Positions 1 through 64,000 of a stretch of DNA of 64,000 bases are shown here, piece by piece. How positions within the stretch are numbered: the stretch's first letter is position 1; every line of letters begins with the position of its first letter. The notes under the pieces were generated by a model. That model searched no databases. It worked only from the letters and a program-made list of their open reading frames with translations, and was not told where the DNA came from. The stretch covers positions 1-64,000 of the IMG/VR virus record IMGVR_UViG_3300030108_002876; one strand, 5' to 3'. The position numbers and the translations under genes were made by a program. This stretch comes from a virus.

Positions 1-41
1 CACCTCAACCACAAGCTGTAGAAGAGGACTTACCATTCTAG
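1..41 (+). CDS. 3' end of a single-stranded DNA-binding protein (partial)
   Basis: Only the last 12 codons are inside the window (reading from base 3; stop TAG at 39-41). They encode PQPQAVEEDLPF. A Gln/Pro-rich linker followed by an acidic tip ending in Leu-Pro-Phe is the usual C-terminal protein-interaction tail of bacterial and phage SSB (DDDIPF-like). The stop is one base before the primase-helicase start, so the two are in one operon. Identification rests on the tail alone; the OB-fold lies outside the window. Confidence 0.55.
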   Translation, partial: PQPQAVEEDLPF

Positions 42-42
42 T

Positions 43-1758
43 ATGAACGTACAGGAAACAGAGATCAATGGATTTGCGATTGACAAGTTCAATCAATATG
101 GCCTAGAAGTTGGCAAGACACAGGGTGTATGCCCTTGGTCTTCCAAGTGTAGGAAACCTGAAAATCAAAAGAAGAAATGTTCTTCTTATGATTGGGAACG
201 TGGTCTCGGCACCTGTCATAATTGCAACACTAGTTTTCAACTACATACTTACAAGCGCAAAGGTAACAGCGAAAAGGTTTATGTTAGACCTGGAGTTGAC
301 ACCATAATGCAACGTAGTACTAAAGTTGAAGACTGGTTTGCATCACGAGGCATATCTGCTCGTACCCTAGCTGACTTAAAAGTTAGCGAAGGTATGGAGT
401 GGATGCCTCAGACAGGTAAGTCCGAAAATACTATCCGCTTTAATTATTATATGGGCGATCAACTAATCAACATTAAGTATAGAGATGGTCGTAAAAACTT
501 TAAGCTTTATAAAGGGGCTGAAAAGATCTTTTACAATATAAACTCTATAGTTGGTTACGACGCTTGTATAATAGTTGAAGGCGAGATGGACGTGCTTGCA
601 ATGCACGAGGCGGGAGTTAAAAACGTTATATCAGTACCTAACGGTGCTACGTTAAACTCAAACAATCTCGATTACTTAGATAATTGCATCGACTATTTTG
701 AAGACAAGACTGAGGTTATCTTAGCTCTTGATACTGATGAACCAGGCCAAGCTCTTAAACAAGAGTTTATACGTAGGCTAGGAGCTGAAGTATGCTACTT
801 AGTTGACTTCGATGATTGTAAAGACGCCAACGAGTATTTATTAAAACACGGAGTAGATAAGCTACGCGACGTTGTTACTAGCTGTAAACAAGTACCGCTA
901 GAAAACGTATCAACATTATACGATATAGAAGATGAACTTAAAGACTTTGTACAAAACGGTTTTAAACCAGGTTTCCAAGTCGGACTTCCTAACTTTGATA
1001 AGATATTCAGTACTTATACTGGTCAGTTTATCACTGTCACTGGCATCCCGTCTTCTGGTAAGTCTGACTTCGTTGATCAAATGGTGGTTGGCTACAATAA
1101 CAACTATCAATGGAAGACTGCGTACGCGTCGCCTGAAAACCAACCGACGTATCTACATGCTCATAAGCTAATGCGTAAACACTGGCAAGACATGCCAACG
1201 CCAGGTGATATAGGTAGCCAACAATGGAAGAAGATAGCTGACCATGTTAATGACAACTACTTCTTTATTGATATGGACAAGTATACACTTGAGTCTGTAT
1301 TACGTAAAGGCGCTGAGCTTGTAAAGCGTAAAGGTATTAAATGTTTAGTTATCGATCCGTTTAATAAGGTTAGAGATACAAATGCACACTCTGATGATGT
1401 AAACCGTTATACAATGGATTACTTACAGAAGATCGAAATATTTGCTAAGAAATATGACGTGCTAGTGTTTATTGTAGCTCACCCAACTAAAATGTATAAA
1501 GGCCAAGATGGAAAAATTGAAGAACCTACTATGTATAATATCAAAGGCGGTGGTGAGTGGTATGACGCTTCTTATCACGGCTTATTGGTCCACAGGGACT
1601 ACGAAGCTAAAACGGTTAAAGCGAAAGTACTCAAGGTTAAATTCCAAAATCTAGGTGAGAACGGAGCTGAAGCTCATTTCACGTGGGAACCTAGATCTGG
1701 TAGTTTTGTACCTATGATGGCAGACGTTGCTGAACAAGAAGCTATGCCATGGGAATAA
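43..1758 (+). CDS. DNA primase-helicase (T7 gp4-like)
   Basis: Replicative bifunctional enzyme: synthesises RNA primers and unwinds the fork. The N-terminus carries a Cys-rich zinc-binding module (C30, C36, C46, C58, C61). A TOPRIM domain follows, with EGEMD at about 178-182 and DTDEPG at about 230. The C-terminal RecA/DnaB-type helicase has Walker A GIPSSGKS at about 334-341 and Walker B LVIDP near 434. Order and length (571 aa) match phage T7 gp4. It follows the SSB tail by one base and overlaps the next ORF by 10 bases, so it belongs to the plus-strand replication operon. Confidence 0.95.
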   Translation: MNVQETEINGFAIDKFNQYGLEVGKTQGVCPWSSKCRKPENQKKKCSSYDWERGLGTCHNCNTSFQLHTYKRKGNSEKVYVRPGVDTIMQRSTKVEDWFASRGISARTLADLKVSEGMEWMPQTGKSENTIRFNYYMGDQLINIKYRDGRKNFKLYKGAEKIFYNINSIVGYDACIIVEGEMDVLAMHEAGVKNVISVPNGATLNSNNLDYLDNCIDYFEDKTEVILALDTDEPGQALKQEFIRRLGAEVCYLVDFDDCKDANEYLLKHGVDKLRDVVTSCKQVPLENVSTLYDIEDELKDFVQNGFKPGFQVGLPNFDKIFSTYTGQFITVTGIPSSGKSDFVDQMVVGYNNNYQWKTAYASPENQPTYLHAHKLMRKHWQDMPTPGDIGSQQWKKIADHVNDNYFFIDMDKYTLESVLRKGAELVKRKGIKCLVIDPFNKVRDTNAHSDDVNRYTMDYLQKIEIFAKKYDVLVFIVAHPTKMYKGQDGKIEEPTMYNIKGGGEWYDASYHGLLVHRDYEAKTVKAKVLKVKFQNLGENGAEAHFTWEPRSGSFVPMMADVAEQEAMPWE

Positions 1759-2024
1759 ACGATAAAAAGAAAAATAAAAAAGTTTTAGGTAGAGCGCCTG
1801 AAGCTATACCTTATACTGATGATAACATGAAGCATATTGCTTGGTGTATGAACAATAGTATAGTCGTTGGTTTTTCTCCGATATGGGCTTCAGAAGATGA
1901 TTGGACTATTGATATAAAAATCAACAACAAATCAAGCGTTGATCCTAACACGTACACAGGAGAAGAAGTTATGGCTAAAGTTTATGAATACTATAAATAC
2001 TACTACGATAAATATGAAAAATAG
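1749..2024 (+). CDS. Small conserved-looking protein of unknown function
   Basis: A 91-residue protein between primase-helicase and the TS-family enzyme, overlapping both by about 10 bases, as is typical for a real gene in this compact operon. The N-terminus is Lys-rich (DKKKNKKV). The middle reads SIVVGFSPIWASEDDW and the end is Tyr/Lys-rich (YYKYYYDKYEK). The VVGF-type segment recalls the short protein at 4175-4324 (IIVGFRSYE), so the two may be distantly related. No family recognised; a role in nucleotide metabolism is only suggested by position. Confidence 0.7.
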   Translation: MGINDKKKNKKVLGRAPEAIPYTDDNMKHIAWCMNNSIVVGFSPIWASEDDWTIDIKINNKSSVDPNTYTGEEVMAKVYEYYKYYYDKYEK

Positions 2025-2658
2025 ATTTTATAATGCAGACTCTGCTTTCACTTATTTTTTAAATGAGATCAGATGTAATGGTATAGAGTTTGGTGATACT
2101 AAAGCTTTATTCAATATAGGTTTTACTATGGAACAACCACGTGATATGTTTATATTAAACAAAGAACGTGAGTGGAACAGAGAGTATGCTGAAGCTGAAT
2201 GGCAATGGTATTTATCAGGTGATCGTAATATAAACAAGCTAGGTGACTTATATGGTAAGGTGCCGCCGATATGGACGCGTATGGCTGACAAAGATGGTAA
2301 TGTTAATTCTAACTATGGCTGGCAGTGGAATCGTAATAATCAACTTACAAAAGTTATAGATAAATTATCTAACCCAAATACTAGACAAGCAGCTATATCG
2401 ATATACGATGGCAAAGAAATAGATATGTATGACACCGATACACCGTGTACTTACGCTGTGCAGTTTACGATAATGCCTAAAACTAATAAGCTTAACATGG
2501 CTGTAGTTATGCGATCAAACGATTTATGGTTTGGCTTCTGCAACGATCAGTATTGTTTTGCTAACTTGCAAATGCTTGTAGCATACGAGCTAGGTATTGA
2601 TGTCGGTGAGTATTATCATTATGCACACAACTTACACTTATATAATAACAAGCTATGA
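2014..2658 (+). CDS. Thymidylate synthase-family enzyme, probable dCMP hydroxymethylase
   Basis: I start at ATG 2014 (MKNRFYNAD), which overlaps the previous stop, rather than the longer ORF from 1939. Thymidylate-synthase family features in order: NYGWQW, the phosphate-binding segment NTRQAAISIYD, the nucleophile in TPCTY (C145), RSND at 167-170, and the closing HLHLYNN. The position equal to E. coli TS Asn177, counted from the RS of the RSxD motif, is Asp178. In T4 dCMP hydroxymethylase the equivalent residue is Asp179 and it sets preference for cytosine over uracil. I therefore favour dCMP hydroxymethylase; thymidylate synthase remains possible. MazG genes follow directly. Confidence 0.75.
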   Translation: MKNRFYNADSAFTYFLNEIRCNGIEFGDTKALFNIGFTMEQPRDMFILNKEREWNREYAEAEWQWYLSGDRNINKLGDLYGKVPPIWTRMADKDGNVNSNYGWQWNRNNQLTKVIDKLSNPNTRQAAISIYDGKEIDMYDTDTPCTYAVQFTIMPKTNKLNMAVVMRSNDLWFGFCNDQYCFANLQMLVAYELGIDVGEYYHYAHNLHLYNNKL

Positions 2659-3464
2659 CATATTGCATATACCATATACCAGGTAAAAAAATCGGTGTAA
2701 CAAATAACCTGGAAGAACGAGTTACACGACAACAAGGTTATACAGAAGATGAATATGAAATACTAGATATGTCAGACGACATTTGCTACATATCTCACAG
2801 AGAGATAGAGCTGCAAAAAGAATATGGCTATAAAGTAGATCGTAAACTGTATAAAGATTTAAACCCTATAAAACAAGAATTAAATTCTATGAATATAAAC
2901 ATAACAGAACAAACAACTACGTTTCCATGCCCAGTAAATAAGCTTAAAGGCAGACTTATGGACGAGATAGGTATGTGCTGGAAAACAGATCACGGTAGAT
3001 GCTGTATCGACGCTGACTCTATTAAATGGATTATGGAAAACGTAAAGACATCTATGTATAACAACGATAGATGCTACGTATATAATAAGGCGTTTGCTAG
3101 GTACTTTGATAACAACGATTGCTGTAAGACAAATACAGGCGCGTTAAACATGAGTGGTCGTAGAGCGCCAGATCGTTTTGATCTAATCAGAACATGGGCA
3201 AATGAACGAGGCTTGTATGATAAAGGCGATACTAAAACTCAATACTTAAAGCTTATGGAAGAAGCTGGCGAGCTTGGTAGAGCTATACTAAAGAACGACG
3301 AGCCTGAGTTTATTGACGCTATCGGTGATATGGTTGTAGTACTAACTAATCTAGCTAGACTAGGTGGCGTATCAATTGAAACTTGTATTGATTCAGCGTA
3401 TGACGTTATTAGTAAGCGTACAGGTAAAATGGTTAACGGTACATTTGTAAAAGATACACTATGA
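2655..3464 (+). CDS. GIY-YIG-like domain fused to MazG-like NTP pyrophosphohydrolase
   Basis: The start overlaps the TS-family stop (ATGA). Residues 1-75 look like a GIY-YIG nuclease fold: CIYHIPGKKIGVTNNLEERV has the shape of the GIY...YIG...N-x-x-x-R core. A Cys-rich middle (CPVNKLKG, CWKTDHGRCC, NNDCCKT) has no assignment. Residues about 175-260 hold an all-alpha MazG-type domain with metal-binding acids in KLMEEAGELGRAI and EFIDAIGDMVVVL (ExxE...ExxD). MazG enzymes hydrolyse (d)NTP to (d)NMP and pyrophosphate. The nuclease half may be inactive because I cannot place its catalytic Glu with certainty. Confidence 0.75.
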   Translation: MTYCIYHIPGKKIGVTNNLEERVTRQQGYTEDEYEILDMSDDICYISHREIELQKEYGYKVDRKLYKDLNPIKQELNSMNINITEQTTTFPCPVNKLKGRLMDEIGMCWKTDHGRCCIDADSIKWIMENVKTSMYNNDRCYVYNKAFARYFDNNDCCKTNTGALNMSGRRAPDRFDLIRTWANERGLYDKGDTKTQYLKLMEEAGELGRAILKNDEPEFIDAIGDMVVVLTNLARLGGVSIETCIDSAYDVISKRTGKMVNGTFVKDTL

Positions 3465-3742
3465 GCGATAGAGAAATAATGAATGCTAAGTCATCTACTA
3501 AAAAAGTAATGATGAAGTTTCGCGATCCAGTAGTACAACGCGTTTGTGAAAAGTTTACGCAACGATCTGACGAAGGCTATGCTAAGTACGGTCGTACGTT
3601 AAGCGATGAAATGCTAGGCGGACATAAACATCTTGATGGTTATCTCAACGATATACAAGAAGAGCTTATGGATGCAATACTGTATATACAAACAGCTCGT
3701 GAGTTAATAGACCATATCATTGGGCCGCAAGACGACGCATAA
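3461..3742 (+). CDS. Small MazG-like nucleotide pyrophosphohydrolase
   Basis: 93 residues. The RSDEGYAKYGRTL segment followed by GYLNDIQEELMDAILYIQ is the pattern of small phage all-alpha NTP pyrophosphatases related to MazG/dUTPase-2, with acidic metal ligands in QEELMDA. It overlaps the upstream fusion protein by 4 bases and the next ORF by 23. With the preceding gene it gives two MazG-type enzymes in a row beside a TS-family gene. That suits nucleotide-pool remodelling, for example dCTP removal as done by the superfamily member T4 gp56. Confidence 0.65.
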   Translation: MSDREIMNAKSSTKKVMMKFRDPVVQRVCEKFTQRSDEGYAKYGRTLSDEMLGGHKHLDGYLNDIQEELMDAILYIQTARELIDHIIGPQDDA

Positions 3743-4178
3743 AACCAAGAGCAGGAAACGAGGACCAGTTAAGTCAAAAAAGGTTACCTATGATGGGATA
3801 ACCTTTGCCTCGGGTCTTGAGCGTTATATGTATCAAGCACTAAAGAAAGCTAAGATCAAAGCCGAGTACGAGCCGGAGACATTTGTTCTTCAAGAAGGAT
3901 TTATGTGCGACATACAATGTTACGAGCGTCAAAGCAACGGTAAAGGCGACATGGTTAATCGCGGAGAAAAGAAAATACTACCTATCAAGTACACTCCTGA
4001 TTTTATCGGTAATGGTTTTATAATAGAAACAAAAGGCAGGGCAAACGAAAGTTTTCCTATGCGTTGGAAAATGTTTAAGAAATACATTAACAAACATAAT
4101 ATGCCTGTGACTTTATATAAACCCCAAAATCAAAAGGAATGTGATAAAGTTATAGAACTAATAAAAAGCAAACAATGA
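3720..4178 (+). CDS. Phage endonuclease, PD-(D/E)xK fold (DUF1064/T7 endonuclease I-like)
   Basis: 152 residues, apparently starting at TTG 3720 because no in-frame ATG precedes the conserved core. A basic N-terminus (GRKTTHKTKSRKR) is followed by ASGLERYMYQALKKA, YEPETFVLQ, then YTPDFIGNGFIIETKG. The E...PD...ExK spacing is that of the PD-(D/E)xK nucleases, in the arrangement seen in phage DUF1064/Holliday-junction-type endonucleases. It probably resolves branched DNA or degrades host DNA. Overlaps both neighbours. Confidence 0.75.
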   Translation: MGRKTTHKTKSRKRGPVKSKKVTYDGITFASGLERYMYQALKKAKIKAEYEPETFVLQEGFMCDIQCYERQSNGKGDMVNRGEKKILPIKYTPDFIGNGFIIETKGRANESFPMRWKMFKKYINKHNMPVTLYKPQNQKECDKVIELIKSKQ

Positions 4179-4324
4179 GTTGGGAATTAAGCGTTGGGTT
4201 TTACCCAGGAATAATTGTAGGATTTAGATCTTACGAACAAGAAACATGTAACAATCATGTGTTGTATTTACCTTTCGTAGATATATGTTTAACAATTTTA
4301 AAACAAGAGTATGAGTCAGATTAG
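4175..4324 (+). CDS. 49-residue protein preceding the ribonucleotide reductase
   Basis: A short ORF, ATG at 4175 overlapping the previous stop and TAG at 4322-4324 overlapping the reductase start, so it fills what would otherwise be a 130-base gap in a gap-free operon. The product begins MSWELSVGFYPGIIVG and contains HVLYLPFVDI. I recall similar short proteins next to ribonucleotide reductases in marine phages, but cannot check that here. Function unknown. Confidence 0.65.
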   Translation: MSWELSVGFYPGIIVGFRSYEQETCNNHVLYLPFVDICLTILKQEYESD

Positions 4325-6176
4325 CAGAGATATTTTATCAGATATTACAGTGCATATGAAGTATGCTAAGTATATACCTGAGCTTAACAGAAGAGAAACA
4401 TGGGAAGAGCTAGTTACACGTAACTTAGAGATGCACGTTAAGAAATATCCTGAGCTAACAGATCAAATCAACGAAGCTTATAAATATGTATATGATAAAA
4501 AAGTTTTACCGTCAATGCGTTCGCTACAGTTTAGTGGCAAGCCTATTGAAATATCTCCGAACAGGTTGTATAACTGTAGCTACTTACCTATTGACCACAT
4601 TGATAGCTTTAGTGAGACTATGTTCTTACTTCTTTCAGGCTGTGGGGTGGGTTATTCAGTGCAGCAGCACCACGTTGGAAGATTACCACACATCATTAAA
4701 CCGTTTGAAAAGCGACACAGGCGTTTTGTAATTGGTGATAGTATTGAAGGTTGGGCTGATGCGGTTAAAGTACTTGTTGAGTCGTACCTTGGTGGTCGCA
4801 GATGTTCTAAAGTAAAGTTTGATTACTCAGACATCAGGCCTAAAGGTGCAAGGCTAGTGACGTCAGGAGGCAAAGCTCCTGGCCCACAGCCACTCAAAGA
4901 GTGTTTAGTTAAAGTTCAAGGTATACTAGATAATAAAGATGATGGAACAAAGCTTACAAGTCTTGAAGTACACGATATCGTCTGTCATATTGCTGATGCT
5001 GTCTTGGCTGGTGGCATACGACGTGCAGCACTTATATCGTTATTTAGTGCTACAGATGAAGAAATGATATCATGTAAGTCAGGCAACTGGTGGGAACTTA
5101 ATCCGCAGCGTGGTAGAGCTAATAACTCTGCTGTGTTAATGAGACATAAAGTTAAGAAGAAGTTCTTTATGGATCTGTGGAAAAGAGTTGAAGCATCAGG
5201 AGCTGGAGAACCTGGCATATATCTAAACAATGATAAGGACTGGGGAACAAACCCGTGTTGTGAGATTGCTCTTCGTCCTTATCAGTTCTGTAACCTATGT
5301 GAGGTTAACGTATCAGATATAGTTGATCAAGATGATTTAAATGCTAGAGTTAAAGTTGCTGCCTTTATAGGTACGCTGCAAGCAGGTTATACAGACTTTC
5401 ACTACCTACGTGAGGTGTGGAAAGATACAACTGAGAAAGATGCATTAATAGGTGTATCAATGACAGGCATTGGCTCTAACAAAGTTATGAATCTTGATAT
5501 GAAAAAAGCTGCTGATATTGTTAAGCGTGAGAATACTAGAGTTGCTAAGCTTATAGGTATTAATAAAGCAGCGCGTACAACTTGTGTTAAGCCAGCAGGT
5601 ACTACATCACTAGTACTAGGCACATCATCTGGTATACACGCTTGGCATAACAAGCACTACGTACGTAGACTACGAGTTGGTAAGAACGAAGCTATTTATT
5701 CTTACCTAGTTAAGAACCACCCTGAGTTGATCGAAGATGAATACTTCAGACCTCATGATACAGCTGTAATCAGTGTACCGCAAGCGGCGCCTGATGGTTG
5801 TATTGTAAGAACTGAGTCTGCATTTGATTTACTTGAGAGAGTAAAGAAAGTATCAACTGACTGGGTATCGCCTGGTCATAGGACTGGTTCAAACACTCAC
5901 AATGTTTCTGCTACTATTAGTTTAAAAGCTAACGAGTGGGACGAGGCTGGTGAGTGGATGTGGAAAAACAGAGAATACTATAACGGTCTATCTGTTTTAC
6001 CATACGACGGTGGTACATATACTCAAGCTCCATTTGAAGACATTACTAAAACTAAATTTAATGAAATGGTTAAGTCACTAGATACTGTTGACTTATCAAA
6101 TGTAATGGAGACCGAGGATAACACAGATCTTTCTGGTGAGCTAGCTTGCTCAGGCGGGTCGTGTGAGGTTACATAA
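4311..6176 (+). CDS. nrdJ: Adenosylcobalamin-dependent ribonucleotide reductase (class II)
   Basis: 621 residues. It makes deoxyribonucleotides for phage replication. Landmarks: N-terminal SMRSLQFSG, the LLSGCGVGYSV segment with one active-site Cys, the NPCCEIAL loop at about 314-321 with the radical Cys and Glu, TTCVKPAGTTSL, and a C-terminal redox pair in ACSGGSCEVT (C613, C618). Monomeric length, the NCSYLPID region and lack of a separate radical subunit point to the B12-dependent monomeric type, common in marine phages. The host must supply cobalamin. Last gene of the plus arm, followed by a strong terminator. Confidence 0.9.
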   Translation: MSQISRDILSDITVHMKYAKYIPELNRRETWEELVTRNLEMHVKKYPELTDQINEAYKYVYDKKVLPSMRSLQFSGKPIEISPNRLYNCSYLPIDHIDSFSETMFLLLSGCGVGYSVQQHHVGRLPHIIKPFEKRHRRFVIGDSIEGWADAVKVLVESYLGGRRCSKVKFDYSDIRPKGARLVTSGGKAPGPQPLKECLVKVQGILDNKDDGTKLTSLEVHDIVCHIADAVLAGGIRRAALISLFSATDEEMISCKSGNWWELNPQRGRANNSAVLMRHKVKKKFFMDLWKRVEASGAGEPGIYLNNDKDWGTNPCCEIALRPYQFCNLCEVNVSDIVDQDDLNARVKVAAFIGTLQAGYTDFHYLREVWKDTTEKDALIGVSMTGIGSNKVMNLDMKKAADIVKRENTRVAKLIGINKAARTTCVKPAGTTSLVLGTSSGIHAWHNKHYVRRLRVGKNEAIYSYLVKNHPELIEDEYFRPHDTAVISVPQAAPDGCIVRTESAFDLLERVKKVSTDWVSPGHRTGSNTHNVSATISLKANEWDEAGEWMWKNREYYNGLSVLPYDGGTYTQAPFEDITKTKFNEMVKSLDTVDLSNVMETEDNTDLSGELACSGGSCEVT

Positions 6177-6195
6177 TCTAAACTACCGGATACAG

Positions 6196-6230
6196 AAAAG
6201 GGGAACTTAACGGTTCCCCTTTTTTTTATT
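6196..6230 (+). terminator. Rho-independent terminator at the convergence of the two arms
   Basis: AAAAGGGGAAC (6196-6206), loop TTAACG, GTTCCCCTTTT (6213-6223), then more T. This is an 11-bp stem with a 6-base loop. Because the stem opens with A-run and closes with T-run it can serve both strands. It lies between the nrdJ stop (plus) and the last minus-strand gene, where the two transcripts meet. Confidence 0.9.
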
Positions 6231-6277
6231 TACACCAGCCGCAGCTAATGCATATTGGACATATGTGTTTCATGGTT

Positions 6278-6937
6278 TTATTTTTTTGTTTTGTCTTTAC
6301 CTTCTATTTGACTAGCAACACCTCCCAACGTGCCAGTGTCACGATCAAACCAGTAGCCTAAATTACCAAGACTTCTAATAACATCACTAGCTTTGTCTCC
6401 TTGGAACGTTAAGCTTTTACCAAGATCTTTACCACCTTTAATAAAATCAAAAGCTTTACCTCCTGCAGGCGGAACTACATTAAGCACTGCAGCAGTATTG
6501 TATGCAGCACCTTTCAGGTGTTTAGCAGCATCACTAAAAGATCGAGGTCTATTAAGTCCTATAGTCGCATCAATACTTCTTCCAAAACTAGCAGCAGCGT
6601 TTCCAATGTCAAAATAAGGATTTCCTACCCCGGCAAAAGACGCTCCTATTTGACTTTTATCTTTTACGTCTTCTGTTTTTTCATATCTTTCTTTATCTTG
6701 CTCAGGTGTTTGACCTAATAGCTTTCCAACTAAAGATCTTTTTTCATAGGCTTCATCAAACTCTTTTTGCTCTTTTTCGAGCTTTTCAAAATCAGCCTTT
6801 GGATCTGCTACAGCTTCGTCGCTATGTGAATGGTCAGCAGGAAGAGACATATCGACATGTTTAAGTGGAGATATTTTACCTCTTGATCGGTCACTTTTTA
6901 CTAGCCCAGCAAGACCATATACTCTTTTTCCATTCAT
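6278..6937 (-). CDS. Hypothetical protein, last gene of the minus arm
   Basis: I take the start at 6937 (MNGKRVYGLAG), whose ATG overlaps the upstream TGA as ATGA, instead of the longer reading frame from 6997. 219 residues. The N-terminus is basic with RGKISPLKHVDM, recalling the SPM/SPL motif of other small virion-associated proteins here. A charged coiled-coil-like segment follows (FEKLEKEQKEFDEAYEK), then a Gly/Ala-rich C-terminal half (IGNAAASFGRS, VPPAGGKAFDF). Function unknown; possibly an internal virion protein. Confidence 0.75.
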   Translation of the reverse strand: MNGKRVYGLAGLVKSDRSRGKISPLKHVDMSLPADHSHSDEAVADPKADFEKLEKEQKEFDEAYEKRSLVGKLLGQTPEQDKERYEKTEDVKDKSQIGASFAGVGNPYFDIGNAAASFGRSIDATIGLNRPRSFSDAAKHLKGAAYNTAAVLNVVPPAGGKAFDFIKGGKDLGKSLTFQGDKASDVIRSLGNLGYWFDRDTGTLGGVASQIEGKDKTKK

Positions 6938-7299
6938 TTTTCTCCACACTTTTTGCTTGGGTTGCCAACTTGTACCCAGTTTTCTTTTTGAAACCAATCA
7001 CGTAATGTAGCTCCTTTTTTACGAGCACCTTTAACATTACTCTTACTTGAGCGTTTATACTTACCACCTTTAGCTGCAGATCTTTTAGCGCGTACTACTT
7101 TATTTCGTTCTGACTTGCTCATGCTTCTAACTTTAGCAGCAGGCAAACAAACCTTTTTAGTACCACCACCTTTAGTTTTCTTAGGCATAGCAGAAATAAC
7201 GCTGTCAATTTTTTTTGCTTGACCAGCGTGGGTTTTACTAGCTTTTTTTAGTTCTTTAGATACTGCCTGCAACACAGGTTTTTTCATCTTAAACGCCAT
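6934..7299 (-). CDS. FKMK-tagged basic protein
   Basis: 121 residues beginning MAFKMKKPVLQ, one of at least seven proteins here sharing the M(A/P)FKM(K/R) N-terminus. The rest is strongly basic (KKTKGGGTKK, VRAKRSAAKGGKYKRSSKS) and ends with a Trp/Cys-containing tail (LRDWFQKENWVQ...KKCGEK). Very high Lys/Arg suggests DNA or RNA binding. Starts at the stop of the upstream gene and overlaps the downstream gene by ATGA. Confidence 0.75.
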   Translation of the reverse strand: MAFKMKKPVLQAVSKELKKASKTHAGQAKKIDSVISAMPKKTKGGGTKKVCLPAAKVRSMSKSERNKVVRAKRSAAKGGKYKRSSKSNVKGARKKGATLRDWFQKENWVQVGNPSKKCGEK

Positions 7300-7757
7300 T
7301 ACTTATTGTGTTTTCTTTTTAATTCTTTTTTAGCAGCTTTAGCTAAGCGAGCTTGCTCCATTTTACCCATGACTCTAGCGCGTTGCTCTAATACAGTTAG
7401 TATCTGTATTTTTCTAGCGTAAGGTTTGTTAATACGTTTTACTTTAGCTATAGTTTTTCTAGCATCAGATACTGTAGCAAACTTAATTGATACTGTGTCT
7501 TTAGGATTTTCGTCTGTGTATAGTCTTCTACCGCTACCTTTAGGCTTTTTGCCTGTACCTTTTTTAGGATCAGCTTTCTTTTTCTTAGGTGAAGGTCTAT
7601 TAGTCTGCATATTTATAAACCAATTTGCTAATTGTTTATCTCTTGGTGTAGCGTCTTTACGATTTTTAAGCTTACGAGCTTTTTCAACTGTAACATCACC
7701 GCCGTATAGCTTAGATATTCTAGCTTTCAACACGCCTCTATAAGCTTTACTTGCCAT
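7299..7757 (-). CDS. Basic protein with a DUF5824-like C-terminal domain
   Basis: 152 residues. The N-terminal half has GGDVTVEKARKLKNRKDATPRDK and WFINM. A Lys/Pro-rich linker follows (PSPKKKKADPKK), then a second module NPKDTVSIKFAT...KRINKPYARKIQILTV. This resembles, from memory, a domain shared by marine phages and large algal viruses (DUF5824-type). Overlaps the upstream gene by 11 bases. A structural or nucleic-acid-binding role is inferred from charge only. Confidence 0.7.
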   Translation of the reverse strand: MASKAYRGVLKARISKLYGGDVTVEKARKLKNRKDATPRDKQLANWFINMQTNRPSPKKKKADPKKGTGKKPKGSGRRLYTDENPKDTVSIKFATVSDARKTIAKVKRINKPYARKIQILTVLEQRARVMGKMEQARLAKAAKKELKRKHNK

Positions 7758-8034
7758 CTTTCTTCTTACCTAAACGCTTACGAACTATATTCATAACTGT
7801 TTTCATTTTACGAGCATAGCTAGGTTTCTTTTGTCTATTAAAAACATACTGTTGGTTAAGGCTACTAATAATTTTAGATAAATTACCTTTTCTAGTTTTA
7901 ATAAGCCATGATGCTAGTGCTGATGGAGATAAATCTTTAAACTTACCTTTAGCATCAGGAGCATCTGAATCGTGCCACGTAATAGACTTTTTAGTTTTTT
8001 TCTTTTTAACAGGTGTTGATCTATATATAGCCAT
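7747..8034 (-). CDS. Small basic conserved protein
   Basis: 95 residues: a Lys-rich N-terminus (TPVKKKKTKKS), then SPSALASWLIKTRKGNLSKIISSLNQQYVFNRQKKPSYARKM in pieces that look like a helical module, and a Lys-rich end. It starts one base inside the stop of the PAP2 gene. I recall similar LA(D/S)WLIKTR proteins in uncultured marine phages, without known function. Confidence 0.7.
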   Translation of the reverse strand: MAIYRSTPVKKKKTKKSITWHDSDAPDAKGKFKDLSPSALASWLIKTRKGNLSKIISSLNQQYVFNRQKKPSYARKMKTVMNIVRKRLGKKKDGK

Positions 8035-8579
8035 TATATTTTGTCTTTAATATGATTGTACATATCTAAACCTAGCTTTTTACCAAACACAGAGTCTGAT
8101 TTGTAGTGAGCTCTAGCAGAGTTTCTACTGTCAGATATATCTTTAGCTGTCTTCATAAACTGCGACTTAGCTTTAGGATACATCTTGCTTAACGCACTAC
8201 CTATTAAATATCCTTGAGCTGAGTGACCTGACGGATATGCAGGCGTACGCATAGAGTTTAGCTTAACAGTTTCCATTTTGATATTCATCTTCTTAGCTAA
8301 AGCTCCAGGCCTAGGTCTTTTAAAATGTCTTTTTAGTTTCATTATAGGCGAGCTAGAATCATTAACTAATTTTTTAACTAAATCTTTAGGAAAGTCGACA
8401 CCAGCTTTTTTTGCTGTCTTTTTAAATGATCCTGCAACGTCGTCTTTTTCTGTAATAAATTTTTTATTAATAGGAGTTTTAGCAAGCTGCTTTATTTCTT
8501 GAGCAGTTTGAAAAGAGCTATCAGCCGGAGGCTTGTTACTCTTAAATTTTTCTACGCTATAATCCTTAAATAAAGACAT
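8034..8579 (-). CDS. PAP2-family phosphatase, soluble
   Basis: 181 residues carrying the complete PAP2/vanadium-haloperoxidase signature: K-x6-RP (K83...R90-P91), PSGH (116-119) and SR-x5-H-x3-D (S151-R152, H158, D162). The family hydrolyses phosphate esters such as phosphatidate, undecaprenyl pyrophosphate or polyphosphate. No membrane segments are visible and the protein is basic, closer to soluble class A acid phosphatases. It sits among basic virion-like proteins and near an M15 peptidase, so attack on envelope lipids or carriers at entry or lysis is plausible but unproven. Confidence 0.85.
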   Translation of the reverse strand: MSLFKDYSVEKFKSNKPPADSSFQTAQEIKQLAKTPINKKFITEKDDVAGSFKKTAKKAGVDFPKDLVKKLVNDSSSPIMKLKRHFKRPRPGALAKKMNIKMETVKLNSMRTPAYPSGHSAQGYLIGSALSKMYPKAKSQFMKTAKDISDSRNSARAHYKSDSVFGKKLGLDMYNHIKDKI

Positions 8580-8926
8580 TACTTTTTCTTTTTACCCATC
8601 TTACTAGGTCCGCCAGCTCTAGTACAACGCACACCCCAACCTGAAGCATAAGCACTAGGCCATACTTTAAATTTACGCTTAGCTGCAGACTTACAAGGTC
8701 CACTAATTTTAGTGCGCTTAATTTTCTTTTGCATAGGCGACTTCATTTTAGCTGGCGCTGTTCCTTCTTTAATTATTTCAGGACCATACTGTCCTCCTAC
8801 TCCTATTTCTTTGTGACGGTGACCGTCAATTTCTTCGCCATGATACTTAGGCTTAGTCATATCAACAGAAGTTTTGTGCTTCATTGCCGATGAAAAAAAC
8901 ATCGGGCCTTTCATTTTAAATGCCAT
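8579..8926 (-). CDS. FKMKG-tagged protein with PSAYASGW motif
   Basis: 115 residues beginning MAFKMKGPMFF, followed by a His-rich stretch (GEEIDGHRHKEIG), KMKSPMQKKIKR, and a C-terminal module SAAKRKFKVWPSAYASGWGV with CTRAGG. The (Y/W)PSAYAS core is, as I remember, a small domain spread across marine phages and large DNA viruses (DUF5872-like). Both the tag and a second SPM motif are present. Function unknown. Confidence 0.75.
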   Translation of the reverse strand: MAFKMKGPMFFSSAMKHKTSVDMTKPKYHGEEIDGHRHKEIGVGGQYGPEIIKEGTAPAKMKSPMQKKIKRTKISGPCKSAAKRKFKVWPSAYASGWGVRCTRAGGPSKMGKKKK

Positions 8927-8937
8927 GATTTATTATT

Positions 8938-9345
8938 TTAACAATTCCATCTACGTCTAGCTGCACGACCTCTTTTGCTTTTCCAACCTTTTGATCTAGC
9001 GCAGAACGATTTTCTACGTTTAGCAGCTTTGCTGCCTGGTTTTAATTTAGATGGTTTAGTAGTAACAGCTGTTTGTAACTTACTACCAGGGTTTTTACGT
9101 CTATATTCTTTTACACCTTTCTCAGTCATACCTCCACCAGCAGCAGCACCAGTACCAGTTGACTTAGCTTTATTAAAGTTTTTACCTGGACCTATAGTTC
9201 TACGTACGTCAGGCTTACGTTTACGCTTACGCTTTTCAAACGGAGAGTCATCAACCATCTTAATAGGATTATCAGTGGTTTGAAAGTTTCTACGTCTACC
9301 GCAAGACGTTACAGCAAAAGGATTATTTTTTTGTACGTATGCCAT
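8938..9345 (-). CDS. Highly basic protein with a DUF6321-like domain
   Basis: 135 residues. The N-terminus is MAYVQKNNPFAV, followed by a basic linker (EKRKRKRKPDVRR) and a Gly/Ala stretch. The C-terminal module runs from GGGMTEKGVKEYRRKNPGSK through KPSKLKPGSKAAKRRKSFC to ARRRWNC. That pattern (KGxKxYRxKNPGSxL...KRRKSFCAR) is one I recall as DUF6321, found in marine phages and algal viruses. Net charge is very positive; a nucleic-acid-binding virion protein is likely. Confidence 0.75.
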   Translation of the reverse strand: MAYVQKNNPFAVTSCGRRRNFQTTDNPIKMVDDSPFEKRKRKRKPDVRRTIGPGKNFNKAKSTGTGAAAGGGMTEKGVKEYRRKNPGSKLQTAVTTKPSKLKPGSKAAKRRKSFCARSKGWKSKRGRAARRRWNC

Positions 9346-9806
9346 TACATTAATTCATAATGTGTCTTACCATTTTTCTTAACGGCTTTAAGACACCTGT
9401 GTCTATTGTCTTCTTCAGATACATAGCTAACATGTATCCATGCAGGGTTTTTATCATCGCCAAACTCCCAGATCATTTGATCGTAGTCTAAGTGATACCG
9501 CATCCATTTAAACATAGAAGCATTAGTTCTATGTCCATATGTATCATCAAGATCTATAGCTTGGCCTTTACAGTGTTGAGAGTTTTTACTACCACCAATA
9601 GCCACGTTTAGTTCAGGTGATCTATAAAAACTATTTATTTTAATTGGTCCACCTACGTGTTTGCGTAATGGTTCAAAAACTTTCTCAGCTATAAGCTTCA
9701 TGTTCTCAAGCTCTTCAACGTCTGGTATATTATCTATACCTCTACGCAAAGCCGTGTTTGAGCGAGTTGCTTCCTTATAACTTATATGATCACTTATTTT
9801 ATCCAT
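9345..9806 (-). CDS. M15-family peptidase (endolysin-type D,D-carboxypeptidase)
   Basis: 153 residues. Zinc-site motif SQHCKGQAID (S-x-H-x2-G-x-A-x-D; H78 and D85) plus the C-terminal AWIHVS (H125) are the signature of peptidase M15 (VanY/Ply500/DUF882-like), which cuts peptidoglycan peptides. INSFYRSPELN is also typical. No signal peptide, so it would need a holin or be part of the virion. Overlaps both neighbours by one base. It is the best lysin candidate in the window. Confidence 0.85.
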   Translation of the reverse strand: MDKISDHISYKEATRSNTALRRGIDNIPDVEELENMKLIAEKVFEPLRKHVGGPIKINSFYRSPELNVAIGGSKNSQHCKGQAIDLDDTYGHRTNASMFKWMRYHLDYDQMIWEFGDDKNPAWIHVSYVSEEDNRHRCLKAVKKNGKTHYELM

Positions 9807-10111
9807 TATTTTATTATTATTGATAACGGCGTAGAACCTCCTAACCCAGCTCCAGCTGTAGTTATTTTAAGAGCTAACACAGAATTATTAAACGATACGT
9901 TTTCTAAAAATATACTTGATTTACCTGGTATATCTGTTTTTAATATATAACACTTCGTTCCAGATGTGTCTTCTAAAAACAAATCAACTGTAACATCTGT
10001 GCTCGCGTGAGCGTTTGTTAATCTAATAGAACTAATACTACCTTTTCCTTTATAAAAATCTATTAACGTAGTTGTTGTAGCACTTGTTATATTATATAAT
10101 CCTTTTTCCAT
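9806..10111 (-). CDS. Small beta-rich virion-like protein
   Basis: 101 residues, Thr/Ser/Ile-rich with alternating hydrophobic residues (SISSIRLTN, VTVDLFLEDT, SIFLENVSF), suggesting a small beta-sandwich such as a decoration or fibre-tip protein. Lies directly downstream of the fibre-like ORF. No family recognised. Confidence 0.7.
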   Translation of the reverse strand: MEKGLYNITSATTTTLIDFYKGKGSISSIRLTNAHASTDVTVDLFLEDTSGTKCYILKTDIPGKSSIFLENVSFNNSVLALKITTAGAGLGGSTPLSIIIK

Positions 10112-10117
10112 TACGTA

Positions 10118-10750
10118 TTATATTGTTGCTATTGTTACTGTTGCACCATATATTAATGTATTAGTAGTTCCTGGAGCTACTTTTATTACTAAATCTTGCG
10201 TTGCACTAGACGGTATATCTGTTATATCAATGTTAGCGTTAAAATCGCCAGATGTTGAGCTTACGTTATTGTCAGCTCCAGTTTGATAGTTAAACGACTT
10301 AACTGTAACAGCGCTAGATGTACTTGCGCTCGCGTGAACTTGTACGTGAGTTGCTTTGTATCCACTAGGTAATTTTTGAAACGCGTAACCTTCTAAAAGA
10401 GAGTTAAAAAACACTATACCTAAAGTATTTGATGTATCATCTTCAATATATCCCCAAGCTCTAGTACTATCATCATTAGGCACAAACTGATCTGGCATTA
10501 TTTTAATAACAGTAGTGCTAAATGGATCTGCTGTTACTCCACCAGCAGCTGCATTAATACGATCATCAATAGCAGCTGAAGTCATAATGCTAGTGTTGTT
10601 ATCAGCAAACGATTCAGCAGATGTTTGCACAGCATTTATAGTTGCGCCATCAATTCTAAGATCACCATCTAAACGTGCAGTGCCACTTACTTGCAAGCTA
10701 CGAAACCTAGCTGCAAGGTTAAATACACGTTGACCAATATACTTAATCAT
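10118..10750 (-). CDS. Fibre-like structural protein
   Basis: 210 residues. The N-terminal part (LRSLQVSGTARLDGDLRIDG, SIMTSAAIDDRI) resembles the repeated stem of phage tail fibres and appendages. The remainder is Ser/Thr-rich and beta-predicted (SASTSSAVTVKSF, ATVTIATI). Starts 4 bases inside the T9SS gene stop. Function as a fibre or head-appendage protein is inference. Confidence 0.65.
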   Translation of the reverse strand: MIKYIGQRVFNLAARFRSLQVSGTARLDGDLRIDGATINAVQTSAESFADNNTSIMTSAAIDDRINAAAGGVTADPFSTTVIKIMPDQFVPNDDSTRAWGYIEDDTSNTLGIVFFNSLLEGYAFQKLPSGYKATHVQVHASASTSSAVTVKSFNYQTGADNNVSSTSGDFNANIDITDIPSSATQDLVIKVAPGTTNTLIYGATVTIATI

Positions 10751-13050
10751 TTAACAACTCTCTTGACAACAACGCGACCGTTCCAAACAATACGTAACAT
10801 ATACATTCCTGGAGGCCATAGGGACGCGTCTATCGCGTTCGTATTTGTTTTAGATAATAGGATACGTCCGTTTGAATCGATCACGTCTATGTCAACGTTT
10901 TGATTTATGTTTAACACATTACTAACTGGGTTTGGATAGACAACTAAGTCATCACCAGCTAGTATGGATTCTATACCTGTTACACTGCAGTAGTCATATG
11001 TTGCTTGACAAGTATTGTCCCACTCTTCACTACAGCAATATGGATCTGCTTCAATTACCCACGCATAACACAAGTCGTTTAACCAGTACGGTTCGCCAGG
11101 TCCACCAATACAACCAGCATCATATAAACAGTTATCAGTAGATTCATTTGCAAGTTCATTATAGTTGTACGCTAGTGGGTCCATACAGTCGACCACCACT
11201 TCTTCGCACGAGCCATTATCAGTATTAGCAGCTGGATCATAATTAAAAGCGCTACTGTCAGTACAGCCATAAATGTAAGGGATACAGCTACCATCTTCAG
11301 CGTTAGCTTCTGGATCATAATTAAACATTGTTGCGTCCGTGCAACCGTAGACAAAAGGTATACAGCTATCATCGTCAGTATTAGCGGCCGAGTTGTAATT
11401 GAAAGCAAGTGGGTTCATGCAGCCTAACACTACAGGTATACAACCCTCGTTATCAACGTTTGCTTCTGGGTTATAGTTAAATGCTTCTTCGTCCATGCAA
11501 CCAAATACTGCTAGCGTCTGACAGTCACCGTTATCGTAATCAGCTTCGTAGCCTTGCGTATAATATTCTAAGTAACCCGCTTGAGTACAACCAGCTTGAT
11601 AGTAGCAACTACCATCTTCTGTATTTACTTCAGCGTTATAGTTTTGTGCTGCTTCATCTGTACAACCATATGAGTATGGCTCACAGTAGTTACCACACCT
11701 TAAATATGGAGTATAAGTTTTATTAGGTTCTACAGGATCAAGCCAAGGATTAGTGCCTTTATCAAATACAATATCTCCGTTAGGTTTAATAAGTTTAAAT
11801 CCTACTTGTGATATATCTGTTACAGTTCCGCCTTGACCAAAGAAGCCGCCAAACTCTACAGGATAAAATGTAAACTCAACATGTGTTAGTGAGCTTACTG
11901 TAATATTATAAAACGCATCTTGATCTGTACATGTAAATGCGCCAATAGGTTCGCCATCTTGTACTACACCTAAATATGAGTTATCCCAACCATCACCACC
12001 ACCATCAAACAACATAAGCGTGTACTCACACTCAGGCACTAAGTCCATGGTATTAGCTAGTGAGTCATAGTTAAAAGCGTTTTCGTTTATACAACCTGGT
12101 ATTGCAGGCGTTATACACTGGCTTTGATCGTTATTTTCTGCAAGAGAATTAAACTCTAAATAATTAGGGTCTAAGCAACCAAACGGTGGATTTTCTGGTG
12201 GACAAGGATTAAGTAAGTTAGGCACGCTATTAGCTTCATAACCAAAGTCTGGATTTTGCCCTTCAAACGGTAGTATACTGTATATAACGTTACCACACTC
12301 TGTGTAAACTAATACATCACCATCAGCTGATCCACCTGTAGTAGAGCCAGCAAGACCATCACCATACGAGTCGTATATATTAAACGTAAACTCTACGCCT
12401 AACGGTATACAATACTCTGTAGTAACGTTAAGCCCAGCAGTTTCATAAAAACCTTGTTCTTCGCTAGCTAAAACAATAGGCACGCTGTCCGTAGTTAATA
12501 TTTCCCAGCTAGTTTCCCACTGTGAAAACGTATCACCTGTTATACTTACATAAACGTTTTGAGTTAGCGTATCACCGCACTCAGATACATTACCGTACAA
12601 ACAAGACTCTTCAAACTCAGACTCAATACCAGCAAATGGATTATAGTTAGACGCTAGCGGATCCATACAACCAAGACCACAATTAGGATTATCTAATACA
12701 AGAGTATCCATAATACCGCCAGGTGATTCTACTATAAAGTAATATTCGCTACTAGATACAGGCGTAGATTGTGCATAGCCATAAAAGTAATTACCAAACC
12801 AAGGGCCATAAGGTATAAACTGTAGATTATCTAAATCATCGCCTCTATAAAATCCTACAGGCTGACAACCTGGTGGCGCTTCCCAGTTTACGCTTAGCTC
12901 ACCTTGATTAGGCGACCATGGAAAACAAGATATCTCACCTTGTAAATTTGTTATACCACAAGGTGGTGGCGGTATAGTATCTACTTGAGAAAATACACAA
13001 CTCGCTAGTAGCCAAAATATTACTACAAATACGTACGCTAACTTCTTCAT
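10747..13050 (-). CDS. Secreted repeat protein with T9SS C-terminal sorting domain
   Basis: 767 residues. Signal peptide at the start (KKLAYVFVVIFWLLASCVFSQ; a lipobox-like LASC is also present, cleavage at S-Q is more usual). The body contains about ten copies of a GC-(T/M)-D-x-x-A-x-NY-(N/D)-P-x-A-N-x-(D/E)-DGSC unit. The last 75 residues are a type A T9SS sorting domain: VVYPNPVSNVLNI, VIDSNGRIL, LWPPGMYMLRI, VVVKRVVK. In Bacteroidota such domains send proteins through the outer membrane to the surface. It sits in a cassette of exported proteins, inside the phage late operon. Confidence 0.85.
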   Translation of the reverse strand: MKKLAYVFVVIFWLLASCVFSQVDTIPPPPCGITNLQGEISCFPWSPNQGELSVNWEAPPGCQPVGFYRGDDLDNLQFIPYGPWFGNYFYGYAQSTPVSSSEYYFIVESPGGIMDTLVLDNPNCGLGCMDPLASNYNPFAGIESEFEESCLYGNVSECGDTLTQNVYVSITGDTFSQWETSWEILTTDSVPIVLASEEQGFYETAGLNVTTEYCIPLGVEFTFNIYDSYGDGLAGSTTGGSADGDVLVYTECGNVIYSILPFEGQNPDFGYEANSVPNLLNPCPPENPPFGCLDPNYLEFNSLAENNDQSQCITPAIPGCINENAFNYDSLANTMDLVPECEYTLMLFDGGGDGWDNSYLGVVQDGEPIGAFTCTDQDAFYNITVSSLTHVEFTFYPVEFGGFFGQGGTVTDISQVGFKLIKPNGDIVFDKGTNPWLDPVEPNKTYTPYLRCGNYCEPYSYGCTDEAAQNYNAEVNTEDGSCYYQAGCTQAGYLEYYTQGYEADYDNGDCQTLAVFGCMDEEAFNYNPEANVDNEGCIPVVLGCMNPLAFNYNSAANTDDDSCIPFVYGCTDATMFNYDPEANAEDGSCIPYIYGCTDSSAFNYDPAANTDNGSCEEVVVDCMDPLAYNYNELANESTDNCLYDAGCIGGPGEPYWLNDLCYAWVIEADPYCCSEEWDNTCQATYDYCSVTGIESILAGDDLVVYPNPVSNVLNINQNVDIDVIDSNGRILLSKTNTNAIDASLWPPGMYMLRIVWNGRVVVKRVVK

Positions 13051-13410
13051 TTAAAAATCACTATATATTATTTCATCAACTACGTCTTGCACTTCTCTAC
13101 GCGTAGCTTCTAGTTGCATCATAATGTTTGCTTGAAATCTTTTAACTTCTTTTCCGTTAAAAACTATGATTGTAGGTACTACTACAATTTCAAAATCATT
13201 TTGATAAGAATCATCATCATCAATATTAAGATTCATTACCTCACAATCAGTTAATTCATCAAGATAATCAACGCTATTGTTTGCGTTCCAGCTAGCGTTA
13301 AACTGTACGACGCAGATATCACTGTCGCATAGATTTTGCCCAAGCGCTGTGCCTGCTACAAACACAAACAACATTACCAGAAGATATGTTATCACTGATC
13401 CAAAGTTCAT
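13051..13410 (-). CDS. Exported thioredoxin-fold protein without the CxxC motif
   Basis: Start placed at 13410 (MNFGSVITYL), which gives an ATGA overlap with the upstream 50-residue gene; an ATG 12 bases earlier is possible. Residues 1-25 are a signal peptide or anchor (LLVMLFVFVAGTALGQ). The remainder follows the thioredoxin fold: CVVQFNASWNANNS at the usual WCGPC position, MNLNIDDDD, and the cis-Pro loop VVVPTIIVFNGKEV. The redox pair is replaced by Asn-x-x-Ser, so it should not act as a disulfide reductase; a chaperone or binding role in the periplasm is possible. Next to the T9SS protein. Confidence 0.7.
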   Translation of the reverse strand: MNFGSVITYLLVMLFVFVAGTALGQNLCDSDICVVQFNASWNANNSVDYLDELTDCEVMNLNIDDDDSYQNDFEIVVVPTIIVFNGKEVKRFQANIMMQLEATRREVQDVVDEIIYSDF

Positions 13411-13559
13411 TGTCTCTTCCATGCTTTCTTATTAATTATAATACTACTAATAGAGTATATAGCTATAAAAGCTATAGCGTATATAATACTTGGGTGCCCA
13501 TGATAATCACACGTATGACTATCACACATACCAAAGAAGTGTTGTGTAAATTCTTTCAT
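13407..13559 (-). CDS. 50-residue single-span membrane protein
   Basis: ATG at 13559, TGA at 13407-13409, overlapping the thioredoxin-like start. The product begins MKEFTQHFFGMCDSHTCDYH, with a Cys/His-rich head, then one hydrophobic span (SIIYAIAFIAIYSISSIII) and a basic end (NKKAWKRQ). It fills the only larger gap in the export cassette. Function unknown; a small envelope protein or holin accessory is possible. Confidence 0.6.
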   Translation of the reverse strand: MKEFTQHFFGMCDSHTCDYHGHPSIIYAIAFIAIYSISSIIINKKAWKRQ

Positions 13560-13570
13560 TACTTATTTAT

Positions 13571-13780
13571 TTATGATGCTTCATCATGTGGATCCATCAT
13601 GTACTTTTCAAGAGCTTCTCTAGCTTGATCTAAATCTTGTTTAGTTTTCTCGTTCTTATCTTTGTTATACTGTTTTTCGAAAGCCTCTACATCAGATTGT
13701 AATCTATCAAGTTCTTTTGAAGGGTGAGACTTGAGCGCAGACACATCTTGCATAGGAAAACCTTTCATCTTAAACGCCAT
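13571..13780 (-). CDS. FKMKG-tagged coiled-coil protein
   Basis: 69 residues. Begins MAFKMKGFPMQDV, an FKMKG tag, followed by a charged helical coiled coil (LDRLQSDVEAFEKQYNKDK, LDQAREALEKYM) and a HDEAS tail. One of the shortest members of the tagged set, so it shows the tag plus one simple helix. Function unknown. Confidence 0.75.
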   Translation of the reverse strand: MAFKMKGFPMQDVSALKSHPSKELDRLQSDVEAFEKQYNKDKNEKTKQDLDQAREALEKYMMDPHDEAS

Positions 13781-13782
13781 GA

Positions 13783-14067
13783 TTATTTTAATTTATCAAT
13801 TTTTTCTTCAATACGATCAAGATCTTCTTTGAGCTCAGACACATCTTCTTGTGTAGTCATAATAGTCTGACGCACTAGTTGATCTTTCATATCAAACTCC
13901 ATGCGAGTTATATCTGGTGGTAGTGGTTCAGGTAGTTCTTTTGCTAAAGCTATATCAGCTTGTAGCGTAAAGTACATACCAATTAAAGCAGCTAAACCTG
14001 CTGCAGCCATACCTATTGTTTTGAGGTCTAATGTTACTTTAGTATCCTCACCTATTTGCTTTGCCAT
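13783..14067 (-). CDS. Membrane-anchored coiled-coil protein (possible inner-membrane spanin)
   Basis: 94 residues: a short cytoplasmic head (MAKQIGEDTKVTLDLK), one transmembrane helix (IGMAAAGLAALIGMYF), a Pro-rich joint (LPEPLPPD), and a C-terminal coiled coil (VSELKEDLDRIEEKIDKLK). N-in/C-out with a periplasmic coil is the layout of phage Rz-type spanins. No outer-membrane partner gene of the Rz1 kind is evident alongside, so the assignment is tentative. It follows the outer-membrane barrel gene by 3 bases. Confidence 0.6.
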   Translation of the reverse strand: MAKQIGEDTKVTLDLKTIGMAAAGLAALIGMYFTLQADIALAKELPEPLPPDITRMEFDMKDQLVRQTIMTTQEDVSELKEDLDRIEEKIDKLK

Positions 14068-14070
14068 ATC

Positions 14071-15114
14071 TTAAAAGATTACATAGTTTGCTCCACACTT
14101 AAAGTTGTACCACTCTCTGTTCCAGTACTTATAGTATCTACCTTCAAGAAATACACCTATGTGTTTATTAAATCTGTGTCCGTATATTAAACCAGCTGAG
14201 TAGTCAAGCCACTGACCACCTACTGTATTGTGATACATATATTCACCTCCAGTGTCGTAATGGTAGGGTAAAACATTTCCCCATGTGTGGAACCAGAAGT
14301 CGTCTGTAAAGTGATAGAAGTCGAAGCCGGCAACCACCGAGTAATTCCATTGACGAGAGAGTTCACTTCTTTTTCTAGTAGTATATTCAGATAAGATGTT
14401 AGGGATAGTGACTGCTTCCCAGACTTCAGTGTTTGTTGCAACGACTGTTCCGTCAGGAGCGAGGTACTCGCCTGTAACAAGGTTGTGTGAATATCCTTCT
14501 TCAATTGCGAGGTAAGTATAGTGTATGTCTCCTGTTGCCAACTTCCACTCTTCAAGTGGATCATACCCGTAAGGTTCTGAGATACGTTGTGCGATACCTG
14601 CGTGCAAAGAAAACTTGTTACCGAGCTTAAGTCTAAATCGTTGTGATCCCTCAAAGTACTCAATGTCTGCAAACCCGTCTTCAAGGTATTCAACCTTTGC
14701 CATAACTTTGTCTCCGATGTAACGAAAAAAGTGGTGCTGATTAAAGAACTCTTTACCTTGTTGTCTTTCGTATGTAACCTCTCCAAGAAACTCTATGCCG
14801 TTACGCTTACCTATATTAGCGTCAGCAGACCAAGATGTTTCTGATCCGTCATAAAAAGCATTAGCTCTGTTTTCATAACCAAACCTAGCGATCTTACGCA
14901 CACCCATAGATAAACTATAGTCAAATGGTGTTGCTATAGTCTCTTGAGTTAACCCGTCAGTAACAGAGTATATAGTTTGATCTGACACAGAGTTACCTCC
15001 GTTAACAGCTGCATAGAACGTAGAAAACTTAAATGCTTTCTTTAACTCTTGAGCATGTAGTACCGTACAGCTAAATAGTAAGGTTAGTAATAAACTTAAT
15101 CGTGGTAGTAACAT
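14071..15114 (-). CDS. Phage-encoded outer-membrane beta-barrel protein
   Basis: 347 residues. A clear signal peptide (PRLSLLLTLLFSCTVLHAQ) is followed by alternating polar/aromatic strands (YSLSMGVRKIARFGYENR, FRLKLGNKFSLHAGIAQ, YSAGLIYGHRFNKHIGVFLEGRYY in part). It ends in Phe (GANYVIF), the usual terminal aromatic of outer-membrane barrels recognised by BAM. Starts 19 bases inside the giant ORF. Could alter the host surface, for example to block superinfection, or be a receptor mimic; both are inference. Confidence 0.7.
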   Translation of the reverse strand: MLLPRLSLLLTLLFSCTVLHAQELKKAFKFSTFYAAVNGGNSVSDQTIYSVTDGLTQETIATPFDYSLSMGVRKIARFGYENRANAFYDGSETSWSADANIGKRNGIEFLGEVTYERQQGKEFFNQHHFFRYIGDKVMAKVEYLEDGFADIEYFEGSQRFRLKLGNKFSLHAGIAQRISEPYGYDPLEEWKLATGDIHYTYLAIEEGYSHNLVTGEYLAPDGTVVATNTEVWEAVTIPNILSEYTTRKRSELSRQWNYSVVAGFDFYHFTDDFWFHTWGNVLPYHYDTGGEYMYHNTVGGQWLDYSAGLIYGHRFNKHIGVFLEGRYYKYWNREWYNFKCGANYVIF

Positions 15115-18100
15115 TTTCCTGATTTGTTTTTAGTTTTCATTTTACAACGCTTGCCGTTTGATTTTATATGTGAGCACTGAACTTCGTTAGCTTGTTGAGG
15201 AACCTCTTGGTGTATTGTGCAGTAGGTTTCGCCTGGCAATACTTTATTGCTACATCTTTTACCACTACGCGTAACAGCAGCACATTGTATTTCTTCTTCA
15301 GCTACATTATTATCTCTTTGCTCTTGCTGTTCATCGATATGACCTTGAATTACAGCTTCGTTAGCAGCTTGTTTTTCAGCTTCTCTTTCTTGTTTCTTTT
15401 GTTCTCTTCTTTCTTCTGCTTCTTCAGCTTTGATTTCTTTTAGCTCTCGCTTAGCACCTAGCACGTCTTGATTTTGTATACCAAAACTCCAACGGCTCCA
15501 ACCTAAAAACATAGCTACACGTTTGTAAGTTTCGTTTTCAGAGTCTAACGCTGCTCTAATATTTTGTACCTTGTTATATAACCTACTTAACGGAACATTA
15601 GTTACAGCTTCAGTTGCAGCAAAGCTAGCATCATATATAGGATTATCTAGATCTGTTTTAGGCATATAATCAATTACATCTTGATTATACTCCCAAGTTC
15701 GCATACCACTAACTAGCTTTCTAGCTTTAATACCTACAGGTGGAGATAAGTTTAAAGCTTCAATAAGCACGTCTGTTTCGTTATACTCTGTCATGTAAAC
15801 ATCGTCATCTTCTTTAGCTTTTTGCTCAAGATGTTCTATAATAACGTTCTTAACAGTAGCTACAACTGCACCTCCAATACCAGCTCCACGTAGTAAGCTG
15901 TCTACCATACCGTTAACTACTCTTTCTTTTTTAACGTCAAGATCATCTTCTTCTTCGTCGTCGCCAAACATAACGCTAAATAATGCGCTTTGTAAACCGT
16001 AGAATATAGCACTTTGCACTGCGCCATAGTAAATTATTTTAGAAATATTAGCTCTGTTATCTCCCCTACCGTTTATTAAATCTTGGGCAGCACGCTTTAT
16101 AATTCTATTATACTGCATTGGCGTATTCTGAAAAGCTAGTATCCACTTACCTAATGGCGAAGCTTGTTGCTGAGATATTTTATCAGGTCTAGTAGACTGT
16201 TGAGTTTCTTCAGCTACTTCTCTCATATCTTGAAAAGCTTTTGTCTCGGCTTCTTGTTGACTCATACCTTGCTCTAAATAAGTATTAAGTCTATTTCTAT
16301 ACATAGTAGCACCACCTGTAGCAATAGCTAAACTATCCGCTGCTTGTGTAGGTGTAAAACCTAATTGAAGCAAGTAGCTAATAGCTGTTTTCATAGGGTT
16401 TTTAGAACCTTGAAGTTCTTTTAAAAGCTCAGCTGCGTTTAAGTCAGTACCAATACCTGCTCTTCTTTGTTTTAAGAAATCAGAGTTAAATATCATAGAT
16501 ACATCAGTCCAATATTGTTTTTGATTAGCAAAAGCTTTACCAGCTGCTAGTAAGTTGTTGTCACTCCAGTTTATAAAATTAACGTTAGATATCATTTGTA
16601 GCATAGCAGATCTAGCGTTAAAGAACATTGTAGTACCAATAGATCCATTAAGCCACTGTGTAAAGCCGTTTACTAATCTATTAGAACCAAAGTTTCTAGT
16701 ACTACCAGTTTTCATACGGTATATACTATCTTCTAAAGCTTCTCTGTAGTTGCTACCAAATACAGCTTCTAGCTTATTTAAATTCTGCTCGCTAAATATA
16801 ACGTCAACATTGTTGTTCCACTCTTGTAGTAAGGTTTCTCTTGAAGCGTCTATAGTTTCCATGATATCCATAGATATAGTACCTCCTAACCAGTTATCAC
16901 CTGGCTCTACAGTAGCTTCTGCTTTATCTAATATTTGTTCAAGACCGTTAGCAAAACTTGTAAGTTGCGGATCTGCCTTAACTGCTTTAGTTAATTTATT
17001 TAAATCTGCTTGTGATAAACCAGGTACTTCAACTCCGTTTCTATTCCAATTAAAAACTCTTATAGCTTGCTCATACGTAAACTCTGTACCTGGTACTTTA
17101 CGTTTTAGCTTTGACTTAACGTCTTTATGCGTACGTTTTAAAGCTCTTAAGTCACCGCTAGTCTCTTGCTGCAAAGCATTTAAACGTCTCATGCCGTTAG
17201 AATACGGATCAAATAAGTTTTCTTTAAACCATTGGTGATGCTGTTCTCCAATTTGTCCTTTACCTAGCATAGGATACATAAGTCCTTTAAAGTCTTCTGC
17301 TGAAGGTGGTAAGAAAAATTTAAACTTACCTTTATTTTTACCACGTTGTTTAGCTTTAGCTGGTGAAAACTTTTTCTTACGATCTACATCTTTTGTTTCT
17401 TCTAATATAATATTTAAATCTGCATTTAAATCAGCTTCGCCTTGACCTATTATTTCGCTTACACGAGCAGGAGCAGATCTACTAAATAAAGTTTTAGCTT
17501 GTTCAACTTTACCTTTAATATCAAACTCATCAAAAACTTTTCTAACAGCTTCAACGTTTTGCAAAGCGTCGTCTGCAAACGCAATATCATTATAGCCTTG
17601 AGCGTGCTTATCTAGCAACCATCTAGCTTTAGCTTCACCTGTAGAATTACCTAGACCGGTAATATTTTCAATAGGTATATTTAAACCTAGTGAATCTAAA
17701 AACTCTTTAATAGCTGGTGCAGATTCAGGCGCTCTTGCTGTAAGTATAAATGTATCTTGAGTACCATACTTCTTTGCACGCCTCATAGCTTTATCAAAGA
17801 AAGGTCCTGGAGTACCGCCAGTAACTTTATTAAACTCAGAAAAATCTGGCACCCAACCTTCAGCTACAAGATCAGCACCCTGAGTAGCAAAATCTTCAGC
17901 GCTTACTATTTTAGTTTCACCGTCTTTATTAAATATAACGTTTGATTTAGTTCTAGCTAGAGTGTCATCAAAGTCCCAAGCTGTCATACCTTTTTTCTTA
18001 CCAGTCCTTGAGTATAAGCTTTTTTCTTTATTAGCTTTTTTAGCGTTACTTCTTGTCTGCTCTATAGTGCCTACGTCGTTACCACCTAATGGTCCTAAAG

Positions 18101-21100
18101 CATCTTTACGTTCTTTATTTACTCTGTTCCAATTATCTATAGTAATACCAGCATCACCGCCAATACTAACGCCTGTAGACAACATGCTAAGTTCAAGATC
18201 AAACCCAGCTGCTAGTAGCTGTGGACCATAGTATCTACCAAGTGGCGACATGTCTGATGTTTGCCAATAAGGAACAGTTGACTTGTAAAAAAGATTTACA
18301 ATATCATCGTACTTTTTAGGCAAATAAGCTAACCTATAGTTGTCCATAGTTTGGTCAAACTGTGTTTTCTGATCAGCATTACCAGTCGCTATATACCTTA
18401 ACGCTTGTAAATTTACTTGCAGCGCTGGAGTCATATGCTCTAATGTAGCGCCAAGCATTATTGGGTTTCCTTTTGAGTCAAGCTTTGGAGTACCATCTCT
18501 ATTTAAAGCAGGTTCTAACTTGAAAGGTTTAGTAGGTGCGAAATCAAATATAGCAGAAGATCTAGTTAAACCTTGTTGACTAGAATTTAACGTTTCTAGT
18601 ATTTGAGTAGCTTGAGCAAGACTAATTTCCTTGCTGTCAACCATTGATCTAAGCTCTTCAACTATTTGCCTAAACGCTTTATTGTTTTCTTGTTGAGCTT
18701 TTACTATAGCATCTTTATTGTTTACGTGTTTTTTTACTTGATCGTAACTAAAGTTACCGTCCATGTAATTAGAAGGCGGTCTAGAATAATCTCCTATTTC
18801 ACCTTTTACAGCGCCAAGTAATTTTCTAGTGTCTTCTCTACCGTCTGTAAAAAAGCCTCTTTTACGAGATGATGCTGCTGCTAAACCTGGCACTAAAAAT
18901 CTTTCATTAAATTCAGCGCCGTATTTTTCTGCTAGTTTTTGACCTAATTTACTAGCACCTGCTCTAGCTTTTTCAACGTCTAAAGGATTAGAAAGATCTA
19001 ATACATTATTCTCACCAACAACTGTTGTATAATACTGTCTGTGAGTAGTAATTTCATTAACTATATGACCTTGTATTATTTGACTTAAAGGCTGTTTTAA
19101 TATTCCAACATTAACGCTTACATCTTTAACAGGTTTAAAACCACTAAACTCATCATACACTTGTTGTAGCTCACTACCTATTTTAGCAAATCTTCTAGTT
19201 ATTAAAGAAACCTCTTTCTTGCCAGCTCTACCAAACTGTTCTATAGCAAGAGCTCTAATATCTTCATCAGTAAACAAGTTATTAAAAGCTCCTTGTATAT
19301 TACCAGTAACATCTTCAATCATTTGAAGACCTTCTTCACTTTGTATTTTATTTAACACAGCTTGACCAATAGTAGAGTATTCACTTTGCAACTTATTAGC
19401 AGTTTTAGAATACAAAGTCTTCGACTTACCGTCTTCAAAAGTAAAACCTTGACCTTTGCCTTGTTCTATTAAAGCTTCTTTAGCAGCTTGATTAGTCATA
19501 GCTTTACCTGTCTGATCAATTAAAGCTTTAATTCTAGCACTAGTATTACGATCACTTACATTAGGTTGACCAGCTGGCGTTACACCAAAAGTTTCTAAAA
19601 ACTCTTGCTTTGTTATATTATCACGTTTTAATTGAGCTGCTAAACCTGCTTTACTACCTGTTTTAGATGCAGATACTCTACCACCTTTTTCATAAAACGG
19701 CTCCAATAATACTTTATTAACACCTGTAGATTTACCTGAAGTATCGGTACCTTCTGGTAACATAGCAATCAATGTGTCAGCATGCTTCATAATAAAAGCT
19801 TGTGCGTTTTTAACGTCACCTTTAGTTAAATTACCAGGCTTTGGAACAACGCCAAACATAGTTTGAACCTGATCAGACACAGCATTACCTAGTGTTTTAT
19901 AAGTTTTATTATCTGTATTGATAGCACCACGTTTTACCTGTTGTTTAGTGTCGTCATGTATCTTCTGGCCTCTTTCACCGAACCTATCAGCTAGTCTTAT
20001 GCCTTCACGAGTTCTACTTACAACTTCTGGTTCTGCGGCCGCTTCAGCAGCTACGCCTCTAGCTTCGGTTACGTCATCTTCAAACTCTGTCTTTAATATT
20101 CTATTAGCAGCTTCAATAGCTCTTCTGTCTAAGAACTTATTAATATAAGCAGCAATAGGTACTCCAGGGTTTGCGTCTTGATCATACTCTAATATCATAT
20201 CAAGTATACCTCTACGCCCAGTATTTATTTCGTCAGTAAGTAACTGTCTGTCAAAGCCTGGTACGTCTTGATATTTATTAACAAGCTTGTTTACTCTACC
20301 ACCAAACTCATCTATAATATCCATTGCAGCGCCAACGCCTTGATCTTCGTATAGAGTTTGTACACGTTCAGATGCCTCTTGTCCAGACCTTGAAAATCTC
20401 TTTTTACTAGTCTCTCCATCAAGCGTGCCTTCAATTCTACTTTTTGTAAGCTTTGAAACTTCACCGTTTCTAAACGCTTCAATATTACTTACCATAAAAT
20501 TAAGCGCGTCTTTACTGTTGTTTATCGTAAAGCCTTTACCTGTAGCCATTCTGTACCAGTTGCGTAAACTAGTTCTACCAGCGGCTTTTTTAGCAGCGTT
20601 AAACTCACTCTTGAAGTACTTATTACCAAGTATATCTTGAACAGACTTTGTATATTCGTCGTAATACTCTTGACTACCTTGTTCAAGATTTAACGCATTA
20701 ACCCTGTCTCTAGCAGTTTGATCTACCCATCTAAGATTTTTATCGCCATTTAAACCTGTCATTAGTTTTCTAGCAAAGTTTTCCATCTGACCCTCAGCGT
20801 TCATACCGCTTAATACGTCTATAGCGTGAGTACTTTCGTGAAGAACTACTGTGCCTTGGAGTATTTCTCCTTTATCTAAAGCGTCTTGGACTTGCTGTGT
20901 GTTAGCTATGGTTATATACTTACCACCAGGAAGTAAGGCACCAAACTCAACGCCATCTTCAGTTGAAGACTTAAACATATCTTGCGTGTCGTCTCTAAGC
21001 GCGTCGTACTCGTCTTGAGTAATATTGCCATTGTCAAACTCTTGCTTAATTTTTGCCATTAAGTCTTCGTTAGAGTCTGCTTGTATCACCTCAAAGTTAC

Positions 21101-24100
21101 CAGCAACGCTTGGATCTGCTAGTATAGCTTCGAGTGAAACGTTACCTTCACGTGCTTGCATGGTAGTCCACCCTTTGCGAACTTGAAGTTCAGTACCATA
21201 CCTATCTAATATAGCATCTTCTGCTTTACGGTTTCTGTTTTTTCTACCGCTTTCGCTAAACTTACCTCCATAAACCTGTAGCTCTACAAACTCCATCAAC
21301 TTCTCGTCTTTACGATGTGAGTTTACTCTATTGTTTCTAGCTTTACGCTGCATTTCAGTGTGAACAGCAACCGCTTTTTCTCTGTTAGACAACTGATCCC
21401 AACCAGATTTTTTAGATAGCTTGTCTTGTACTTTTAAACCTTCTTCGCCATATACATCTTCTACCACGTTACCGTCTTCGTAAGCTTGAGCAACTTCGGC
21501 ATGCGTTTTACTAATTCTATTATTAGCGCTAGATAACCTTTGATCAAAAGATTTTAAATCACCACCGCTCAGTGTAGCTCTATATTTTTTTAGTTTTTTA
21601 TCTATTGTAGCTTGCGAATCAGATCCTGTAATACCAGCTTCTTGGTGTATTTTTAATAAAGCTTTATTAGCTTCTAGTGTAGTTTTTAAGGTCTTTGAAC
21701 CACCAACTAAAACATCAAGCTCTAAACCGGCTTGCAAATTAGACAGTCTACCTACCTCTTGAAGATAATCTATTTTAAGAGCTTCTCTCTCAGCTGGTGT
21801 TGCGGCTCTTTCCATACTAGCTGTGATCATGTCTAGATTCGTCATTACATCATTGTAAACCGCTCTAGTGTCACTAGTCGCCATTGTAGAAGTAAACGCG
21901 TTATATACGTTACCAGCACCTTGAGTTGGGCCAGCTGATATAATAGAAGAGAAAACTACATCAAGAGCGCCAGAGTAATCTGCGTCTTGGCCTAGTATTA
22001 AACTACCAGCCATTTGATCTCCAAAGAATATTAAGCCTTCTTCAAGAACTTCACTACCAGTTTCTTTAGCAGTAGCAAGAACACCTCTGCCTACGTTTTG
22101 ATACCACGTATTAGTTGCAGTTCTAAGGACATCATCAACCTCACCTCCAAAAGCTTTTAATAATTTTTGAGAGTTTATAGCCGTACCAAAAAACGTAGTT
22201 ACACCACCTTCAATAACAAGAGCTGAAGCCATAGCTGTATACAGTTCTGTATCATCTATATCTCCAAGAGCAATGGTTTTTTCTAACTCTCCTTTTTGCA
22301 CTAAGTACTCGGCCATTGATATGTCGCCGCGCTCACGTTGAGCTTCTAAAGCGGTAAGCTGCTTTTGAGCTTCTTCTCCAGCAGAACGCATATCATATAT
22401 CTGCTTTTTCTTTTGGCCTGCAGATCCAGTTCCAAAAATACCAAAACCAGTGGTCGCTGAGCTTCCGTATTTTATAACGTTAGCTGACGCTCCAAGCGCT
22501 TTCAAACCACTAGATGTTACACCACCTGTACCGACAGCTACAAGTAGGTTTGGTAATTGTTGAGTAAACGTTCTAGACGCATACTCACCTTTCTGACCAA
22601 TATCCCAAGCTTCACTAGCAGTAAGCATAGTTCTGTAAGCACCTGCTCTGTCATCTATTCTTTGCAAGCCCGCTATACCTTCTTCGCTACCAAAAAAAGC
22701 CGTAGTACCCCACCACATGCCCTTCCAAGCGTCCATCCAGTCTTTCCACCTTTTATCATGATCATCAAATTCTTTTGAAACAGTATTAAGCACAGCTGCA
22801 TTGTCTTGAGTTTCGTTAACAAACTCTAGATATTTAAGCATCTCACCTCTAAGGCCATTCATATAGTCTGAATTTATAGTCTCGTATTGACGATATAGGT
22901 TGTCAACTTTCTTCTGAAATACTTTGCGATCTTCTTCACTGCCATCTTCTGGCATATCTATTACAAATCTGAACGTACCTTCTTCAACATTACCCTCAGA
23001 GTGATAGCCATATCCTGCTTTAGCAACATCAGCTAAAGTGCCATTAATAGTTGTAGCTAAACTATCGCTCTTCTGCTTTAAATGGTTTTCAATAGTAGAC
23101 TGTCTAGCGCTAAAAGCGTTGATCTTAGCTTGTATGTTGTGAGGTGCTGTTTTTTCGTCTATAACACCTCTTACTATATTAGCGTTTGAAGAATTTGATA
23201 TCTCTCTTTCAATCAATATGCTTCTACGTCGATCAACTTGTTCATCTACAACAGATCCTACTATAATGTTTACCATATCAGAACCTGCTGTCAATGAATT
23301 TCTAACTGCTTCTTGACCTTCAAGTGATAAGTTCTTGTACATGTCAGACTCAAGCACACCGTCAAGTCTTTGCTTTTGCCAATCTGAAGCCAGTGTTTTT
23401 TCAGTATATGTTTTTTTATAGCCCTTTACCCATTTCTCTTTCTTTGTTGTGTAGTATATAGGTTCGTTAAAATATTTTGCTATTGTAGTTATTTCTTCTT
23501 CTGGCAAGTTTGAGTCTTCTAGTACAGTTCTAATCACATCAAACGTTAGAACGTTATTGTCTTTAAGAGCTAAACTAATAGCCGTTGCACTGTACTCTGT
23601 TTCATCTATGTCAAATGTTGATGGATCATCACGAGTAACAATATATTTATCTTCAAAAGCGGAAAGCTCAGCGTTAATACCATTAAGTACTTCGGCTTCT
23701 CTTTCAACCATGTACTCTCTTGACTTTTGCAAAAAGTTTACGGTAGGATTGCCTTTATCATCATAGCCAAATCCGTTTTCTTCATGAAAATCTTTTGCCA
23801 AGTTCCAAAAATAGTTTTGTACTTCACCACTACTTACGCCAGCGTAATTATTGTTCATCGTACCACCAATTTCATTGGCTTCATTTTCACCTAAAGGGTT
23901 AGAATTATAGTCTTCAAAATCTTCAGGCGCTCCTCCTAAAACAACTTCGCCGTCTTTTAATACTCTATACCCTCTTATAATTACTCCTCTTCTTCCTTTT
24001 TGTTGGTTATATCTACTACCAGAATATTGATCAAGCATATATTCACCTTGCAAATTTTTTCTCATTACTTGCACAGGATAAATTGGTTCAATAGTATATC

Positions 24101-25130
24101 CAGAAGCACTAAGCGCTTCGTTCATACCTTCAATATCATTAAATTGATAGGCGTATTCTTCACCCGCTTGCGCTTTAGACGTGCCAAATGGATTTTCAGA
24201 AGCCCCAAATGCTGGGTCTGCGTTACCACTATCTTTTCTTTCAAACAAAGACCATATAGGATTAGATGCTATTTTACTGTTATCACCAGTATTATACCAT
24301 TCTGCAATATTATCTACAGCTGTATCTACATGTGTTTCATCTTCATCTGATATTACTGAATACCCACCGTTTGGCTTAAATACAACAGCATGTTCGTTGC
24401 CAAATCTATTAACATTAGTGTGACTTGCTTGCAAGTTGGGAAAAGCTGCAGTACCTTTAAAATCTCCAGCTATAGTAGAAGAAGAGTAGTTAAACTCACC
24501 TTGATACTCTCGTTTAATATTAGTTTTAAGGTCTTTAGTAAATTTATCTTCAATACCTTCAAACATACCTGGCTGATCCGCTTCATCGCCTTCAGTATAA
24601 TCAGCGTCAACTTTATCTACAAACTCGTTATACTCAGGAAACATTTCTTTAGCTATCGTGTTAGCTACGTCTCCTGAAGTCTGTGTCCAACTTGGCGCAC
24701 CTACTTTTTTAGTGTAGTATATACCGTTTTCTCTTTTGTATTCATATCCATCTCCTCTATCTGAAATAATTTTAGGTGCATCTTGCGGCTCTTCAGTTAC
24801 AACTTCTTCTTCTTGCCTTTGTTCTTCAATTATAACTTCTTCTTCACTACTAATATCTGTATCTACTTGATCATCATCTTCTTGCTCCAACAAAGATTCG
24901 TCTGTACTCACTTCCGTAGTAGACTGTAAAGCGTCTGATTGCCCTTGAGTCGTTGACTCTCCGCTTGGGCTTGGCTGAGAGTCTTGATCTTTTTTTACCT
25001 GCTCGTCATCTTTGTACTGCTTTACAAAAGCCATTATGTCAGTCTTAGCTTGTTCGCTTAACACACCGTTATTAGCAGCTTTCGCGGCATCAATCTTTTC
25101 TTGAACAAGAAGTTCTAGTTCTGGATTCAT
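15096..25130 (-). CDS. Giant polyvalent internal virion protein with protease-like and HAD-like modules
   Basis: 3344 residues, the largest ORF here. Residues 1-130 are acidic and low complexity. A hydrophobic/Gly-rich region near 860-1080 (VAVGTGGVTSSG, LEEGLIFFGDQMAGS) resembles membrane-active parts of ejected proteins. HESTH at about 1431-1435 is a zincin HExxH motif. From about 2382, WDFDDTLARTKS and later DIAFADDALQNV form a HAD-type phosphatase module. The C-terminal third has segments common to phage polyvalent proteins (FFNARSAMLQMISNVNFINW, GKWILAFQNTPMQ). The last 75 residues carry two Cys/His zinc knuckles (SGKRCSNK...CTIH; NGKRCKMK...CYYH). Probably ejected with DNA, as T7 gp16 is. 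Confidence 0.75.
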   Translation of the reverse strand: MNPELELLVQEKIDAAKAANNGVLSEQAKTDIMAFVKQYKDDEQVKKDQDSQPSPSGESTTQGQSDALQSTTEVSTDESLLEQEDDDQVDTDISSEEEVIIEEQRQEEEVVTEEPQDAPKIISDRGDGYEYKRENGIYYTKKVGAPSWTQTSGDVANTIAKEMFPEYNEFVDKVDADYTEGDEADQPGMFEGIEDKFTKDLKTNIKREYQGEFNYSSSTIAGDFKGTAAFPNLQASHTNVNRFGNEHAVVFKPNGGYSVISDEDETHVDTAVDNIAEWYNTGDNSKIASNPIWSLFERKDSGNADPAFGASENPFGTSKAQAGEEYAYQFNDIEGMNEALSASGYTIEPIYPVQVMRKNLQGEYMLDQYSGSRYNQQKGRRGVIIRGYRVLKDGEVVLGGAPEDFEDYNSNPLGENEANEIGGTMNNNYAGVSSGEVQNYFWNLAKDFHEENGFGYDDKGNPTVNFLQKSREYMVEREAEVLNGINAELSAFEDKYIVTRDDPSTFDIDETEYSATAISLALKDNNVLTFDVIRTVLEDSNLPEEEITTIAKYFNEPIYYTTKKEKWVKGYKKTYTEKTLASDWQKQRLDGVLESDMYKNLSLEGQEAVRNSLTAGSDMVNIIVGSVVDEQVDRRRSILIEREISNSSNANIVRGVIDEKTAPHNIQAKINAFSARQSTIENHLKQKSDSLATTINGTLADVAKAGYGYHSEGNVEEGTFRFVIDMPEDGSEEDRKVFQKKVDNLYRQYETINSDYMNGLRGEMLKYLEFVNETQDNAAVLNTVSKEFDDHDKRWKDWMDAWKGMWWGTTAFFGSEEGIAGLQRIDDRAGAYRTMLTASEAWDIGQKGEYASRTFTQQLPNLLVAVGTGGVTSSGLKALGASANVIKYGSSATTGFGIFGTGSAGQKKKQIYDMRSAGEEAQKQLTALEAQRERGDISMAEYLVQKGELEKTIALGDIDDTELYTAMASALVIEGGVTTFFGTAINSQKLLKAFGGEVDDVLRTATNTWYQNVGRGVLATAKETGSEVLEEGLIFFGDQMAGSLILGQDADYSGALDVVFSSIISAGPTQGAGNVYNAFTSTMATSDTRAVYNDVMTNLDMITASMERAATPAEREALKIDYLQEVGRLSNLQAGLELDVLVGGSKTLKTTLEANKALLKIHQEAGITGSDSQATIDKKLKKYRATLSGGDLKSFDQRLSSANNRISKTHAEVAQAYEDGNVVEDVYGEEGLKVQDKLSKKSGWDQLSNREKAVAVHTEMQRKARNNRVNSHRKDEKLMEFVELQVYGGKFSESGRKNRNRKAEDAILDRYGTELQVRKGWTTMQAREGNVSLEAILADPSVAGNFEVIQADSNEDLMAKIKQEFDNGNITQDEYDALRDDTQDMFKSSTEDGVEFGALLPGGKYITIANTQQVQDALDKGEILQGTVVLHESTHAIDVLSGMNAEGQMENFARKLMTGLNGDKNLRWVDQTARDRVNALNLEQGSQEYYDEYTKSVQDILGNKYFKSEFNAAKKAAGRTSLRNWYRMATGKGFTINNSKDALNFMVSNIEAFRNGEVSKLTKSRIEGTLDGETSKKRFSRSGQEASERVQTLYEDQGVGAAMDIIDEFGGRVNKLVNKYQDVPGFDRQLLTDEINTGRRGILDMILEYDQDANPGVPIAAYINKFLDRRAIEAANRILKTEFEDDVTEARGVAAEAAAEPEVVSRTREGIRLADRFGERGQKIHDDTKQQVKRGAINTDNKTYKTLGNAVSDQVQTMFGVVPKPGNLTKGDVKNAQAFIMKHADTLIAMLPEGTDTSGKSTGVNKVLLEPFYEKGGRVSASKTGSKAGLAAQLKRDNITKQEFLETFGVTPAGQPNVSDRNTSARIKALIDQTGKAMTNQAAKEALIEQGKGQGFTFEDGKSKTLYSKTANKLQSEYSTIGQAVLNKIQSEEGLQMIEDVTGNIQGAFNNLFTDEDIRALAIEQFGRAGKKEVSLITRRFAKIGSELQQVYDEFSGFKPVKDVSVNVGILKQPLSQIIQGHIVNEITTHRQYYTTVVGENNVLDLSNPLDVEKARAGASKLGQKLAEKYGAEFNERFLVPGLAAASSRKRGFFTDGREDTRKLLGAVKGEIGDYSRPPSNYMDGNFSYDQVKKHVNNKDAIVKAQQENNKAFRQIVEELRSMVDSKEISLAQATQILETLNSSQQGLTRSSAIFDFAPTKPFKLEPALNRDGTPKLDSKGNPIMLGATLEHMTPALQVNLQALRYIATGNADQKTQFDQTMDNYRLAYLPKKYDDIVNLFYKSTVPYWQTSDMSPLGRYYGPQLLAAGFDLELSMLSTGVSIGGDAGITIDNWNRVNKERKDALGPLGGNDVGTIEQTRSNAKKANKEKSLYSRTGKKKGMTAWDFDDTLARTKSNVIFNKDGETKIVSAEDFATQGADLVAEGWVPDFSEFNKVTGGTPGPFFDKAMRRAKKYGTQDTFILTARAPESAPAIKEFLDSLGLNIPIENITGLGNSTGEAKARWLLDKHAQGYNDIAFADDALQNVEAVRKVFDEFDIKGKVEQAKTLFSRSAPARVSEIIGQGEADLNADLNIILEETKDVDRKKKFSPAKAKQRGKNKGKFKFFLPPSAEDFKGLMYPMLGKGQIGEQHHQWFKENLFDPYSNGMRRLNALQQETSGDLRALKRTHKDVKSKLKRKVPGTEFTYEQAIRVFNWNRNGVEVPGLSQADLNKLTKAVKADPQLTSFANGLEQILDKAEATVEPGDNWLGGTISMDIMETIDASRETLLQEWNNNVDVIFSEQNLNKLEAVFGSNYREALEDSIYRMKTGSTRNFGSNRLVNGFTQWLNGSIGTTMFFNARSAMLQMISNVNFINWSDNNLLAAGKAFANQKQYWTDVSMIFNSDFLKQRRAGIGTDLNAAELLKELQGSKNPMKTAISYLLQLGFTPTQAADSLAIATGGATMYRNRLNTYLEQGMSQQEAETKAFQDMREVAEETQQSTRPDKISQQQASPLGKWILAFQNTPMQYNRIIKRAAQDLINGRGDNRANISKIIYYGAVQSAIFYGLQSALFSVMFGDDEEEDDLDVKKERVVNGMVDSLLRGAGIGGAVVATVKNVIIEHLEQKAKEDDDVYMTEYNETDVLIEALNLSPPVGIKARKLVSGMRTWEYNQDVIDYMPKTDLDNPIYDASFAATEAVTNVPLSRLYNKVQNIRAALDSENETYKRVAMFLGWSRWSFGIQNQDVLGAKRELKEIKAEEAEERREQKKQEREAEKQAANEAVIQGHIDEQQEQRDNNVAEEEIQCAAVTRSGKRCSNKVLPGETYCTIHQEVPQQANEVQCSHIKSNGKRCKMKTKNKSGKCYYHD

Positions 25131-25146
25131 ATTGCTTTATTTTATT

Positions 25147-26742
25147 TTATTCTACTGGTTCTCCTGTTGGACGTTGGCGAGGCAAATTTGCATCAGCGCT
25201 AGTTCTTAGTCTAACTCTAAATTTACCACTTGGTAATTTAGTTATTATAGCTGGACCACCAAATCTAAATAATTTATCTATATCAACTTGTGACATTCCG
25301 TTGCTTCTAGCTTGTCTTTCAAATCGTCTTTGTAATTCAGTAATGTTATCACCTTCGTAAACTACATTTGTTAGCTTATTCAAAACTTGTTCAAACGTTG
25401 CTTTAATTGGTTTTTGTGTAGCAACAGTTCTGCTACCTCCTGGTGTTGATGTTTCACCTTCTGGGTTTATGTTTAGATCTATTTGTTTGAAAGTACCATC
25501 AGGTAACAAATCGCCACGTTGTGGTTCATCAGGTTCTATTGCATCTTCACTTAAAGCCTCGTTGATTAAATCAGCTGCTTCGCTACCTTGATCTTGTGGT
25601 TCGAGTATGGTAGAATCTTCACTTTGTGCGCTAGAGTTTTGATTAGCAGCAGAGCCTGCTTGTTTATCAGCAAAACCTTTATTAAACTGTTGTATATTAT
25701 TTAGTGTCATAGCTTCAGCTATAATACTTTTAGTTACTTCTGCATTTTCTGGCCTTAACATTTCTACTACTAGCTTTTCGTAATCACCATCTTCAAAATC
25801 TGCCATAGATATAAAGCCATCATTATTTTTATCTTCAGCGGCTCCTTTTGCTTTGCTAACAGGAAACTTAAAGTCTCTTACAGCAGGATTTGCGTTAGAT
25901 ACTATGGCGTCGAACATAGTGCCTGGTACACCGGCTACAACGTTTTTGTCAAGTAATATTTGCTGAACACTTGCCTTACCACTATCTATATCAGCTTCAT
26001 TTTGTTTTTTAAGATCGTTATATTTTTGCATACCACTTGGCGTAGTAATATCTATAGCAGCACTAGCGTTATTTCCTTGCTCTAATAAATTTACGTTACG
26101 ATCAGCTTGATCTGCCATAAATTCTTTAGGTAGCATGTTTTTAGTAACTAAAGCTTCGTACTGGTTTTTATTTACGTTTATCACGCTACCATCAGGCATA
26201 GTAACATCAAACGTAACTGTTCCATCTTCGCTTATATTTAGTGCGGCTTTGTTGGTTTGAACTTGTTTCATAACATGCTCTTCTAATGGGTTTATTGCAG
26301 AAGAAAAACCTAGGTTTTCATCTACACCTATTAAGCCGGTTTCTTTTTTAGCTACGTCCCAAGCAGCCATACCTTTAGCTATTTGATCTAAGTTACCTTC
26401 TGCGGCTTCTGCAGCTTCTTTGTCTATTTCACCAGTACCTACCGTAAGAGAATTTATTAAAGAATCTCTATCTTTTTCAATATATTCTCTTAATTGAGTT
26501 TTATTCTCTGCAGAAAATGTATCTCCTCCATTATCGTAAATAAAGTTCATAGCGTTATCAAACTCTTGAACTCTCTGTATGTTGTCTATTTTCTGACTAA
26601 GAGTTTCACCTAAAGTAGTAAGCGTAGTTCTACCTTCATCAAAGAACTTTTCTTGAGCTTTGCCTACATCTCTATAACCTTTAAGCGTTGAGGCTTTTAA
26701 GCTATATATATTGCCTGATTGTGCTGTTGGTTTATCTGCCAT
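25147..26742 (-). CDS. Internal virion protein with one EF-hand-like loop
   Basis: 531 residues, helical and charged (VGKAQEKFFDEGRTT, LGETLSQKIDNIQRVQEF). An EF-hand-like calcium loop DKNNDGFISMAD starts at about residue 304 (D-x-N-x-D-G-x-I-x-x-x-D). A Gln/Ser linker and a C-terminal domain ending in RPTGEPVE follow. It lies between the T7 gp14-like and giant ORFs, the place of ejected core proteins in podoviruses. Role as ejected or core protein is by position. Confidence 0.65.
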   Translation of the reverse strand: MADKPTAQSGNIYSLKASTLKGYRDVGKAQEKFFDEGRTTLTTLGETLSQKIDNIQRVQEFDNAMNFIYDNGGDTFSAENKTQLREYIEKDRDSLINSLTVGTGEIDKEAAEAAEGNLDQIAKGMAAWDVAKKETGLIGVDENLGFSSAINPLEEHVMKQVQTNKAALNISEDGTVTFDVTMPDGSVINVNKNQYEALVTKNMLPKEFMADQADRNVNLLEQGNNASAAIDITTPSGMQKYNDLKKQNEADIDSGKASVQQILLDKNVVAGVPGTMFDAIVSNANPAVRDFKFPVSKAKGAAEDKNNDGFISMADFEDGDYEKLVVEMLRPENAEVTKSIIAEAMTLNNIQQFNKGFADKQAGSAANQNSSAQSEDSTILEPQDQGSEAADLINEALSEDAIEPDEPQRGDLLPDGTFKQIDLNINPEGETSTPGGSRTVATQKPIKATFEQVLNKLTNVVYEGDNITELQRRFERQARSNGMSQVDIDKLFRFGGPAIITKLPSGKFRVRLRTSADANLPRQRPTGEPVE

Positions 26743-26753
26743 GATTATTGTGT

Positions 26754-27401
26754 TTAGTTACTCCCCGAGAACAAGTCTGTAAGTACGTCAGGATTTTCTG
26801 TTAAGTAGTCACCGCCCACAGCTAATAAAGCATTAAGACCCGTATTTTTTTGCTCTGTAAGACCAGCTTGAAGAGCTTGTGCATTAGCTAGCAACTGAAG
26901 ATCAATACCCATTTGCGACTCTAATTTACCAAATTCCATTTGCCTTGACATTACTTCACCTTGACGCTCTGCTGTTTGGTTAGCTTGAGCCTGCTTAGCC
27001 GCAGCTAAGTTTATAGCCGCTTCTTGTTTACCTACTTGAGCACCTATTTTTTGAGCTTGCAAATCTCCTCTTTGAGCTAAAGCAGTAGCTAGAGCTGCTA
27101 TACCTGATGTACCAGCGCCTTGCCTTAGTTGATCTAAAGTGTTTGCTTGAGACTGAGCTAACATATCTCTTTGCATTTCAGCTTCTTTTAGATTTACTGT
27201 AACATCTTCTAGACTATTTTCTAAGTTAGTGTAAGGGTTGCTAGTATCTAGCATGTTAAGCATTTCTCTTTGCTGATCTAATCTAGCTTGGGCTTGCTCT
27301 GCTTGCAGTCTAGCTTGCTTATTTCTACTACCACTACCAATTGCTTGAGTAAGAGGCCCAATCAATTTTAAACCGTATTCTGCTACCGTACCCCAATCCA
27401 T
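26754..27401 (-). CDS. Internal virion protein (T7 gp14-like position), coiled coil
   Basis: 215 residues. N-terminal GTVAEYGLKLIGPLTQAIGSG, then long Ala/Gln-rich helices (QARLQAEQAQARLDQQREM, LAAAKQAQANQTAERQ) typical of small ejected core proteins that form the channel across the envelope. First of three consecutive internal-protein-like genes. Identification by composition and gene order only. Confidence 0.65.
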   Translation of the reverse strand: MDWGTVAEYGLKLIGPLTQAIGSGSRNKQARLQAEQAQARLDQQREMLNMLDTSNPYTNLENSLEDVTVNLKEAEMQRDMLAQSQANTLDQLRQGAGTSGIAALATALAQRGDLQAQKIGAQVGKQEAAINLAAAKQAQANQTAERQGEVMSRQMEFGKLESQMGIDLQLLANAQALQAGLTEQKNTGLNALLAVGGDYLTENPDVLTDLFSGSN

Positions 27402-27460
27402 GATGATATATTTTTCATTTTATTTACTCTCTTATAGTTACACTATTTGCCTTTTATTTA

Positions 27461-27844
27461 CTATTCAATACTTCCGTAGCCACTACTATCTGAAGATTCT
27501 AAGTTAACAGCAAACAGCTCGGCTTCTACTGTAGATGTATTAACCATTTTTACATTAGCATGATAACCAAGTAGTGTGCTTAGATTAGCTTTATTGTCTT
27601 TACTAAACAACACGTATTTACTTACACCATTGTTACCAGCAAAAGGTAGTATTGTTTCACATATAACTACTGGGGAGTTACTCTGCCCGTTAGTTATTTG
27701 CCGTATTTGACCTATTTCAACTACGTTATTATTACCGTTAGTTGTAAAACCGCCGTCACTACCTGTGTCTACATAGTATGCAGTATCTCCAACTTGGCAA
27801 GATACGTTTAGTGGCTGTGAAAATGTTAATGTTATTGATGGCAT
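27461..27844 (-). CDS. Hypothetical beta-rich virion-associated protein
   Basis: 127 residues beginning MPSITLTFSQPLNVSC, mostly short beta segments (GDTAYYVDTGSDGGF, VVICETILPF, VKMVNTSTVEAELFAV). Its start touches the stop of the giant tail protein, so it is translated with it. Possibly a tail accessory. No family recognised. Confidence 0.65.
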   Translation of the reverse strand: MPSITLTFSQPLNVSCQVGDTAYYVDTGSDGGFTTNGNNNVVEIGQIRQITNGQSNSPVVICETILPFAGNNGVSKYVLFSKDNKANLSTLLGYHANVKMVNTSTVEAELFAVNLESSDSSGYGSIE

Positions 27845-30800
27845 TAGCTTACTGTTATTATGTCGTCGATATAAACTTCGTGTGAAAGAGTATTATCAAT
27901 ATCGCCAACTCTTAAATTACCTGTTATTACTATATTGTCTCCTACTTTCGTAGCTTCAGCGCTAATTATACTAACGTCTGTATTAGTAACTGTATTAGAT
28001 AATGGGTGTGAAAACGTTAAAAAGTCGTCGTCAGAAAGTGTTACATCTGTGTCAACAACTATTCTAGTTGCACTAGTAATGCTAGCCACTTTTACAGCTA
28101 CGTTGCCTATGCTAGTGTCGTGCGTTACGTCCATACCTACAGCTATACCTCTAGTGCTATTAAGATCTATAACCTTAGCATTACTAACCGCACCGTTTAC
28201 TTGCTGACGAACAGAAGTAGTAAACCCTGATATTTTTTCAGTAACGTCTACGCTACCAGTAACATTAAGCGTGTTACTATTAGGTAGTATAGTTAAAGAA
28301 AACCCTACGCAAGAAGTATTATCTTCTATGAACTTAATATCAGCGCCACTTGCAACGCTGACTGCAGCGCTTAGTATAACAGCGTTTTCTCTTACGCTAG
28401 TTACTGTAACGCCTGCGCCAACACCTGTACCTACAACTTTCATGCCACTTACAACTCTATTTAAGTTCTTGTGATTTTTAAGAAGTATTCTGTTAGTGGT
28501 TGAAGCTGCTGATGTTTGAATGCTTGTAGAATAATAAGGAGCTGTTACATAGTCGTCGTCCTCGTATCTTGTAGGGCGTTTAATAGTTTGTGTTGGTAAA
28601 GTACCAAAGTTACCGGCTGTATCCGTTACAGGTTGTAGAGTAATTGTTTTAATACCGTGCTGTATAATAGACTTGTCACCGTCTTTAGTTGGAACTCTAG
28701 AATCTAACGTAGCTACACCACCGCTAATAGTAACAGGATATATGATTACATCGTATCTAGTATTATCAGTTACTTGAGGCAATAAAACTCTATGTATTTT
28801 CTTTTTACCGCTAGGTATTGTAGCTTCAAAATTAGTATTATCGTTAACGTCTGTTATAAAATTGTGGTTTACAAAATCATATCTACTAACTGTAGTAGCA
28901 TCTGTTTCGCTGGTCTTCTTTAATAAAGATATTTTATATTTTGTATCAGCTTTACCTTTTACTGTTATAGGATAAAAACCTCCTGTGTAAGGCAGCTTTT
29001 GATCTACAATAACGTCTGTTATTCTGTGTGTAAAACCATCTGTAGGCTCTACAGATATAACATCGTAGTTTATAAATGCGAGATGCTTTTGCTGGCAGAA
29101 ACCAATTTCAGCTGGAGGATCTGCTAATAGCGGATCTTCTGGAGGAGTATATGATATTTCTACAACAATGCCAGTAGTTTGAGAGTTGCTAGTGGTTTCC
29201 GTTATTGAAGAAGAATAATAACCTTCGTAACCCAAGATACCTAGTTGGTAGTGAGCAAGCTCGTTAAACGAAACGCTTATATTTTGCAAATAATAGCCAG
29301 TGCTAGCGTTAATGGTATACTTAGCAATAACGGTACTAGTATTACTTTGTACTGTGCCAGTGTGCTGGCCTGTAAACAAATTAGGGTCAGATGCAGGAGA
29401 AACATCACTTTCAGTTATATTAGCAAGATCAGCATAAGGAGTGCCAAGAGTAACTCCAGTTTGTTCTACAATATTAACTTTTAAGCAAACGTCTCTATCG
29501 ACTGATTGACTAACTGTACCATCAATGTCTACGTATATAGTATTATTATTTGTTGGTGTGTAGCTATTTAAATGTACTCTAGCACGAACTGTATTATCGT
29601 ACTCACCTACTGTGCCAAGATCTGAGAATACTACTTTTGCCACAGGTGTATCAACATTACCACCAGTGTATTCGTTTGTAGCTGTTAAAGAACCGCTTCC
29701 TATAGTAAAGTCACTAGCTTGTATAAAGTAACCTTCAGCATTGTTTGCGCTTATCACTAAGTCTACTGTTTGAGCAGATTCAGCTGTACCAGTTACTATT
29801 TCAAAAGTATTAGATGACACAGTAAAACCTACGTCATCAGTTGAATCCCAAGCACTACCGGTACCGTCAGCGCCAACATAACTATTAGAAGTATTGTTAG
29901 CAACAGTAACCGTCATAGTTTCACCTAGACCGCTAGTGTCGTGTGCAAAGCTAGCAGTACCTAAACCTTGCACAGAAAACTCATGTTCATCTAAATTAGA
30001 TAGCGTGGTTGTTTCACCACATATAGCGCCATAGTATTTACCTTCTCTATTTATAAACTCTATTTCTCCACTAGTTTGAAGATCAGTAGTTATGATTTCA
30101 GTATACCAACCTGCAGTACCTGCGCTATCAGCTCCTGGTCCACCTAAGTTGTAATACTCTCCGTCTGTTATTGAGCTATTAGTCTCAAGCCCGCTGTTTG
30201 AACTATAGTTACCTGTTAACCAAGAGCTGCTGCTTTCAGTATCAAAGTTTGTTATTCTAGCGTTTGTGCCTTCGTAGCTTATAGAGTTAAATGTTTTAAC
30301 TGATTGAGGGAAAGCATTAAAAGGTATGTTTACCGTAGAAGTATATTGAACTCCATAGAAATTATTTCTAGGAACAACAGCTTCTGAATCGTCTAACTCT
30401 ACGTGATGCTCGTATAAATGACCTAAGTTAAAAGTAAAAAACTTATTGTTTAAACTTATACCTTTTTCTGGTATGTAAGATCTAAAGCTTGTCCAGCCAC
30501 CTGTCGACTCTGCAAATGCTAATGTAGTTTGTTCATAAGGTCGAACAAAAGCTGAAGCACCGTAGTTAAAGTGATATTTATTTATACCAAGGTTGTACTC
30601 TCTTTTACTTTCGTCGTACATGCCTATGCATCTAAATACTCCTTCTCTAAATGAGTCGCGGAAATAGTCAATCATACCGACATTGGAAATAGATGTTATA
30701 CCTTCAGTAGTTAACTGCAATACGTGACCACGAGCAGTGTCTGTGAAGTAAATTCTATATGGCGTTACTGCTATAGACTCTGGATTAGTTGCAACTCCGT

Positions 30801-33800
30801 AATCTCCTTGGTAAGCTGTCGCAGCACCTATAACTGCATTAGTAGCTACAACCTGTGGTTTTCCATCAGAATTAAATAAAAGGTCTTTATTAGTTTCTGC
30901 TCTAAGTACTCTATCTTCGCAGAATACAACTAACCTACTTTCTTTATTAACTAAAGCTTGTATAGATCCATGGCCTGGATTTAAATCTTTAGTTATGTCT
31001 TCACCAATTATAAATTGATTTAAAGCGTTTTGTTTTGATACAGAATTATAAACACCAGACCAAATCATAGAGTGTTTTCTAACTTCAGCTTTGTTAGCTC
31101 CAGCGGCTACAGCGGACGCTTTAACGCCGTTAGATATTGTTTCTGCATTAAAATCATCGCGTATTCTATCAGACTCTACTCCATTTCCAAACGCAAAACA
31201 ATTAGACCAATTTAAAGTATGTTTCTTTGTCCATAGCTCTGCACCGACAACGTCTTCACCTCTCATACCATGTACTGTAAGCTGAGTAGCACCAGCCGCT
31301 ACAGTGCCGTTTACTTTTATTTCAGCGCTAGATGTATCTGGTTTATTTATAGTTAATATATCTCCGTCTGTTATTGGAGTTAACGCGCTTAATCCAGTTG
31401 TTCCAGCAGTTTGAGAAAAGTTTACAGTATTGTCGTTAGCCCAGCTACTAATAGTATATTCAACTGTTCCTATAGTAAATGTAGAACCTAAAGGTATAAC
31501 TTTTTCTTTAGTATCTTTTTCTAAATATAAAGGATTTTTGTTACTAGCTTCCCAATAAATATCTAATTCAACTTGCTCTCTTGGCTCTGTCTCCCATATA
31601 GCAGGATTCTCAGCATAGACCGCACGTCCTCTTGGATCAGTATACTGCTCTACTATCTCTATAACATCTTGATTTGTTCCATCATGACGCAAGCCTGCAA
31701 CTTGGGTGTCAGCGTTGGCTGAAGTACCACGCATAGGATTATATCCACTAATACCGCTACCTATAGGTGGGTTAACCATTATCGTCCAGCGCTGTCTTAA
31801 ATTTGCGCCTCTATACTGATTCTTCTTGTTACCTGTAGCATAATTTCTTATACCAAAAGCGCCTGTATGTATATTTGTTCCATGCTTCCAATACGTACCT
31901 GCTCCTGTACTGTATCCAAATTCAGGGTAATTTGCAAACGACTCAACTGTGTAAACTGTTTCGTCTGGATCATTTTGAAACCTAAACATACAACCGGGCT
32001 CTACTAGTTCTCTTATAAACCTAGCAGCAGCTTCATAGTTATCTCCATTAACATCTTCTAGTTGGTGAGGAAATGGTTTATCACCCCAATTACTACCATT
32101 ATATCCTGTACCCATACCTGTCCACGATATATCCATACACTTGCCACCGTTCCATATACCTCTACTAGGCATACCATGATTACTCTTCATGTTACCTGTA
32201 ATGTTGTCGTTTCCGTTCCAAGATGGCGCACCTTCTGGTTTATCTTGAGCGTCTGGCTCAACTGCCCAGTTACCATACGCGTCTTGGTTTTGGCCAACTG
32301 CTATACCCATAAAGTTACCTTGAAATAAATTACCTCCAAAATAACCTCCTGGTCTATTACCAGTTCTACCAGACCATGAATATGCAGTGCATGCATCTAT
32401 AAAAAAGTCTTGACGACCAGCCATTGTGGTCCAAAAATCTTCAGCTCTACCAGCGCCACCAAATCCACCTGCTGATGCGTTTTTATCGTTAACAGCTCGT
32501 ATAGGATCTGCGTGCGGTCTTTCATTTTTAACTTCAGTACCCTCGTTACTCTCACCTGGTACACCACCTTCTGATTGATTACCCCACCAATAACCAGTAT
32601 GGTGGCTATAAGCAGCCTGGTTTTTTGACATGCTTTCGCCTGGCTGATTGTATATCTTAAAAGTATCGCCGCCGTTTATCGAGTGCTTAAAGTGAGTTCC
32701 ATCACTAAGCTGATAAACATAGTTATCACCACCTCCCCACTCTTTAGCGTCTTCGGGTATTTCACCTAAATAACCAGCCGTACTAGCTCCAGCGTTAGGA
32801 TCAAATGCGTTCCAATAACCGTTGTTGTTTATATATCTAAGACCCCAGTTTGCTTTAACACGGTACTGACCATCACCAGCTCGTAAAACGTATTGATCTA
32901 AAACACTATCTCTTAATATTTTTACAAAAAACCTACCATCATACTCAGGTCTATTAACTACTTTGTATTCATATATATCAAAGAAAAGATAATCAACTCT
33001 AGTAGCATATGTATCAGCAGTAGAAGTTATTAATATGTCTTCATTAAACTTACCAGCAATTTTAATTTTATAATCATCACTTTCATCAGGTCCAAGCTTA
33101 GTTATTTTAGCTATCTCGTATTCCTCTGATTCATCAGGTCCAGCAAAAAACTTAATAGTCATTCTGTCAGGAGTTCTCAACCACTCATCAGTGTCTCCAA
33201 ATACATCTTCAAACGCGCTTGCAGTCACTAATATATATGTTTGATCTTCCAGTGGATAACCTCTAGTAGCGTTACCTATATCATCGTCATCATTATAAAA
33301 CCTACCTAGAGTATTGATGTCAGTTTTTATATAGTCTGGAGCGTCATTTTCTATAGCTATTACTTTGTACCTAGCTTTGTCATGAACGTATTCGTCACTT
33401 CCATGACCTTTTTTAAGAGTCAAGTAATCTTCTGTATCTAGTTTATTTCTATCAGCAGAAGGAAACGATATCCAAATATTACCATCTTCAGCAAAGTACC
33501 ATCTATCCATGGCTAAGTTGTAATACTCTGAAGACGTTTCTTTTACATAGTAAGAATAATACTTAGCCCAAGAAGGTACGTAAGTTCCTTCGTTAAATTT
33601 AACAGTAAGCTTGTTTTGGGTATGTGACTGATCTTTCTCTACCCTTGTAGTTGCGAAACCATCGAAGTCACTAGACGTTAGTACAGGCGTTTCTCTACCG
33701 TACTTATCACTAAACACAACGCCTAACTGATACGTTCGTATTGATTTAACAGAGCTTAATCCAAACTCAGAGTCAGCAATAGATGTAGAGCTATATCCTA

Positions 33801-35739
33801 CTGTAAAGCGAGGCTCTTGTAATACATTGTATCCTAAAGTAAAGTTTCCGTATATAAGTCTATTAGCTGAAATTTCTTGCGCTACAGCTTTAACAGGTAC
33901 AGAGTCTTGAGTTCTTATTAATTGATTACTAGGTAAAAGCTGATGCAGTAAATCTGTTTTAAGAGAATATTCTCCTCTAGCATTATTATCATAGTAAAAA
34001 TCATTTTCAATAGCAGGCCAAGCTGGGTGACCGTCTTGTTTTGTAATTGTTTTTACTATATATACAGGAGGCTTTTTATCTTCTTTGTAAAGTATATCTA
34101 TAGCAGTTACATCTTCTGGAAAACAATCTTCTTCTGCGTAGTAATTTTTAAGAACGAGCCTTCTTATTTGATTAGTCATGGCTAAGTTGTAACCATCTTT
34201 ATTTCTATACCTAAACTCACCTGGTAAAAAAGCTATGCGTGACCAAGGAGCAAATGTAGAATATTCGCCATCCTCGTATTTATATCTATACGAAAATCTA
34301 GGAAACTGTAATTCAAATAAAGGATCTGGCTTTTCCAATCTAACAAACCAGCTTGTATCGTTTTGATCTATAACTGATGAAATAGAAAGTACTAATAAAT
34401 CAAAACCAGTTGAAGATAAGTTGTCAGCATCAATAACATTGGATGCTACAACTTCACATCTCATTTGATAATCTAAAAAGTTTTCTTCGTCATCAGTATC
34501 TACTTGCGCTGTAAATAACAATATGTCACCAACTCTAAAATCAACAGGCTCTGTAAAACTAAACGCTGATGAAGGTATAACATCGTCTGCGCTATATACT
34601 GATAAATCTAAACCAAGCACTTCTGTGCTCGATGGGTTTGCAACAGACTCTCCAGTAGGTATTCTATCTTCAAGATCTCTAAACATATCTATGTCTAGAG
34701 CTTTTTTAGGAGCTTTTTTAATAACAGTTACGTGTTGTTCTTCTACGTATGCAACTCTTCTAGAATCTCTTCTAAGAACTATTTGTTGGCTAGTCTCGTA
34801 CTGTCCAACTTCTTCAACAAGTCGTGTGTGAAAATATCTATTGTTACCAATAAATGTTTCAGGTGTAGGATCGCCTAAAGCATAGCCATTTACACCAGCG
34901 CCTTTAAGGTACTCAGTACCGCCAGTACCCAACTTTGACCTTTCTATATGTATTCTTTTAGGTTCAGTATGCCCGTCTGTCCAGTATATATAACCTTCAT
35001 GTACGTTAATAGCGTTAATAAGAATTTCCGGATCAAACTTTAAAACGCTATCAGCTACAAAAAAAATTGTATTGTTTTGTTGAGGAGCTGTAGGTGGAGT
35101 AAAGCTAACTCCGTTTTGTTCTAAAAATATTTTAAAACGATCGTTGCCAGTATCATACACAATATCTGAAACAAATACCTCGTTACCAGTTCCGTAGAAA
35201 GTTCCATTCATAGTGCCAGATAATCTCATACCTATTCTAATTCCAGTGGAATTAAACGTTTCTCCATTAGCAGATATGTATATAAAATTATCTAATGTAG
35301 TGCTACTTGCAATAAGCTTGTATTGTATTTGATATATGTCTACAAAAATATGACTAACAATATTATCTTGAGTATTGTATCTTAAGATGTGATTTATACT
35401 TCTACGACCAACATCAGCATCTGCGGGATCTCCAGTTCTTTGATTTACAAACCAATATACTGATTCTGTATTTTTATCTGCTACAGTACCTACACATGTG
35501 CAATGTTCGGTTACCGGTGTTGGATTACTAACAAGCCCGTAGTTTCCGTCAATATGCGGATTAGCCATACGTCTATGGGTAGTGTTACCTAATAAAGTCT
35601 GCAGTGTTCCTACCTCTGATGTATCAGACGTGCCAACTTGAACATTTAAAGCATCGGTATATTGACCATCAGGAACAAGTCTTTCATCAAGATCTTTATT
35701 CATCTGCCCCTGGGCAAAGCTACGTTTTAATTCTGCCAT
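27844..35739 (-). CDS. Giant tail protein, tail-nozzle/stabilisation type with C-terminal Ig-like repeats
   Basis: 2631 residues. The N-terminus (FAQGQMNKDLDERLVPDGQYTDALNVQ in part, then VGTLQTLLGN) matches the opening of podovirus tail nozzle/stabilisation proteins of the T7 gp12/P22 gp10 kind. A long middle contains Trp/Gly-rich surface-like sequence (SWNGNDNITGNMKSN, IWNGGKCMDISW). The C-terminal 700 residues are Ser/Thr/Val-rich beta repeats of Ig/cadherin type (TVTVANNTSNSYV, DVTEKISGFTTSV). Fusion of a nozzle with an adhesin-like stalk suggests receptor contact. Length is several times that of T7 gp12. Confidence 0.75.
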   Translation of the reverse strand: MAELKRSFAQGQMNKDLDERLVPDGQYTDALNVQVGTSDTSEVGTLQTLLGNTTHRRMANPHIDGNYGLVSNPTPVTEHCTCVGTVADKNTESVYWFVNQRTGDPADADVGRRSINHILRYNTQDNIVSHIFVDIYQIQYKLIASSTTLDNFIYISANGETFNSTGIRIGMRLSGTMNGTFYGTGNEVFVSDIVYDTGNDRFKIFLEQNGVSFTPPTAPQQNNTIFFVADSVLKFDPEILINAINVHEGYIYWTDGHTEPKRIHIERSKLGTGGTEYLKGAGVNGYALGDPTPETFIGNNRYFHTRLVEEVGQYETSQQIVLRRDSRRVAYVEEQHVTVIKKAPKKALDIDMFRDLEDRIPTGESVANPSSTEVLGLDLSVYSADDVIPSSAFSFTEPVDFRVGDILLFTAQVDTDDEENFLDYQMRCEVVASNVIDADNLSSTGFDLLVLSISSVIDQNDTSWFVRLEKPDPLFELQFPRFSYRYKYEDGEYSTFAPWSRIAFLPGEFRYRNKDGYNLAMTNQIRRLVLKNYYAEEDCFPEDVTAIDILYKEDKKPPVYIVKTITKQDGHPAWPAIENDFYYDNNARGEYSLKTDLLHQLLPSNQLIRTQDSVPVKAVAQEISANRLIYGNFTLGYNVLQEPRFTVGYSSTSIADSEFGLSSVKSIRTYQLGVVFSDKYGRETPVLTSSDFDGFATTRVEKDQSHTQNKLTVKFNEGTYVPSWAKYYSYYVKETSSEYYNLAMDRWYFAEDGNIWISFPSADRNKLDTEDYLTLKKGHGSDEYVHDKARYKVIAIENDAPDYIKTDINTLGRFYNDDDDIGNATRGYPLEDQTYILVTASAFEDVFGDTDEWLRTPDRMTIKFFAGPDESEEYEIAKITKLGPDESDDYKIKIAGKFNEDILITSTADTYATRVDYLFFDIYEYKVVNRPEYDGRFFVKILRDSVLDQYVLRAGDGQYRVKANWGLRYINNNGYWNAFDPNAGASTAGYLGEIPEDAKEWGGGDNYVYQLSDGTHFKHSINGGDTFKIYNQPGESMSKNQAAYSHHTGYWWGNQSEGGVPGESNEGTEVKNERPHADPIRAVNDKNASAGGFGGAGRAEDFWTTMAGRQDFFIDACTAYSWSGRTGNRPGGYFGGNLFQGNFMGIAVGQNQDAYGNWAVEPDAQDKPEGAPSWNGNDNITGNMKSNHGMPSRGIWNGGKCMDISWTGMGTGYNGSNWGDKPFPHQLEDVNGDNYEAAARFIRELVEPGCMFRFQNDPDETVYTVESFANYPEFGYSTGAGTYWKHGTNIHTGAFGIRNYATGNKKNQYRGANLRQRWTIMVNPPIGSGISGYNPMRGTSANADTQVAGLRHDGTNQDVIEIVEQYTDPRGRAVYAENPAIWETEPREQVELDIYWEASNKNPLYLEKDTKEKVIPLGSTFTIGTVEYTISSWANDNTVNFSQTAGTTGLSALTPITDGDILTINKPDTSSAEIKVNGTVAAGATQLTVHGMRGEDVVGAELWTKKHTLNWSNCFAFGNGVESDRIRDDFNAETISNGVKASAVAAGANKAEVRKHSMIWSGVYNSVSKQNALNQFIIGEDITKDLNPGHGSIQALVNKESRLVVFCEDRVLRAETNKDLLFNSDGKPQVVATNAVIGAATAYQGDYGVATNPESIAVTPYRIYFTDTARGHVLQLTTEGITSISNVGMIDYFRDSFREGVFRCIGMYDESKREYNLGINKYHFNYGASAFVRPYEQTTLAFAESTGGWTSFRSYIPEKGISLNNKFFTFNLGHLYEHHVELDDSEAVVPRNNFYGVQYTSTVNIPFNAFPQSVKTFNSISYEGTNARITNFDTESSSSWLTGNYSSNSGLETNSSITDGEYYNLGGPGADSAGTAGWYTEIITTDLQTSGEIEFINREGKYYGAICGETTTLSNLDEHEFSVQGLGTASFAHDTSGLGETMTVTVANNTSNSYVGADGTGSAWDSTDDVGFTVSSNTFEIVTGTAESAQTVDLVISANNAEGYFIQASDFTIGSGSLTATNEYTGGNVDTPVAKVVFSDLGTVGEYDNTVRARVHLNSYTPTNNNTIYVDIDGTVSQSVDRDVCLKVNIVEQTGVTLGTPYADLANITESDVSPASDPNLFTGQHTGTVQSNTSTVIAKYTINASTGYYLQNISVSFNELAHYQLGILGYEGYYSSSITETTSNSQTTGIVVEISYTPPEDPLLADPPAEIGFCQQKHLAFINYDVISVEPTDGFTHRITDVIVDQKLPYTGGFYPITVKGKADTKYKISLLKKTSETDATTVSRYDFVNHNFITDVNDNTNFEATIPSGKKKIHRVLLPQVTDNTRYDVIIYPVTISGGVATLDSRVPTKDGDKSIIQHGIKTITLQPVTDTAGNFGTLPTQTIKRPTRYEDDDYVTAPYYSTSIQTSAASTTNRILLKNHKNLNRVVSGMKVVGTGVGAGVTVTSVRENAVILSAAVSVASGADIKFIEDNTSCVGFSLTILPNSNTLNVTGSVDVTEKISGFTTSVRQQVNGAVSNAKVIDLNSTRGIAVGMDVTHDTSIGNVAVKVASITSATRIVVDTDVTLSDDDFLTFSHPLSNTVTNTDVSIISAEATKVGDNIVITGNLRVGDIDNTLSHEVYIDDIITVS

Positions 35740-35742
35740 ACG

Positions 35743-36672
35743 TTAGTGCTTGATTATTTTAGAGCTACCTCTAAGTACTTGAGTTAATTCTTCTAGCTTA
35801 ATATTTGAAAGCCTAAGCTTAGCTTTTCTAGTTTCTGCAAACTTCTCTTTTTTAACCAACATAAGAGTAGCAGGCTCTGTATCTCTTCTAGCTGATAATA
35901 TACCATACAGTATATGTTTATATATTGCCTCCTCGGCCATTTTAGGGACCATAGACGCAGTTAAATCTATTGAGCCATTGTCAGGTCCATATCCGCTAGT
36001 TACAAGTCCGTCACTGATGTATTTTAAAACAAGAGTTTTACCAGCTAAGTTTGAGCTAAAGTGAAACTTACCTGCGCTTTCGTCTATAAAAAATGTTCCG
36101 TTACCTTGAGCATATTGAGGGTCAATGCCATATCTCTGTCCTTTTAAGTGGCCATACAAGTCATCTATTTCGTCTGAGTCTGTAGAACCAATGTCGGTTG
36201 CTGCTTGGTTTTTAAACTTATCAACAGTATAAGATGTTTCATCAGTAGTTAAATCTTGATCAGTGCTAAAAGCAGATGTATCAAAAGCACCTTCACTTGT
36301 TACAGTGTGATTAACATCTAAAGGATTTGATGTTTTGCTAGTTGGGTATATTATTCTTTGTATACCATTACCATCTGTCCAAGATAACTTAACGTAGTTT
36401 ATATAATCTATCGGTGTAACTAACACTAAAGCATCAGGTACTTCGACTTCCCAGTCTTTAGTACATTTTAATGTGTCATAACTTAACTCTTGTAAAGCTC
36501 TTGTTGCGTGGAAATTAATATCCATGTGCAACACGTTTTGACAAAGTTTATTAGGACCTACGTACGTAGCAGCGAACGAATCAATAATCTCTGCTAAACT
36601 AATGTATCTATAGTTGCCGTGATCACCGCTATTAGCGTAGTATTGATCAGCTCTTGTAGTTAATATTGCCAT
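35743..36672 (-). CDS. Tail-tube/head-completion structural protein
   Basis: 309 residues, starting 3 bases before the T7 gp11-like gene ends. Segments such as MDINFHATRALQELSYD and DALVLVTPIDYINYVKLSW are typical of podovirus adaptor or connector proteins. The C-terminus is helical and basic (EKFAETRKAKLRLSNIKLEEL). It sits between the tail-tubular protein and the giant nozzle ORF, so a connector role fits. Confidence 0.65.
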   Translation of the reverse strand: MAILTTRADQYYANSGDHGNYRYISLAEIIDSFAATYVGPNKLCQNVLHMDINFHATRALQELSYDTLKCTKDWEVEVPDALVLVTPIDYINYVKLSWTDGNGIQRIIYPTSKTSNPLDVNHTVTSEGAFDTSAFSTDQDLTTDETSYTVDKFKNQAATDIGSTDSDEIDDLYGHLKGQRYGIDPQYAQGNGTFFIDESAGKFHFSSNLAGKTLVLKYISDGLVTSGYGPDNGSIDLTASMVPKMAEEAIYKHILYGILSARRDTEPATLMLVKKEKFAETRKAKLRLSNIKLEELTQVLRGSSKIIKH

Positions 36673-36675
36673 GTG

Positions 36676-37413
36676 TTATGATGATTGTAATAATGTTTCA
36701 GCAGAATTCTTCGACAATGCGTACTGAGATAGTTGAGGCTTGTTGATAACTATTCCAGCTAAATCTAATATTGTATATACTAAAGTATCTTCTTCACTAA
36801 CATGTAGCTCGAAGTTTACTGCTAAGTTTGAGTTGTATAGAGCTTTACTGTTAACAACTACATAAGCCCAGTTAACAGGTATAGGCCTTCTAAAACACTC
36901 AACAGTTACTCCAGAAGTTTCTTCTTGTGCACTTCCTGCGTAAACAACTATGTCTCTACCAGTAACTCTATTGTGTGCGTATACTGGCGCTTGACCTGAA
37001 GTAGAATTAATATGTCGTACAGAACGCTTCATACGCTCTGCTTCATTTATGCTTATATGCTGACACACTTGGTCGTTAAAAAACACGTGGCCAGTTTGAA
37101 ACACTTCGTAGTTAGTGCCACTAACATCTATACTTGTTGGAAACGTATGTCCACTTGTTACAACTTCGCTAGAAGCAAATGGCCCTAGCTTTTTATGTAT
37201 AAGCTCTAGCACGTCTGACTCGTCTACTTCTAAACCACCTTCGCTAGTGTCTATACGCTCACGTAAATTCATAGCATAAAAATACGATTCAAATATGCTC
37301 ATTTGAGCTTGATTGGCGAGCAAGTTAAACTCCTGCGGAGTAATATAACCTCGCTGCTCTTTGTTTGCAAGAGCTAATACTCTTTGATATACTGTGTCTA
37401 CACTTACTGCCAT
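36676..37413 (-). CDS. Tail tubular protein (T7 gp11-like)
   Basis: 245 residues. The opening VDTVYQRVLALANKEQRGYITPQEFNLLANQAQ is, in pieces, the common start of adaptor/tail-tubular A proteins of marine podoviruses. The remainder is mixed alpha/beta (HVFFNDQVCQHIS, VECFRRPIPVNWAYVV). Preceded by a UUCG-capped RNA hairpin (37432-37455). Forms the ring below the portal in related phages. Confidence 0.7.
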   Translation of the reverse strand: MAVSVDTVYQRVLALANKEQRGYITPQEFNLLANQAQMSIFESYFYAMNLRERIDTSEGGLEVDESDVLELIHKKLGPFASSEVVTSGHTFPTSIDVSGTNYEVFQTGHVFFNDQVCQHISINEAERMKRSVRHINSTSGQAPVYAHNRVTGRDIVVYAGSAQEETSGVTVECFRRPIPVNWAYVVVNSKALYNSNLAVNFELHVSEEDTLVYTILDLAGIVINKPQLSQYALSKNSAETLLQSS

Positions 37414-37431
37414 AATTCGTTTTTAAGTTTA

Positions 37432-37455
37432 GTGACCGCCCCGAAGGGCAGTCAC
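37432..37455 (-). promoter_or_regulatory. Intercistronic hairpin with UUCG loop, upstream of the tail-tubular gene
   Basis: On the minus strand: GTGACTGCCC, loop TTCG, GGGCGGTCAC. Ten paired bases with one G-U wobble and a C(UUCG)G cap, a very stable RNA hairpin. No T-run follows, so an mRNA-stability or processing signal, or an attenuator, is likelier than a full terminator. Confidence 0.75.
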
Positions 37456-37463
37456 ATAACTAG

Positions 37464-38309
37464 TTAGTTTAATCTTTTTTCTATATTTGTATAAACTTCC
37501 ATGCCTTCGTCAGTCTTAAACCACTGAGCTAACGCTGAGTATGGATGCTCGTCAAAAGGTACTGTCATAATCTTTCTATTGTTCGTACCCCACATAAAGT
37601 GTCGTTGATCATTAGATAGTTTAATAATACCTGCTTCTGTAGCTTTGATACCAAAGTTTCTAAGAACTACATTATCGTCAGTTGCTAGCTCTAAGAACAA
37701 GAAAGGGTTTCTCTTAGCGTATAGTAACAAATCTCGTCTAAGCTCTTTAGAACTCATCTCAGATACTTTAGAACCAATTTCAACTCTCATAATAGCCTCA
37801 GCTAAATCAATATCAATTGTTTTAGCAGTCATCAACGCTTCTACTTCAGCTTCTAATATGTCAAGCTCGTTTTCAGCGATCTCTACTGGCTTGTGTTCAT
37901 AAAACAACTGACCATTGTGAGGGTGATATAAAGACAATAGTTTCTGTAAAGTTACTTCTTCTTTAGGAACAAAAAGACTACCGTCTCTAAATATAATGTG
38001 CTCTAATCTTTGATCACCTTTCATCTCATCAACAAACGGTGTTTTTTGATTTTTGCAATATTTAAGCTCTCTTTCGTATCCTAGTTCTTTGTCAAACCAG
38101 TATATACCAGAAGCTCTAATAGAGTATGATATGGGTTTTCTTTTGCTTTTTAGATAATATAATCTATCTTTAAATTCCCAACCTTTATCCTTTGGTTTTT
38201 CTACAACTGCAATAGGCTCTAGCTCTGGTTCAACAACCGGAGTTTCATCTATTACAGATTCAACTTGAGGTTCTTCTACAACCTCTACTTCTTTTTTCTT
38301 TTTAGCCAT
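37464..38309 (-). CDS. Conserved-looking structural-operon protein downstream of the capsid gene
   Basis: 281 residues. Acidic/Lys N-terminus (AKKKKEVEVVEEPQ, VVEPELEPIAVVEKPK), then a folded part with LYYLKSKRKPISYSI, FKTDEG, LYHPHNGQLFYEH and HFMWGTNNRKIMTV. It stands alone between two UUCG-capped hairpins, so its dosage is probably set apart from both the capsid and tail genes. Function unknown; head-completion or capsid accessory is possible by place. Confidence 0.7.
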   Translation of the reverse strand: MAKKKKEVEVVEEPQVESVIDETPVVEPELEPIAVVEKPKDKGWEFKDRLYYLKSKRKPISYSIRASGIYWFDKELGYERELKYCKNQKTPFVDEMKGDQRLEHIIFRDGSLFVPKEEVTLQKLLSLYHPHNGQLFYEHKPVEIAENELDILEAEVEALMTAKTIDIDLAEAIMRVEIGSKVSEMSSKELRRDLLLYAKRNPFLFLELATDDNVVLRNFGIKATEAGIIKLSNDQRHFMWGTNNRKIMTVPFDEHPYSALAQWFKTDEGMEVYTNIEKRLN

Positions 38310-38333
38310 AATATAATATAATTAAATAATATA

Positions 38334-38363
38334 AAACTACCCCACCCGAAGGTGAGGTAGTTT
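38334..38363 (-). promoter_or_regulatory. Intercistronic hairpin with UUCG loop, downstream of the capsid gene
   Basis: On the minus strand: AAACTACCTCACC, loop TTCG, GGTGGGGTAGTTT, a 13-bp stem (one G-U) with the same C(UUCG)G cap as the hairpin at 37432-37455. It is followed by TATATTATTTAATT, a weak T-rich run. Located 14 bases after the major capsid stop, it could terminate part of the transcripts and protect capsid mRNA ends. Confidence 0.8.
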
Positions 38364-38376
38364 CGTTAAATATAGT

Positions 38377-39879
38377 TTACTTCAATAACATGAAGTTGTT
38401 TGCACCTTGTACAACCAAGCAACGCTCAGTAAGCATATGCAGTTGCATAGCATCTAGAGCTGCTGTAGCTGCTCCAACAGAACCAGTAACCCAAGTCTTC
38501 ATACGACGATCGTCAGTCTGCGAAGCGCGGAAACGAACGTGTAGGAAAGGACGCTTAAGGTTTCTACCTAATGCTTGATCGTATACAGTAGAAACACCAG
38601 CTGGGATAATAACTCCACGGATAGCATTAGCTGCGTTAGCTGAATTGATTGATCCACGAGTAGCTTTATCGTTTAAGTAACGGAAGTCAGACTTGTAGAA
38701 GTCGTAAGATCCGCGACGGAAACCTGAGAAGCCAAGGTTTAGAGCCATGTCTTCATCATTTTCAAACACTCCGTAAGAAGTACCACCAGCACCGTATGAG
38801 TTCATTCCTGCAAGCATATCGTCGATAGCTAGAGATGTAGCACGGTTAACAAAAAGCATGTTCTCTTCAATTGCACCTTGAGCATCAAACTCTGCTAAGA
38901 TAGCATCGAACTCTGCTAAATCACCAGCGCCACTCAAACCAGTAACACCAGTTGTTACGTTTCCACGAGACTCAATAGCAGCGAATAAACCTTCTGTACC
39001 AACAGAACCAGCGCCAGCTGCAGAACCGTCAATTAGATTACTACCATCAATAGTAGAATCTGCTAAGTTCTTTTCAGCTTCAAGCATAGCCATTTCAATG
39101 TAGTCAGTGAAACGAGCACGAGTGTCTGCTTCAGCTTTTAAGTACCATAGGTATCCTGACTGTCCGTCTTCAGCGGCTACTTCAACCCAACCAATACGAG
39201 ATGCATCAGAACCTGATACTTCGTAGTAGTCCTTCATGATAATAGGTTTGTTTGTAAATGACTTGAATCTTGGCTCAATAGCACCTCTTGAATCAGTAGC
39301 AGTACCGTCACCAGCTGTTAAGTAGCTCATGCCTTTACCGTACTCAGAACCGTAAACTAATACTGTAGTAGTTAAGCTACCACCAGTAGTTGATAGTCCA
39401 GCAGTGTTTAATGAAGCGTGAGAGTAAGGCTGAACATCAATGATGTCAGTAGCTACAGCTTCAACGATACATCTTACAACGCCTTCAGAGTTTGCGATCA
39501 ATACTGTATCGTTAACTCTAATTGGAAGGCTACCAGATACTACCGCTTGCCCATCAATATCTTTTTCAAGTTGAATTTGTCCACCAGAAGCTGTACCTCC
39601 AGCGTTAGACTCAACGTGACCTTTGAATGAAAGGTGTAGTCTGCCTTGCTCAGACCAAACAACTTGATCAGATGTCATTGACTCTTCTGCTCCTACTTGT
39701 GCTAGGAAACCAGAAATTGTACGAGGTCCAAAAACCTCAGCTTCCTTCTCCATAAGATCCGGAAGATACTGTTGTGCCCAGTCATTAGAACCAGACGTAA
39801 AATCTAAATAGTTTGTATTAAGCGTTTGCTTTTTTGGAGCTGGCACGCTATTTAACAAACTTCCTCCTGTAATTGCCAT
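38377..39879 (-). CDS. Major capsid protein
   Basis: 500 residues, directly after the scaffold-like gene in portal-scaffold-capsid order. The N-terminus (LLNSVPAPKKQTLNTNYLDF, QQYLPDLMEKEAEVFGPRTI in part) and central RFTDYIEMAMLEAEKNL, DEDMALNLGFSGFRRGSYDF fit an HK97-fold capsid protein of marine podoviruses. Start chosen at the ATG 11 bases after the scaffold stop. Followed by a strong hairpin. No single diagnostic motif, so the call rests on context and length. Confidence 0.8.
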   Translation of the reverse strand: MAITGGSLLNSVPAPKKQTLNTNYLDFTSGSNDWAQQYLPDLMEKEAEVFGPRTISGFLAQVGAEESMTSDQVVWSEQGRLHLSFKGHVESNAGGTASGGQIQLEKDIDGQAVVSGSLPIRVNDTVLIANSEGVVRCIVEAVATDIIDVQPYSHASLNTAGLSTTGGSLTTTVLVYGSEYGKGMSYLTAGDGTATDSRGAIEPRFKSFTNKPIIMKDYYEVSGSDASRIGWVEVAAEDGQSGYLWYLKAEADTRARFTDYIEMAMLEAEKNLADSTIDGSNLIDGSAAGAGSVGTEGLFAAIESRGNVTTGVTGLSGAGDLAEFDAILAEFDAQGAIEENMLFVNRATSLAIDDMLAGMNSYGAGGTSYGVFENDEDMALNLGFSGFRRGSYDFYKSDFRYLNDKATRGSINSANAANAIRGVIIPAGVSTVYDQALGRNLKRPFLHVRFRASQTDDRRMKTWVTGSVGAATAALDAMQLHMLTERCLVVQGANNFMLLK

Positions 39880-39890
39880 AATTGTTTAAT

Positions 39891-41069
39891 TTACTTTTTA
39901 TTCTTAATTTTAAAACCATAAGAGCTTGAATCGTCACCTAGCACACGAACTTTAATACCACCAGCTTCAACCGAATTATGCGACTTACGCGGATCCATAT
40001 TAATGTTTTTAGACTTAGCTACATTTTCTTTTATAGCATCTGCCTTACCTTGTTCGTAAAAATGCTGTGCAACTGCGTCAGCGTTCATAGCAGTGAATAA
40101 ACTTCTGTGATAACCTTTAGCATCTGACATTGTTTCATTTTCGTCTAAAAACTTTTTAAACATATTATTGATGTCAGATTGAGTTTCTTTAACTTGATCT
40201 ACGTCGTTTACATTAAAACGATACACCTTGTCTCCAACGTTATATTCAAAACCTTTGAACTTGTCGTTAAACAATTGATCTGTTTTTTTATTAAACGTAT
40301 CTCTTTGTCTGGTTATTACTTGCTGATTTTGCTCAGACTCTTTATTGTATCTATTAAAGAAATCAACAGCCTTCTGCTGCTCTTTAGTTAAATTGCTTCC
40401 AGCTTTAATTTCTTCATAGTATTTAGACTTTTGCCCGTCTAAGTAGGCTTTGGCCTCGGCAACTTGCTCTTTAAGGGCCAATTTTTTTCTTTTAATATCT
40501 TTAGCTTCATCTAGCTCTTCGTCGTAAGAAAACTTATCTTCTAAAAGAAAGTTTATTTCTTCAGCGTCTAAATGAGGTTTAGTTCTTGAGTAATACTCTC
40601 GTAGCGCGTCTTGATCGTCAATATCTTTAACGTCTCTGTTAAGCCTTACATAGTCTTCTAAGCTACCACCAGTGTCAGCCATAAAGTCAACGAGTTTTTG
40701 TACACCTTCAGGTAAAGGCTGCCCAGTAGCTTCGGCTTGATCAAAAGCTTCTGATACTTCTTCTTTAAACTCTTTTACTTCTTCTAGTACTTGTACTTCT
40801 TCTTGTGTTTCTCTTTCCGGTTGTACTTGGTCTTCACTTTGTGCGGGCTCGGCGTCTTCATTGACTCCAGCCACTCCTGTGTCGTCAGTGTTGTTTTCTT
40901 CAACTTCATTTGTTGGTGGTGGTTTGCTTAAATCTACTTTGATAATGTCTGGATTATCTTTACTATCAAATTTTTCTAAATCAAGCTCAGGAGTTACTTC
41001 CTCTACTTGCGGTGTTTCTTGTTCGACCTCTTGAATTACTTCTTCAAGATCTGTTTGTTTATTTTCCAT
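39891..41069 (-). CDS. Scaffolding protein
   Basis: 392 residues, strongly acidic N-terminal half (EEVIQEVEQETPQVEEV, QEEVQVLEEVKEFKEEV) with a helical coiled-coil centre (KRKKLALKEQVAEAKAYL, LTKEQQKAVDFFNRYN) and a basic C-terminus (GFKIKNKK). This composition and its place between portal and capsid are typical for capsid-assembly scaffolds, whose basic tail binds the capsid protein. Confidence 0.8.
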   Translation of the reverse strand: MENKQTDLEEVIQEVEQETPQVEEVTPELDLEKFDSKDNPDIIKVDLSKPPPTNEVEENNTDDTGVAGVNEDAEPAQSEDQVQPERETQEEVQVLEEVKEFKEEVSEAFDQAEATGQPLPEGVQKLVDFMADTGGSLEDYVRLNRDVKDIDDQDALREYYSRTKPHLDAEEINFLLEDKFSYDEELDEAKDIKRKKLALKEQVAEAKAYLDGQKSKYYEEIKAGSNLTKEQQKAVDFFNRYNKESEQNQQVITRQRDTFNKKTDQLFNDKFKGFEYNVGDKVYRFNVNDVDQVKETQSDINNMFKKFLDENETMSDAKGYHRSLFTAMNADAVAQHFYEQGKADAIKENVAKSKNINMDPRKSHNSVEAGGIKVRVLGDDSSSYGFKIKNKK

Positions 41070-41086
41070 GATAAAATATTATATAA

Positions 41087-43459
41087 TTACGTTCCTATTT
41101 GTGGATTAAAATCATCTAATCTAATTCCTCCCTCAAGTACATCATTACCTGAAGATTCAAACTTTTTACTTGTTTGCTTTACTTTTTCTCGCTTATCTTT
41201 TCCAGCTTCTTTCATACTTTCTATTCTTTCATTAGAAGCTCGCTCTTGATCACGAAGCATACTGTTCAACTCAAACTCGTATTGCATTAGTTCTTTTTTA
41301 AGTCTAACTTCTTCTTGAAGGTAAGAAAGTTTGTTAGAAGATCTTAAAGATTCTACTTGCATGTCTGCTTCAGTTTTTGCCTGATTTTTTTGTATCTCAG
41401 CTTGAGCAGCGGCTTGTTGAGCTTGCGCATTTGCTTGCGCTTGGGCCTGCATGTTTTGTTGTTGGATTTTTTGATCTCGCTCTTGTTTTTGCTTGCGCTT
41501 TATTTTTAAAAGTTTATTTGCTAAGGTTACGTTGCGAACCTCTCTAATATCTATAGCGTCATCTAGATCTATTAATTGTTGAGCTAAAGCAGTTTGAATA
41601 TTATTTTCTAATAATTGTTTTTGCTCTTCGTCTGGCTCTAACTCTATAAATATACCAAAGTCATATAAATATAATTCTGTCATTTCAGAAAGCGTAGCTA
41701 CGTTGTGTGATCCTAATGCTTGAGCAAACGCGTCTGCTGTTGGAGAGTACTCTAATATATCTGATATTCTTAGTGATAGTGATTCAGCGACAGAAGCTGT
41801 TAGATACATAGACGACAAAAGTATATGTCGTGTAGCTACGTTTGAATTAGCCGCTGCTAGTTTTTGTACACCTACTAAAGATTTAGGGTCAGGTAAACTA
41901 CCGTCACGAGCTTCATTTAAACCCGTAACATCACGTATCATTTGTAAATAATAATTGTAAGTATTAATAAGACTCTGTATCTTGCCTTGACCTGTACCAT
42001 TAGCTATTTGTTGAATAGGCACTTTACCAGGATTAGGATCTCCATCTGCAGTTAAACTTCTACCAATAACACTACCAGTTTGGAAGAACATGTTAAGAGC
42101 TTCTTGTGGATTATAGTTTGTTCCGTTACCAAGATCAACTTCAGCAATACCATCTACGTCAAGATATACACCATCTGGTACCATGCGTGACATTACTTGT
42201 TGTAGCTTTAAGTGTGTAAGTTGAATCATATCAGCAAACCCAGTTATTCTACTAACTAAAGACTCTATTTTATTATTGTACATACGTGGCGCAACAAGAC
42301 TGTAATTCATTTTAACTTTGTTAAAATCAGACTTTGATCGTATCATGTTATCGCACATACGCCACTGCAGCAGCCTGTCTGTACCTAATACTATAGCACC
42401 TTCAAAAACAACTTCTACAGCTCTTTGAATTTTAGCAAAGTTTACTTGCTTGTCTTTAGGTGGGTTAAAGCTTTCATCTTTTTGTATAGCTTTTTCTCCA
42501 CCAGACTTTGTTTCTTTAATCTTATAAACGTCGTTCATATACGTTTTATGATTAAAGTAAAGTATTTGTATTTTATTTTGATCTCTAACTTCTAATCTAT
42601 TATATCTTCCTCTAGGTCTGTAAGAGCTTTTTTTAATCGACTCTAAATCTTGTTCTGTTAGATGGGGATATTGTCTTACTAGCTCGTTTATAGATATTGT
42701 TTTTACTTCTCCAACGTAGTATATATCTTCAAAATATGGAGAGTCACTATAGGAATATACTATATTAGCCGGATCTACATAATCAATAGTAACGCCATCA
42801 CTTGTATTAAACCCTGTTTTTACGCACGCAATGCCTAGTACAGTTAAATCGTATAGTAGTCTACGTCTAGTTAAGTCGTATTTATTTCCATCAAGTAATA
42901 CGTTGATCGCCTGCTCTTCAGCTAACTCTACAGCTTGTTTGTAGTTAAGCTGCATGTGTAACTCTAACTCTTCCTTTGTCTCTGGCAGTGTGTCTTTGTT
43001 GCTTTTATAAACATCAACGCCAAACATATCTTTTGCTTTGTCGTTGAACTTTTTAGTTGCCATGTCATCTACCATAGCTTGCATGTAAGCAGTTCTTTTA
43101 GCTACGCCGTATTGATCTTGAGAGTAAGCTTTAACGTTAAACATACGTTCAGACATACCGTTAACAACTATATCTACAAATTTAGGTATAATTGGAACTG
43201 GCTTCCAGTCAAGGTTTAAATATGATAAATCACCATTAATAGATAATTCATCTTTATACTTTTGAACAGACTGTTCACCTCTAGCGTATAATCTAAGCAT
43301 ATGGTACTTGTCTTGAGTATCCATATATCTATTAGAGTGTATACCATTGAACCACTCTTGCTCAATAGCGTAAGCTACTTTAAGCCCATACTCTGGACTT
43401 ATTTTCTCTAAATCACTTACGATTTGAGATGGAAAATTAACATATACTTGTTGAGCCAT
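41087..43459 (-). CDS. Portal protein
   Basis: 790 residues. Features of podovirus portals: helical core with VNGMSERMFNVKAYSQ, RRRLLYDLTVLGIACVKTGF, YVDPANIVYSYS, IRDVTGLNEARDGSLPDPKSLVG (split here by rules of length). The long C-terminal coiled coil is Gln/Ala-rich (QQQNMQAQAQANAQAQQ) and could form the barrel inside the head. Starts at the stop of the large terminase. Forms the dodecameric DNA gate of the capsid. Confidence 0.8.
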   Translation of the reverse strand: MAQQVYVNFPSQIVSDLEKISPEYGLKVAYAIEQEWFNGIHSNRYMDTQDKYHMLRLYARGEQSVQKYKDELSINGDLSYLNLDWKPVPIIPKFVDIVVNGMSERMFNVKAYSQDQYGVAKRTAYMQAMVDDMATKKFNDKAKDMFGVDVYKSNKDTLPETKEELELHMQLNYKQAVELAEEQAINVLLDGNKYDLTRRRLLYDLTVLGIACVKTGFNTSDGVTIDYVDPANIVYSYSDSPYFEDIYYVGEVKTISINELVRQYPHLTEQDLESIKKSSYRPRGRYNRLEVRDQNKIQILYFNHKTYMNDVYKIKETKSGGEKAIQKDESFNPPKDKQVNFAKIQRAVEVVFEGAIVLGTDRLLQWRMCDNMIRSKSDFNKVKMNYSLVAPRMYNNKIESLVSRITGFADMIQLTHLKLQQVMSRMVPDGVYLDVDGIAEVDLGNGTNYNPQEALNMFFQTGSVIGRSLTADGDPNPGKVPIQQIANGTGQGKIQSLINTYNYYLQMIRDVTGLNEARDGSLPDPKSLVGVQKLAAANSNVATRHILLSSMYLTASVAESLSLRISDILEYSPTADAFAQALGSHNVATLSEMTELYLYDFGIFIELEPDEEQKQLLENNIQTALAQQLIDLDDAIDIREVRNVTLANKLLKIKRKQKQERDQKIQQQNMQAQAQANAQAQQAAAQAEIQKNQAKTEADMQVESLRSSNKLSYLQEEVRLKKELMQYEFELNSMLRDQERASNERIESMKEAGKDKREKVKQTSKKFESSGNDVLEGGIRLDDFNPQIGT

Positions 43460-45678
43460 TATTTTAGTATTCTAGAGTTAAAGCCCTCGTTATTATATTT
43501 TGCTATATTCAAGTTCACTGATGTTCTTTGTACTTTAGGATTTGGTGCGTACAAATGTCTGTTGCAAGCCATTATAGCTAGCCCAGAACTTATTGACGCA
43601 TCAAACTTAGTTCTTCTGTTTATATCAAACTTAGACCAATCGTTTAGAGTTTCGTTAAAATACATAGTGCCATATTCTCCGTCTCCAATATGTCCTACGT
43701 GATTTTGTATATACATTTCAATTGCAGCAGCGTGAGCTTGTTTAATGTCTTCACTTGAGTTTGGTATACCACCAACTTCTTTTTCTGCAACAGATAATTT
43801 TTTCCAAGATTTATCTGGCCTATTCATACTGTACCCTCTGTAGCCTCTACGCCTTAAGTAATACAGTAATCTAGGTTTATTGTTCTCTGCAAGCAAAGGC
43901 ATGCCGTAAAAAACTAGTGCCATTAAAACGTCTTCAAAGAACATCTCTGCGGTTTGTGGTCTAGCTATATATTCTAAGAAAAAAGTATTCGAAGGTACTT
44001 CTTCCATAGAAAATTTTGTTAACCCGTGTAAAGCTCCTTTAGAACCGCGACCATCAACCGTGCCGCTGATATCGTAACTATCACAACCAAAGGCGCCAAC
44101 ATGATCGTTGCCAGGATATTTAATTCCATTTTTTATTATTTGTTTATTCTGCAAGTGAGCTGGAGGTACCCAACTTACTTTAAACCTACCAGTTGGATCA
44201 GGGTGGAATACTACTTGTGTATCTTTAACACCATTAATCCAACCGAAACTTCCTACTGTAGTATGAGCGTTGTATCTACTACCTTCGTTAAAATCTATTT
44301 GCTCATATATTTTAATTAAGTTAAATATACTATTTTTAGTTTCATCTCTAAACGCATGCTCTTCAGTGCGTGGAAACTGTCTGTAAAATTCGTTTAAAGC
44401 ATCTTGATCATCACGTAATCCATCAGCTTCGTTTTCCCAGTGATCAATAACACCTACATCTATTAATTCACCATCTGGTCCGCGTCTAACATCATCACTT
44501 CCACAATTAAAGACTGGAAGTCCGTATTCGTCAATAAATCCTTCATAGTTCCATTCCATTGGGATAAAGAGAGAATATAAGCCAGACTTCGTTTGTCCAT
44601 TACGATTTCTTCGCGTGACGTCAGAATCATTGTATAGTTTTTTAAAGTTATCTCCACCTTTGTCAAGTGCGTTACTAGTACTACCCATTAAGCACTTACC
44701 AACGATTTTACTACCTAGTCTTAAACAAGTTTTAGTAACTCGCCAGTTGTTTAATATGTTATCAGGTCTTTCCCATTTACCACTCTCATCATGAACTAGT
44801 AAACTTAGCTTTTCACCATCATAGCTATTGTCACCAGTATTTTTCCAGTCGATTGTAGTATCAAGACCTACTATTTCTTCAAGCTGCTCGTTAGTTTGTA
44901 TTTTCTTACGAGTAAACTTACTAGCCGGAACTCTATACGCAAGCTCAGACTTTGGACGATCCATACCATCTTGTATCGGCTTGAAAAAGAAAGGGTAGTT
45001 TAAAGATATAGGTACAACTTTATCAGTAAACATTTTCTTTGCATCGGCACCAGACTTAGAGAGTATCCCATATCTACTATCACTCGATATAGTGGCTAAG
45101 TTAACTGTCTCAGCTGATGACATAAACGAGAAACCTGAACGACGGTTTTTAAGGTAGCACATCCCATAGCATCTCTTATCAGCTTTACAAGCTTCCCAGA
45201 ATATAAAGAATAGTCTGTTCGCCTCTCTAAAGTCTGGAGCTCCAACATCAATTTTGCTCCATTGCAGGTACATATAATGTGCACCTGTTATATATGTCGG
45301 TACGCCTTTATTAACAAACCAAAAGCCTTCGTCTCTACGTTTAAACTCTTCGTCAATATAGTCGTACCACTTTTCTTTTTGTTCGTCTGGATAATCTCTC
45401 CAGTCGAATATATTTTTTATACGCTTAAGTTCTTTTGGATACTCAGTCTTTACCCATTTGTCTTCTTTATGTTTAAACACATTAGAGGCGGGCACACGCG
45501 GCAATGCGATCTGCAACCCTTGTATTTCAATGACTTCTCCGATTTGTCCAGTCTTTGATATAACAACGATATCATGGTCTTTATCATAACCGTATTTCCA
45601 TTTTTTACCACGATTAAGTCTCGTGACAGTTGTTTTCTTAATTGGTTCTACAACTTTTACTAAACTCTGTTCGTACAT
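43459..45678 (-). CDS. terL: Terminase large subunit
   Basis: 739 residues. ATPase part: an Arg-rich nucleotide-loop candidate KNRRSGFSF at about 177-185 (not a classical GKT loop) and a Walker B with catalytic Glu in LSLLVHDES at about 291-299, then MGSTSNALDKGG as coupling motif. The C-terminal nuclease half includes GAFGCDSYDISG with likely metal-binding Asp. It packages DNA with the portal. The gene is flanked by the small subunit candidate and the portal with one-base overlaps. Confidence 0.85.
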   Translation of the reverse strand: MYEQSLVKVVEPIKKTTVTRLNRGKKWKYGYDKDHDIVVISKTGQIGEVIEIQGLQIALPRVPASNVFKHKEDKWVKTEYPKELKRIKNIFDWRDYPDEQKEKWYDYIDEEFKRRDEGFWFVNKGVPTYITGAHYMYLQWSKIDVGAPDFREANRLFFIFWEACKADKRCYGMCYLKNRRSGFSFMSSAETVNLATISSDSRYGILSKSGADAKKMFTDKVVPISLNYPFFFKPIQDGMDRPKSELAYRVPASKFTRKKIQTNEQLEEIVGLDTTIDWKNTGDNSYDGEKLSLLVHDESGKWERPDNILNNWRVTKTCLRLGSKIVGKCLMGSTSNALDKGGDNFKKLYNDSDVTRRNRNGQTKSGLYSLFIPMEWNYEGFIDEYGLPVFNCGSDDVRRGPDGELIDVGVIDHWENEADGLRDDQDALNEFYRQFPRTEEHAFRDETKNSIFNLIKIYEQIDFNEGSRYNAHTTVGSFGWINGVKDTQVVFHPDPTGRFKVSWVPPAHLQNKQIIKNGIKYPGNDHVGAFGCDSYDISGTVDGRGSKGALHGLTKFSMEEVPSNTFFLEYIARPQTAEMFFEDVLMALVFYGMPLLAENNKPRLLYYLRRRGYRGYSMNRPDKSWKKLSVAEKEVGGIPNSSEDIKQAHAAAIEMYIQNHVGHIGDGEYGTMYFNETLNDWSKFDINRRTKFDASISSGLAIMACNRHLYAPNPKVQRTSVNLNIAKYNNEGFNSRILK

Positions 45679-45956
45679 TACTTAGATCTACCTTCAGCAA
45701 AACCCTTGAAGACACGCTCTTTCTTTTCTTCTGGAGACTTACCATCTAGTAAGTTTTGTTCTTCTTGGATTCTAGCTAATATCTCAAAAGCATCAAAGAT
45801 CGCAAGCTTCTTAGTAGCAGCAGCGTTTTTAAGTCTATCAGCAGATACATCATCTTCAGTGTTAGTGATGATTTTTTCTTCTGCTACTTTGATAAGCTCG
45901 TTAACAGCTATCTGCCCAGCTTGGATTATACTCTTCTTCGTTTCCTTGATATTCAT
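45678..45956 (-). CDS. Probable terminase small subunit
   Basis: I start at 45956 (MNIKETKKSII) rather than the ORF's first ATG at 46007, which would lie deep in the upstream gene. 92 residues, helical: IIQAGQIAVNELIKVAEEKI, DRLKNAAATKKLAIFDAFEIL, EEKKERVFKGFAEGRSK. Small, helical, immediately upstream of terL, so the DNA-recognition subunit is the likely role, though no HTH is obvious. Confidence 0.6.
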   Translation of the reverse strand: MNIKETKKSIIQAGQIAVNELIKVAEEKIITNTEDDVSADRLKNAAATKKLAIFDAFEILARIQEEQNLLDGKSPEEKKERVFKGFAEGRSK

Positions 45957-46491
45957 ATTTAATTGTAATAAATTGAGACGGTATACGATATAAACGTTTA
46001 CCGTCAATTACGAACTCACACTCTATGTTTGGCTTAAAACCTATAAGAGAGTTTAGCTCTGCTCTGCCATCAGTATGTTTTACAATACCAACTAAAGGTT
46101 TTTCAGTATCAACACTTAGCTTGCTATTGTCTTTAATAGGTTGTACAAAGCAATAACCTTTTGGGCATAGCCAATTGTTATCACGCTTGTACAAAAATAT
46201 TTGATCATCATTTACAAAGTATTTATTTTCTTCATAATATGACCTACTATTACGCTCTCGACCTTTTACATCATGCCAACGTCTAAATACGTTAAAGTGA
46301 ACTATAACTGTATCACCAACTTGTATTTCTGTATTGCCTAACTTTGGTATAGATATAACTTTAGCAAGCCTATTAACGTGATGATGATTAAACACATCAG
46401 TGTTAAGTATTAGTTCTTTATCACCTACTTTTGTAGTATTGTTGTATCTTTCACCTATAGGCTCTACAACAAAGTTGTAAAGCGCTTGCAT
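45901..46491 (-). CDS. Possible two-domain co-chaperonin-like (cpn10-fold) protein
   Basis: 196 residues made of two parts that each resemble a cpn10 barrel. First: YNFVVEPIGERY, RLAKVISIPKL, VQVGDTVIVHF-like (IQVGDTVIVHF), YFVNDDQIFLYK. Second: GYCFVQPIKD, PLVGIVKHTDG, YRIPSQFITIKYE. The opening 'xxFVVEPIxER...K(V/A)(I/V)xIP...VGDxVIxHF...D(Q/D)I' pattern is that of GroES and T4 gp31. If correct, the phage has two co-chaperonins (see 51507-51776). Motif-level evidence only. Confidence 0.45.
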   Translation of the reverse strand: MQALYNFVVEPIGERYNNTTKVGDKELILNTDVFNHHHVNRLAKVISIPKLGNTEIQVGDTVIVHFNVFRRWHDVKGRERNSRSYYEENKYFVNDDQIFLYKRDNNWLCPKGYCFVQPIKDNSKLSVDTEKPLVGIVKHTDGRAELNSLIGFKPNIECEFVIDGKRLYRIPSQFITIKYEYQGNEEEYNPSWADSC

Positions 46492-46712
46492 TAGTATTCT
46501 AGATTATATTCTACAGATATAGCCATATTCTTGTTGAAGTCTTTCCAAGGAATAACAGCTTTGTCTTTTCTAATATATATAGAATACTTTTCAGTTTCTT
46601 CTAAAATGTCACAAATGGTATGACCGCCATACACTTCCTGTCCAACAGAATAGTGCATAGCGTCGTTTTTATAGTCTTTACCAATCGTGATCTTACGAAT
46701 CAGATGGCTCAT
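46491..46712 (-). CDS. Small hypothetical protein
   Basis: 73 residues: MSHLIRKITIGKDYKND, YSVGQEVYGGHTICDIL, YSIYIRKDKAVIPWKDF. Beta-rich, with a 'VGQEVYGGHTI' turn like small barrel proteins. Overlaps both neighbours, so translation is coupled. No family recognised; may work with the cpn10-like gene that follows. Confidence 0.65.
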   Translation of the reverse strand: MSHLIRKITIGKDYKNDAMHYSVGQEVYGGHTICDILEETEKYSIYIRKDKAVIPWKDFNKNMAISVEYNLEY

Positions 46713-46971
46713 CTTTTTTGTAGTTAATTGTACCGTCTTGAATATTTATGTCATCACAACCGTACTGTTCATTAAATTGTAATTGCATTTCATTGAGTCT
46801 TTCGTTACCTTGAAATAAAGCGTGAAGAGCGCTGTGTTTCTGTACCTCCATTACTCCAATGTCAAACTGAAGTTTATTAATTGCAGAAACTACGTTTTGC
46901 AGTTGCTTTAATTCTTCTTCAGAAATCTTTTCTGGTTTTAGGTCAATGACCTTTTCTTTCTTTTTTCCCAT
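46693..46971 (-). CDS. Small coiled-coil protein
   Basis: 92 residues. Lys-rich start (GKKKEKVIDLKPEKISE), a heptad-type helix (EELKQLQNVVSAINKLQFDI, ALFQGNERLNEMQLQFNEQ), and an acidic end (YKKDEPSDS). Located upstream of the terminase block. Helical adaptor proteins are common here in marine phages; no function assigned. Confidence 0.65.
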   Translation of the reverse strand: MGKKKEKVIDLKPEKISEEELKQLQNVVSAINKLQFDIGVMEVQKHSALHALFQGNERLNEMQLQFNEQYGCDDINIQDGTINYKKDEPSDS

Positions 46972-46998
46972 AATTAAATTGTATTAAATTAAAATTGT

Positions 46999-47220
46999 TT
47001 ATTGTAAATACCAGTCACTACTGGTGTCTGATTGCATTGTTTGAACTTGAGATTCTGTGTAAGAATCGTAAGAACTTAAGCTAGCTGGTAAAGAATCATC
47101 AAACTTAAGCATAACTCTTTTAGGGTTTTTAGCTGTATCAACAAAATTGTTTAAAATAAAATCTACTTTGTCAGCGTGATTTTCAAGTTCGGTTTCAGTG
47201 AGTATTGTGTATATAGCCAT
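46999..47220 (-). CDS. Small hypothetical protein
   Basis: 73 residues: YTILTETELENHADKVDFIL, PKRVMLKFDDSLPASLSSYD and a Ser/Gln/Asp-rich tail with QTMQSDTSSDWYLQ. Begins 3 bases after the LamG gene, same operon. No recognisable domain. Confidence 0.6.
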   Translation of the reverse strand: MAIYTILTETELENHADKVDFILNNFVDTAKNPKRVMLKFDDSLPASLSSYDSYTESQVQTMQSDTSSDWYLQ

Positions 47221-47222
47221 TG

Positions 47223-47960
47223 TTAAGGTGTTGTTGTTGAGAAAGCAGCATCAGCTCTAAGAGTTCCATTACTATTACCTGCTTCATCATCAGTGCTGTT
47301 GTTCATCTTGTAGTAAAGATGTAAGTGGTCATGACCAGTTATATCTGTAGGAGCTCCGCCTCCGCCTATATCAGATATTTCACTATCTTCAAGGGCAGCA
47401 TCAAAAAACGCACACTCATCAATAAAACCATCAATAGGTGTAGTTGCAGTGCCAGCTCCATTTTGGAACCCTCCAAATCCTAGATTAATAGATGAAGTAT
47501 ACTGATTGTGATTAGATATACTTACCGCTAGAGTTAAAGTTCCAGCTATTTCGCTACCATTAACGTATATAGCATACGCTGTGTTACCTCCAGTCTCTGT
47601 TACTTTAGCTGCTACATGAGTCCAGTCAGTCGCTCCATCACTAAAAGTAACACCGTCTGCATTGTATAGTGCTATATCAGAATTTGCTTGATGTATAAAA
47701 CTAAGTTTTCCAGTAGGATTTACAGCAAAGCCAATAATATTACCTGAAGTGCTTGCTCCAGCTATGTATTGTACAACACTAGGTTGGCCGTCGTCTAACT
47801 TAATCCACGCTGAAATAGTGAAGCTATTTCTAATCTGAGTTTGCAGCGTTGTATTAGTATCAAAAAAATCTCCACTTCCGTCTAAAACAACAGAGTGAGA
47901 GTTTGCATATCCAGAGTCGAGTACATACGGTGACGCTAAACTAGCTCCTAAACCTAGCAT
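47223..47960 (-). CDS. LamG/concanavalin-like lectin-fold protein
   Basis: 245 residues. The central part has the LamG pattern: SHSVVLDGSGDFFDT, SFTISAWIKLDDG, IGFAVNPTGKLSFIH, DWTHVAAKVTETGGNTAYAI in part, YVNGSEIAG, PIDGFIDECAFFD, LHLYYKMN. Such domains bind glycans or peptides. It overlaps its upstream neighbour by one base. Probably a head- or tail-surface decoration that touches cell-surface sugars. No signal peptide typical of secretion; the start (MLGLGASLASPYVL) is weakly hydrophobic. Confidence 0.8.
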   Translation of the reverse strand: MLGLGASLASPYVLDSGYANSHSVVLDGSGDFFDTNTTLQTQIRNSFTISAWIKLDDGQPSVVQYIAGASTSGNIIGFAVNPTGKLSFIHQANSDIALYNADGVTFSDGATDWTHVAAKVTETGGNTAYAIYVNGSEIAGTLTLAVSISNHNQYTSSINLGFGGFQNGAGTATTPIDGFIDECAFFDAALEDSEISDIGGGGAPTDITGHDHLHLYYKMNNSTDDEAGNSNGTLRADAAFSTTTP

Positions 47961-48358
47961 TACTCTCCTATGTAGGCTACGATGTGACCAGAGTTAACAT
48001 CTATTTCTGTCCAACGACCGTAGATAGTAACTCCTTTAGGAAACGTTACTGAATCTACAACTTTACCGCCAGTACCTTCAGTAGCGGTTTCAGCTCCAGC
48101 GTCTAAATCGTGAGCTGGCTCTTCTGTAGAAATATATATATCTCCAGTTAAAGTACTTGGATCTGTAGCGCTAGCGCCTGGTACACGTACTCTTTCTGCT
48201 ACTAAACCACCGGAAGCATCAAATACTGTGTCAGCTAACATTGTTATAGCTACAAACACTTTACCACTTGGAGGATTAATTTCCTCACTAGAAGCAGTGG
48301 TGTAAACACTACCTAATTGTCCGAAGCCATATGAGACCTCTGTTGAATTAATTCCCAT
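47960..48358 (-). CDS. Beta-rich virion-associated protein
   Basis: 132 residues: STEVSYGFGQLGSVYT, GKVFVAITMLADTVFDA, KGVTIYGRWTEIDVNSGHIVAYIG. Gly/Thr/Val pattern fits a compact beta fold. The segment FPKGVTIYGRWTEI resembles capsid-decoration or virion proteins I recall from marine phages. Function not assigned. Confidence 0.65.
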   Translation of the reverse strand: MGINSTEVSYGFGQLGSVYTTASSEEINPPSGKVFVAITMLADTVFDASGGLVAERVRVPGASATDPSTLTGDIYISTEEPAHDLDAGAETATEGTGGKVVDSVTFPKGVTIYGRWTEIDVNSGHIVAYIGE

Positions 48359-48359
48359 T

Positions 48360-48791
48360 TTATTTTTTTACTTTTTCTATAGATCTACCAGCAAAGTACG
48401 CACCAAAAGCGGTAAGCATAAGTATCTGTAGTAAGTCTACATATGAATCTTTAACATTGAAAGGTAATGTATCTACGCTATCAAAAACCATTGTTAGCAT
48501 GAACATACCCATTAGACATATAAGCGTTAGTGGTCTTATAAGCTTAGCTAGCTTTACATCGCTACCCATATCAGCTTTCCATCTTTCGCTTACATTATTT
48601 TGAAAAGCAACCTCAGCATCTACAGCAGCCATGCCTGCCTCTGTGTCTACTTCAGGATCTTTATCAATAAGGTTTTTAACTATACCTAACGCTCCTTGAT
48701 CTGGTAGAAAGTCTCCTACTACATCAAGCACATTTGGCGCTTTGTTAGCTAGCCATTTACCTAGGCCTGTTTCTTTAATTTTTTTCGGCAT
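48360..48791 (-). CDS. Holin candidate (GTA_holin_3TM-like)
   Basis: 143 residues: an amphipathic start (LGKWLANKAPNVLDVVGDF), an acidic middle, the segment VSERWKADMGSDVKLAKLIRPLTLICLMG followed by two hydrophobic spans (LICLMGMFMLTMVFDSV and LLQILMLTAFGAYFAG), and a basic end. The RW-x-aDm-SD-x-x-x-x-k-x-IRPLTLi pattern is that of the three-TM holins of gene transfer agents and related phages. It would release the M15 lysin through the inner membrane. Overlaps the preceding gene by 17 bases. Confidence 0.7.
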   Translation of the reverse strand: MPKKIKETGLGKWLANKAPNVLDVVGDFLPDQGALGIVKNLIDKDPEVDTEAGMAAVDAEVAFQNNVSERWKADMGSDVKLAKLIRPLTLICLMGMFMLTMVFDSVDTLPFNVKDSYVDLLQILMLTAFGAYFAGRSIEKVKK

Positions 48792-49152
48792 CTATTGCTA
48801 CTTTTTCCCATGGAAAAGACTTGTCGCCTTCTTCTTTCCACTTACCATTATACTTAATCATACCGCTTTTTCTAGCGTATGTCTTGCCTTCCCATCTTAC
48901 ATAGTCATCACCAAACGCGGCTCTACCGCTTTGTAAATCTTTTACGTGTTGAGCTTCGTGTTTTATAACTCTGTCGTACTGAGGCGTACCTTTTTTAATA
49001 TCGTCGTCTACGACAACTTTATTAGGATAAGCTTCACCCATAACTCCAGGCCCAAGCTCTTTGTGTTCTACTTTAAACTGTAAAGACTTTTTTAGCTTAC
49101 CGCCTGACGCTATGCCTGGTAAAGGTTTATATTTGCCAAGCTTAAAAGCCAT
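48775..49152 (-). CDS. FK-tagged small protein with HExxH zinc motif
   Basis: 125 residues beginning MAFKLGKYKPLPG, a variant of the FKMK tag. It contains HEAQH (H65-E66...H69), a zincin-type metal site, within QYDRVIKHEAQHVKDLQ, then WEGKTYARKSGM and KWKEEGDKSFPWEK. Small phage HExxH proteins are usually minimal metallopeptidase-like domains. With the tag it may be a virion-borne protease. Starts one base into the upstream stop. Confidence 0.7.
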   Translation of the reverse strand: MAFKLGKYKPLPGIASGGKLKKSLQFKVEHKELGPGVMGEAYPNKVVVDDDIKKGTPQYDRVIKHEAQHVKDLQSGRAAFGDDYVRWEGKTYARKSGMIKYNGKWKEEGDKSFPWEKVAIDAEKN

Positions 49153-49604
49153 TATTTAACGTCGTATGTTTTACCGTCTACTTCAAAAGTTTTAGCTCCT
49201 TTTTCTCTAGCGTCGTTTAATGCTCCAATAAAAGCATTAGCTTGCATAGGTGACATTTTTTTCATAGCTGAAGTCATTTTCATAGCAGCGTCTTGAGTAA
49301 GCTTCATGTGAGACATATCCATAGCTGAGTCTTCTTTAAGCTTCATATGAGACATGTCCATAGCTGAATCTTTTTTAAGCTTCATATGAGACATATTCAT
49401 AGCACCATGAGCATGATCCATTGGTGACTTATCCATTGGTGACTTCATCTTCTTAGGTGAGTGACCCATATCCATAGGTGATTTATCCATAGGTGATTTA
49501 TCCATAGGAGATTTGTCCATAGGTGATTTAAGTCTCATGCTAGATATACCTCTATCATTTTGTACCTTGTCGTACATCGCTGTACCTTTCATTTTAAACG
49601 GCAT
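49152..49604 (-). CDS. FKMKG-tagged Met/His-rich tandem-repeat protein
   Basis: 150 residues. Tag MPFKMKGTAMYD, then repeated KSPMD units (four consecutive plus two after a spacer, 15-base DNA units), then three copies of a 13-residue unit MSHMKL(K/T)xD(S/A)AMD/K, then a folded-looking end (NAFIGALNDAREKGAKTFE). About a quarter of the residues are Met or His; MxxM and HMK spacing recalls copper-binding repeats. The SPM motif equals that after the tag in other members. Function unknown; metal binding is inference. Confidence 0.75.
   Translation of the reverse strand: MPFKMKGTAMYDKVQNDRGISSMRLKSPMDKSPMDKSPMDKSPMDMGHSPKKMKSPMDKSPMDHAHGAMNMSHMKLKKDSAMDMSHMKLKEDSAMDMSHMKLTQDAAMKMTSAMKKMSPMQANAFIGALNDAREKGAKTFEVDGKTYDVK
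49285..49530 (-). repeat. Tandem repeats inside the Met-rich gene
   Basis: Two blocks on the minus strand: 15-base units encoding KSPMD at about 49415-49530 (interrupted by an MGHSPKKM segment), and about 39-base units encoding MSHMKLKxDSAMD at about 49285-49400, three copies. Units differ by a few silent or single changes, so the blocks likely expand and contract by slippage. Confidence 0.8.
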
Positions 49605-49605
49605 G

Positions 49606-50046
49606 TTATCTTTCTTTATCTCGTATCATATCGTCTATTGCTTTGTTGTAGACTTTATCTGTATACGATTTGTTGTTATAAAAAATGCTACGTTCAGAAG
49701 TTGGTAGATCTTCTTCGCCAAGCAATATGCGATATATTCGTGTCACTAGCTGTGAGCATTTAAACGACGTTTTAAATACAGAGTACTTAATACTTGTTCT
49801 GTTTCTATGTCGCCAAACTTCTATCCAGCCAGCTGATCGTAGTTTCTCCCACCTTTTCTTATCCCAAGAATATGTGTAAGCACCCTCGATAAATTCGTTT
49901 CGGGTAAATCTACCCTTATGATCTAAATATATAAGTAATTCTAGATCAGCGTCAGTTAATCCATAAGTCTTACAGGCCCACTTACGCGTGAGCCTGTAGT
50001 ACTTAAGGATATTCATATCACGCAAATCATGCGCTGATAATCTCAT
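49606..50046 (-). CDS. Winged-helix (MarR-like) DNA-binding protein
   Basis: 146 residues. SAHDLRDMNILKYYRLTRKW, then LTDADLELLIYLDHKGRFTRNEF and WDKKRWEKLRSAGWIEVWRHR form a winged-helix HTH (helices, recognition helix, beta wing). The end is basic (YTDKVYNKAIDDMIRDKER). It is the only regulator-like gene inside the minus arm, in the structural operon, so it could control late transcription or bind the packaged genome. Confidence 0.65.
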   Translation of the reverse strand: MRLSAHDLRDMNILKYYRLTRKWACKTYGLTDADLELLIYLDHKGRFTRNEFIEGAYTYSWDKKRWEKLRSAGWIEVWRHRNRTSIKYSVFKTSFKCSQLVTRIYRILLGEEDLPTSERSIFYNNKSYTDKVYNKAIDDMIRDKER

Positions 50047-50047
50047 A

Positions 50048-50485
50048 TTATATTGCTCCGTCTACACTATTTTCAATGTGCTGCACAGACAATATGTCTT
50101 TGTGTATGTAAACAGGTTGACGTGTTGTACCATCAGCATCAGTAGTAGAGTCATCTGCTATGATTGTAATGCCATCATGATGAGGTCCTCTATTAACTGC
50201 TTGAACTAAAGCTTGCATCACTTCTTTTCCTTTACCAGCAGTGATGTTTAAAATAACGTACCCGTTACTACCGTCTACTCCATCTTCAGCACCATCATTT
50301 TGGTGAACGTTTCCTTTATTCATACCTTCAAAGTATATAATCATACGTTGATTTGAAGAATGCATCAGAAACCCACAAAGACTTGACACTGGGATTAGTA
50401 TAGAATCTCCAGTTCCATCGTCATCATCTTCATCAGCTTGGTTTCTAAAGTACCAGAATCTGTCTGTATATTTTGATTTTGTCAT
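50048..50485 (-). CDS. Structural-type protein, paralogue of the next gene's N-terminal half
   Basis: 145 residues. FWYFRNQADEDDDDGTGDSIL, VSSLCGFLMHSSNQRMIIYFEG, NITAGKGKEVMQALVQAVN and DGITIIADDSTTDADG align with the first half of the 298-residue protein at 50514-51410 (NWLYFRTVADADNDDGDTTT, AGKTQEVMTAIAQAVN, DGFVVIADDVTTDVN). So one is a duplicated domain of the other. Acidic Asp-rich turn may bind calcium. Function unknown; likely virion protein. Confidence 0.7.
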   Translation of the reverse strand: MTKSKYTDRFWYFRNQADEDDDDGTGDSILIPVSSLCGFLMHSSNQRMIIYFEGMNKGNVHQNDGAEDGVDGSNGYVILNITAGKGKEVMQALVQAVNRGPHHDGITIIADDSTTDADGTTRQPVYIHKDILSVQHIENSVDGAI

Positions 50486-50513
50486 AGTTTCTATTTTTTT
50501 TATTTATTATCAA

Positions 50514-51410
50514 TTATACTTTAATAGCTGGCTTTCCAAACCACTTAAGATATACACCAACTTGTGGAGTACCTGTCATAGAGCTCATGTCTTCTTTAGC
50601 TGTTATATGAAAGAACGTATCACCTGTTTGTCTACTTACTTTAGCAGCAGATCCTGAGTGAACTATAAGAGGATCGTTTGCATCCGAGCTAATATCAAGG
50701 TCTACATCAGGAATAGATGTATTGCCTGAAGCATCTGCGCCAACGAACTCAGTACCACCAGAAGCAGCATCATCTGCTATAGCAGCGTTATGATACTCTA
50801 AAGCTACTGAACCTACGTTATTAGTTGCTCCAGAAATAGAAATCAAAGCCGCTTCTAATAGAATAGCATTATTGAGTTTAATAGAAAGCGAAGCAGCAAC
50901 GTCATCGTCGTCTGCTGTCATAGGTGTAACAACCTCAAAGTACTCGTGGATACCACGGTGTTGCGATGAATAAGTAGCAAGCGTATTTCCACAAGAATTA
51001 ATAAACGGAGATATATATTCTGCTTCAACAGTATTATTGTTAACGTCTGTAGTCACGTCATCTGCAATTACAACAAACCCGTCTTTATTAACGTAACTGT
51101 TTACTGCTTGAGCGATAGCCGTCATAACCTCTTGAGTTTTTCCTGCTACTATATCTAACTTAGCTCCATCATGCCCTGTGTTACTATGATGGTATCCTAC
51201 TTTATGTGTATTAGGATCTTCTGGATATCTTATAGGGCTAAAATGAACCATTACATTTGTATCGCTGTTTGGTTCCAAGTGCAATAATTTCGATGCTGGC
51301 ACACACATACTAGTAGGGTTCTGATCAAGCGTCGTAGTATCCCCATCATCGTTGTCTGCGTCTGCGACAGTACGAAAGTAAAGCCAATTTTCAACTTTAT
51401 TAACTGACAT
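50514..51410 (-). CDS. Structural-type protein with duplicated domain
   Basis: 298 residues. The N-terminal half is paralogous to the 145-residue neighbour (WLYFRTVADADNDDG, QEVMTAIAQAVN, DGFVVIADDVTTD). The C-terminal half is a separate Ala/Ser/Thr beta domain (ASLSIKLNNAILLEAALIS, GDTFFHITAKEDMSSM, QVGVYLKWFGKPAIKV). Acidic DDDD and NDDG turns recur. Probably capsid-decoration or head-surface, expressed from the promoter region after groES. No family recognised. Confidence 0.65.
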   Translation of the reverse strand: MSVNKVENWLYFRTVADADNDDGDTTTLDQNPTSMCVPASKLLHLEPNSDTNVMVHFSPIRYPEDPNTHKVGYHHSNTGHDGAKLDIVAGKTQEVMTAIAQAVNSYVNKDGFVVIADDVTTDVNNNTVEAEYISPFINSCGNTLATYSSQHRGIHEYFEVVTPMTADDDDVAASLSIKLNNAILLEAALISISGATNNVGSVALEYHNAAIADDAASGGTEFVGADASGNTSIPDVDLDISSDANDPLIVHSGSAAKVSRQTGDTFFHITAKEDMSSMTGTPQVGVYLKWFGKPAIKV

Positions 51411-51483
51411 TTTTTAAATTTTTAATTAGTTATTGTTTATTTACCGTGTAAGGTTTATGATGTAAAGTTTAGGTCTAATATAT

Positions 51484-51518
51484 ATATCACACGTTTAGCG
51501 AAGTAGTTACTCCACTAA
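51484..51518 (-). promoter_or_regulatory. Hairpin across the groES stop plus promoter-like run
   Basis: On the minus strand the inverted repeat TTAGTGGAGTA-AC-TACTTCGCTAA (51495-51518) covers the groES stop codon. It is followed at once by ACGTGTGATATATATATT. The 95-base gap to the next gene (51411-51506) has no ORF and is AT-rich. Likely a transcript boundary: partial end after groES and new start for the next genes. Confidence 0.45.
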
Positions 51519-51776
51519 CACTACATCTCTTGCTCGGATTACATGGTACATTGTGTCTGCCCAGGTTATACCATGCCCAGCATGTTTGTCGTAATATATA
51601 ATATCGTTATCTTTTAGGCCTTCAACTAGATTACCTGTAGAGATAATCGTAGCTTTAATATACCTATTGCTTTCGTCTAGTTCTTCAGTAAGAAGTAAGC
51701 CACCAACTTTCTTAGGACCCACTTTCTCTACGTCTACTACTATGTAATCATTGATTGCTTTCATCTGCTCTAGCAT
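51507..51776 (-). CDS. groS: Co-chaperonin GroES
   Basis: 89 residues (or 85 from a second Met). Cpn10 pattern: MKAINDYIVVDVEKV, mobile-loop region VGPKKVGGLLLTEELDES with GGLLLT in the place of the GroEL-binding IVL, then IKATIISTGN, LKDNDIIYYDKHAG, IRARDVVLVE. Caps the GroEL ring. It starts 29 bases inside the end of groEL and lies downstream of it, opposite to the cellular groES-groEL order. Confidence 0.85.
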   Translation of the reverse strand: MLEQMKAINDYIVVDVEKVGPKKVGGLLLTEELDESNRYIKATIISTGNLVEGLKDNDIIYYDKHAGHGITWADTMYHVIRARDVVLVE

Positions 51777-53319
51777 TTGATATTACACAATCAGCTGATA
51801 TAATAGTTGACACTACTGATACAGCGTTCTTTAATGCAGACTTAGTAACAAGTACTGGATCTACAATACCTGCTTCAATCATATCTACACACTCACCAGT
51901 TATTACATCGATGCCACAGTACTCTTGATCGTCGCATACCACACCTGTAATACCTGCGTTATCTAGTATTGTATCGAAAGGAGCTTTAATAGCTTCTAGC
52001 AATACTTCCTCACCCGCGTTAGCGGGAGAAATTTTTTGAGCAGCCCACCATAGTGCTGAACCGCCGCCAGGTACTATGCCTTCTTTTAGTGCAGCTTTAG
52101 TTGCGTATATAGCATCTTCAACCCTGTCTTTCTTTTCTTTGAGTTCTACTTTAGAACCTGCACCCACTTTGATAATACCTACAGAGCCTGATAGCATAGC
52201 TAAACGTTCTTCAAGCTTCTTTTTAAAAAACCCGTTTTTTTCTTCAGCTACTTTCTTAGACACTTGCTCAATACGTTCGTTAATTTCCTCTGTCATTTCT
52301 TCAAGAGTTATTACTGTATTAGTATCGCTAGTTACCGCGTACTCAGCTTCACCAAGATGTTCTACACTTATGAGATCTAAGTCATCACCTAGCTCTTCAT
52401 TAATAACAGTAGCGCCTGTCATAATAGCTAAATCTTCTGTAGCATCTTGCTTAGTAGGTCCAAAGCCAGGCAAGTCAACGATGTTAACTTTAATATTACC
52501 TTTTACCTTGTTCATCATAAGCGCTGACTTGACGCCTTGCGCTACTGGAGCTATAATAAGTAAAGCCCTACCTTTTTTAATGACATGCTCTAATACGCTT
52601 TGTATCTTACGTACATTAGGTATCTCACTTGACACAATAAGTACATATGGATTATCTAGCTCTGCTAGATGTTTATCAGTGTTAGTGACGAAGTGCGGCG
52701 ACGTAAGCCCGCAGTCAAACTGCACTCCGTCAACTAACTCAACATGCGTTTCATCGGTGTCACCTTCCTCCATAAGTACGACACCATTCTTACCTACTTT
52801 TTGGTAAGCTTCTGCAATAATGCTTCCAAGGGCTTGATCATTATTACAACTAATCGCGCTAACAGCGCTAAGCATGCTCCCTTCAACTTCAATAGCCCTT
52901 CCTTCCAGATGTTGCACAACTTTGTCCAGGCCTGAGCTAATACCTGCTTTGATTTCTCTAATAGATTCATCAGCATATTTTTCTTTGTTTACTTCTTTTA
53001 AAAGTGCTTCAGCAAGGACAGTAGCTGTAGTAGTACCGTCACCTGCTTCTTTCACTGTATTGTTAGCTGCCTCCTTAATTAAGGTTGCACCTATGTTTTC
53101 GACCGGATCATATAAGACTACGCTTTGGGCAACGGTTACTCCGTCTTTTGTTATGACCGGCTTGCCGCGAGCATCTTCGTATATAACGCATTTACCCGAT
53201 GCGCCTAATGTACTCTTTACGGCTTGCGCTAGTTTAGTTACACCAGCAATTACTTTATCTTTAGCGATTTGACCAAAGTCTAAACGTTTGATCAACTCAC
53301 TAGGTAAGTTGTATTCCAT
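51748..53319 (-). CDS. groL: Chaperonin GroEL (60 kDa)
   Basis: 523 residues, complete group I chaperonin: KSTLGASGKCVIYED, KDGVTVAQSV, ATP-site AGDGTTTATVLAEAL, apical domain with LAELDNPYVLIVSSE and KGRALLIIAPVA, and EGIVPGGGSALWWA with the catalytic region. It is about 25 residues shorter than E. coli GroEL and lacks the Gly-Gly-Met tail, ending ISNARADESNQ. It probably folds capsid or the giant tail proteins. Sequence is clearly diverged at ordinarily constant places, so old phage acquisition rather than recent host transfer. Confidence 0.95.
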   Translation of the reverse strand: MEYNLPSELIKRLDFGQIAKDKVIAGVTKLAQAVKSTLGASGKCVIYEDARGKPVITKDGVTVAQSVVLYDPVENIGATLIKEAANNTVKEAGDGTTTATVLAEALLKEVNKEKYADESIREIKAGISSGLDKVVQHLEGRAIEVEGSMLSAVSAISCNNDQALGSIIAEAYQKVGKNGVVLMEEGDTDETHVELVDGVQFDCGLTSPHFVTNTDKHLAELDNPYVLIVSSEIPNVRKIQSVLEHVIKKGRALLIIAPVAQGVKSALMMNKVKGNIKVNIVDLPGFGPTKQDATEDLAIMTGATVINEELGDDLDLISVEHLGEAEYAVTSDTNTVITLEEMTEEINERIEQVSKKVAEEKNGFFKKKLEERLAMLSGSVGIIKVGAGSKVELKEKKDRVEDAIYATKAALKEGIVPGGGSALWWAAQKISPANAGEEVLLEAIKAPFDTILDNAGITGVVCDDQEYCGIDVITGECVDMIEAGIVDPVLVTKSALKNAVSVVSTIISADCVISNARADESNQ

Positions 53320-53349
53320 GAATTATATTAAATTAAATTGTATTGGTTT

Positions 53350-53877
53350 TTATTGTTTAGTTCTAGGATTTCTAGGAGGAGTGTTAGCTTTTTCAAGAAA
53401 CTCACCTGGTTCTCCTGGATTAGCCATGCGATCAACAGCTGGATAATTAGGAGATCCATCGTCTTTAAGAGGAACGCTTTTACCTGCTCTTCTAATTTTT
53501 ATAAACTCATCTTTAAGTCCTTGATCAGAATACTCTTTGCCACCTATGGTAACAGTAGTATCTCCTATCTTTTCTATGTTAGAAGGATTTTTCTGATTAT
53601 CAGGTGGATTCTCTCGCTCGTGCTCCTTATCAAATGGGCTAAAGCCTTTCATCTTAAATCCTGATTTTAATTTCTTTATTTTAGCTTCGTATTGTTCCTT
53701 AGTTAAGTATCTCGCTGTGCCAGGATTCTTTTTCGCAAATTCCTCGTAACTCATAGTTGGCTCTTTAGTCTTTGACTTACCTGTTGCCATTGACTTTAGT
53801 TCTTTCTGTAAGTTTTTTTCAGCTTGTACTCCGCCTATGCCTGATAGTTTCGGAAAGCCCTTCATTTTAAACGGCAT
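53350..53877 (-). CDS. FKMKG-tagged protein with a second internal tag copy
   Basis: 175 residues. It begins MPFKMKGFPKLSG and repeats the tag internally at about residue 73 (SGFKMKGFSPFDKE). Between lies a Lys-rich helix (LQKELKSMATGKSKTKEPT, YLTKEQYEAKIKKLKS). The C-terminal half has IGDTTVTIGGKEY and KIRRAGKSVPLKDDG, ending in a Pro-rich tail. The internal copy implies domain duplication or two cleavage/recognition sites. Function unknown. Confidence 0.75.
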   Translation of the reverse strand: MPFKMKGFPKLSGIGGVQAEKNLQKELKSMATGKSKTKEPTMSYEEFAKKNPGTARYLTKEQYEAKIKKLKSGFKMKGFSPFDKEHERENPPDNQKNPSNIEKIGDTTVTIGGKEYSDQGLKDEFIKIRRAGKSVPLKDDGSPNYPAVDRMANPGEPGEFLEKANTPPRNPRTKQ

Positions 53878-53878
53878 G

Positions 53879-54148
53879 TTATACTTCTTTTTTAATTTTA
53901 CCTTTCTTAGTTATCTTGTATTGAGTAGAACTACCTCCTGTAGGATTAATAACTTTTCCTTTAGGGTCTTTTGCAATACCACCTCCTTCGATAAAGTACG
54001 TGTCACTACCGCCAAATCGAGTTAATTGCTCTGATGTAACTAGTTTACCTTTTTTAGCTAGTCTATCTCTTCTTCTTTGTGCTCTTTTAGAGTCTATATC
54101 TTTGCCGAAGTTACGCTCCATCGGTGAACTTCTCATTTTAAACGCCAT
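53879..54148 (-). CDS. FKMR-tagged basic protein
   Basis: 89 residues beginning MAFKMRSSPMERNFG, a tag variant with the SPM motif. A basic stretch follows (SKRAQRRRDRLAKKGKL), then a small beta-like end (GGGIAKDPKGKVINPTGGSS, YKITKKGKIKKEV). Two bases separate it from the next tagged gene, so these two are one unit. Confidence 0.75.
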   Translation of the reverse strand: MAFKMRSSPMERNFGKDIDSKRAQRRRDRLAKKGKLVTSEQLTRFGGSDTYFIEGGGIAKDPKGKVINPTGGSSTQYKITKKGKIKKEV

Positions 54149-54159
54149 ATTTCTTGTTT

Positions 54160-54450
54160 TTAAAAAGTTTTTACAACTTTAGGGCCTTTTGTAGCCTCTA
54201 ATTTTTTTGAAAAGTAGTCAATGCTACCGTCAATTGCAGATTCTGCGCCTTCCATAGTCTCTCTACGTGTAACTGCGTGCCAATTATCGTCAATTGAAGG
54301 GTGAGAAACCTCTGTTTGGTAGTATCCGTTAGGTAATTGGGTGATTCGCCAGTTACTTTTGTCCGACATGTGCGTCCATTCAGTAATTTCTTGTTTACTA
54401 GGTTTAGTAGTGTGCGTCGTAGACGACGTCTTGTAGTATAAATAGGTCAT
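54160..54450 (-). CDS. Small hypothetical protein
   Basis: 96 residues: TYLYYKTSSTTHTTKPSKQE, WRITQLPNGYYQTEVSHPSI, HAVTRRETMEGAESAIDGSI. The 'WRITQLPNGYYQTEV' segment looks like a short beta hairpin domain of the kind found in several phage surface proteins. No function. Confidence 0.6.
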   Translation of the reverse strand: MTYLYYKTSSTTHTTKPSKQEITEWTHMSDKSNWRITQLPNGYYQTEVSHPSIDDNWHAVTRRETMEGAESAIDGSIDYFSKKLEATKGPKVVKTF

Positions 54451-54483
54451 ATTTATTGGTTTTTAGTTTAAATGTTATGTTAA

Positions 54484-54891
54484 TTATCCTTTTACCCACC
54501 AACCGTACTCTGCAACGACTGTACCAGACGATGCTTGTAGTTGTACTCCTGCTGAATGGCCACCGCAAGGTAGAAAACAGAACTCATCAGCAGCAAGTTT
54601 CGCAAAAGGTACGTCACCTGTTAGCTCTACGTTTAAAGTTTCTGTTGTTGCAGAAGATCCATCAGACGTACCGGTGTGCTTTACGTATATATAGTATGTC
54701 TGACCGTCTGTACGAGGCTGCACAATGTTATTTGCGCCTGTAGTCGATACGGTAGTTCTAGATATACCATGCGTTTCTTGCCCAATAGTGAGCTCGTCGG
54801 TGACAGTTAGACTTAGAGTTTCGTCTTCGCTAACTCCTGCTGATCCTCCAGTACTTGCTAATGTTAATGTTGGTGTTAATTTTATAGCCAT
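54484..54891 (-). CDS. Beta-rich virion-like protein
   Basis: 135 residues, Thr/Ser/Gly-rich (PTLTLASTGGSAGVSED, ETLNVELTGDVPFAKL), ending VVAEYGWWVKG. Style of small decoration proteins. Second gene of the minus arm. Function unassigned. Confidence 0.65.
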   Translation of the reverse strand: MAIKLTPTLTLASTGGSAGVSEDETLSLTVTDELTIGQETHGISRTTVSTTGANNIVQPRTDGQTYYIYVKHTGTSDGSSATTETLNVELTGDVPFAKLAADEFCFLPCGGHSAGVQLQASSGTVVAEYGWWVKG

Positions 54892-54902
54892 TGTTTAATT
54901 CT

Positions 54903-55310
54903 TTATAGTTCCATTGCTCCGGTACTTGATTCTTCGTAGCCTTGTTCAAATAGTTTTCTTTCTTTTTTTCTTTTTGCACCTTTTGCTAACGCTATACCCC
55001 CACCTATTACCGCTGCTGCAGCTAGAGCTATCCAGCCTACTGGGTTACTTACGCCTATAGCTGCTGCTCCTTTAGCACCTAGACCTAGCGAAGCTGACTT
55101 ACCTATAGCATATCCTGCTCCTGCTGCTGTCTTTGCTTTTCCGCCTAGGCCAAACGTATTCTTTATATCTGATGTTACGTTCTCTTTTCTTTGTGCTTTT
55201 AGTTCTTCTGGGTTTTGAGATAAAGGTGCACCACTAGAGTCAACATACTTCATTGGAGAGCATGATGATCTTCTACGTCTTTGTCCGTGCATAATTCTTC
55301 TTTTACCCAT
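54903..55310 (-). CDS. First gene of the minus arm, basic N-terminus with membrane segment
   Basis: Start taken at 55310 (MGKRRIMHGQRRRRSSCSPM), since the ATG at 55328 is not needed and the basic head is shared in style with other virion proteins. 135 residues. The SPM motif occurs at about 18. A Gly/Ala-rich segment (KTAAGAGYAIGKSASLGLG, WIALAAAAVIGGGIALAKG) forms one membrane span. The C-terminus is basic then acidic. Possibly a virion membrane-puncturing or holin-like peptide. Confidence 0.65.
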   Translation of the reverse strand: MGKRRIMHGQRRRRSSCSPMKYVDSSGAPLSQNPEELKAQRKENVTSDIKNTFGLGGKAKTAAGAGYAIGKSASLGLGAKGAAAIGVSNPVGWIALAAAAVIGGGIALAKGAKRKKERKLFEQGYEESSTGAMEL

Positions 55311-55328
55311 AAGTATAGTATTACACAC

Positions 55329-55510
55329 TTAATCTGCTATTTACAAAGTGTGACACAAGCCTACTACTAGGATACTATTAACTAGCTATTGTCATACTTT
55401 TTTGGGATATTATAAATTTTGGAGTAAAATGTAGCCCCCCTCCCCCGCCCCCTCCCCCCTGCCAGGAAAAGTCGCGACTCTAAGCCAGCCCCGCCTCTTA
55501 TTTTTACACT
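55329..55510. other. Divergent intergenic region with G-quadruplex tract
   Basis: 182 bases between the two arms with no ORF. Contains the C6-T-C5-G-C5-T-C6 tract (55435-55459), GCCAGGAAAA, and the perfect 10-base palindrome AGTCGCGACT (55470-55479), followed by CCCCGCC. The rest is AT-rich. Candidate replication or transcription start region (see findings). The Bacteroidota promoter pair TTTG/TAnnTTTG was not found at proper spacing. Confidence 0.7.
55435..55459 (-). promoter_or_regulatory. Potential G-quadruplex with single-base loops
   Basis: Minus strand reads GGGGGG-A-GGGGG-C-GGGGG-A-GGGGGG. Four G-runs of 5-6 with three one-base loops, the most stable parallel quadruplex type known. 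The opposite strand could form an i-motif. Very unusual in a genome this AT-rich. Confidence 0.85.
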
Positions 55511-55549
55511 TTACAAACTAAATACGACTTCACTTGGATAATATATATG
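55511..55549 (+). promoter_or_regulatory. Bipartite element, copy 1
   Basis: ACAAACTAAATACGA (55513-55527), spacer CTTCACTT, GGATAAT (55536-55542), then ATATATG which is followed by TAA; the actual gene start is at 55574. See findings for the seven-copy family. Confidence 0.85.
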
Positions 55550-55573
55550 TAAACAAAATCTAATAACTACAAA

Positions 55574-55777
55574 ATGAAAAAGTTAAACTACAAATTAAAA
55601 ACTCTTATAATTACTAAAATAGCTAAAAACTTCAGAAAAAAGTTACCAATCGCTCGCAATCTCAAAGTTCAAAATATTGATTACATGTATGAATATAGCT
55701 TTATTCAACTATTCAAAACATTAATCGACTCATTCAAACTTGAACCTCAACACTTCAATAACATGTTTATCAAATGA
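55574..55777 (+). CDS. First gene of the plus arm, small basic protein
   Basis: 67 residues, Lys-rich and helical (MKKLNYKLKTLIITKIAKNF, RKKLPIARNLKV, LIDSFKLEPQHFNNM). Headed by element copy 1. Its stop overlaps the next tiny ORF (ATGA). Early host-takeover style small protein; function unknown. Confidence 0.6.
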   Translation: MKKLNYKLKTLIITKIAKNFRKKLPIARNLKVQNIDYMYEYSFIQLFKTLIDSFKLEPQHFNNMFIK

Positions 55778-55839
55778 GACAAATACTTGAATCAATAGCA
55801 ATAATTATACTTATACTACTAAGTTGTTGTGTGTACTAA
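55774..55839 (+). CDS. 21-residue lipoprotein-like peptide
   Basis: MRQILESIAIIILILLSCCVY. A hydrophobic segment ending in a lipobox-like LLSC-C, starting with an ATGA overlap on the previous gene. Could be a lipid-anchored micro-protein such as those used for superinfection exclusion, or chance. Confidence 0.4.
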   Translation: MRQILESIAIIILILLSCCVY

Positions 55840-55911
55840 AAAAATTGTACAATCACACTCGCGGCAGAAGACTACTCTAGTAAAATTGTATACTAAACAA
55901 AACATACTCTT

Positions 55912-55949
55912 TTACAAACTAACAACGACACTCGTTGGATAATAATAAT
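55912..55949 (+). promoter_or_regulatory. Bipartite element, copy 2
   Basis: ACAAACTAACAACGA (55914-55928), spacer CACTCGTT, GGATAAT (55937-55943). The next ATG is 33 bases further at 55982. Sits in a 142-base gap (55840-55981) that holds no other ORF. Confidence 0.85.
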
Positions 55950-55981
55950 AACTAATTTAAAAATTCTAAAATTTACATATC

Positions 55982-56227
55982 ATGTCAAATTCTAATAACA
56001 CTCTAATCTCAAAGCGTTTCGTACTACGTCAGTCACTTGTTGGCAAAAATGCTATCATCACTGTCAACTTCAAAAATGGCAAAACAGTTACTTACTCACA
56101 CGACAAAGCATTCACTCTTATGCAGTCTGCACTCGAAGCAATGCCATGTTGGGCAAAGTACAAGTCGTACACTGCTACTAACAATGTGCCAAAGGCAATT
56201 CGTGAAACTGAAGCAATTGTTGACTAA
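55982..56227 (+). CDS. Small early protein of unknown function
   Basis: 81 residues: LISKRFVLRQSLVGKNAIIT, VNFKNGKTVTYSHDKAF, MQSALEAMPCWAKYKSY. Mixed beta then helix. Headed by element copy 2. No family recognised. Confidence 0.6.
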   Translation: MSNSNNTLISKRFVLRQSLVGKNAIITVNFKNGKTVTYSHDKAFTLMQSALEAMPCWAKYKSYTATNNVPKAIRETEAIVD

Positions 56228-56443
56228 TGATTAGTGCCAGCAAACTCCGCAAGTTGTCAGGCTTGTACCGCTTCCGCAGAGTATAAACAAATAATAGTCC
56301 AGTTAGTTGTATGTTTACTGGTAAATCAAATATGAACATACACACATAGTAGTCCTTGGCGGAATTGGCGGCGATTTTACCGTAGCATTGCAATTACGAG
56401 TTCGATTCTCGTGCTACTACTAACAATTAAATAAATAGAAAAC
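56228..56443 (+). other. Noncoding stretch with paired segments ending in a tRNA-like RNA
   Basis: 216 bases without ORF. Before the tRNA-like part (56347-56420) it contains nested complementary pieces: ACTC near 56243 with GAGT near 56279, and CAAG with CTTG inside. This suggests a structured transcript that ends in the tRNA-like element. Confidence 0.45.
56347..56420 (+). ncRNA. tRNA-like element 1
   Basis: Acceptor arm TAGTAGT (56347-56353) pairs with GCTACTA (56413-56419) over 7 bp (one G-U). T-arm ACGAG-TTCGATT-CTCGT (56396-56412) is perfect. D-loop-like GGAATTGG is present and the length (74) equals a normal tRNA. But no convincing 5-bp/7-base anticodon arm could be drawn, and C sits at the discriminator. 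Either a degenerate tRNA or a tRNA mimic. Confidence 0.5.
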
Positions 56444-56542
56444 ATGAAAACATTTTTCAAAAATCACTATGTACTTATCGTACTTGGCTTCTGGCTAACA
56501 ACTTTAATGTGTCTATCTTCTTGCTTAGGCGTTACAAACTAA
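56444..56542 (+). CDS. 32-residue lipoprotein-like peptide
   Basis: MKTFFKNHYVLIVLGFWL then TTLMCLSSCLGVTN. N-terminal basic head, hydrophobic span and a lipobox-like LSSC make a small lipoprotein precursor. Its stop TAA is the one inside element copy 3 (ACA AAC TAA). Similar in size to phage lipoproteins that block superinfection. Confidence 0.5.
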   Translation: MKTFFKNHYVLIVLGFWLTTLMCLSSCLGVTN

Positions 56543-56572
56543 GCACGAACGCTAAAGGATAATAATAATATG
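56532..56572 (+). promoter_or_regulatory. Bipartite element, copy 3
   Basis: ACAAACTAAGCACGA (56534-56548), spacer ACGCTAAA, GGATAAT (56557-56563), ATG at 56570. First base of the block to ATG is 36 bases, equal to copies 4, 5 and 6. Confidence 0.9.
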
Positions 56573-56875
56573 ATATTCGATACTAAACTACGAGCTGAAG
56601 TAAAAATACAGCGTGATGCAGTGCATCAATTACTCAAGCACCACTTACCAAAGTGTGAGCTAACGCTAATCGGTGACAGCGAGATACAACTCACATGGCA
56701 CTCAAATCCTCACTGTATACGTGAAACATTACTTACATGTAGCATGTATGGCGACTGGCAGTTCGAAGAGCACCAGTGGGAGTCGTTCGATAACTATCAT
56801 TACTCAACAGACTTAAACGTCGACTACACGTCACCTGCTAACGAAGTTGTTAACGCATTAATGAAATTACTATGA
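56570..56875 (+). CDS. Small early protein of unknown function
   Basis: 101 residues: FDTKLRAEVKIQRDAVHQLL, CELTLIGDSEIQLTWHSN, LTCSMYGDWQFEEHQWESF. Acidic and Trp/His-rich. The start is the ATG that closes element copy 3; the stop overlaps the next ORF. No family recognised. Confidence 0.65.
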   Translation: MIFDTKLRAEVKIQRDAVHQLLKHHLPKCELTLIGDSEIQLTWHSNPHCIRETLLTCSMYGDWQFEEHQWESFDNYHYSTDLNVDYTSPANEVVNALMKLL

Positions 56876-57003
56876 GATTACTATCAATCATCGCGCTCTG
56901 CTTAGTATTTAATGCAGAGATAAATCAAGGCTGGCAAGGCTGGGTAAACTCTACTTGGGACGTAGTAGGTGTTCACAAACCAAATACGAAACTAAATGGA
57001 TAA
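56872..57003 (+). CDS. 43-residue exported peptide
   Basis: MRLLSIIALCLVFNAEINQGW in outline: a short signal-peptide-like start with cleavage after N-A, then a Trp-rich tail ending KPNTKLNG. Starts with ATGA overlap on the previous gene and ends inside element copy 4 (GGA TAA). Function unknown. Confidence 0.45.
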   Translation: MRLLSIIALCLVFNAEINQGWQGWVNSTWDVVGVHKPNTKLNG

Positions 57004-57013
57004 TATTAATATG
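56973..57013 (+). promoter_or_regulatory. Bipartite element, copy 4
   Basis: ACAAACCAAATACGA (56975-56989), spacer AACTAAAT, GGATAAT (56998-57004), ATG at 57011. One change (C for T) in the first block. Confidence 0.9.
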
Positions 57014-57202
57014 AAGACAATACAATTCCTCAAAGACAAAAGAGTACAGCTCAATGGCGTAACTTTCAAGCCATACTGTATCGGCGACTTACCGCCATCA
57101 TTCGGTTGCATTGCTCACGAGCGTGACGCAGACGGCGACATTGTTAAATACGGCATAAGTGAATGGTTTGCATTCAAAGGCTTTTGCTACATACCAGAGT
57201 AA
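57011..57202 (+). CDS. Small early protein
   Basis: Start chosen at 57011 (MKTIQFLKDK), the ATG at the fixed distance from the element, not the ATG at 56996 inside it. 63 residues: VQLNGVTFKPYCIGDLPPSF, IAHERDADGDIVKYGISEW. No family recognised. Confidence 0.6.
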   Translation: MKTIQFLKDKRVQLNGVTFKPYCIGDLPPSFGCIAHERDADGDIVKYGISEWFAFKGFCYIPE

Positions 57203-57204
57203 TC

Positions 57205-57357
57205 ATGAAAATTACAGTATTAAATTTTGAAGTGTGCGAAGTAGATACAATAGAGCTACCAGCAGAGTTACATGGCGCACAAATCGAAGTGCTAGAAGGT
57301 TTTTTAATCGGCAAAGACTACAGTCTTGGCAATATAGAGTGGATGCAACATGAATAA
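57205..57357 (+). CDS. Small early acidic protein
   Basis: 50 residues beginning MKITVLNFEVCEVDTIELP; acidic (ELPAELHGAQIEVLEGF). The ATG at 57205 is two bases after the preceding stop; a longer upstream reading (57163) would overlap needlessly. Function unknown. Confidence 0.6.
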   Translation: MKITVLNFEVCEVDTIELPAELHGAQIEVLEGFLIGKDYSLGNIEWMQHE

Positions 57358-57853
57358 TCAAGCAAAAAAATATAGAAAATACTACGAAGCACTCGACGCA
57401 ATCGGTTGCAAGCATATATCAACGCCACGTCAAATCAAGAATGGAACACGAGTATTTCGTCTACCATTCAAAGACGCTTGGGGTCACGATATAGACTTTG
57501 CTACATACGAGTCGGGTTATGTACGCAGATTAGTAAAGGTCGGCTATTGTCCTTGCTATCAAATTAATAAAAAGTGTAAGAAATCACGTATGGTTAAAGT
57601 AGAAAGCGGTACACACAAAGGCTATTACTACAAGAGACGCTCAAACGAACGCATACTAATTGAAGGTAATGGCGATCGACTAGAGTACTTATTTAACTAC
57701 ATTATACGTAATTTCTTTAGAGCTAAGCCAAAATACAATAGAACTATCGACATGGAGTGGTTAAACTTCTGTGCAAAGTGGCAATACGGTGAGTTTGGCT
57801 TCAACAGCTGCACTCAACCACAACAGAATAACATACTAAAATCTTTACAATAA
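57350..57853 (+). CDS. Basic early protein with Cys-rich centre
   Basis: 167 residues. YRKYYEALDAIGCKHISTPR, GTRVFRLPFKDAWGHDIDF, then VGYCPCYQINKKCKKSRMVKV, whose CPC...C spacing may be a small zinc site, then RSNERILIEGNGDRLEYLF. Basic overall. Overlaps the previous gene by 8 bases. No family recognised. Confidence 0.65.
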   Translation: MNNQAKKYRKYYEALDAIGCKHISTPRQIKNGTRVFRLPFKDAWGHDIDFATYESGYVRRLVKVGYCPCYQINKKCKKSRMVKVESGTHKGYYYKRRSNERILIEGNGDRLEYLFNYIIRNFFRAKPKYNRTIDMEWLNFCAKWQYGEFGFNSCTQPQQNNILKSLQ

Positions 57854-58188
57854 TGACAAGTTACGAACAAAGAGCGTATGACGCGCTCGCAGTGAAGCTA
57901 ACCGAAGCAGGTTACGCATATGAAAACACAAGCTGGGCTAATGATGCAACTGCATCTATATCAGTATCTTGTAGACGTGTAATTATATCAGAGGTTGAAG
58001 ATGAAGTTCAACAATTTGAGTTTCAAATTTACATACCTAACTGTGATTACCTCGACCCAGATAACGAGTTCTTTAATACTTATGCTATCACTGACGTGAT
58101 GACTGGTCACACATATGACTTCGATCGAGCTGATGAAGTTGTAGAGCATATTCAAGACTGCTTACGAGATGTTATTTTTACAAACTAA
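57853..58188 (+). CDS. Small acidic early protein
   Basis: 111 residues: YEQRAYDALAVKLTEAGYAYE, ASISVSCRRVIISEVEDEVQ, LRDVIFTN at the end. The final Thr-Asn-stop (ACA AAC TAA) is the first block of element copy 5. No family recognised. Confidence 0.65.
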   Translation: MTSYEQRAYDALAVKLTEAGYAYENTSWANDATASISVSCRRVIISEVEDEVQQFEFQIYIPNCDYLDPDNEFFNTYAITDVMTGHTYDFDRADEVVEHIQDCLRDVIFTN

Positions 58189-58218
58189 ATACGATTACCT
58201 CTGGATAATAATAATATG
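58178..58218 (+). promoter_or_regulatory. Bipartite element, copy 5
   Basis: ACAAACTAAATACGA (58180-58194), spacer TTACCTCT, GGATAAT (58203-58209), ATG at 58216. Consensus first block. Confidence 0.9.
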
Positions 58219-58428
58219 AAATGTCCAAAATGCAATAACACAATACAACCTGGCCGCGTGCGCCTTGGTTACAAAGTATGTATCAACTGTTCTACTGTAG
58301 AGCGTTATGGTTGTGCACCACTTATAAACCACAAGACAGGCAACTCAATACAAATTATGTCAAGCAGCGATGCTGCTCGTATTGCCAAACTTACAAGGCG
58401 TCGCGGTTATGGTACAATGCTAAAATAA
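58216..58428 (+). CDS. Zinc-ribbon early protein
   Basis: 70 residues with CPKCNN (C-x2-C) and a second CINC (C-x2-C) near 20 residues later, the four-Cys pattern of zinc ribbons. End basic (IAKLTRRRGYGTML). Starts at the ATG of element copy 5. Zinc-ribbon proteins of this size often touch RNA polymerase or nucleic acid; no partner known here. Confidence 0.65.
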   Translation: MKCPKCNNTIQPGRVRLGYKVCINCSTVERYGCAPLINHKTGNSIQIMSSSDAARIAKLTRRRGYGTMLK

Positions 58429-58435
58429 TATAATC

Positions 58436-58792
58436 ATGGATAAAGAAAATTTACAAACAAAGTTAGAAGCGCTAGAAGCTAACGTAAAAGTTAAGCAAAA
58501 TGAACTAGGCATTGCTATGTCAGAAGCTCAAATGGCGCGAGAAGAACTAGCTAATGCAGACAAACCTGTGCTATCAGCAGATAAAGCGTCAGATTTAGTA
58601 GATCTGTTACAAGGTATGTTTCACGATATACTAAATGACGCTGACACTAGCGACCTAAGTCCAGAGTTCAGTATAGACTATGGTAACGAGGTAAGACTCG
58701 ACTGCATTGACATGAGTGCGATCGAAGTACACTCAGGTGATATCGAAGCTGTACTAGAGCAGGTATTCAATATAGTGTCTGACAATAGCTAG
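58436..58792 (+). CDS. Small coiled-coil early protein
   Basis: 118 residues: KENLQTKLEALEANVKVKQNE and SEAQMAREELANADK form a coiled coil; the C-terminal half is acidic (DADTSDLSPEFSIDYGNEV). Lies 7 bases after the zinc-ribbon gene. Function unknown. Confidence 0.65.
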   Translation: MDKENLQTKLEALEANVKVKQNELGIAMSEAQMAREELANADKPVLSADKASDLVDLLQGMFHDILNDADTSDLSPEFSIDYGNEVRLDCIDMSAIEVHSGDIEAVLEQVFNIVSDNS

Positions 58793-59056
58793 TTAAGCAC
58801 GACGGTGCAAGGCGTACAAGCACATGTAAACACAAAGAGCTGTTTACCTAACGTGTAAAATTTACGATAGTGTACGTAACGGGCGAAAGCCACGCATTGG
58901 CCGCAGGTGACCTAGACGATAGGTGTCAAAGCTTCGGCGCCGGGTCAATGCTTTACATAAGAGTAACGGTTGTTATGCTTGCCTATCACAGGTAGCTTGG
59001 TGCACCAAGTGACGAGAAACAGCAAGTTAACGCAGGTTCGATTCCTGCACTCTTAC
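58793..59056 (+). ncRNA. Structured noncoding RNA region ending in tRNA-like element 2
   Basis: 264 bases without ORF. It contains GGC-GAAA-GCC (GNRA-capped, 58882-58891), GCATTG paired with CAATGC (58894-58899 with 58946-58951), and ACCTA-GACGA-TAGGT (58910-58924). GTAAAC/GTTTAC (near 58828/58841) also pair. The 3' end is a tRNA-like domain (58958-59055). No known RNA family could be named. It probably is transcribed and folds. Confidence 0.6.
58958..59055 (+). ncRNA. tRNA-like element 2
   Basis: Perfect 7-bp acceptor TAAGAGT (58958-58964)/ACTCTTA (59049-59055) directly joined to a perfect T-arm GCAGG-TTCGATT-CCTGC (59032-59048). In place of a normal anticodon arm is a longer stem GTTA-TG-CTTGC/GCAAG-T-TAAC with an inner CTTGG-TGCA-CCAAG hairpin. 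A T-arm and acceptor with a long replaced arm is the layout of the tRNA-like part of tmRNA, but no tag ORF was found. Confidence 0.55.
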
Positions 59057-59093
59057 AAACTAAATACGAATACTAATGGATAATATAAACATG
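59053..59093 (+). promoter_or_regulatory. Bipartite element, copy 6
   Basis: ACAAACTAAATACGA (59055-59069), spacer ATACTAAT, GGATAAT (59078-59084), ATG at 59091. Its first base is the last base of the tRNA-like acceptor, so the RNA's 3' end abuts the element. Confidence 0.9.
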
Positions 59094-59279
59094 AAAGACT
59101 ATATTACACAAGAGCTAGCTGCGCTCGATCGAAGCATTGTAGCTACACCACACACCAAAGCAGATCTAGAATCATTTGCTAAAGCAAATCAAGGTAGTAG
59201 CGATATACTACTTATGCAAATGGCAATGCAATACGGTTATAAACTAGCATTAGAAAACCTAGAAATAGAATTATCATGA
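59091..59279 (+). CDS. Small early protein
   Basis: 62 residues from the ATG at the element's fixed distance (MKDYITQELAALDRS); the ATG at 59076 lies inside the element and is unlikely to be used. Helical: LESFAKANQGSSDILLMQMA. Overlaps the next gene by 4 bases. Confidence 0.6.
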   Translation: MKDYITQELAALDRSIVATPHTKADLESFAKANQGSSDILLMQMAMQYGYKLALENLEIELS

Positions 59280-59512
59280 GACAAACATTGTATGAAAGAA
59301 TAACACCAGAGTGCAAAGAAGCTCTAGAATATAACTCTAAGCGCTGGCATGGCGCAACTAACAAAATAGTTAGCGTGCTATCGTCACATAAATTCTGGTC
59401 TGATTTAAGAGTAGGCGACGTAAACTTTATTATACAGTTCGTAGACCTACCATTTGCAAAAATAACTGCCAATACATTTGCGTTCGGCGAAAATATTATC
59501 AAAGATGAATAA
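59276..59512 (+). CDS. Small early protein
   Basis: 78 residues: RQTLYERITPECKEALEYN, WHGATNKIVSVLSSHKFW, PFAKITANTFAFGENI. Overlaps both neighbours. No family recognised. Confidence 0.6.
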   Translation: MRQTLYERITPECKEALEYNSKRWHGATNKIVSVLSSHKFWSDLRVGDVNFIIQFVDLPFAKITANTFAFGENIIKDE

Positions 59513-59771
59513 GAAAAAAGTACAAGAACAATTACCTAACTGGTTTCACGGTGAGGTGTATGAATTAGGCGACGAAGTTCGTAATCCATTTAGCGGCGAA
59601 ACAGTATTGCTAGATGCTGCTGAGCTAAGTATGTATGACTGCGTCAAAGGTGCTGAAATGATTATGCACATGGGCGCAGCTAACATTGATGAGTGTATAG
59701 ATGTTATTAACCAAGGTAAAGACTGGTTTCTTGCTAGAAACCCTCAAGCCTACATGACACTACTTGATTGA
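59505..59771 (+). CDS. Conserved-looking small phage protein
   Basis: 88 residues from MNKKKVQEQLP at 59505 (the ATG at 59478 would overlap more than needed). The WFHGEVYELGDEVRNPFSGE...ELSMYDCVKGAEM pattern, with a C-terminal helix (GKDWFLARNPQAYMTL), occurs in small proteins of many marine phages as I recall (DUF7222-like). Function unknown. Confidence 0.65.
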   Translation: MNKKKVQEQLPNWFHGEVYELGDEVRNPFSGETVLLDAAELSMYDCVKGAEMIMHMGAANIDECIDVINQGKDWFLARNPQAYMTLLD

Positions 59772-59848
59772 TGATTATACTTAGTATGCTAGTGTCATAT
59801 ATATTTTTAGAAATATTTATAGAATCAAAACAAAAATTTAAAGAATAA
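59771..59848 (+). CDS. 25-residue membrane peptide
   Basis: MIILSMLVSYIFLEIFIESKQ and KFKE. One hydrophobic span with a charged C-terminus. Starts one base inside the previous stop and ends with TAATG coupling to the next gene. Possible membrane micro-protein. Confidence 0.4.
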   Translation: MIILSMLVSYIFLEIFIESKQKFKE

Positions 59849-60261
59849 TGGCAACAAGAGCAACGATAAGGTTTGCTACACGCGAAGAAGGTGTACCTTT
59901 TGACAAACACCCACAACAATGGCATGCGCAATTCTACAACCACTATGACGGTTATCCTGAAGGTTTAGGTGTAGAGATCGCGAAGTCATTTACTAACTAC
60001 AATAAAATCAACGGCTGGGAAGTTGAAGCACTTGATATAGTTCACGGTGATATAGAATATCTGTATTACGTATGGCAGTGTCATGGTAAATCAGAGCCAT
60101 GGATTAGTATATTTCAAGTAATTGATTGGAGCGTTCCTGAAAATAATAGCGAAGGCAAATGCATCTTCGTAGGTACACCAGATATGTTATTGAAGAAGTA
60201 TGCGCCTGAAGAAAGCGATCTTGATAAAATTTCTAAGCATCTTTGCGATAATACAAACTAA
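59848..60261 (+). CDS. Conserved-looking early phage protein
   Basis: 137 residues: ATRATIRFATREEGVPFDKH, QFYNHYDGYPEGLGVEIA, EYLYYVWQCHGKSEPWISIF. The YxHYDGYP-type segment recurs in small proteins of many tailed phages and bacteria. Ends in Thr-Asn-stop within element copy 7. Function unknown. Confidence 0.65.
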   Translation: MATRATIRFATREEGVPFDKHPQQWHAQFYNHYDGYPEGLGVEIAKSFTNYNKINGWEVEALDIVHGDIEYLYYVWQCHGKSEPWISIFQVIDWSVPENNSEGKCIFVGTPDMLLKKYAPEESDLDKISKHLCDNTN

Positions 60262-60300
60262 ATACGAACGATGACGGATAATAATCTAAACAAATCAATG
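60251..60300 (+). promoter_or_regulatory. Bipartite element, copy 7
   Basis: ACAAACTAAATACGA (60253-60267), spacer ACGATGAC, GGATAAT (60276-60282). ATG follows at 60298, 9 bases further than in copies 3-6. An ATG within the spacer (60271) is probably not a start. Confidence 0.85.
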
Positions 60301-60585
60301 ACTGAAAAAGAATTAAACAGCTTAGCTAACAAGATCGTAGCTAAAATGATGCATCTTAAAACCATGGAACAGTGGTTTGAGCACATACGTGATACTGATG
60401 TAGCTAAAGATGCAGACTTCTTCAGTCTACACATAAGCGAAGAGTATGAAGCTATGGGTGATCTAGCTAAGCTTATTACATTGCTTAACTTGTACACTGA
60501 AGATGAAGAATATGAAAAGTGCGTTATCATAAAACGCCGTATAGAAACTGTAAATAAAATACTAGATAAATATGATGAGACATAA
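60298..60585 (+). CDS. Small helical protein with UVR-like motif
   Basis: 95 residues from MTEKELNSLANK (60298). The C-terminal YTEDEEYEKCVIIKRRIETVN resembles a UVR (UvrB/UvrC interaction) helix-hairpin. Helical throughout. Overlaps the ligase start. Might link to repair or host proteins; weak evidence. Confidence 0.55.
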   Translation: MTEKELNSLANKIVAKMMHLKTMEQWFEHIRDTDVAKDADFFSLHISEEYEAMGDLAKLITLLNLYTEDEEYEKCVIIKRRIETVNKILDKYDET

Positions 60586-61417
60586 GCCAATGCTGGCATA
60601 CCCTGTCAGCTCTAAACCAATTAACTACTACGAACCTGTATTTATACAACCTAAACTTGACGGCGTCCGCTGCCTTATACAGTGCGACAAAGGCAAGGTA
60701 ACTGCATGGTCACGTACAGGTAAGCAATGGCTTAACATCGATCACATCTTGTTTAACCTTGAACCTTTCTTCAAGTTTCACCCGCAAGTTGTACTCGATG
60801 GCGAGCTATACAACCATGACTTGAAAAATGACTTTGAGCAAATTATTTCTTGCGTGCGTAAAACTAAACCAACCGATCAACACCGCTTTGATTCAGCTAG
60901 ACTTGTGCAGTTTCACTGCTACGATCTAATTGGTAAAGGCATGCACTTACCTTTTGCTAAACGTAACGAGTGGCTACGTGATAACCTTATGACAAACCAC
61001 TGTGTTAAACGTGTACCTACATTTGCCGTAGGCTGTGAAGAGCAAGCTAAAAAATACCACCAAGATCACTTAGAGTGTGGTTACGAAGGCTCAATAGTAC
61101 GTCTTAACACAGAGTATCAAGAAAAGCGCTCGCACAGTTTGCGTAAGTTCAAAGACTTTCACGACACCGAAGCAGAGCTTGTTGGCTGGGTTGAAGGCAA
61201 AGGCAAACGTGTAGGCACGATCGGTAAGTTTCTAGCTCGTGATGCTGATGGCATCGAGTTCGGCATGCCAGTTATGGATAAGTTCAAGTACTTACAAGAC
61301 AACTTTAAAGAAATGCAAACATGGGTTGGCAAGACAGCTACGTTCACATACTTCGAGCGTACTAAAGCTGGTAGCTATCGTCACCCGTTGTTTAAATGTA
61401 TACGCGACTACGAATAA
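60572..61417 (+). CDS. ATP-dependent DNA ligase
   Basis: 281 residues. Adenylation motif I QPKLDGVR with K28, motif III VVLDGELYN, motif IV GYEGSIVRL, motif V SLRKFKDFHD; then an OB-fold with GWVEGKGKRVGTIGKF. Short, phage T7/Chlorella type. Seals nicks in phage DNA. Two ATG codons at 60572 and 60575 are both possible starts. Confidence 0.9.
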   Translation: MMRHKPMLAYPVSSKPINYYEPVFIQPKLDGVRCLIQCDKGKVTAWSRTGKQWLNIDHILFNLEPFFKFHPQVVLDGELYNHDLKNDFEQIISCVRKTKPTDQHRFDSARLVQFHCYDLIGKGMHLPFAKRNEWLRDNLMTNHCVKRVPTFAVGCEEQAKKYHQDHLECGYEGSIVRLNTEYQEKRSHSLRKFKDFHDTEAELVGWVEGKGKRVGTIGKFLARDADGIEFGMPVMDKFKYLQDNFKEMQTWVGKTATFTYFERTKAGSYRHPLFKCIRDYE

Positions 61418-61432
61418 ATAAAATATAATAAA

Positions 61433-61642
61433 ATGGGAAACATGAGTTACTGCCGCTTTGAAAACACACTAGCGGATATGCGCGACTGTCTATACGCGCT
61501 TCAAAATGGTTTAGACGCAGAAGAGTTATCAGATTACGAGATCAGCGCGTTACGCAACTTTGCTGATACAGCTAGACAAATAGCTGCATTTGAAAACAAC
61601 ATATATAATGTAATTGAAGAGTATGAACAGATTACAGAATAG
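61433..61642 (+). CDS. Conserved-looking small early protein
   Basis: 69 residues: MGNMSYCRFENTLADMRDCL, ALQNGLDAEELSDYEISAL, FADTARQIAAF. The opening GNMSYCRFENT is familiar from small proteins of many phages as I recall, function unknown. Overlaps the next ORF. Confidence 0.65.
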   Translation: MGNMSYCRFENTLADMRDCLYALQNGLDAEELSDYEISALRNFADTARQIAAFENNIYNVIEEYEQITE

Positions 61643-61787
61643 ATTAGATGCTTACGAACGATTAGTTGAATCACAAGAAAAGACTATTAAATTACTTGAA
61701 ATGCAACTACGTAATGAAAAATTAAAGAATAACAACCTAACTAGCCTGTATAAGTCTGGTGACGGTATAAAATCAATAGAGGACTAA
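61623..61787 (+). CDS. 54-residue coiled-coil protein
   Basis: MNRLQNRLDAYERLVESQEK, then TIKLLEMQLRNEKLKNNNLT: a leucine-zipper-like helix. ATG at 61623, TAA at 61785-61787 overlapping the next ATG. A small dimerising protein. Confidence 0.5.
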   Translation: MNRLQNRLDAYERLVESQEKTIKLLEMQLRNEKLKNNNLTSLYKSGDGIKSIED

Positions 61788-61915
61788 TGAATAAGGATTT
61801 AAAGAAACGTATAAAAGAATTTAATAAAATACCTAATTATGATAATTCTAAAAGAATTATTGTATGTACTTTAAAACCTCAAAGCATGACAATAGCCTCT
61901 AATAATACTAAGTAA
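61787..61915 (+). CDS. 42-residue basic protein
   Basis: MNKDLKKRIKEFNKIPNYD, then RIIVCTLKPQSMTIAS. Starts one base into the preceding stop. Basic and short; unknown function. Confidence 0.4.
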   Translation: MNKDLKKRIKEFNKIPNYDNSKRIIVCTLKPQSMTIASNNTK

Positions 61916-61922
61916 CAGGCTA

Positions 61923-62546
61923 ATGTCACAGTATGAAAGAAACTTAGAGCTGTTAAATAAAAGGCGTGTAGTGTATCGTAGACTACCTATAACAGATGTA
62001 CCTGATATAGAAAACGATATGTACATGTTCTTTGAAAACGGCACGTATCAATGCTACGATCTATTTAAAAGTACAGCAAAGATAACTACGTATAAGTCTC
62101 TGAAGTGGCATTTGCTTGTTATATGGTATTTAAACCCAGGCATAGATCAAGATGAGTTTATGGATATAGCACTTGATATATCTGCTAAAACAAACGGCTA
62201 TGTTAGTTTTAATGTACCACCTAACTTATTGAACAAGATTGTTTATGAAGTTAGTATGCTTGATCTTATAGAGCCGCCGAAGAATAAACTACGTAAAGTT
62301 ATATTCAAGTTGCATTGTGGTCTAGCAAAAGATGAAAAGCTACGCATTGTAGGTCAGCTTATTGGTAGATCAAATAAAACGCATCCTGATGACGTTTATC
62401 AAGCTATGATAGATATACATGACTTAGGCCAAAAGATTACAATTAAACGTATCTCTAACGTCTTACATGTATCATCTCGAACTGTACATAGGTATATGTG
62501 CGAAGACTTGAAACGTGAAAAAGAATTATTAAATAAACAACTATGA
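61923..62546 (+). CDS. HTH-containing regulatory protein
   Basis: 207 residues. The C-terminal ITIKRISNVLHVSSRTVHRYM is a helix-turn-helix (recognition helix SSRTVHRYM) like MerR/ANTAR-style or terminase-type HTH. N-terminal part has a helical domain (LKWHLLVIWYLNPGIDQDEF, LRKVIFKLHCGLAKDEKL). It is co-transcribed with and overlaps the sigma-like gene; the pair probably resets transcription. Could also be a replication initiator. Confidence 0.65.
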   Translation: MSQYERNLELLNKRRVVYRRLPITDVPDIENDMYMFFENGTYQCYDLFKSTAKITTYKSLKWHLLVIWYLNPGIDQDEFMDIALDISAKTNGYVSFNVPPNLLNKIVYEVSMLDLIEPPKNKLRKVIFKLHCGLAKDEKLRIVGQLIGRSNKTHPDDVYQAMIDIHDLGQKITIKRISNVLHVSSRTVHRYMCEDLKREKELLNKQL

Positions 62547-63301
62547 AATGTTATAATGTACAAAACTACATACGCTATAAAAAAGATATAAAGCAATGGA
62601 GTAAACGTGTAGACTGGTGTAGGCCATGGGACGAGATGACTCGTGATGAGCTTATAGTTAAGTTTATGCCTCTTGCAGAAAACCTAGCGCGTAAGTTTTC
62701 AACTACGCAACAAGCTAGCGGTGTAATGACTATCAACGATCTTATACAAGAAGGTAATAAAAACTTAGTTATTGCTGCAGATAAAATAGCTTGGGATACT
62801 ATATATGAAGCTGAAGACCCAGAGCAAAGGCTTAAATCATTTTTATCAAAGCGAATTAAAGGTGGTATACGTAGGGCTATAGATATAATGCGTGGCACTA
62901 TGCGTATACCAGAACATAAGATTAACGAGATACGTAAAAACGAAGGTAAAGATCGTGATGCAGTAGAAATGTTTTTCAACTCTGTATTTCAAAGTCTTGA
63001 TGCTATGGTAGACGATACAACTAATATGTATGACGTACCTGAGCCAGTGCAGACTTACAACCCTGAGCTGTTAGCTTCATATCTTATTAGTCTATTGCAA
63101 ATACACCTAGATCCAAGAGAGTTTGATGTAGTAGTATATAGCTACGGTATTAATTGTGATAAGCTATCTGCTAAACAAATTGCAGCTAAACTTGATATTA
63201 AAGGCGACAGTGCTTACGTACGTGTATCACAGTTAAAACGTCAAGCTATTGACAAGCTTGTTGACAATGTAGATTACTCGCAAGTGGTTGACTTTCTGTA
63301 A
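62543..63301 (+). CDS. Sigma-70-like RNA polymerase factor
   Basis: 252 residues. Region 2: LIVKFMPLAENLARKFSTT, MTINDLIQEGNKNLVIAADK, KSFLSKRIKGGIRRAIDIM (promoter -10 recognition helix), then MRIPEHKINEIRKNEG. Region 4: LDPREFDVVVYSYGINCDKL, SAKQIAAKLDIKGDSAYVRV and QLKRQAIDKLVDNV, the -35 HTH. A phage factor that would redirect host RNA polymerase to phage promoters. Overlaps the HTH gene by 4 bases. Confidence 0.8.
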   Translation: MKCYNVQNYIRYKKDIKQWSKRVDWCRPWDEMTRDELIVKFMPLAENLARKFSTTQQASGVMTINDLIQEGNKNLVIAADKIAWDTIYEAEDPEQRLKSFLSKRIKGGIRRAIDIMRGTMRIPEHKINEIRKNEGKDRDAVEMFFNSVFQSLDAMVDDTTNMYDVPEPVQTYNPELLASYLISLLQIHLDPREFDVVVYSYGINCDKLSAKQIAAKLDIKGDSAYVRVSQLKRQAIDKLVDNVDYSQVVDFL

Positions 63302-63361
63302 TTTACTCGTGTAAAAACGTAAATAAACGTGTAACTATATATATGCAAACCATATACCAAA
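63302..63361 (+). promoter_or_regulatory. Intergenic region with CGTGTAA repeats upstream of the ERF gene
   Basis: 60 bases, AT-rich: CGTGTAA occurs twice, the second in AAACGTGTAACTATATATATG, close to the starts at minus-strand 51.49 kb and 27.44 kb (see findings). Candidate promoter or operator for the recombination genes. Confidence 0.45.
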
Positions 63362-63895
63362 ATGAAAGAATTAAATAACAAACTAGCTCAAGTCCAGACT
63401 AAGCTAAAGGCTAAAAAGTCTAGCTATAATTCGTTTGGCAAATACTATTTTCGTAAAAGCGAAGATATACTAGAAGCGGTAAAACCGTTTCTCCTCGAGC
63501 TCGATGTATCTGTAGTAATTAAAGAACAGATTATCGCCACAGATCCTGTGCCAATGCTCGAGTCCACAGCAATTTTCTCGGACGGTGAAAACCAGGTAAC
63601 AGCCACTGCGGTTGTAGGTGTCGACCTATCTCAAAAAGGTATGCAGACGTCTCAACAGTTTGGTGCTGCAAGTACTTACGGTAAGAAGTACGCGTTAGGT
63701 AATCTATTCTTGATCGATGATACTGAAGACGCAGATGCAACTAACACGCACGGAAAAGCTGATGTAAAACCTAGAATAACTGTCGAGCAGTTTAACAAAG
63801 CAAAAGAATATATAACCAATGGAGGAAACGTTAATGCGATTAAAACAAAATACAAGCTTACCTCAAAACAAGAGGAAGAGCTAACTAAGCTATGA
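63362..63895 (+). CDS. ERF-family single-strand annealing protein
   Basis: 177 residues. KKSSYNSFGKYYFRKSEDIL, EAVKPFLLELDVSVVIKEQ, TAIFSDGENQVTATAVVGVD, QQFGAASTYGKKYALGNLF and DTEDADA match the ERF superfamily, which anneals ssDNA in phage recombination. The C-terminal GGNVNAIKTKYKLTSKQEEEL is a small helical extra. Directly followed by a nuclease gene, as usual for annealase/exonuclease pairs. Confidence 0.85.
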   Translation: MKELNNKLAQVQTKLKAKKSSYNSFGKYYFRKSEDILEAVKPFLLELDVSVVIKEQIIATDPVPMLESTAIFSDGENQVTATAVVGVDLSQKGMQTSQQFGAASTYGKKYALGNLFLIDDTEDADATNTHGKADVKPRITVEQFNKAKEYITNGGNVNAIKTKYKLTSKQEEELTKL

Positions 63896-64000
63896 GTAAA
63901 GAAATAATCGATCGACTGCGTAATGATGAAGATTATTACGGTGACTACGGTAATAAGTTTTTAAGTAACTCGCATATAGGTAAGCTACTTAAAAATCCTA
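63892..64000 (+). CDS. PD-(D/E)XK nuclease, 5' part (partial)
   Basis: Starts ATG 63892 with overlap on the ERF stop and runs off the window. Visible: SKEIIDRLRNDEDYYGDYGN, KFLSNSHIGKLLKNP. The 'YGxKFLSNSxIxxLLxNP' opening is the common N-terminus of RecB/Cas4-like exonucleases coupled to annealing proteins. The catalytic part lies beyond the window. Confidence 0.65.
   Translation, partial: MSKEIIDRLRNDEDYYGDYGNKFLSNSHIGKLLKNP

Follow-up and report, generated by a model that had tools for sequence, protein, structure and literature searches.

A 214-residue protein of the thymidylate synthase family is encoded near the start of the window (the whole stretch of 64,000 bases that was analysed, corresponding to bases 1-64000 of a virus record that is 65,509 bases long). 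Judged by its residues, the protein very probably makes 5-hydroxymethyl-dCMP, the building block with which T4 disguises its DNA. Sequence comparison and modelling together point to a dCMP hydroxymethylase with the mode of action of T4 gp42, whose product would pass into the phage DNA by the pathway proposed below, and we consider this the best explanation and a likely one. The type of enzyme is already known; here it occurs in marine phages for which neither a DNA polymerase nor a matching kinase was found in the 25 records searched. We infer that the phage DNA is likely to carry a modified base.

A T4-like active site in a thymidylate synthase family protein

The open reading frame contains a single stop codon, at its end. 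Its product scores 95.3 bits with PF00303 (cut-off 24.3; E 4.6e-27) and also matches PHROG 160, 'thymidylate synthase' (2e-40). The initial annotation had placed an RSND motif at residues 167-170 and, counting from there, an Asp at the base-specificity position; both were located as claimed in the translation, Asp178 being encoded by GAT (2545-2547). A 26-protein alignment, with the T-even dCMP hydroxymethylase RB14 gp42 as the T4-type reference, equates position 178 with Asp179 of T4-type gp42 and with Asn177 of E. coli ThyA, and phmmer against the PDB aligns 1b49 in the same way.

Published work ties this position to the base. According to the T4 ternary-complex paper (PMC6400193), the D179N substitution lowers kcat on dCMP by up to about 3600-fold. 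Conversely, thymidylate synthase becomes a dCMP methylase when its Asn is changed to Asp, as two studies of 1992 cited in PMC8670742 reported (Liu and Santi; Hardy and Nalivaika). The MetaGPA study (eLife 2021; PMC8670742, excerpts) found Asp at ThyA position 177 and the residue at position 147 to be the two sites most tied to modified-cytosine contigs. At the second of these sites, directly after the catalytic Cys, the window protein has the T4-like Thr146. None of the eight panel sequences with Asn at 178 (six thymidylate synthases, Vi01 and Ab1-TPeters) has Thr there, the residue being His, Val, Ala or Asn. These residues give good support to dCMP as the substrate.

Because Asp178 specifies cytosine and not the reaction, the other elements of the T4 signature, as published, were examined. 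The signature of hydroxymethylation given in the T4 paper consists of an Asp three residues before the catalytic Cys, plus a Ser-x-Tyr motif (PMC6400193), and the window protein has both, as Asp142 ahead of Cys145 and as Ser99-x-Tyr101. Additionally, the C-terminal tail that seals the folate site is missing, only 4 residues following Tyr210 compared with 55 in ThyA, and the C-terminus is shorter than that of the T4 enzyme as well. The six thymidylate synthases of the panel, all with Asn at 178, invariably have Leu at 142 (6/6), never Ser at 99 (0/6), and a tail of at least 55 residues after the Tyr210 equivalent. Thus where ThyA has Asn177, Leu143 and a C-terminal tail, the window protein has Asp178, Asp142 and no tail. 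Dihydrofolate reductase (DHFR) gave no match in the window record or in 24 relatives, the same search succeeding in both positive controls (2/2). The proposal of 'hydroxymethyl- or methyl-dCMP' made in the initial annotation therefore stands as to dCMP, while of its two products the T4 signature and the missing tail favour hydroxymethylation over methylation.

Compared with T4 gp42 (1b49, 6a9a) the identity is about 35% over 160 residues, and the shared residues (T4 numbering) are Glu60, Ser94-x-Tyr96, Asp145, Cys148, Thr149, Ser169, Asp179, His216 and Tyr218, together with the absence of a C-terminal folate tail. The differences lie in T4 Arg124, a phosphate ligand that is replaced by Gln or His in the window clade, in T4 Arg177, a folate-tail ligand that is replaced by Cys, and in the surroundings of the gene, since no neighbouring glucosyltransferase was seen and no phage kinase or polymerase was found in the clade.

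Conservation of the signature

Searching IMG/VR gave 478 matching stretches, of which the best 80 were fetched and counted; with the window they form a set of 81 sequences, 73 of them distinct. Asp178 is kept in 81/81 of this set and is encoded by both GAT and GAC. In the same alignment of the window with the best 80 of 478 relatives, Glu62, Ser99, Tyr101, Asp142, Cys145, Thr146, Ser168, His208 and Tyr210 are likewise each present in all 81. The retrieval peptide covering Asp178 is absent from 66 of the 81 sequences, which were therefore retrieved via other parts of the protein. Pairwise dN/dS between the window gene and the 13 nearest relatives listed ranges from 0.04 to 0.21. The Asp178 observation is confirmed and is not due to chance.

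A frameshift or C-terminal truncation of the window protein was considered and rejected: 80 of 80 relatives end 4-14 residues past Tyr210, so that the short C-terminus, being common to the whole clade (4-14 residues in 81 sequences), is not a truncation artefact. Plasmid records gave weaker matches only, the best having 29% identity among the matches listed.

Predicted structure and phylogeny

An AF2 model built from 32 sequences reached a pLDDT of 91.8 and a pTM of 0.89. VIA-align of this model gave 9iqc at Z 24.4 (22% identity), MilA at Z 24.2 (27% identity), 9iqu tied with them and ThyA at about 20, while T4 dCMP hydroxymethylase scored Z 21.4-21.6, with 1b49 aligned over 196 residues at 2.2 Å. 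MilA is also the best PDB profile match of the window protein (E 5e-25), and the top Foldseek matches in BFVD were mostly family members. Since the Z scores of 9iqc, MilA and 9iqu fall within 1 of each other, residues and not structure were used to judge function. Structural alignment, proposed beforehand as a check, thus bore out the thymidylate synthase fold and did not discriminate function.

In a 27-protein tree, 7 sequences of the thymidylate synthase branch (including Stromboli) are split from 20 on the hydroxymethylase side with support of 100/100. The window clade falls on the hydroxymethylase side, together with Bacteroides phage BF486P2 and a sequence from a Clostridia MAG (92/94); its placement relative to T4 gp42 was not settled by this tree.

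Alternative activities

The structural matches bring in a different reaction on the same substrate. The title of 9iqc describes a riboflavin-dependent monooxygenase with dCMP and FAD, AfhB of phage HY126, and an enzyme of this kind is what Mosigvirus (RB69-like) phages use to make 5-hydroxy-dCMP (excerpts of PMC13390438, citing Lee et al. 2025 on 5-hydroxycytosine biosynthesis). A flavin-dependent dCMP 5-hydroxylase of this type (9iqc, 9iqu) shares with the window protein the fold, the Cys-Thr pair, the specificity Asp and the short C-terminus; 9iqc is the best structural match by Z, albeit tied with MilA, and RB69 ORF048c, which agrees with 9iqc almost letter for letter over 238 residues, keeps the Cys, the Thr and the Asp. 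However, the RB69-type enzyme lacks Glu62, Trp87, Asp170 and other letters kept by the window: at the sites of Glu62, Trp87, Ser99, Asp142, Asn169, Asp170 and Tyr210 (T4 Glu60, Trp82, Ser94, Asp145, Asn170, Asp171 and Tyr218), ORF048c carries Phe, Ala, Thr, Glu, Gln, Asn and Phe, respectively. This seven-site pattern of ORF048c and 9iqc presumably defines 5-hydroxylase activity, and as the window agrees with T4 at every one of these sites (7/7) we rate a 5-hydroxylase as very unlikely. Moreover, of the 26 non-self BLAST matches to the window protein only one is weaker than ORF048c (25.8%, E 1e-12), and in the tree ORF048c pairs with Rhizobium phage RHph_I46 (100/99).

The conversion of thymidylate synthase by Asn-to-Asp exchange (the 1992 studies above) would also fit a dCMP methylase of the kind reported from phage XP12, with 5-methyl-dCMP as its product, and Microbacterium phage Stromboli provides an example of Asp178 without the hydroxymethylase signature. 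Against this, Asp142 and Ser99 of the window are hydroxymethylase letters at sites where the thymidylate synthases have Leu and never Ser, and the window has neither the tail nor a DHFR, whereas Stromboli keeps a 62-residue tail and an adjoining DHFR; tail and pocket thus differ from the thymidylate synthase-like ones expected of an XP12-type enzyme, and we see scant likelihood of methylation. The same small probability attaches to an enzyme acting on dUMP, either a thymidylate synthase or a dUMP hydroxymethylase, that tolerates Asp178. The family name points that way, PF00303 being mostly thymidylate synthase, and Asp142 is also seen in Vi01 and similar relatives whose residue 178 is Asn, but Thr after the Cys is found in none of the eight Asn-178 sequences, and the cost of D179N in T4 (PMC6400193, excerpts) likewise counts against a dUMP enzyme. 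The least probable activity is that of a CMP hydroxymethylase like MilA (5jnh), a ribonucleotide enzyme that does not act on DNA precursors. MilA shares with the window the fold, the Cys, the specificity Asp and the Asp three residues before the Cys, and it is both a tied best structural match and the best profile match. Its preference for CMP rests on Ala176 and Lys133 (PMC5175136, excerpts); in their place the window has Ser168 and Arg124, a pair found in 81/81 sequences (the window and the best 80 of 478 relatives) that favours deoxyribose substrates. A T4-like dCMP hydroxymethylase thus remains the preferred assignment, and the residue comparison suggests a simple way to separate the hydroxymethylase, methylase and 5-hydroxylase members of the family.

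Gene neighbourhood

The gene lies in a replication operon (Table 1) with a common gene order of primase-helicase, 91-residue protein, hydroxymethylase, MazG-type protein, 93-residue protein, DUF1064 protein and reductase. Neighbours were counted over 85 loci (L002-L086), several of which are too short to reach every gene: a MazG-type gene follows the hydroxymethylase in 83/85, the 93-residue protein was matched in 77/85, the DUF1064 protein in 76/85 and the primase-helicase in 74/85. The two loci without a MazG-type gene are those of BF486P2 and the Clostridia MAG. MazG-like genes also lie near the primase in related phages that have no PF00303 gene, so that this neighbour is not specific evidence for the pathway. 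In the 93-residue protein E67-E68 and D71 are invariant in 15 aligned sequences, and its EELMDA motif suggests that it may be a second all-alpha NTP pyrophosphohydrolase.

Table 1. Predicted features in and around the putative hydroxymethylase gene (positions in the window).
Feature	Position	Strand	Basis
TOPRIM primase / DnaB-type helicase	43..1758	+	PHROG 239, 1.2e-82
91-aa protein overlapping the start of the hydroxymethylase gene	1749..2024	+	no Pfam or PHROG match
dCMP hydroxymethylase (predicted), thymidylate synthase family, 214 aa	2014..2658	+	PF00303; complete T4 dCMP hydroxymethylase signature; AF2 model
Ser99-Asn100-Tyr101, counterpart of T4 Ser94-x-Tyr96, water positioning	2308..2316	+	alignment; role from PMC6400193
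Asp142-Thr-Pro-Cys145-Thr146: water-activating Asp, nucleophile Cys, T4-like Thr	2437..2451	+	alignment
Arg167-Ser168-Asn169-Asp170 to Asp178 (base-specificity Asp; T4 Asp179)	2512..2547	+	alignment
MazG-type nucleotide pyrophosphohydrolase, C-terminal domain; candidate for the dCTP to dCMP step	2655..3464	+	PF03819 2e-6 and PF01503 6.6e-5, both above cut-off
93-aa conserved neighbour	3461..3742	+	PHROG 11184 (unknown function), 3.2e-6
DUF1064 / Holliday junction resolvase-like nuclease	3738..4178	+	PF06356 4.7e-10; PHROG 190 2.3e-14
Class II (adenosylcobalamin) ribonucleoside-triphosphate reductase	4311..6176	+	PHROG 367 2.2e-134; TIGR02505 4.3e-81, below its cut-off

The arrangement can be compared with that of the MetaGPA carbamoyltransferase-associated Asp177 enzymes, which share the diagnostic ThyA-177 residue and a PRA-PH (PF01503) neighbour, a family that co-occurs with Asp177 enzymes (PMC8670742, excerpts). 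In contrast to those systems, the carbamoyltransferase C-terminal domain PF16861 was found in none of the 25 records (the window record and 24 relatives).

The reductase that follows the hydroxymethylase alternates between loci, being class II in 26/84 and class I in others (NrdA 41/84, NrdB 45/84), with never both kinds in one locus (L002-L086 without L082). Some 5-8 kb downstream, seven relatives (L043, L065, L066, L071, L072, L073 and L079) carry a JmjC/cupin cassette with a weakly GT29-like protein.

Proposed pathway and fate of the product

In the proposed mechanism Cys145 would attack C6 of dCMP, Asp178 would recognise the cytosine ring and protonate N3, and methylene-tetrahydrofolate would give its carbon to C5. 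Because no C-terminal tail would seal water out, a water molecule held by Asp142, Ser99 and Tyr101, and not a hydride, would add to the exocyclic methylene, yielding 5-hydroxymethyl-dCMP and tetrahydrofolate. Upstream of this reaction the phage reductase would provide dCTP, from which the adjacent MazG-type enzyme would make dCMP for the hydroxymethylase. Phosphorylation of 5-hydroxymethyl-dCMP up to the triphosphate would then fall to host kinases, and its incorporation in place of some or all cytosine to the host replicase; the modified DNA would probably be protected against restriction.

Searches for the remaining parts of such a pathway covered the same 25 records, some of which may be fragments. 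Neither PF21448 (DNMK) nor PF02223 (thymidylate kinase) was found in them, PF21448 being detected in both T4-like controls, and a loose P-loop pattern scan of the window's open reading frames gave no convincing kinase candidate besides the helicase. T4 needs its own kinase for hmdCMP. DNA polymerases of families A, B and C were also missing from the 25 records (no PF00476, no PF07733 and no PF00136 above cut-off); a polymerase B match in the relative G023, at 15.5 bits under the cut-off and inside a 2345-residue frame, was dismissed as chance. GT2 glycosyltransferases (PF00535) were found in none of the records; the beta-glucosyltransferases annotated in ATCCB and VPE25 escaped this search as well, so that it does not exclude other glycosyltransferase families.

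The lack of a recognised kinase or polymerase in these records counts against a complete T4-like pathway, and it lends some weight to a reading in which 5-hydroxymethyl-dCMP is produced without any substantial modification of the DNA, and would drain the dCTP pool or find some other use. This reading agrees with the preferred one on the enzyme itself. Strong conservation across the clade within a replication operon speaks against it, as does the fact that the host could supply the kinase and polymerase steps, and we regard unmodified DNA as rather unlikely, though a good deal less so than any of the alternative activities. Taking a T4-like enzyme feeding phage DNA as the preferred explanation, a large marine phage clade, related through its terminase to flavobacterial podoviruses, may have 5-hydroxymethylcytosine DNA made by a minimal pathway of hydroxymethylase and pyrophosphatase, relying on host kinase and replicase and lacking any recognised polymerase, dNMP kinase, GT2 glycosyltransferase or carbamoyltransferase of its own. 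We put this forward tentatively, as a possibility somewhat short of an even chance. Such a pathway would be a host-polymerase-dependent replacement of cytosine, possibly by bare hmC, unlike that of T4.

If the DNA does carry 5-hydroxymethylcytosine, base replacement would be widespread in an extensive group of marine phages (478 IMG/VR stretches), most of them uncultured. It would then matter for which defences, restriction and modification-dependent ones alike, are effective in their hosts, and would raise the question of how hmdCMP is phosphorylated and copied where no phage kinase or polymerase is recognised.

The phage and its probable host

The record is probably nearly complete, its ends joining if strain variation is allowed for, since its first 436 bases match its last 436 at 90.9% identity. 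A 71.5-kb relative (G012) has two occurrences of this gene with equal scores, at a distance of 67,545 bases. Two other loci, L015 and L024, lie on one contig of 76,964 bases, in which the hydroxymethylase region is present in two versions that differ and are separated by about 66 kb; this contig seems likely to be a chimeric or over-long assembly.

Among 87 records, the terminase is closest to those of Flavobacterium, Cellulophaga, Tenacibaculum and Maribacter phages and of a Manatee Spring podovirus. The protein encoded at 10747-13050 (-) resembles a Bacteroidota secreted protein with a sorting-type C-terminus. Taken together, terminase kinship and this protein make it likely that the host is a marine member of the Bacteroidota. 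No report of the enzyme in Bacteroides or Flavobacteria phages was found among open-licence PMC papers.

A GroEL chaperonin is encoded at 51748-53319 (-) (PHROG 5725, 1.2e-134) and is annotated too in two related phages, elemoA and MW202828. Of the named phages, the latter (MW202828.1) has the closest terminase (64%); it has no PF00303 gene, and a FAD-dependent thymidylate synthase is annotated in it (13059-13733).

Related enzymes in other phages

The sister branch in the tree (92/94) includes the annotated 'deoxycytidylate 5-hydroxymethyltransferase' of BF486P2 (WAX06796.1), which has 45.5% identity to the window protein over 213 residues and shares the signature and the CND motif. Upstream of its gene, all within about 6 kb, are genes for a carbamoyltransferase (PF16861, 1.3e-34), a P-loop protein of the AAA_28 type and another PF00303 protein, which is divergent; none of the three was found in the window clade. 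A pairing of carbamoyltransferase and hydroxymethylase was used by MetaGPA to find 5-carbamoyloxymethyl-dC (PMC8670742, excerpts), and the resemblance of the BF486P2 pairing to it supports, by analogy, the function assigned to the family. This region of the isolated Bacteroides fragilis phage (OP172667.1, 6641-12669), which also encodes a dUTPase and whose divergent PF00303 protein is without the Glu62 and Trp87 residues, is a candidate 5-carbamoyloxymethylcytosine locus.

Two proteins annotated as 'thymidylate synthase' depart from that name in their residues. The Stromboli protein (L099, 989-1903) combines Asp178 with Ile at 142, Met after the Cys, the 62-residue tail and a DHFR gene next door, and on these grounds may be a dCMP methylase. 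The RHph_I46 protein (L101, 2992-3768), grouped with RB69 as described above, has most of the RB69 5-hydroxylase pattern and is a candidate 5-hydroxy-dCMP synthase; upstream of its gene a dNMP kinase and an NTP pyrophosphohydrolase are annotated.

What the first reader, a model, noticed from the sequence alone, without database searches (positions are those of the whole stretch)
2014..3742. Possible cytosine-replacement module: dCMP enzyme plus two MazG-type pyrophosphohydrolases
Two all-alpha NTP pyrophosphohydrolases lie directly after the dCMP-type enzyme. In T4 the related gp56 removes dCTP so that hm-dCTP can replace it. Here one MazG is fused to a GIY-YIG-like domain; T4-like phages use GIY-YIG nucleases (such as SegA/EndoII) against unmodified DNA. 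A fused clearing enzyme and nuclease would be a neat unit, but no sugar transferase or dNMP kinase was found.
Basis: inference. Interest (0 to 1): 0.7.

Follow-up and report, generated by a model that had tools for sequence, protein, structure and literature searches.

The report
Phage cytosine-replacement core with fused GIY-YIG–MazG
A marine virus of (probably) Bacteroidota bacteria carries a conserved gene pair that most likely swaps the DNA letter C for hydroxymethyl-C, as phage T4 does, but its nucleotide-clearing enzyme is fused to a DNA-cutting-type domain, a combination not seen in T4 and found together in hundreds of related viral sequences.

Summary
The finding holds at its core. ORF 2014-2658 is a T4-gp42-type dCMP hydroxymethylase: the nucleophile Cys145 and the dCMP-specifying Asp178 are invariant in 245 relatives. 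ORF 2655-3464 is a real fusion of a GIY-YIG-like domain, an unassigned middle domain and a MazG domain; catalytic-type residues of both end domains are invariant in 242 proteins. ORF 3461-3742 could not be shown to be a second MazG. The strongest new evidence is linkage: every fusion gene with enough DNA upstream has a TS-fold enzyme there, always with Asp at position 177 (E. coli numbering), even where ThyA-like enzymes displaced the hydroxymethylase (94/94 Asp; ThyA-like homologues elsewhere are 32/33 Asn, the exception on a contig that ends too soon). On another phage backbone, T4-type beta- or alpha-glucosyltransferases lie directly upstream of the hydroxymethylase. No such transferase, dNMP kinase or recognised DNA polymerase was found in this near-complete 65.5-kb genome. 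Most likely the module makes 5-hydroxymethyl-dCMP while MazG turns dCTP into dCMP, draining dCTP and feeding the hydroxymethylase. The GIY-YIG role, MazG substrate preference and DNA content are untested. Verdict: new variant of a known kind.

The parts
43..1758 (+). primase-helicase (TOPRIM + DnaB-like), first gene of the conserved block
   Evidence: Pfam Toprim_2, DnaB_C; phrog_239 DNA primase/helicase 1.2e-82
1749..2024 (+). small conserved ORF of unknown function, 91 aa
   Evidence: homologues at the same place in many relatives; no family match
2014..2658 (+). dCMP hydroxymethylase (T4 gp42 type), 214 aa; nucleophile C145, specificity residue D178
   Evidence: PF00303 4.6e-27; T4 gp42 alignment; C145 and D178 invariant in 245 distinct sequences
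2655..3464 (+). GIY-YIG-like / middle domain / MazG fusion protein, 269 aa
2655..2852 (+). GIY-YIG-like domain (aa 1-66): Y6, K12, G14, R22, Q27, E50 invariant
   Evidence: T5orf172/MUG113 hits in relatives, predicted topology, conservation in 242 proteins
2868..3116 (+). middle domain of unknown fold (about aa 72-154)
   Evidence: confident alpha/beta segment in the model; fold barely tested
3168..3461 (+). MazG all-alpha NTP pyrophosphohydrolase domain (aa 172-269): E202, E203, E206, D221, D225 invariant
3461..3742 (+). small helical protein with invariant EExxD motif, 93 aa; MazG membership not shown
3720..4178 (+). DUF1064 / phage endonuclease I-like nuclease; conserved next gene of the block
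   Evidence: PF06356 4.7e-10; phrog_190 Holliday junction resolvase 2.3e-14
4311..6176 (+). class II (B12-dependent) ribonucleotide reductase; class I NrdA/NrdB in its place in some relatives
   Evidence: PF21995 and PF02867, phrog_367 2.2e-134; NrdAB relatives

Best explanation
The block is the core of a cytosine-replacement system. Shown by sequence: a gp42-type dCMP hydroxymethylase directly followed by a GIY-YIG-like–MazG fusion, always together. Inferred: the MazG domain hydrolyses dCTP to dCMP and pyrophosphate, which removes normal dCTP from the pool of the (probably host) polymerase and supplies dCMP to the hydroxymethylase. The product 5-hydroxymethyl-dCMP is raised to the triphosphate by kinases not identified here (presumably the host's) and built into phage DNA. 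In this genome the base probably stays 5-hydroxymethylcytosine; on another backbone it is probably glucosylated. Least certain: the fused GIY-YIG-like domain is an active, domesticated DNA nuclease that attacks DNA lacking the modification (host DNA or wrongly made phage DNA).
For: Asp178 with Cys145 invariant in 245 enzymes, the residue that switches TS-fold enzymes from dUMP to dCMP; in the MetaGPA study phage contigs with experimentally modified C carry mostly Asp at 177, and PRA-PH pyrophosphohydrolase and TS domains co-occur there (PMC8670742). The window's MazG domain also hits PRA-PH, as do all 66 aligned relatives. Linkage: 61/61 loci fetched by the fusion have the hydroxymethylase within 1 kb upstream, 76/76 the converse; 158 of 160 further loci hold both, the two others being cut near the gene. 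Slot swap: ThyA-like enzymes next to the fusion are 94/94 Asp, those elsewhere 32/33 Asn, the one exception (L347) lying on a contig that ends 0.5 kb downstream; no fusion gene with room upstream lacked a TS-fold enzyme. Tree: hydroxymethylases one clade, the large ThyA-Asp clade nested near Asn enzymes and a second small ThyA-Asp group. Glucosyltransferases directly upstream of the hydroxymethylase on another backbone: T4 beta type in 7 records (phrog_7922, which T4 b-gt matches at 1e-188), T4 alpha type in L182 (PF11440 1.6e-13, phrog_2888 4e-66). Both end domains keep invariant catalytic-type residues in 242 proteins. C-containing 4-base palindromes are hardly avoided (obs/exp 0.97, against 0.68 in 25 kb of Cellulophaga phage phi10:1; weak).
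Against: No gp1-type dNMP kinase in this genome or 29 relatives, although T4 needs one, so a pathway step is unassigned. MazG specificity cannot be read from sequence: cyanophage MazG prefers dGTP and dCTP but also acts on many other nucleotides (PMC6850273). The MazG domain shows no sequence similarity to T4 gp56. The second Tyr of GIY-YIG is Lys here. Linkage counts are not independent events; the tree gives only two or three origins. The palindrome test does not separate T4 (0.86) clearly.
Confidence: 0.75

Rival explanations
1. The MazG is a general nucleotide-recycling enzyme, as proposed for cyanophages, that turns over host-derived dNTPs; its place beside the hydroxymethylase is only shared ancestry of one replication block.
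For: Cyanophage MazG has broad specificity with highest activity on dGTP and dCTP and is read as a recycling enzyme (PMC6850273); MazG domains alone are common in phages that lack this pair; the pair sits in a conserved replication block in the main lineage.
Against: The GIY-fused form follows an Asp-177 TS-fold enzyme on at least two backbones and keeps doing so when that enzyme is swapped for a ThyA-type one.
Confidence: 0.2
2. The GIY-YIG-like domain is not a nuclease acting on C-DNA but a captured homing-endonuclease remnant or a nucleic-acid-binding tether that now only regulates or localises MazG. (This concerns one domain only and can hold together with the best explanation.)
For: Second Tyr of the motif is Lys; the window protein scores below the Pfam cut-offs. 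In T4 a GIY-YIG homing endonuclease gene (segF) overlaps the dCTPase gene 56, so capture of such a neighbour is plausible.
Against: Always present, always fused, with Tyr6, Arg22 and Glu50 invariant in 242 proteins, unlike sporadic homing genes or a decayed domain.
Confidence: 0.4
3. The TS-fold enzyme makes 5-methyl-dCMP (or another 5-substituted dCMP) rather than 5-hydroxymethyl-dCMP, giving a 5-methylcytosine phage like XP12.
For: An Asn-to-Asp change turns thymidylate synthase into a dCMP methylase (cited in PMC8670742); the ThyA-like Asp enzymes at the same slot in relatives look like full-length synthases.
Against: The window enzyme is the short gp42-like type with T146 as in T4 (T149), and its kin on another backbone lie beside T4-type glucosyltransferases that need a hydroxymethyl group.
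Confidence: 0.12

Closest known systems
Phage T4 cytosine replacement (gp42 dCMP hydroxymethylase, gp56 dCTPase, gp1 kinase, glucosyltransferases, EndoII)
   Same: gp42-type enzyme with Cys and Asp active site; a candidate dCTP pyrophosphohydrolase beside it; T4-type alpha/beta glucosyltransferases in relatives on another backbone; a GIY-YIG partner (T4 segF overlaps gene 56).
   Different: Pyrophosphohydrolase is MazG, not similar in sequence to gp56, and fused to the GIY-YIG-like domain; no gp1-type kinase, no glucosyltransferase of the tested kinds and no recognised DNA polymerase in this genome.
Modified-cytosine phage contigs of the MetaGPA study (PMC8670742)
   Same: Asp-177 TS-fold enzyme and PRA-PH-type pyrophosphohydrolase on the same contigs.
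   Different: There the partners described are carbamoyltransferase and deaminases; GIY-YIG and MazG are not mentioned in that paper's main text.
Cyanophage S-PM2 MazG and S-2L MazG-like enzyme
   Same: Same all-alpha NTP pyrophosphohydrolase fold (Z 9.9 to the S-2L enzyme); activity on dCTP/dGTP known for S-PM2.
   Different: The solved S-2L chains are of about 100 residues, without a GIY-YIG-like domain.
CMoRE GIY-YIG restriction enzyme (PMC12923530)
   Same: A GIY-YIG nuclease domain coupled to a second domain in a cytosine-modification context.
   Different: A bacterial defence enzyme that cuts hydroxymethylated DNA, opposite in logic; has the full GIYxY-YIG motif.
Bacteroides phage BF486P2 hydroxymethylase
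   Same: Closest hydroxymethylase in the annotated phage collection, 45% identity, annotated deoxycytidylate 5-hydroxymethyltransferase.
   Different: No homologue of the fusion protein was detected in its 40-kb region.

Membership tests
dCMP hydroxymethylase (T4 gp42 type) | thymidylate-synthase fold family | tested here: met
   PF00303 95.3 bits against cut-off 24.3
dCMP hydroxymethylase (T4 gp42 type) | catalytic Cys (T4 C148) and Asp in place of Asn177 (T4 D179) | tested here: met
   C145 and D178 align; invariant in 245 relatives
dCMP hydroxymethylase (T4 gp42 type) | hydroxymethylation of dCMP | not testable with these tools
   needs an enzyme assay
MazG NTP pyrophosphohydrolase (ORF 2655-3464, C-terminal domain) | family profile and metal-binding EExxE ... 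ExxD | tested here: met
   28.4 bits against 22; E202, E203, E206, D221, D225 invariant
MazG NTP pyrophosphohydrolase (ORF 2655-3464, C-terminal domain) | all-alpha MazG fold | tested here: met
   Z 9.9, rmsd 2.7, 96 aligned to 7ody
T4 gp56 dCTPase | sequence homology to gp56 | tested here: not met
   BLASTP E 0.34
GIY-YIG superfamily (ORF 2655-3464, N-terminal domain) | beta-beta-alpha-beta-alpha core | tested here: inconclusive
   order seen in the model, but this domain was barely tested in the structural search
GIY-YIG superfamily (ORF 2655-3464, N-terminal domain) | catalytic Tyr, Arg and Glu | tested here: met
   Y6, R22, E50 invariant in 242 proteins; their roles are assigned by position in the motif
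GIY-YIG superfamily (ORF 2655-3464, N-terminal domain) | profile score / YIG tyrosine | tested here: inconclusive
   T5orf172 hits 25 of 66 relatives, best 3.2e-4; window below cut-off; Lys at the YIG Tyr
MazG (ORF 3461-3742) | profile similarity to MazG families | tested here: not met
MazG (ORF 3461-3742) | MazG fold | tested here: inconclusive
   helical-hairpin model, no informative match
T4-type complete cytosine replacement system | dNMP kinase (gp1, PF21448) | tested here: not met
   absent in window record and 29 relatives; T4 control found at 2e-108
T4-type complete cytosine replacement system | DNA glucosyltransferase | tested here: not met
   AGT and BGT absent in this record and 29 main-lineage relatives, present in other-backbone records
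T4-type complete cytosine replacement system | modified C in virion DNA | not testable with these tools
   needs LC-MS of DNA

The most novel reading that the evidence does not exclude
A single polypeptide joins nucleotide-pool control (dCTP to dCMP by MazG) to DNA surveillance (GIY-YIG cleavage of DNA that still carries normal C). It would be a portable core for cytosine replacement that works with exchangeable dCMP-modifying enzymes and exchangeable glucosyltransferases across marine phages.
Probability: 0.3. Interest if true: 0.75.

Novelty: new variant of a known kind. Interest (0 to 1): 0.6.

Why it matters
If true, hydroxymethyl-cytosine (or related) DNA is widespread in uncultured marine phages with genomes of roughly 60-70 kb, far from T4. 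The GIY-YIG–MazG gene would be a sequence marker for it: in these data every such gene with enough DNA upstream has an Asp-177 enzyme there. It also gives a testable answer to how a phage lacking a gp56 homologue could clear dCTP, and a new enzyme architecture that ties the nucleotide pool to a nuclease-type domain.

Tried and rejected
Second MazG at 3461-3742: rejected as shown, after Pfam on 62 members, profile-profile against the MazG domain and against DUF6378, and fold search. Hidden kinase or glucosyltransferase in this genome: family searches and a P-loop scan found only the helicase and unlikely matches. T4 gp56 homology: none. Palindrome avoidance as a test of modification: compatible but weak. 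A held-library search for papers naming dCMP hydroxymethylase, MazG, glucosyltransferase and phage found none. The 94/94 against 1/33 contrast was not turned into a p-value because the tree shows only two or three origins.

Full report
What is there. The window belongs to a 65,509-base IMG/VR virus record. Its last 436 bases repeat its first 436 at 91% identity, so it is probably a near-complete genome with some strain mixing, and absences in it carry weight. The finding lies in a rightward block: primase-helicase (43-1758), a small unknown ORF (1749-2024), a thymidylate-synthase-fold enzyme (2014-2658), a fusion protein (2655-3464), a 93-residue helical protein (3461-3742), a DUF1064/endonuclease-I-like nuclease (3720-4178) and a class II ribonucleotide reductase (4311-6176). 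All or most of this block recurs in about 150 fetched IMG/VR loci.

The enzyme. It matches thymidylate synthase (PF00303, 95 bits) and aligns with T4 dCMP hydroxymethylase at 35% identity over 160 alignment columns. T4 Cys148 and Asp179 correspond to Cys145 and Asp178. Both are invariant in 245 distinct relatives. Asp in place of Asn177 (E. coli numbering) switches the substrate from dUMP to dCMP, and in the MetaGPA experiment TS-fold enzymes on phage contigs with physically modified cytosine carry mostly Asp there (PMC8670742). That study also reports PRA-PH pyrophosphohydrolase and TS domains co-occurring on modified contigs.

The fusion. Residues 172-269 are a MazG domain by profile and fold (Z 9.9 to the cyanophage S-2L enzyme). 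Residues 1-66 have the secondary structure order expected of GIY-YIG. GIY-YIG-type Pfam models hit about a third of 66 relatives, best E 3e-4. Tyr6, Lys12, Gly14, Arg22, Gln27 and Glu50, and the MazG residues Glu202, Glu203, Glu206, Asp221 and Asp225, are invariant in 242 distinct proteins, so both ends are under selection. The middle domain has no assignment.

Linkage. Loci fetched by the fusion protein have the hydroxymethylase within 1 kb upstream in 61 of 61 cases with room; loci fetched by the hydroxymethylase have the fusion in 76 of 76. Of 160 further loci, 158 hold both and the other two are cut near the gene. About fifty of these show no such primase-helicase and mostly lie on a different genome backbone. 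There, genes directly upstream of the hydroxymethylase include T4-type beta-glucosyltransferases (seven records; T4 b-gt itself matches that family at 1e-188) and, in L182, a T4-type alpha-glucosyltransferase. L053 has a gene weakly like T4 beta-glucosyltransferase (PF09198, 4e-4) plus a PLP-dependent enzyme.

A natural swap. In contigs reached through bacterial genome bins and two further viral scans, the hydroxymethylase is replaced at the same place by a full-length ThyA-like enzyme. All 94 distinct ThyA-like enzymes beside the fusion carry Asp177. Of 33 ThyA-like homologues found elsewhere, 32 carry Asn; the single exception, L347, lies on a 2.1-kb contig that ends shortly after the gene. 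No fusion gene with 1.7 kb of upstream sequence lacked a TS-fold enzyme. The tree places the hydroxymethylases in one clade, a large ThyA-Asp clade next to Asn enzymes, and a second small ThyA-Asp group. The count of independent origins is therefore small, two or three, and no p-value is claimed.

What is missing. No gp1-type kinase in this record or 29 relatives, and no T4-type glucosyltransferase; T4 itself rings in the kinase and beta-glucosyltransferase controls. No family A polymerase in 30 records, and no family B or C polymerase in 12. The phage may use the host polymerase, which would make control of dCTP in the pool the natural way to force replacement; this is inference.

Mechanism. 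Inferred: the class II reductase has the B12-dependent insertion domain (PF21995) which I associate from general knowledge with the triphosphate-reducing type, so it may make dCTP directly. MazG would convert dCTP to dCMP, the hydroxymethylase would make 5-hydroxymethyl-dCMP, and unidentified kinases would raise it to the triphosphate. The GIY-YIG-like domain may cut DNA lacking the modification; it could also be a tether or a domesticated homing domain. In T4 the GIY-YIG gene segF overlaps the dCTPase gene 56, so a captured neighbour is possible.

Judgement. It is a new variant of the T4-type strategy rather than a new kind of system.

Noticed in passing
window 10747-13047 (-): A 766-aa phage protein ends in a Por_Secre_tail (type IX secretion sorting) domain, E 4.5e-11; with Flavobacterium, Cellulophaga and Bacteroides phages among the nearest relatives of several genes this points to a Bacteroidota host.
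   Followed up: partly
window 27844-35736 (-): A 2,630-aa protein carries the crAss-phage muzzle protein C-terminal domain (PF25729, at its cut-off).
   Followed up: no
whole window and 29 related records: No DNA polymerase of family A (30 records) or of families B and C (12 records) found despite a primase-helicase, ligase, Erf-like annealing protein and ribonucleotide reductase.
   Followed up: partly
window 51507-53316 (-): A GroEL-like chaperonin (phrog_5725, 1e-134) and, by eye, a GroES-like small ORF beside it (not searched).
   Followed up: no
L112, L119, L120, L076, L138 after NrdA: Relatives with class I reductase carry a JmjC-like protein and, in some, a DAHP-synthase/KdsA-like enzyme, a KdsB-like cytidylyltransferase and possible glycosyltransferases; might modify surface sugar or the base.
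   Followed up: partly
L211 3683-6966; L053 5242-8001: Gene sets directly upstream of the hydroxymethylase with a PLP-dependent enzyme, two poorly characterised proteins and (L211) a fourth: candidate new hypermodification of hydroxymethyl-C.
   Followed up: partly
window 1-436 and contig 65074-65509; L019 and L028 (one contig): Contig ends repeat each other at only 91% and 84% identity, i.e. divergent terminal duplicates, probably strain mixtures in circular assemblies.
   Followed up: partly

Follow-up and report, generated by a model that had tools for sequence, protein, structure and literature searches.

An extreme G-rich tract lies between the two divergently oriented gene arms of the viral record IMGVR_UViG_3300030108_002876 (IMG/VR), and the question raised by this locus is whether the G-quadruplex (G4) that the tract could form is itself the functional feature or whether the tract belongs to something larger. 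The analysis concerns the first 64,000 nucleotides of the record (the window) and, where indicated, the whole record of 65,509 bases. The first and the last 436 bases of the record overlap with 90% identity, in the primase gene region, and therefore the genome map is circular, with about 65.1 kb, the record ends being population variants joined in one record.

Regarding gene content, the left arm (minus strand) holds the structural genes and GroEL, together with two very large open reading frames (15096-25130 and 27844-35739, minus strand; 3344 and 2631 amino acids). The right arm (plus strand) runs across the record ends and encodes ligase, a sigma-70-like factor, Erf, an ExoVIII-like protein, primase-helicase, thymidylate synthase, MazG, and RNR. 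The terminase, the portal, and one virion protein have matches among the head and packaging PHROGs, TerL being about 46% identical to that of the Flavobacterium elemo phages, and no recognisable DNA polymerase family is found among the proteins scanned. The sigma-70-like factor (62543-63301, plus strand; PHROG 351, Pfam region 4) was detected in 11 of the 25 family records examined for it, a set with many fragments.

The G-rich tract and its surroundings

On the minus strand, positions 55435-55459 have the sequence G6AG5CG5AG6 (GGGGGGAGGGGGCGGGGGAGGGGGG; plus strand, CCCCCCTCCCCCGCCCCCTCCCCCC), with three loops of one nucleotide and with run lengths as assembled in the record. This corresponds to the canonical sequence pattern of an intramolecular G4, the fold being predicted from the motif. 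It is the only strict G4 motif in the window (four runs of at least three G, loops of 1-7 nt), where just one other run of five or more G or C occurs. Moreover, no second match is observed in the whole record at up to two mismatches, nor in the window at up to three, and the expectation from 100 dinucleotide-preserving shuffles is 0.00. Sequence, mismatch scans, and shuffles agree with the original prediction of a real and extreme tract between both arms. The divergent gap in which it was placed is noncoding, but its size has to be corrected from 182 to about 263 nt, measured from the left-arm ATG at 55310 (minus strand) to the ATG of a small right-arm open reading frame at 55574 (plus strand), a figure that varies with the choice of start codon. 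Also, the perfect palindrome described as adjoining the tract is present, and it is found at the same place in only one relative (L102). The features of the junction are as follows.

55308-55353, minus strand: left-arm promoter-like motif TCACACTTTGTAAATAGCAGATTAAGTGTGTAATACTATACTTATG (26.3 bits; TTAAAT...TATGTAATTATA)
55350-55396, minus strand: imperfect inverted repeat TATGACA...TGTCAC, clade-specific, between the core and the left promoter-like motif
55408-55496, minus strand: whole element, about 90 bases (upstream block, spacer, and core)
55408-55438, minus strand: 31-nt conserved core GGGGCTACATTTTACTCCAAAATTTATAATA, family pattern GGGGCWACACnnTACYCCWAWATTTATAATA
55435-55459, minus strand: G6AG5CG5AG6 tract, G4 motif, overlapping the variable spacer and the first four G of the core
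55439-55466, minus strand: variable spacer, 28 nt in the window, G-biased on the minus strand, of near-constant length
55467-55496, minus strand: upstream conserved block AGGCGGGGCTGGCTTAGAGTCGCGACTTTT, family pattern GGGGCYSGG...TTTT
55470-55479, no strand: perfect palindrome AGTCGCGACT within the upstream block, generally not conserved as a palindrome
55513-55543, plus strand: first right-arm promoter-like motif ACAAACTAAATACGA-N8-GGATAATA, seven copies in the genome

Comparable tracts occupy this place in relatives that were assembled separately, which makes an assembly error unlikely as the explanation for a feature of this type. In viral contigs that carry GroEL relatives, a G-rich tract is often present at the same position and on the same strand, and the concern that relatives might lack it there was not borne out.

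A single-copy element of two conserved blocks

The tract is part of a single-copy noncoding element at the divergent junction and not an isolated G4, since most of the element's spacer and the four G at the start of the core belong to it. The sequence between the two blocks is free while their spacing is near-fixed: TTT[TC] and CYCC are 41-42 nt apart in 83 of the 104 distinct members, a number that rises to 93 if 40-43 nt are allowed. The end of the core is AT-rich, and three of its columns are invariant in 70 of 70 members. In the window the core occurs once, with 42.1 bits versus 1.6 for the runner-up site, and in the nine sources scanned it is likewise single in each one (36-45 bits, next best at most 4.7). 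Judged from the sequences, conservation concerns the two blocks on either side, the almost fixed distance between them, and a G bias confined to one strand. The element behaves as an independent unit, because the distance from the core to the left-arm motif varies between clades and the flanking promoter region also differs between them.

The element is distinct from both sets of promoter-like motifs that surround it. Weaker copies of the left-arm motif are found directly before genes at 63302 (plus strand), 27470, and 14111 (both minus strand), constituting a candidate middle or late promoter class; for the copies at 27470 and 14111 the scores do not exceed those of the best shuffled sites, and support comes from their position at a gene start. 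On the right arm, ACAAACTAAATACGA-N8-RGATAATA is present at 55513, 55914, 56534, 56975, 58180, 59055, and 60253, always on the plus strand. This motif precedes right-arm genes in five to eight copies in most near-complete relatives, and it could be an early promoter; it is also seen in a 129.5-kb contig (L359), and in L322 it sits directly after a tRNA-like 3' end. Regarding the inverted repeat, its arms change together (GTGACA/TGTCAC to GGACA/TGTCC), and 48 pattern matches were obtained, the one in L118 looking like a chance match. In L094, L102, and L103, the palindrome GATATTAGTCCCTAATATC is inserted beside it.

Distribution of the element

Neither a query with a 175-residue left-arm protein nor a scan with the exact tract returned relatives. 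A profile built from the GroEL relatives gave 58 loci, located at the start of the left arm, and the profile together with later pattern scans gave 155 loci with 124 distinct blocks. Another 62 loci with the element were reached through the right-arm promoter motif, in part within records included in the previous count. Thus, the element is found once per genome, at the divergent junction, in more than 100 related marine phages, a family of uncultivated phages seen in environmental contigs only. The exact core pattern has no match in bacterial or archaeal genome contigs, and among cultivated relatives no copy was found in Panino, in elemo at 1-40 kb, in phi38:1 at 24-72.5 kb, or in the stretches of Gundel covered. 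This signal of about 90 bases is previously undescribed.

One diverged candidate was obtained in a sister phage. In this environmental phage, MW202828.1 (Caudoviricetes sp. ctfjg026, with a TerL 64% identical to that of the window), the best genome-wide site of a two-block gapped model is that genome's own divergent junction (9.3 bits), in the same strand sense and with a 27-nt spacer that has no G4 and shows a GCCG/CGGC hairpin instead of G-richness. In this case, ten mononucleotide shuffles reached a maximum of 2.1 bits, a lenient control. Shuffles of other genomes reached 12.9, and therefore the match is suggestive rather than proven. Weak profile hits had been seen at the junctions of phi38:1, MW202828, and Panino (E 0.8-2.8), of which only that of MW202828 survived. 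The Gundel repeat and the Panino junction were discarded as counterparts because the two-block match is not significant, as was a C6 tract of elemo at 19336, which has the opposite strand sense and also lacks a significant match.

Conservation of the quadruplex and of the spacer

A strict G4 is present in 40 of the 112 members with full upstream sequence, and when this label is placed on a tree of 50 rows based on GroEL, it changes 12 times, with at least 10 of these changes forced by well-supported branches. This does not support the idea that the G4 itself is the conserved functional feature: the G4 is optional for the element, and the tract is not conserved as a quadruplex-forming sequence in the manner expected for a site like the conserved sequence block CSB II of mitochondria. 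The window is the G-rich extreme of a family-wide spacer, having the highest G4Hunter-type score (3.48) among the 71 members scored.

What is retained in the spacer is its composition on one strand. The mean content is 51% G and 11% C, and for 109 of the 112 members G exceeds C on the strand in the sense of the structural arm. A single short G run is all that many members have, and several low-G spacers present short palindromes or hairpins instead, such as CTGGGTACCAG in L189 and L091 and ATGACAT-TATGTCAT in L198. Spacer hairpins are modestly in excess (mean best stem of 3.72 versus 3.17), and for the G strand the computed folding energies hardly differ from chance (mean z of -0.38).

On these data we do not claim the element as a structured RNA, because Rfam returned no family in the window junction or in nine relatives, no covarying pairs support a core hairpin, and the fold energies are near chance. 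An eye-catching GGGG/CYCC hairpin was rejected, its paired cells being 67.9% versus 67.5% after column shuffling (z = 0.3). A swap from G-C to C-G at one pair (-12/-7) is observed in three members, too few to build on.

Possible functions of the element

The best reading of the element would be a lineage-specific nucleoprotein site for DNA processing, and the tract would then be the spacer of a cis-acting site for the phage's own DNA machinery, for which a replication origin is the leading, still tentative, candidate. Conservation, near-constant spacing, strand bias, single copy, independence from the promoters, and the position between divergent arms point in this direction, as do the presence of a primase-helicase gene and the lack of a recognisable polymerase among the scanned proteins. 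Also, a single-copy cis site accompanied by an A/T-rich stretch is what an origin would show. As a possible mechanism, one or more phage proteins would attach to the core and to the upstream block, which are separated by 41-42 bp or about four helical turns, and form one complex, and the AT-rich end of the core (AATATTTATAATA) would open. The G strand of the spacer, once single, would fold back, as a G4 here and as a short hairpin in some relatives, and this fold-back would hinder re-annealing and leave an entry for the phage primase-helicase. A bolder form of this proposal, in which strand-specific fold-back of the spacer opens the origin, sequence being free with length and G bias held, quadruplex and hairpin interchanging over evolution, and the CSB II region being a convergent counterpart, seems rather improbable as a whole.

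Several expected marks of an origin are not seen. The original prediction looked to an inflection of GC skew, and the skew does change sign at 55.4 and 6.2 kb, but it is no pointer to an origin because these are the arm boundaries where the gene strand changes, and skew at third positions has no clear break half a genome away. No iterons or initiator-binding repeats are seen in the junction, no known initiator gene was found, and the replication-initiator-like proteins of Panino and elemo are without counterpart in the window. The suggestion of an origin or packaging signal at this place may hold for the element, and is not supported for the G4 as its conserved functional part.

A packaging site comes second and is a possible but less probable role, in which the terminase would recognise the two blocks and packaging would start at the element, the ends of virion DNA, probably with short direct terminal repeats, being at or near the junction. 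Single copy and the near-fixed two-block geometry would fit this role. The portal and TerL of the window match, distantly (portal, 26%), those in records of the Tenacibaculum phage Gundel, whose 322-bp direct terminal repeats, predicted by PhageTerm and not experimentally verified, lie exactly in a divergent noncoding junction (PMC8776804), a parallel that favours a packaging role, although the element model does not match that repeat. Panino, the closest isolate, is described as linear DNA (PMC11590407), and the divergent junction is where its record starts, but it shows no terminal repeat. One contig of 61.6 kb (G025) opens at the tract. One of its ends falls within the G run and its counterpart 16 nt beyond the first promoter motif of the right arm; by comparison with relatives, no more than about 100 nt would be missing between them. 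On the other hand, the terminase gene is 10 kb from the element, contig breaks are spread over the G run and not at one base, and, of 16 long records, 7 have overlapping ends and represent circular maps opened at another place. A physical end exactly at the tract, one of the roles first suggested for it, finds no support in these two last observations. We infer replication rather than packaging and rank the origin first.

Control of transcription is an improbable third option. A regulator or the phage sigma factor bound here would govern the divergent promoters, or the core could serve as a promoter directed leftwards, with a -10-like TATAAT and GGCWAC 16 nt upstream. The location of the element between two sets of promoter-like motifs, the sigma-70-like gene, and the TATAAT within the core are in line with this. 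Nonetheless, promoter-like motifs recur while the core occurs once per source, a separate motif of the left arm lies closer to the first gene, and the distance between that motif and the core differs between clades.

A hybrid G4 or R-loop primer of the CSB II kind is very unlikely. Leftward RNA through the tract would form a stable hybrid and prime DNA synthesis at the A/T stretch, and the strand-specific G bias and the succession of a G-rich strand and an A/T stretch are indeed reminiscent of CSB II (PMC5027508). Against this, inspection and a motif scan recognised no leftward promoter upstream of the tract on the minus strand, many members have just one short G run, and such priming needs no near-fixed spacing of 41-42 nt. 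Least likely of all is a G run without function, drifting upwards in G and breaking assemblies, since, even if G4 capacity is gained and lost repeatedly and 9 of the 55 GroEL-selected contigs end within 100 nt of the element on its upstream, right-arm side, drift would give neither the G excess on one strand in nearly all members nor a near-constant spacer length. We read the contig breaks mainly as failures of assembly at the G run. In L103, the terminal 31 positions of the contig (1-31) are all G, apparently an artefact of sequencing or assembly at this site.

Comparison with known systems

The object of study is thus the two-block element, the G tract being its variable part, and a single-copy site of about 90 bp is a small and concrete target for finding the origin or the packaging signal of this family. 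More generally, an extreme G4 in a single genome can represent the tail end of a spacer shared by a whole family, in which quadruplex capacity is not conserved, and such G tracts break metagenome assemblies.

In the literature searched, origins based on a G4 are not described for tailed phages. Origins primed through R-loops, such as ColE1 and T4 oriF, have a G-rich zone beside an easily opened A/T zone. The phage element also has a G-rich zone adjoining an A/T zone, but it lacks an identified primer promoter and its geometry is near-fixed. In human mitochondria, a hybrid RNA-DNA G4 at CSB II terminates transcription, CSB II being a site of G4 termination and of replication priming (PMC5027508). 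In both cases, a noncoding control region contains a strand-specific G run broken by a single A, with an A/T stretch after it. However, CSB II is transcribed through, whereas no leftward promoter was identified upstream of the phage element, which moreover has a near-fixed spacer between two conserved blocks and in many members no G4.

Gundel (Pachyviridae) shares homologous portal and terminase proteins and a special site in the divergent noncoding junction, although the two-block element is not found in its repeat and the window record shows no terminal repeat. Finally, the junction of MW202828.1 differs in its hairpin-forming spacer and its much diverged core, but it is there that the best two-block match is located, with the same strand sense and a spacer of 27 nt. 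This one diverged copy suggests that the two-block geometry may be older than its G-richness.

What the first reader, a model, noticed from the sequence alone, without database searches (positions are those of the whole stretch)
55511..60300. Seven-copy bipartite early element with a strictly 8-base variable spacer
Seven copies of ACAAACTAAATACGA-N8-GGATAAT occur between 55.5 and 60.3 kb (block starts 55513, 55914, 56534, 56975, 58180, 59055, 60253). Both blocks are almost invariant, the spacer sequence is random but always 8 bases, and in copies 3-6 the first block base is exactly 36 bases before the ATG. None were seen in the other 55 kb. Fixed spacing with a free spacer suggests a two-half protein or RNA-polymerase site. 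The spacing does not fit sigma-70 (-35/-10) nor the Bacteroidota TTTG/TAnnTTTG promoter. An early phage promoter is possible, perhaps read by the phage sigma factor; alternatives are a translation enhancer or an RNA-processing site.
Basis: partly seen in the sequence, partly recalled or inferred. Interest (0 to 1): 0.9.

Follow-up and report, generated by a model that had tools for sequence, protein, structure and literature searches.

The report
Phage promoter paired with phage sigma
An uncultured marine phage, and more than a hundred relatives, carry a repeated two-block DNA signal in front of one cluster of small genes; it is most likely a private promoter read by a sigma factor that the same phages encode, and it changes in step across each genome.

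Summary
The seven copies are real, exact in position and far beyond chance, and absent from the rest of the record. The same element, almost always with an 8-base spacer, occurs in over 100 related uncultured viral contigs: 3-12 copies per near-complete record, on one strand, upstream of small genes. All 22 motif-bearing near-complete records tested also encode a sigma-70-family factor (window 62543-63301) and an HTH protein beside it. Eight GenBank relatives lack the motif, and no phage in that collection encodes this sigma. Variants are concerted: each genome has its own letters, shared by most of its copies, which implies a trans-acting reader. Position 36 is a purine in 99% of 1149 sites (pyrimidine-purine step in 81%), exactly where +1 falls if GATAAT is the -10 element; ATG often sits exactly there. 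Best explanation: a phage-sigma-dependent promoter with a 15-bp recognition block at -36 to -22, often driving leaderless mRNAs. Transcription start, sigma binding and timing ("early") are inferred, not shown. A virion RNA polymerase or hairpin element is not supported. Sigma-residue covariation is only suggestive; the HTH partner may read the upstream block.

The parts
55513..55542 (+). copy 1, ACAAACTAAATACGA-N8-GGATAAT; inferred +1 at 55549 (G), about 25-nt leader to ATG 55574
   Evidence: start site inferred
55914..55943 (+). copy 2 (2 mismatches in block 1); inferred +1 at 55950, about 32-nt leader to ATG 55982
56534..56563 (+). copy 3 (2 mismatches in block 1); inferred +1 at 56570 = A of ATG (leaderless)
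56975..57004 (+). copy 4 (1 mismatch); inferred +1 at 57011 = A of ATG (leaderless); an in-frame ATG also lies at 56996 inside the spacer
58180..58209 (+). copy 5; inferred +1 at 58216 = A of ATG (leaderless); block 1 holds the stop codon of the preceding ORF
59055..59084 (+). copy 6; inferred +1 at 59091 = A of ATG (leaderless); starts at a tRNA-like 3' end
60253..60282 (+). copy 7; inferred +1 at 60289, 9-nt leader to ATG 60298; block 1 holds the stop codon of the preceding ORF
61923..62546 (+). 207-aa HTH protein, overlaps the sigma gene; possible partner
   Evidence: present in 22/22 motif records; weak HTH_11 match; confident model without a PDB match
62543..63301 (+). sigma-70-family factor, proposed reader
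   Evidence: TIGR02937 above cut-off, phrog_351, FliA best in PDB, Foldseek, co-occurrence

Best explanation
The element is a promoter. Host core RNA polymerase carrying the phage's own sigma factor melts GATAAT as the -10 element (-12 to -7) and starts at position 36 of the element, on a purine after a pyrimidine. The 15-base block ACAAACTAAATACGA (-36 to -22) is the upstream recognition element, contacted by sigma region 4 and perhaps by a partner protein. The spacer length is fixed because both blocks are held by one complex; its letters are free because they are not read. Each copy starts a transcript for the next small gene or genes, leaderless when ATG sits exactly at +1. The sigma gene lies downstream on the same strand, so the regulon should feed back on itself. 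Shown: sequence conservation, fixed spacing, single-strand orientation, co-occurrence with sigma, concerted genome-specific variation, a start-site-like sequence signature. Inferred: binding, transcription, start site, feedback and timing.
For: Copies far above chance. One strand only in 22/22 near-complete records. In 122 sigma loci, 795 copies on the sigma strand and 6 opposite; all 6 sit just upstream of the first + copy as back-to-back pairs. Sigma in 22/22 motif records and in 0/3 relatives tested; motif absent in 8/8 GenBank relatives; no homologue of the sigma in 50,697 phage records. Most sigma-bearing genomes that lack the consensus carry a diverged concerted version with the same spacing, e.g. 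ATAAGGTTGACACGA-N8-TGATAAT in L282 (9 copies, all TGATAAT), ACGGAGCAAACACGT in L331, AGATATT in L257. Within-genome identity at position 23 is 0.75 vs 0.32 shuffled, z 43. Purine at 36 in 99%, YR 81%; ATG at 36 in 193 sites, then a second mode at 55-58, close to the 24-nt median leader measured in F. psychrophilum (PMC9723704). A-11 and T-7 are also kept in the host -7 element (PMC6847099).
Against: No transcript data. 22 of 1149 sites have an ORF whose only early in-frame ATG lies inside the spacer, upstream of the proposed +1. The upstream letters that stay most constant across variants (ACG at -25 to -23) are not where sigma region 4 usually binds. Covariation of position 23 with sigma regions 2.4/3.0 is significant with one tree only (p 0.0024; 0.084 and 0.11 with two others), and region 4.2 does not covary consistently with block 1. 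The HTH protein co-occurs equally well, and co-occurrence along a clade cannot single out one gene. Two sigma loci (L261, L430) show no copy. The source of the first sigma molecules is unexplained: no host-type box is enriched before the first copy.
Confidence: 0.72

Rival explanations
1. A promoter read by two phage proteins: sigma reads the -10 half and the adjacent 207-aa HTH protein binds the 15-bp block, as activators at -30 do.
For: HTH protein in 22/22 motif records next to sigma, often overlapping or within 10 bases; block 1 extends to -22, beyond a usual -35 element.
Against: No consistent covariation between the HTH protein and block-1 letters; the protein may be a replication factor; no PDB fold match.
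Confidence: 0.2
2. A promoter of a phage-encoded or virion RNA polymerase, starting at GGATAAT.
For: Related systems use conserved AT-rich early promoters read by virion polymerases (PMC10770324); GG would be a plausible start.
Against: No RNAP family match in the large ORFs scanned; no DxDxD in the giant ORF, which reads like a polyvalent protein. The purine signature at 36, and ATG at 34 in 30% of sites, fit a start at 36 rather than 23.
Confidence: 0.06
3. An RNA-level element: translation enhancer or processing site in the leader.
For: ATG is often at a fixed distance (193 of 1149 at 36).
Against: ATG distance otherwise varies widely; no shared single-strand fold (DNA parameters); back-to-back divergent copies at the cluster start; match to -10/+1 geometry.
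Confidence: 0.05
4. An operator for a phage regulator with no start site of its own.
For: Concerted variation needs only some DNA-binding protein; a relative has a palindromic site at comparable places.
Against: The element is directional, not palindromic, and followed by a start-site-like signature.
Confidence: 0.05

Closest known systems
Phage-encoded sigma factors with private promoters (SPO1 gp28, T4 gp55; from general knowledge)
   Same: A phage sigma-70-family protein redirects host polymerase to a phage-specific consensus repeated upstream of phage genes.
   Different: Here the upstream block is 15 bp reaching to -22, letters differ from genome to genome, hosts are probably Flavobacteriia, and many copies appear leaderless. 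Not yet tested by experiment.
Sigma-28 / FliA
   Same: Best PDB relative of the phage sigma over nearly its full length is Aquifex FliA (3.8e-12); the FliA -10 (GCCGATAA, from memory) also holds GATAA.
   Different: The FliA TAAA -35 at its spacing is not matched; F. psychrophilum is reported to have only sigma-A, one sigma-54 and ECF factors (PMC9723704).
Bacteroidota primary promoter TTTG / TAnnTTTG
   Same: A at -11 and T at -7 in the inferred register.
   Different: T-12, T-8, T-6 and G-5 are not kept; no TTTG at -33 (compare PMC6847099).
P23-45 vRNAP pre-early promoters (PMC10770324)
   Same: AT-rich motif repeated before first-expressed genes; motif and reader co-occur among relatives.
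T4 middle promoters (MotA box plus -10; from general knowledge)
   Same: A -10 element plus a distinct protein site near -30.
   Different: No MotA or AsiA relative was identified; the resemblance is from memory.

Membership tests
sigma-70-family sigma factor (ORF 62543-63301) | passes a curated family cut-off | tested here: met
   TIGR02937 45.1 bits vs cut-off 42.9; Sigma70_r4 just below its cut-off, 22.4 vs 24.1
sigma-70-family sigma factor (ORF 62543-63301) | regions 2 and 4 in order, sigma fold | tested here: met
   alignment A1, FliA match over residues 26-243, Foldseek hits are sigma factors (model pLDDT 78, pTM 0.46)
sigma-70-family sigma factor (ORF 62543-63301) | binds core RNAP and directs initiation | not testable with these tools
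   needs biochemistry
sigma-dependent promoter | -10 element with A-11 and T-7, purine +1 seven bases after its last T | tested here: met
   A25 and T29 near-invariant, purine at 36 in 99%, YR 81%; sequence signature only
sigma-dependent promoter | reader present wherever the promoter is | tested here: met
   22/22; motif absent in 8/8 relatives, no homologue of the sigma in GenBank phages. Exact single copies in a few bacterial records are the exception
sigma-dependent promoter | covariation of -13 with sigma region 2.4/3.0 | tested here: inconclusive
   p 0.0024, 0.084, 0.11 depending on tree
sigma-dependent promoter | transcription starts at the site | not testable with these tools
   no transcript data
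housekeeping sigma-70 promoter | TTGACA-N17-TATAAT | tested here: not met
   ACAAAC-N18-GATAAT
Bacteroidota sigma-A promoter | TAnnTTTG -7 element | tested here: not met
   GGATAATA; TAnnTTTG boxes not enriched before the first copy
crAss-like vRNAP system | two-barrel RNAP with DxDxD signature in a large virion ORF | tested here: not met
   none in the 3344-aa ORF; matches in other ORFs not plausible
N4-type hairpin promoter | conserved hairpin in one strand | tested here: not met
   no shared fold in seven copies; only copy 2 folds stably

The most novel reading that the evidence does not exclude
A two-protein phage initiation system: a FliA-like sigma reads -13 to -6 while a co-encoded HTH partner reads a 15-bp block at -36 to -22. 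The pair drifts as a private cipher, so each phage lineage recognises only its own promoters.
Probability: 0.2. Interest if true: 0.8.

Novelty: new variant of a known kind. Interest (0 to 1): 0.62.

Why it matters
It gives a widespread group of uncultured marine phages, probably of Flavobacteriia, a testable regulatory logic. It names a reader and a start site, and yields over a hundred natural sigma-promoter sets with genome-specific letters, a ready dataset for how a sigma factor and its promoter co-evolve. If confirmed, it could also provide orthogonal expression tools for Flavobacteriia.

Tried and rejected
vRNAP reader: no signature in the giant ORF, which looks like a polyvalent injected protein. 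Hairpin promoter: no shared fold. Rfam: nothing in the window or in the region. Host promoter box before the cluster: no enrichment. Residue covariation by plain mutual information was confounded by phylogeny, since control proteins scored as high; the tree-controlled test is only suggestive. HTH partner against PDB by sequence and fold: no significant match. Literature: no paper on this motif found in the held library; the phi14:2 vRNAP paper is not held. Motif copies in bacterial genome records: 6 stretches, no sign of a host regulon.

Full report
OBSERVATION. The window is most of a 65,509-base virus record; the remaining 1.5 kb holds no copy. In copies 3-6 the ATG begins exactly 36 bases after the block start.

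SETTING. The record is a podovirus-like phage. Its terminase is 64% identical to MW202828 and 31-46% identical to those of Elemovirus, Pachyviridae and Pervagoviridae phages and others infecting Flavobacterium, Cellulophaga, Maribacter and Tenacibaculum. One strand carries the virion genes (about 6.3-55.3 kb). The other runs from 55.5 kb through a ligase, a sigma factor and an ERF recombinase, with primase-helicase at the record's other end. The motif lies only at the start of that second strand.

DISTRIBUTION. In 22 near-complete records there are 3-12 copies each, always on one strand, with no hit for the backwards control. In 122 non-redundant sigma loci, 795 copies are on the sigma strand and 6 on the other. 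Each of the 6 lies 10-181 bases upstream of the first + copy, as a back-to-back divergent pair near the boundary with the other strand. The spacer is 8 in 795 of the 797 block-1 sites that have an exact GATAAT nearby.

READER. The ORF at 62543-63301 is a sigma-70-family factor by curated model, PHROG, PDB profile search with Aquifex FliA best and fold comparison. All 22 motif records carry it together with the 207-aa HTH protein, usually adjacent; three relatives tested lack the sigma. Eight GenBank relatives lack the motif, and no phage in that collection has a homologue of this sigma. This is co-occurrence along a phylogeny, so it cannot by itself separate sigma from other clade-specific genes.

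CONCERTED CHANGE. Letters differ between genomes but mostly agree among copies of a genome. Position 23 is G, A, T or C by genome, with within-genome identity 0.746 against 0.318 when shuffled (z 43); positions 3-7 and 10 behave likewise, less strongly. Most sigma-bearing genomes first scored as motif-poor turned out to hold concerted diverged versions with the same spacer. A trans-acting reader is the simplest explanation. Residues of sigma regions 2.4/3.0 (K106, K126) rank first and second among 501 columns of three proteins for co-change with position 23 on one tree, but the set-level test is significant on only one of three trees, and block 1 shows no consistent partner. I treat that as suggestive.

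REGISTER. Across 1149 sites position 36 is a purine in 99%, and positions 35/36 form a pyrimidine-purine step in 81%. ATG opening an ORF peaks exactly at 36 (193 sites), then again near 55-58 (leaders of about 20 nt), with few at 37-45. ATG at 34 is present in 30% of sites but opens an ORF in only 39 of 1149. If GATAAT is -12 to -7, position 36 is +1, so some transcripts would be leaderless and the rest would have leaders like the 24-nt median of F. psychrophilum, where 5.5% are leaderless (PMC9723704). The host -7 element also has A-11 and T-7 (PMC6847099). A start at GGATAAT would put the mostly idle ATG at 34 into those leaders. Exceptions: 22 sites where the only early in-frame ATG is inside the spacer; such genes would need a transcript from further upstream or another start codon.

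ALTERNATIVES. A virion RNA polymerase is unsupported: the giant 3344-aa ORF lacks DxDxD and has no RNAP match, and shows HExxH and HAD-like motifs on reading. An RNA element is disfavoured by the variable ATG distance, lack of a shared fold and the divergent pairs. A two-protein reader remains open and is the most novel reading.

OPEN POINTS. Nothing here shows timing. If sigma must be made first, something must transcribe its gene; no host-type box is enriched before the cluster, so packaged sigma or a weak host promoter are both possible. 'Early' should be dropped until measured.

Noticed in passing
L199 43745-50000 and L200 (MW202828): The nearest GenBank relative lacks the motif and the sigma but has 14 exact copies of a 16-bp palindrome GTGTCGTTAACGACAC, many shortly before small-gene ATGs: a different, symmetric element in a comparable place.
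   Followed up: partly
L453 149-179 (-), L454 4275-4305 (+), L452 324-354 (+): Exact motif copies in long Flavobacteriaceae/Flavobacteriales MAG contigs: before the same predicted secreted-protein gene in two MAGs and before a TerB-like gene in a third. These genomes show no close sigma relative, and the pyrimidine-purine start signature is not matched. Chance, transfer or binning unclear.
   Followed up: partly
L451 3100-3130 (-): One copy with a start-site-like sequence on a 64-kb contig filed under a Prochlorococcus single-cell genome; the neighbouring genes look viral and show no match to the window.
   Followed up: partly
window 15096-25130 (-): 3344-aa ORF with HExxH (VLHESTHAID), a HAD-like WDFDDTLA motif and C-terminal zinc-finger-like repeats: looks like a polyvalent protein injected with DNA; relatives mostly range from about 2200 to 3344 aa.
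   Followed up: partly
window 56353-56425 and 58957-59055 (+): tRNA-like sequences with T-arm-like and matching acceptor ends; copy 6 starts right at such a 3' end, as do copies in L146, L156, L197 and L088. ARAGORN and Rfam call neither.
   Followed up: partly
window 55431-55500: C-rich tract (G-rich on the other strand) just before copy 1; a similar C-rich or GC-rich stretch precedes the first copy in many relatives.
   Followed up: partly
window 51748-53319 (-) and 10747-13050 (-): Phage-encoded GroEL homologue, and a 767-aa protein ending in a type IX secretion sorting domain.
   Followed up: no
L261 and L430: Sigma loci with about 10 kb upstream in which no copy of the motif, even diverged, was found.
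   Followed up: no
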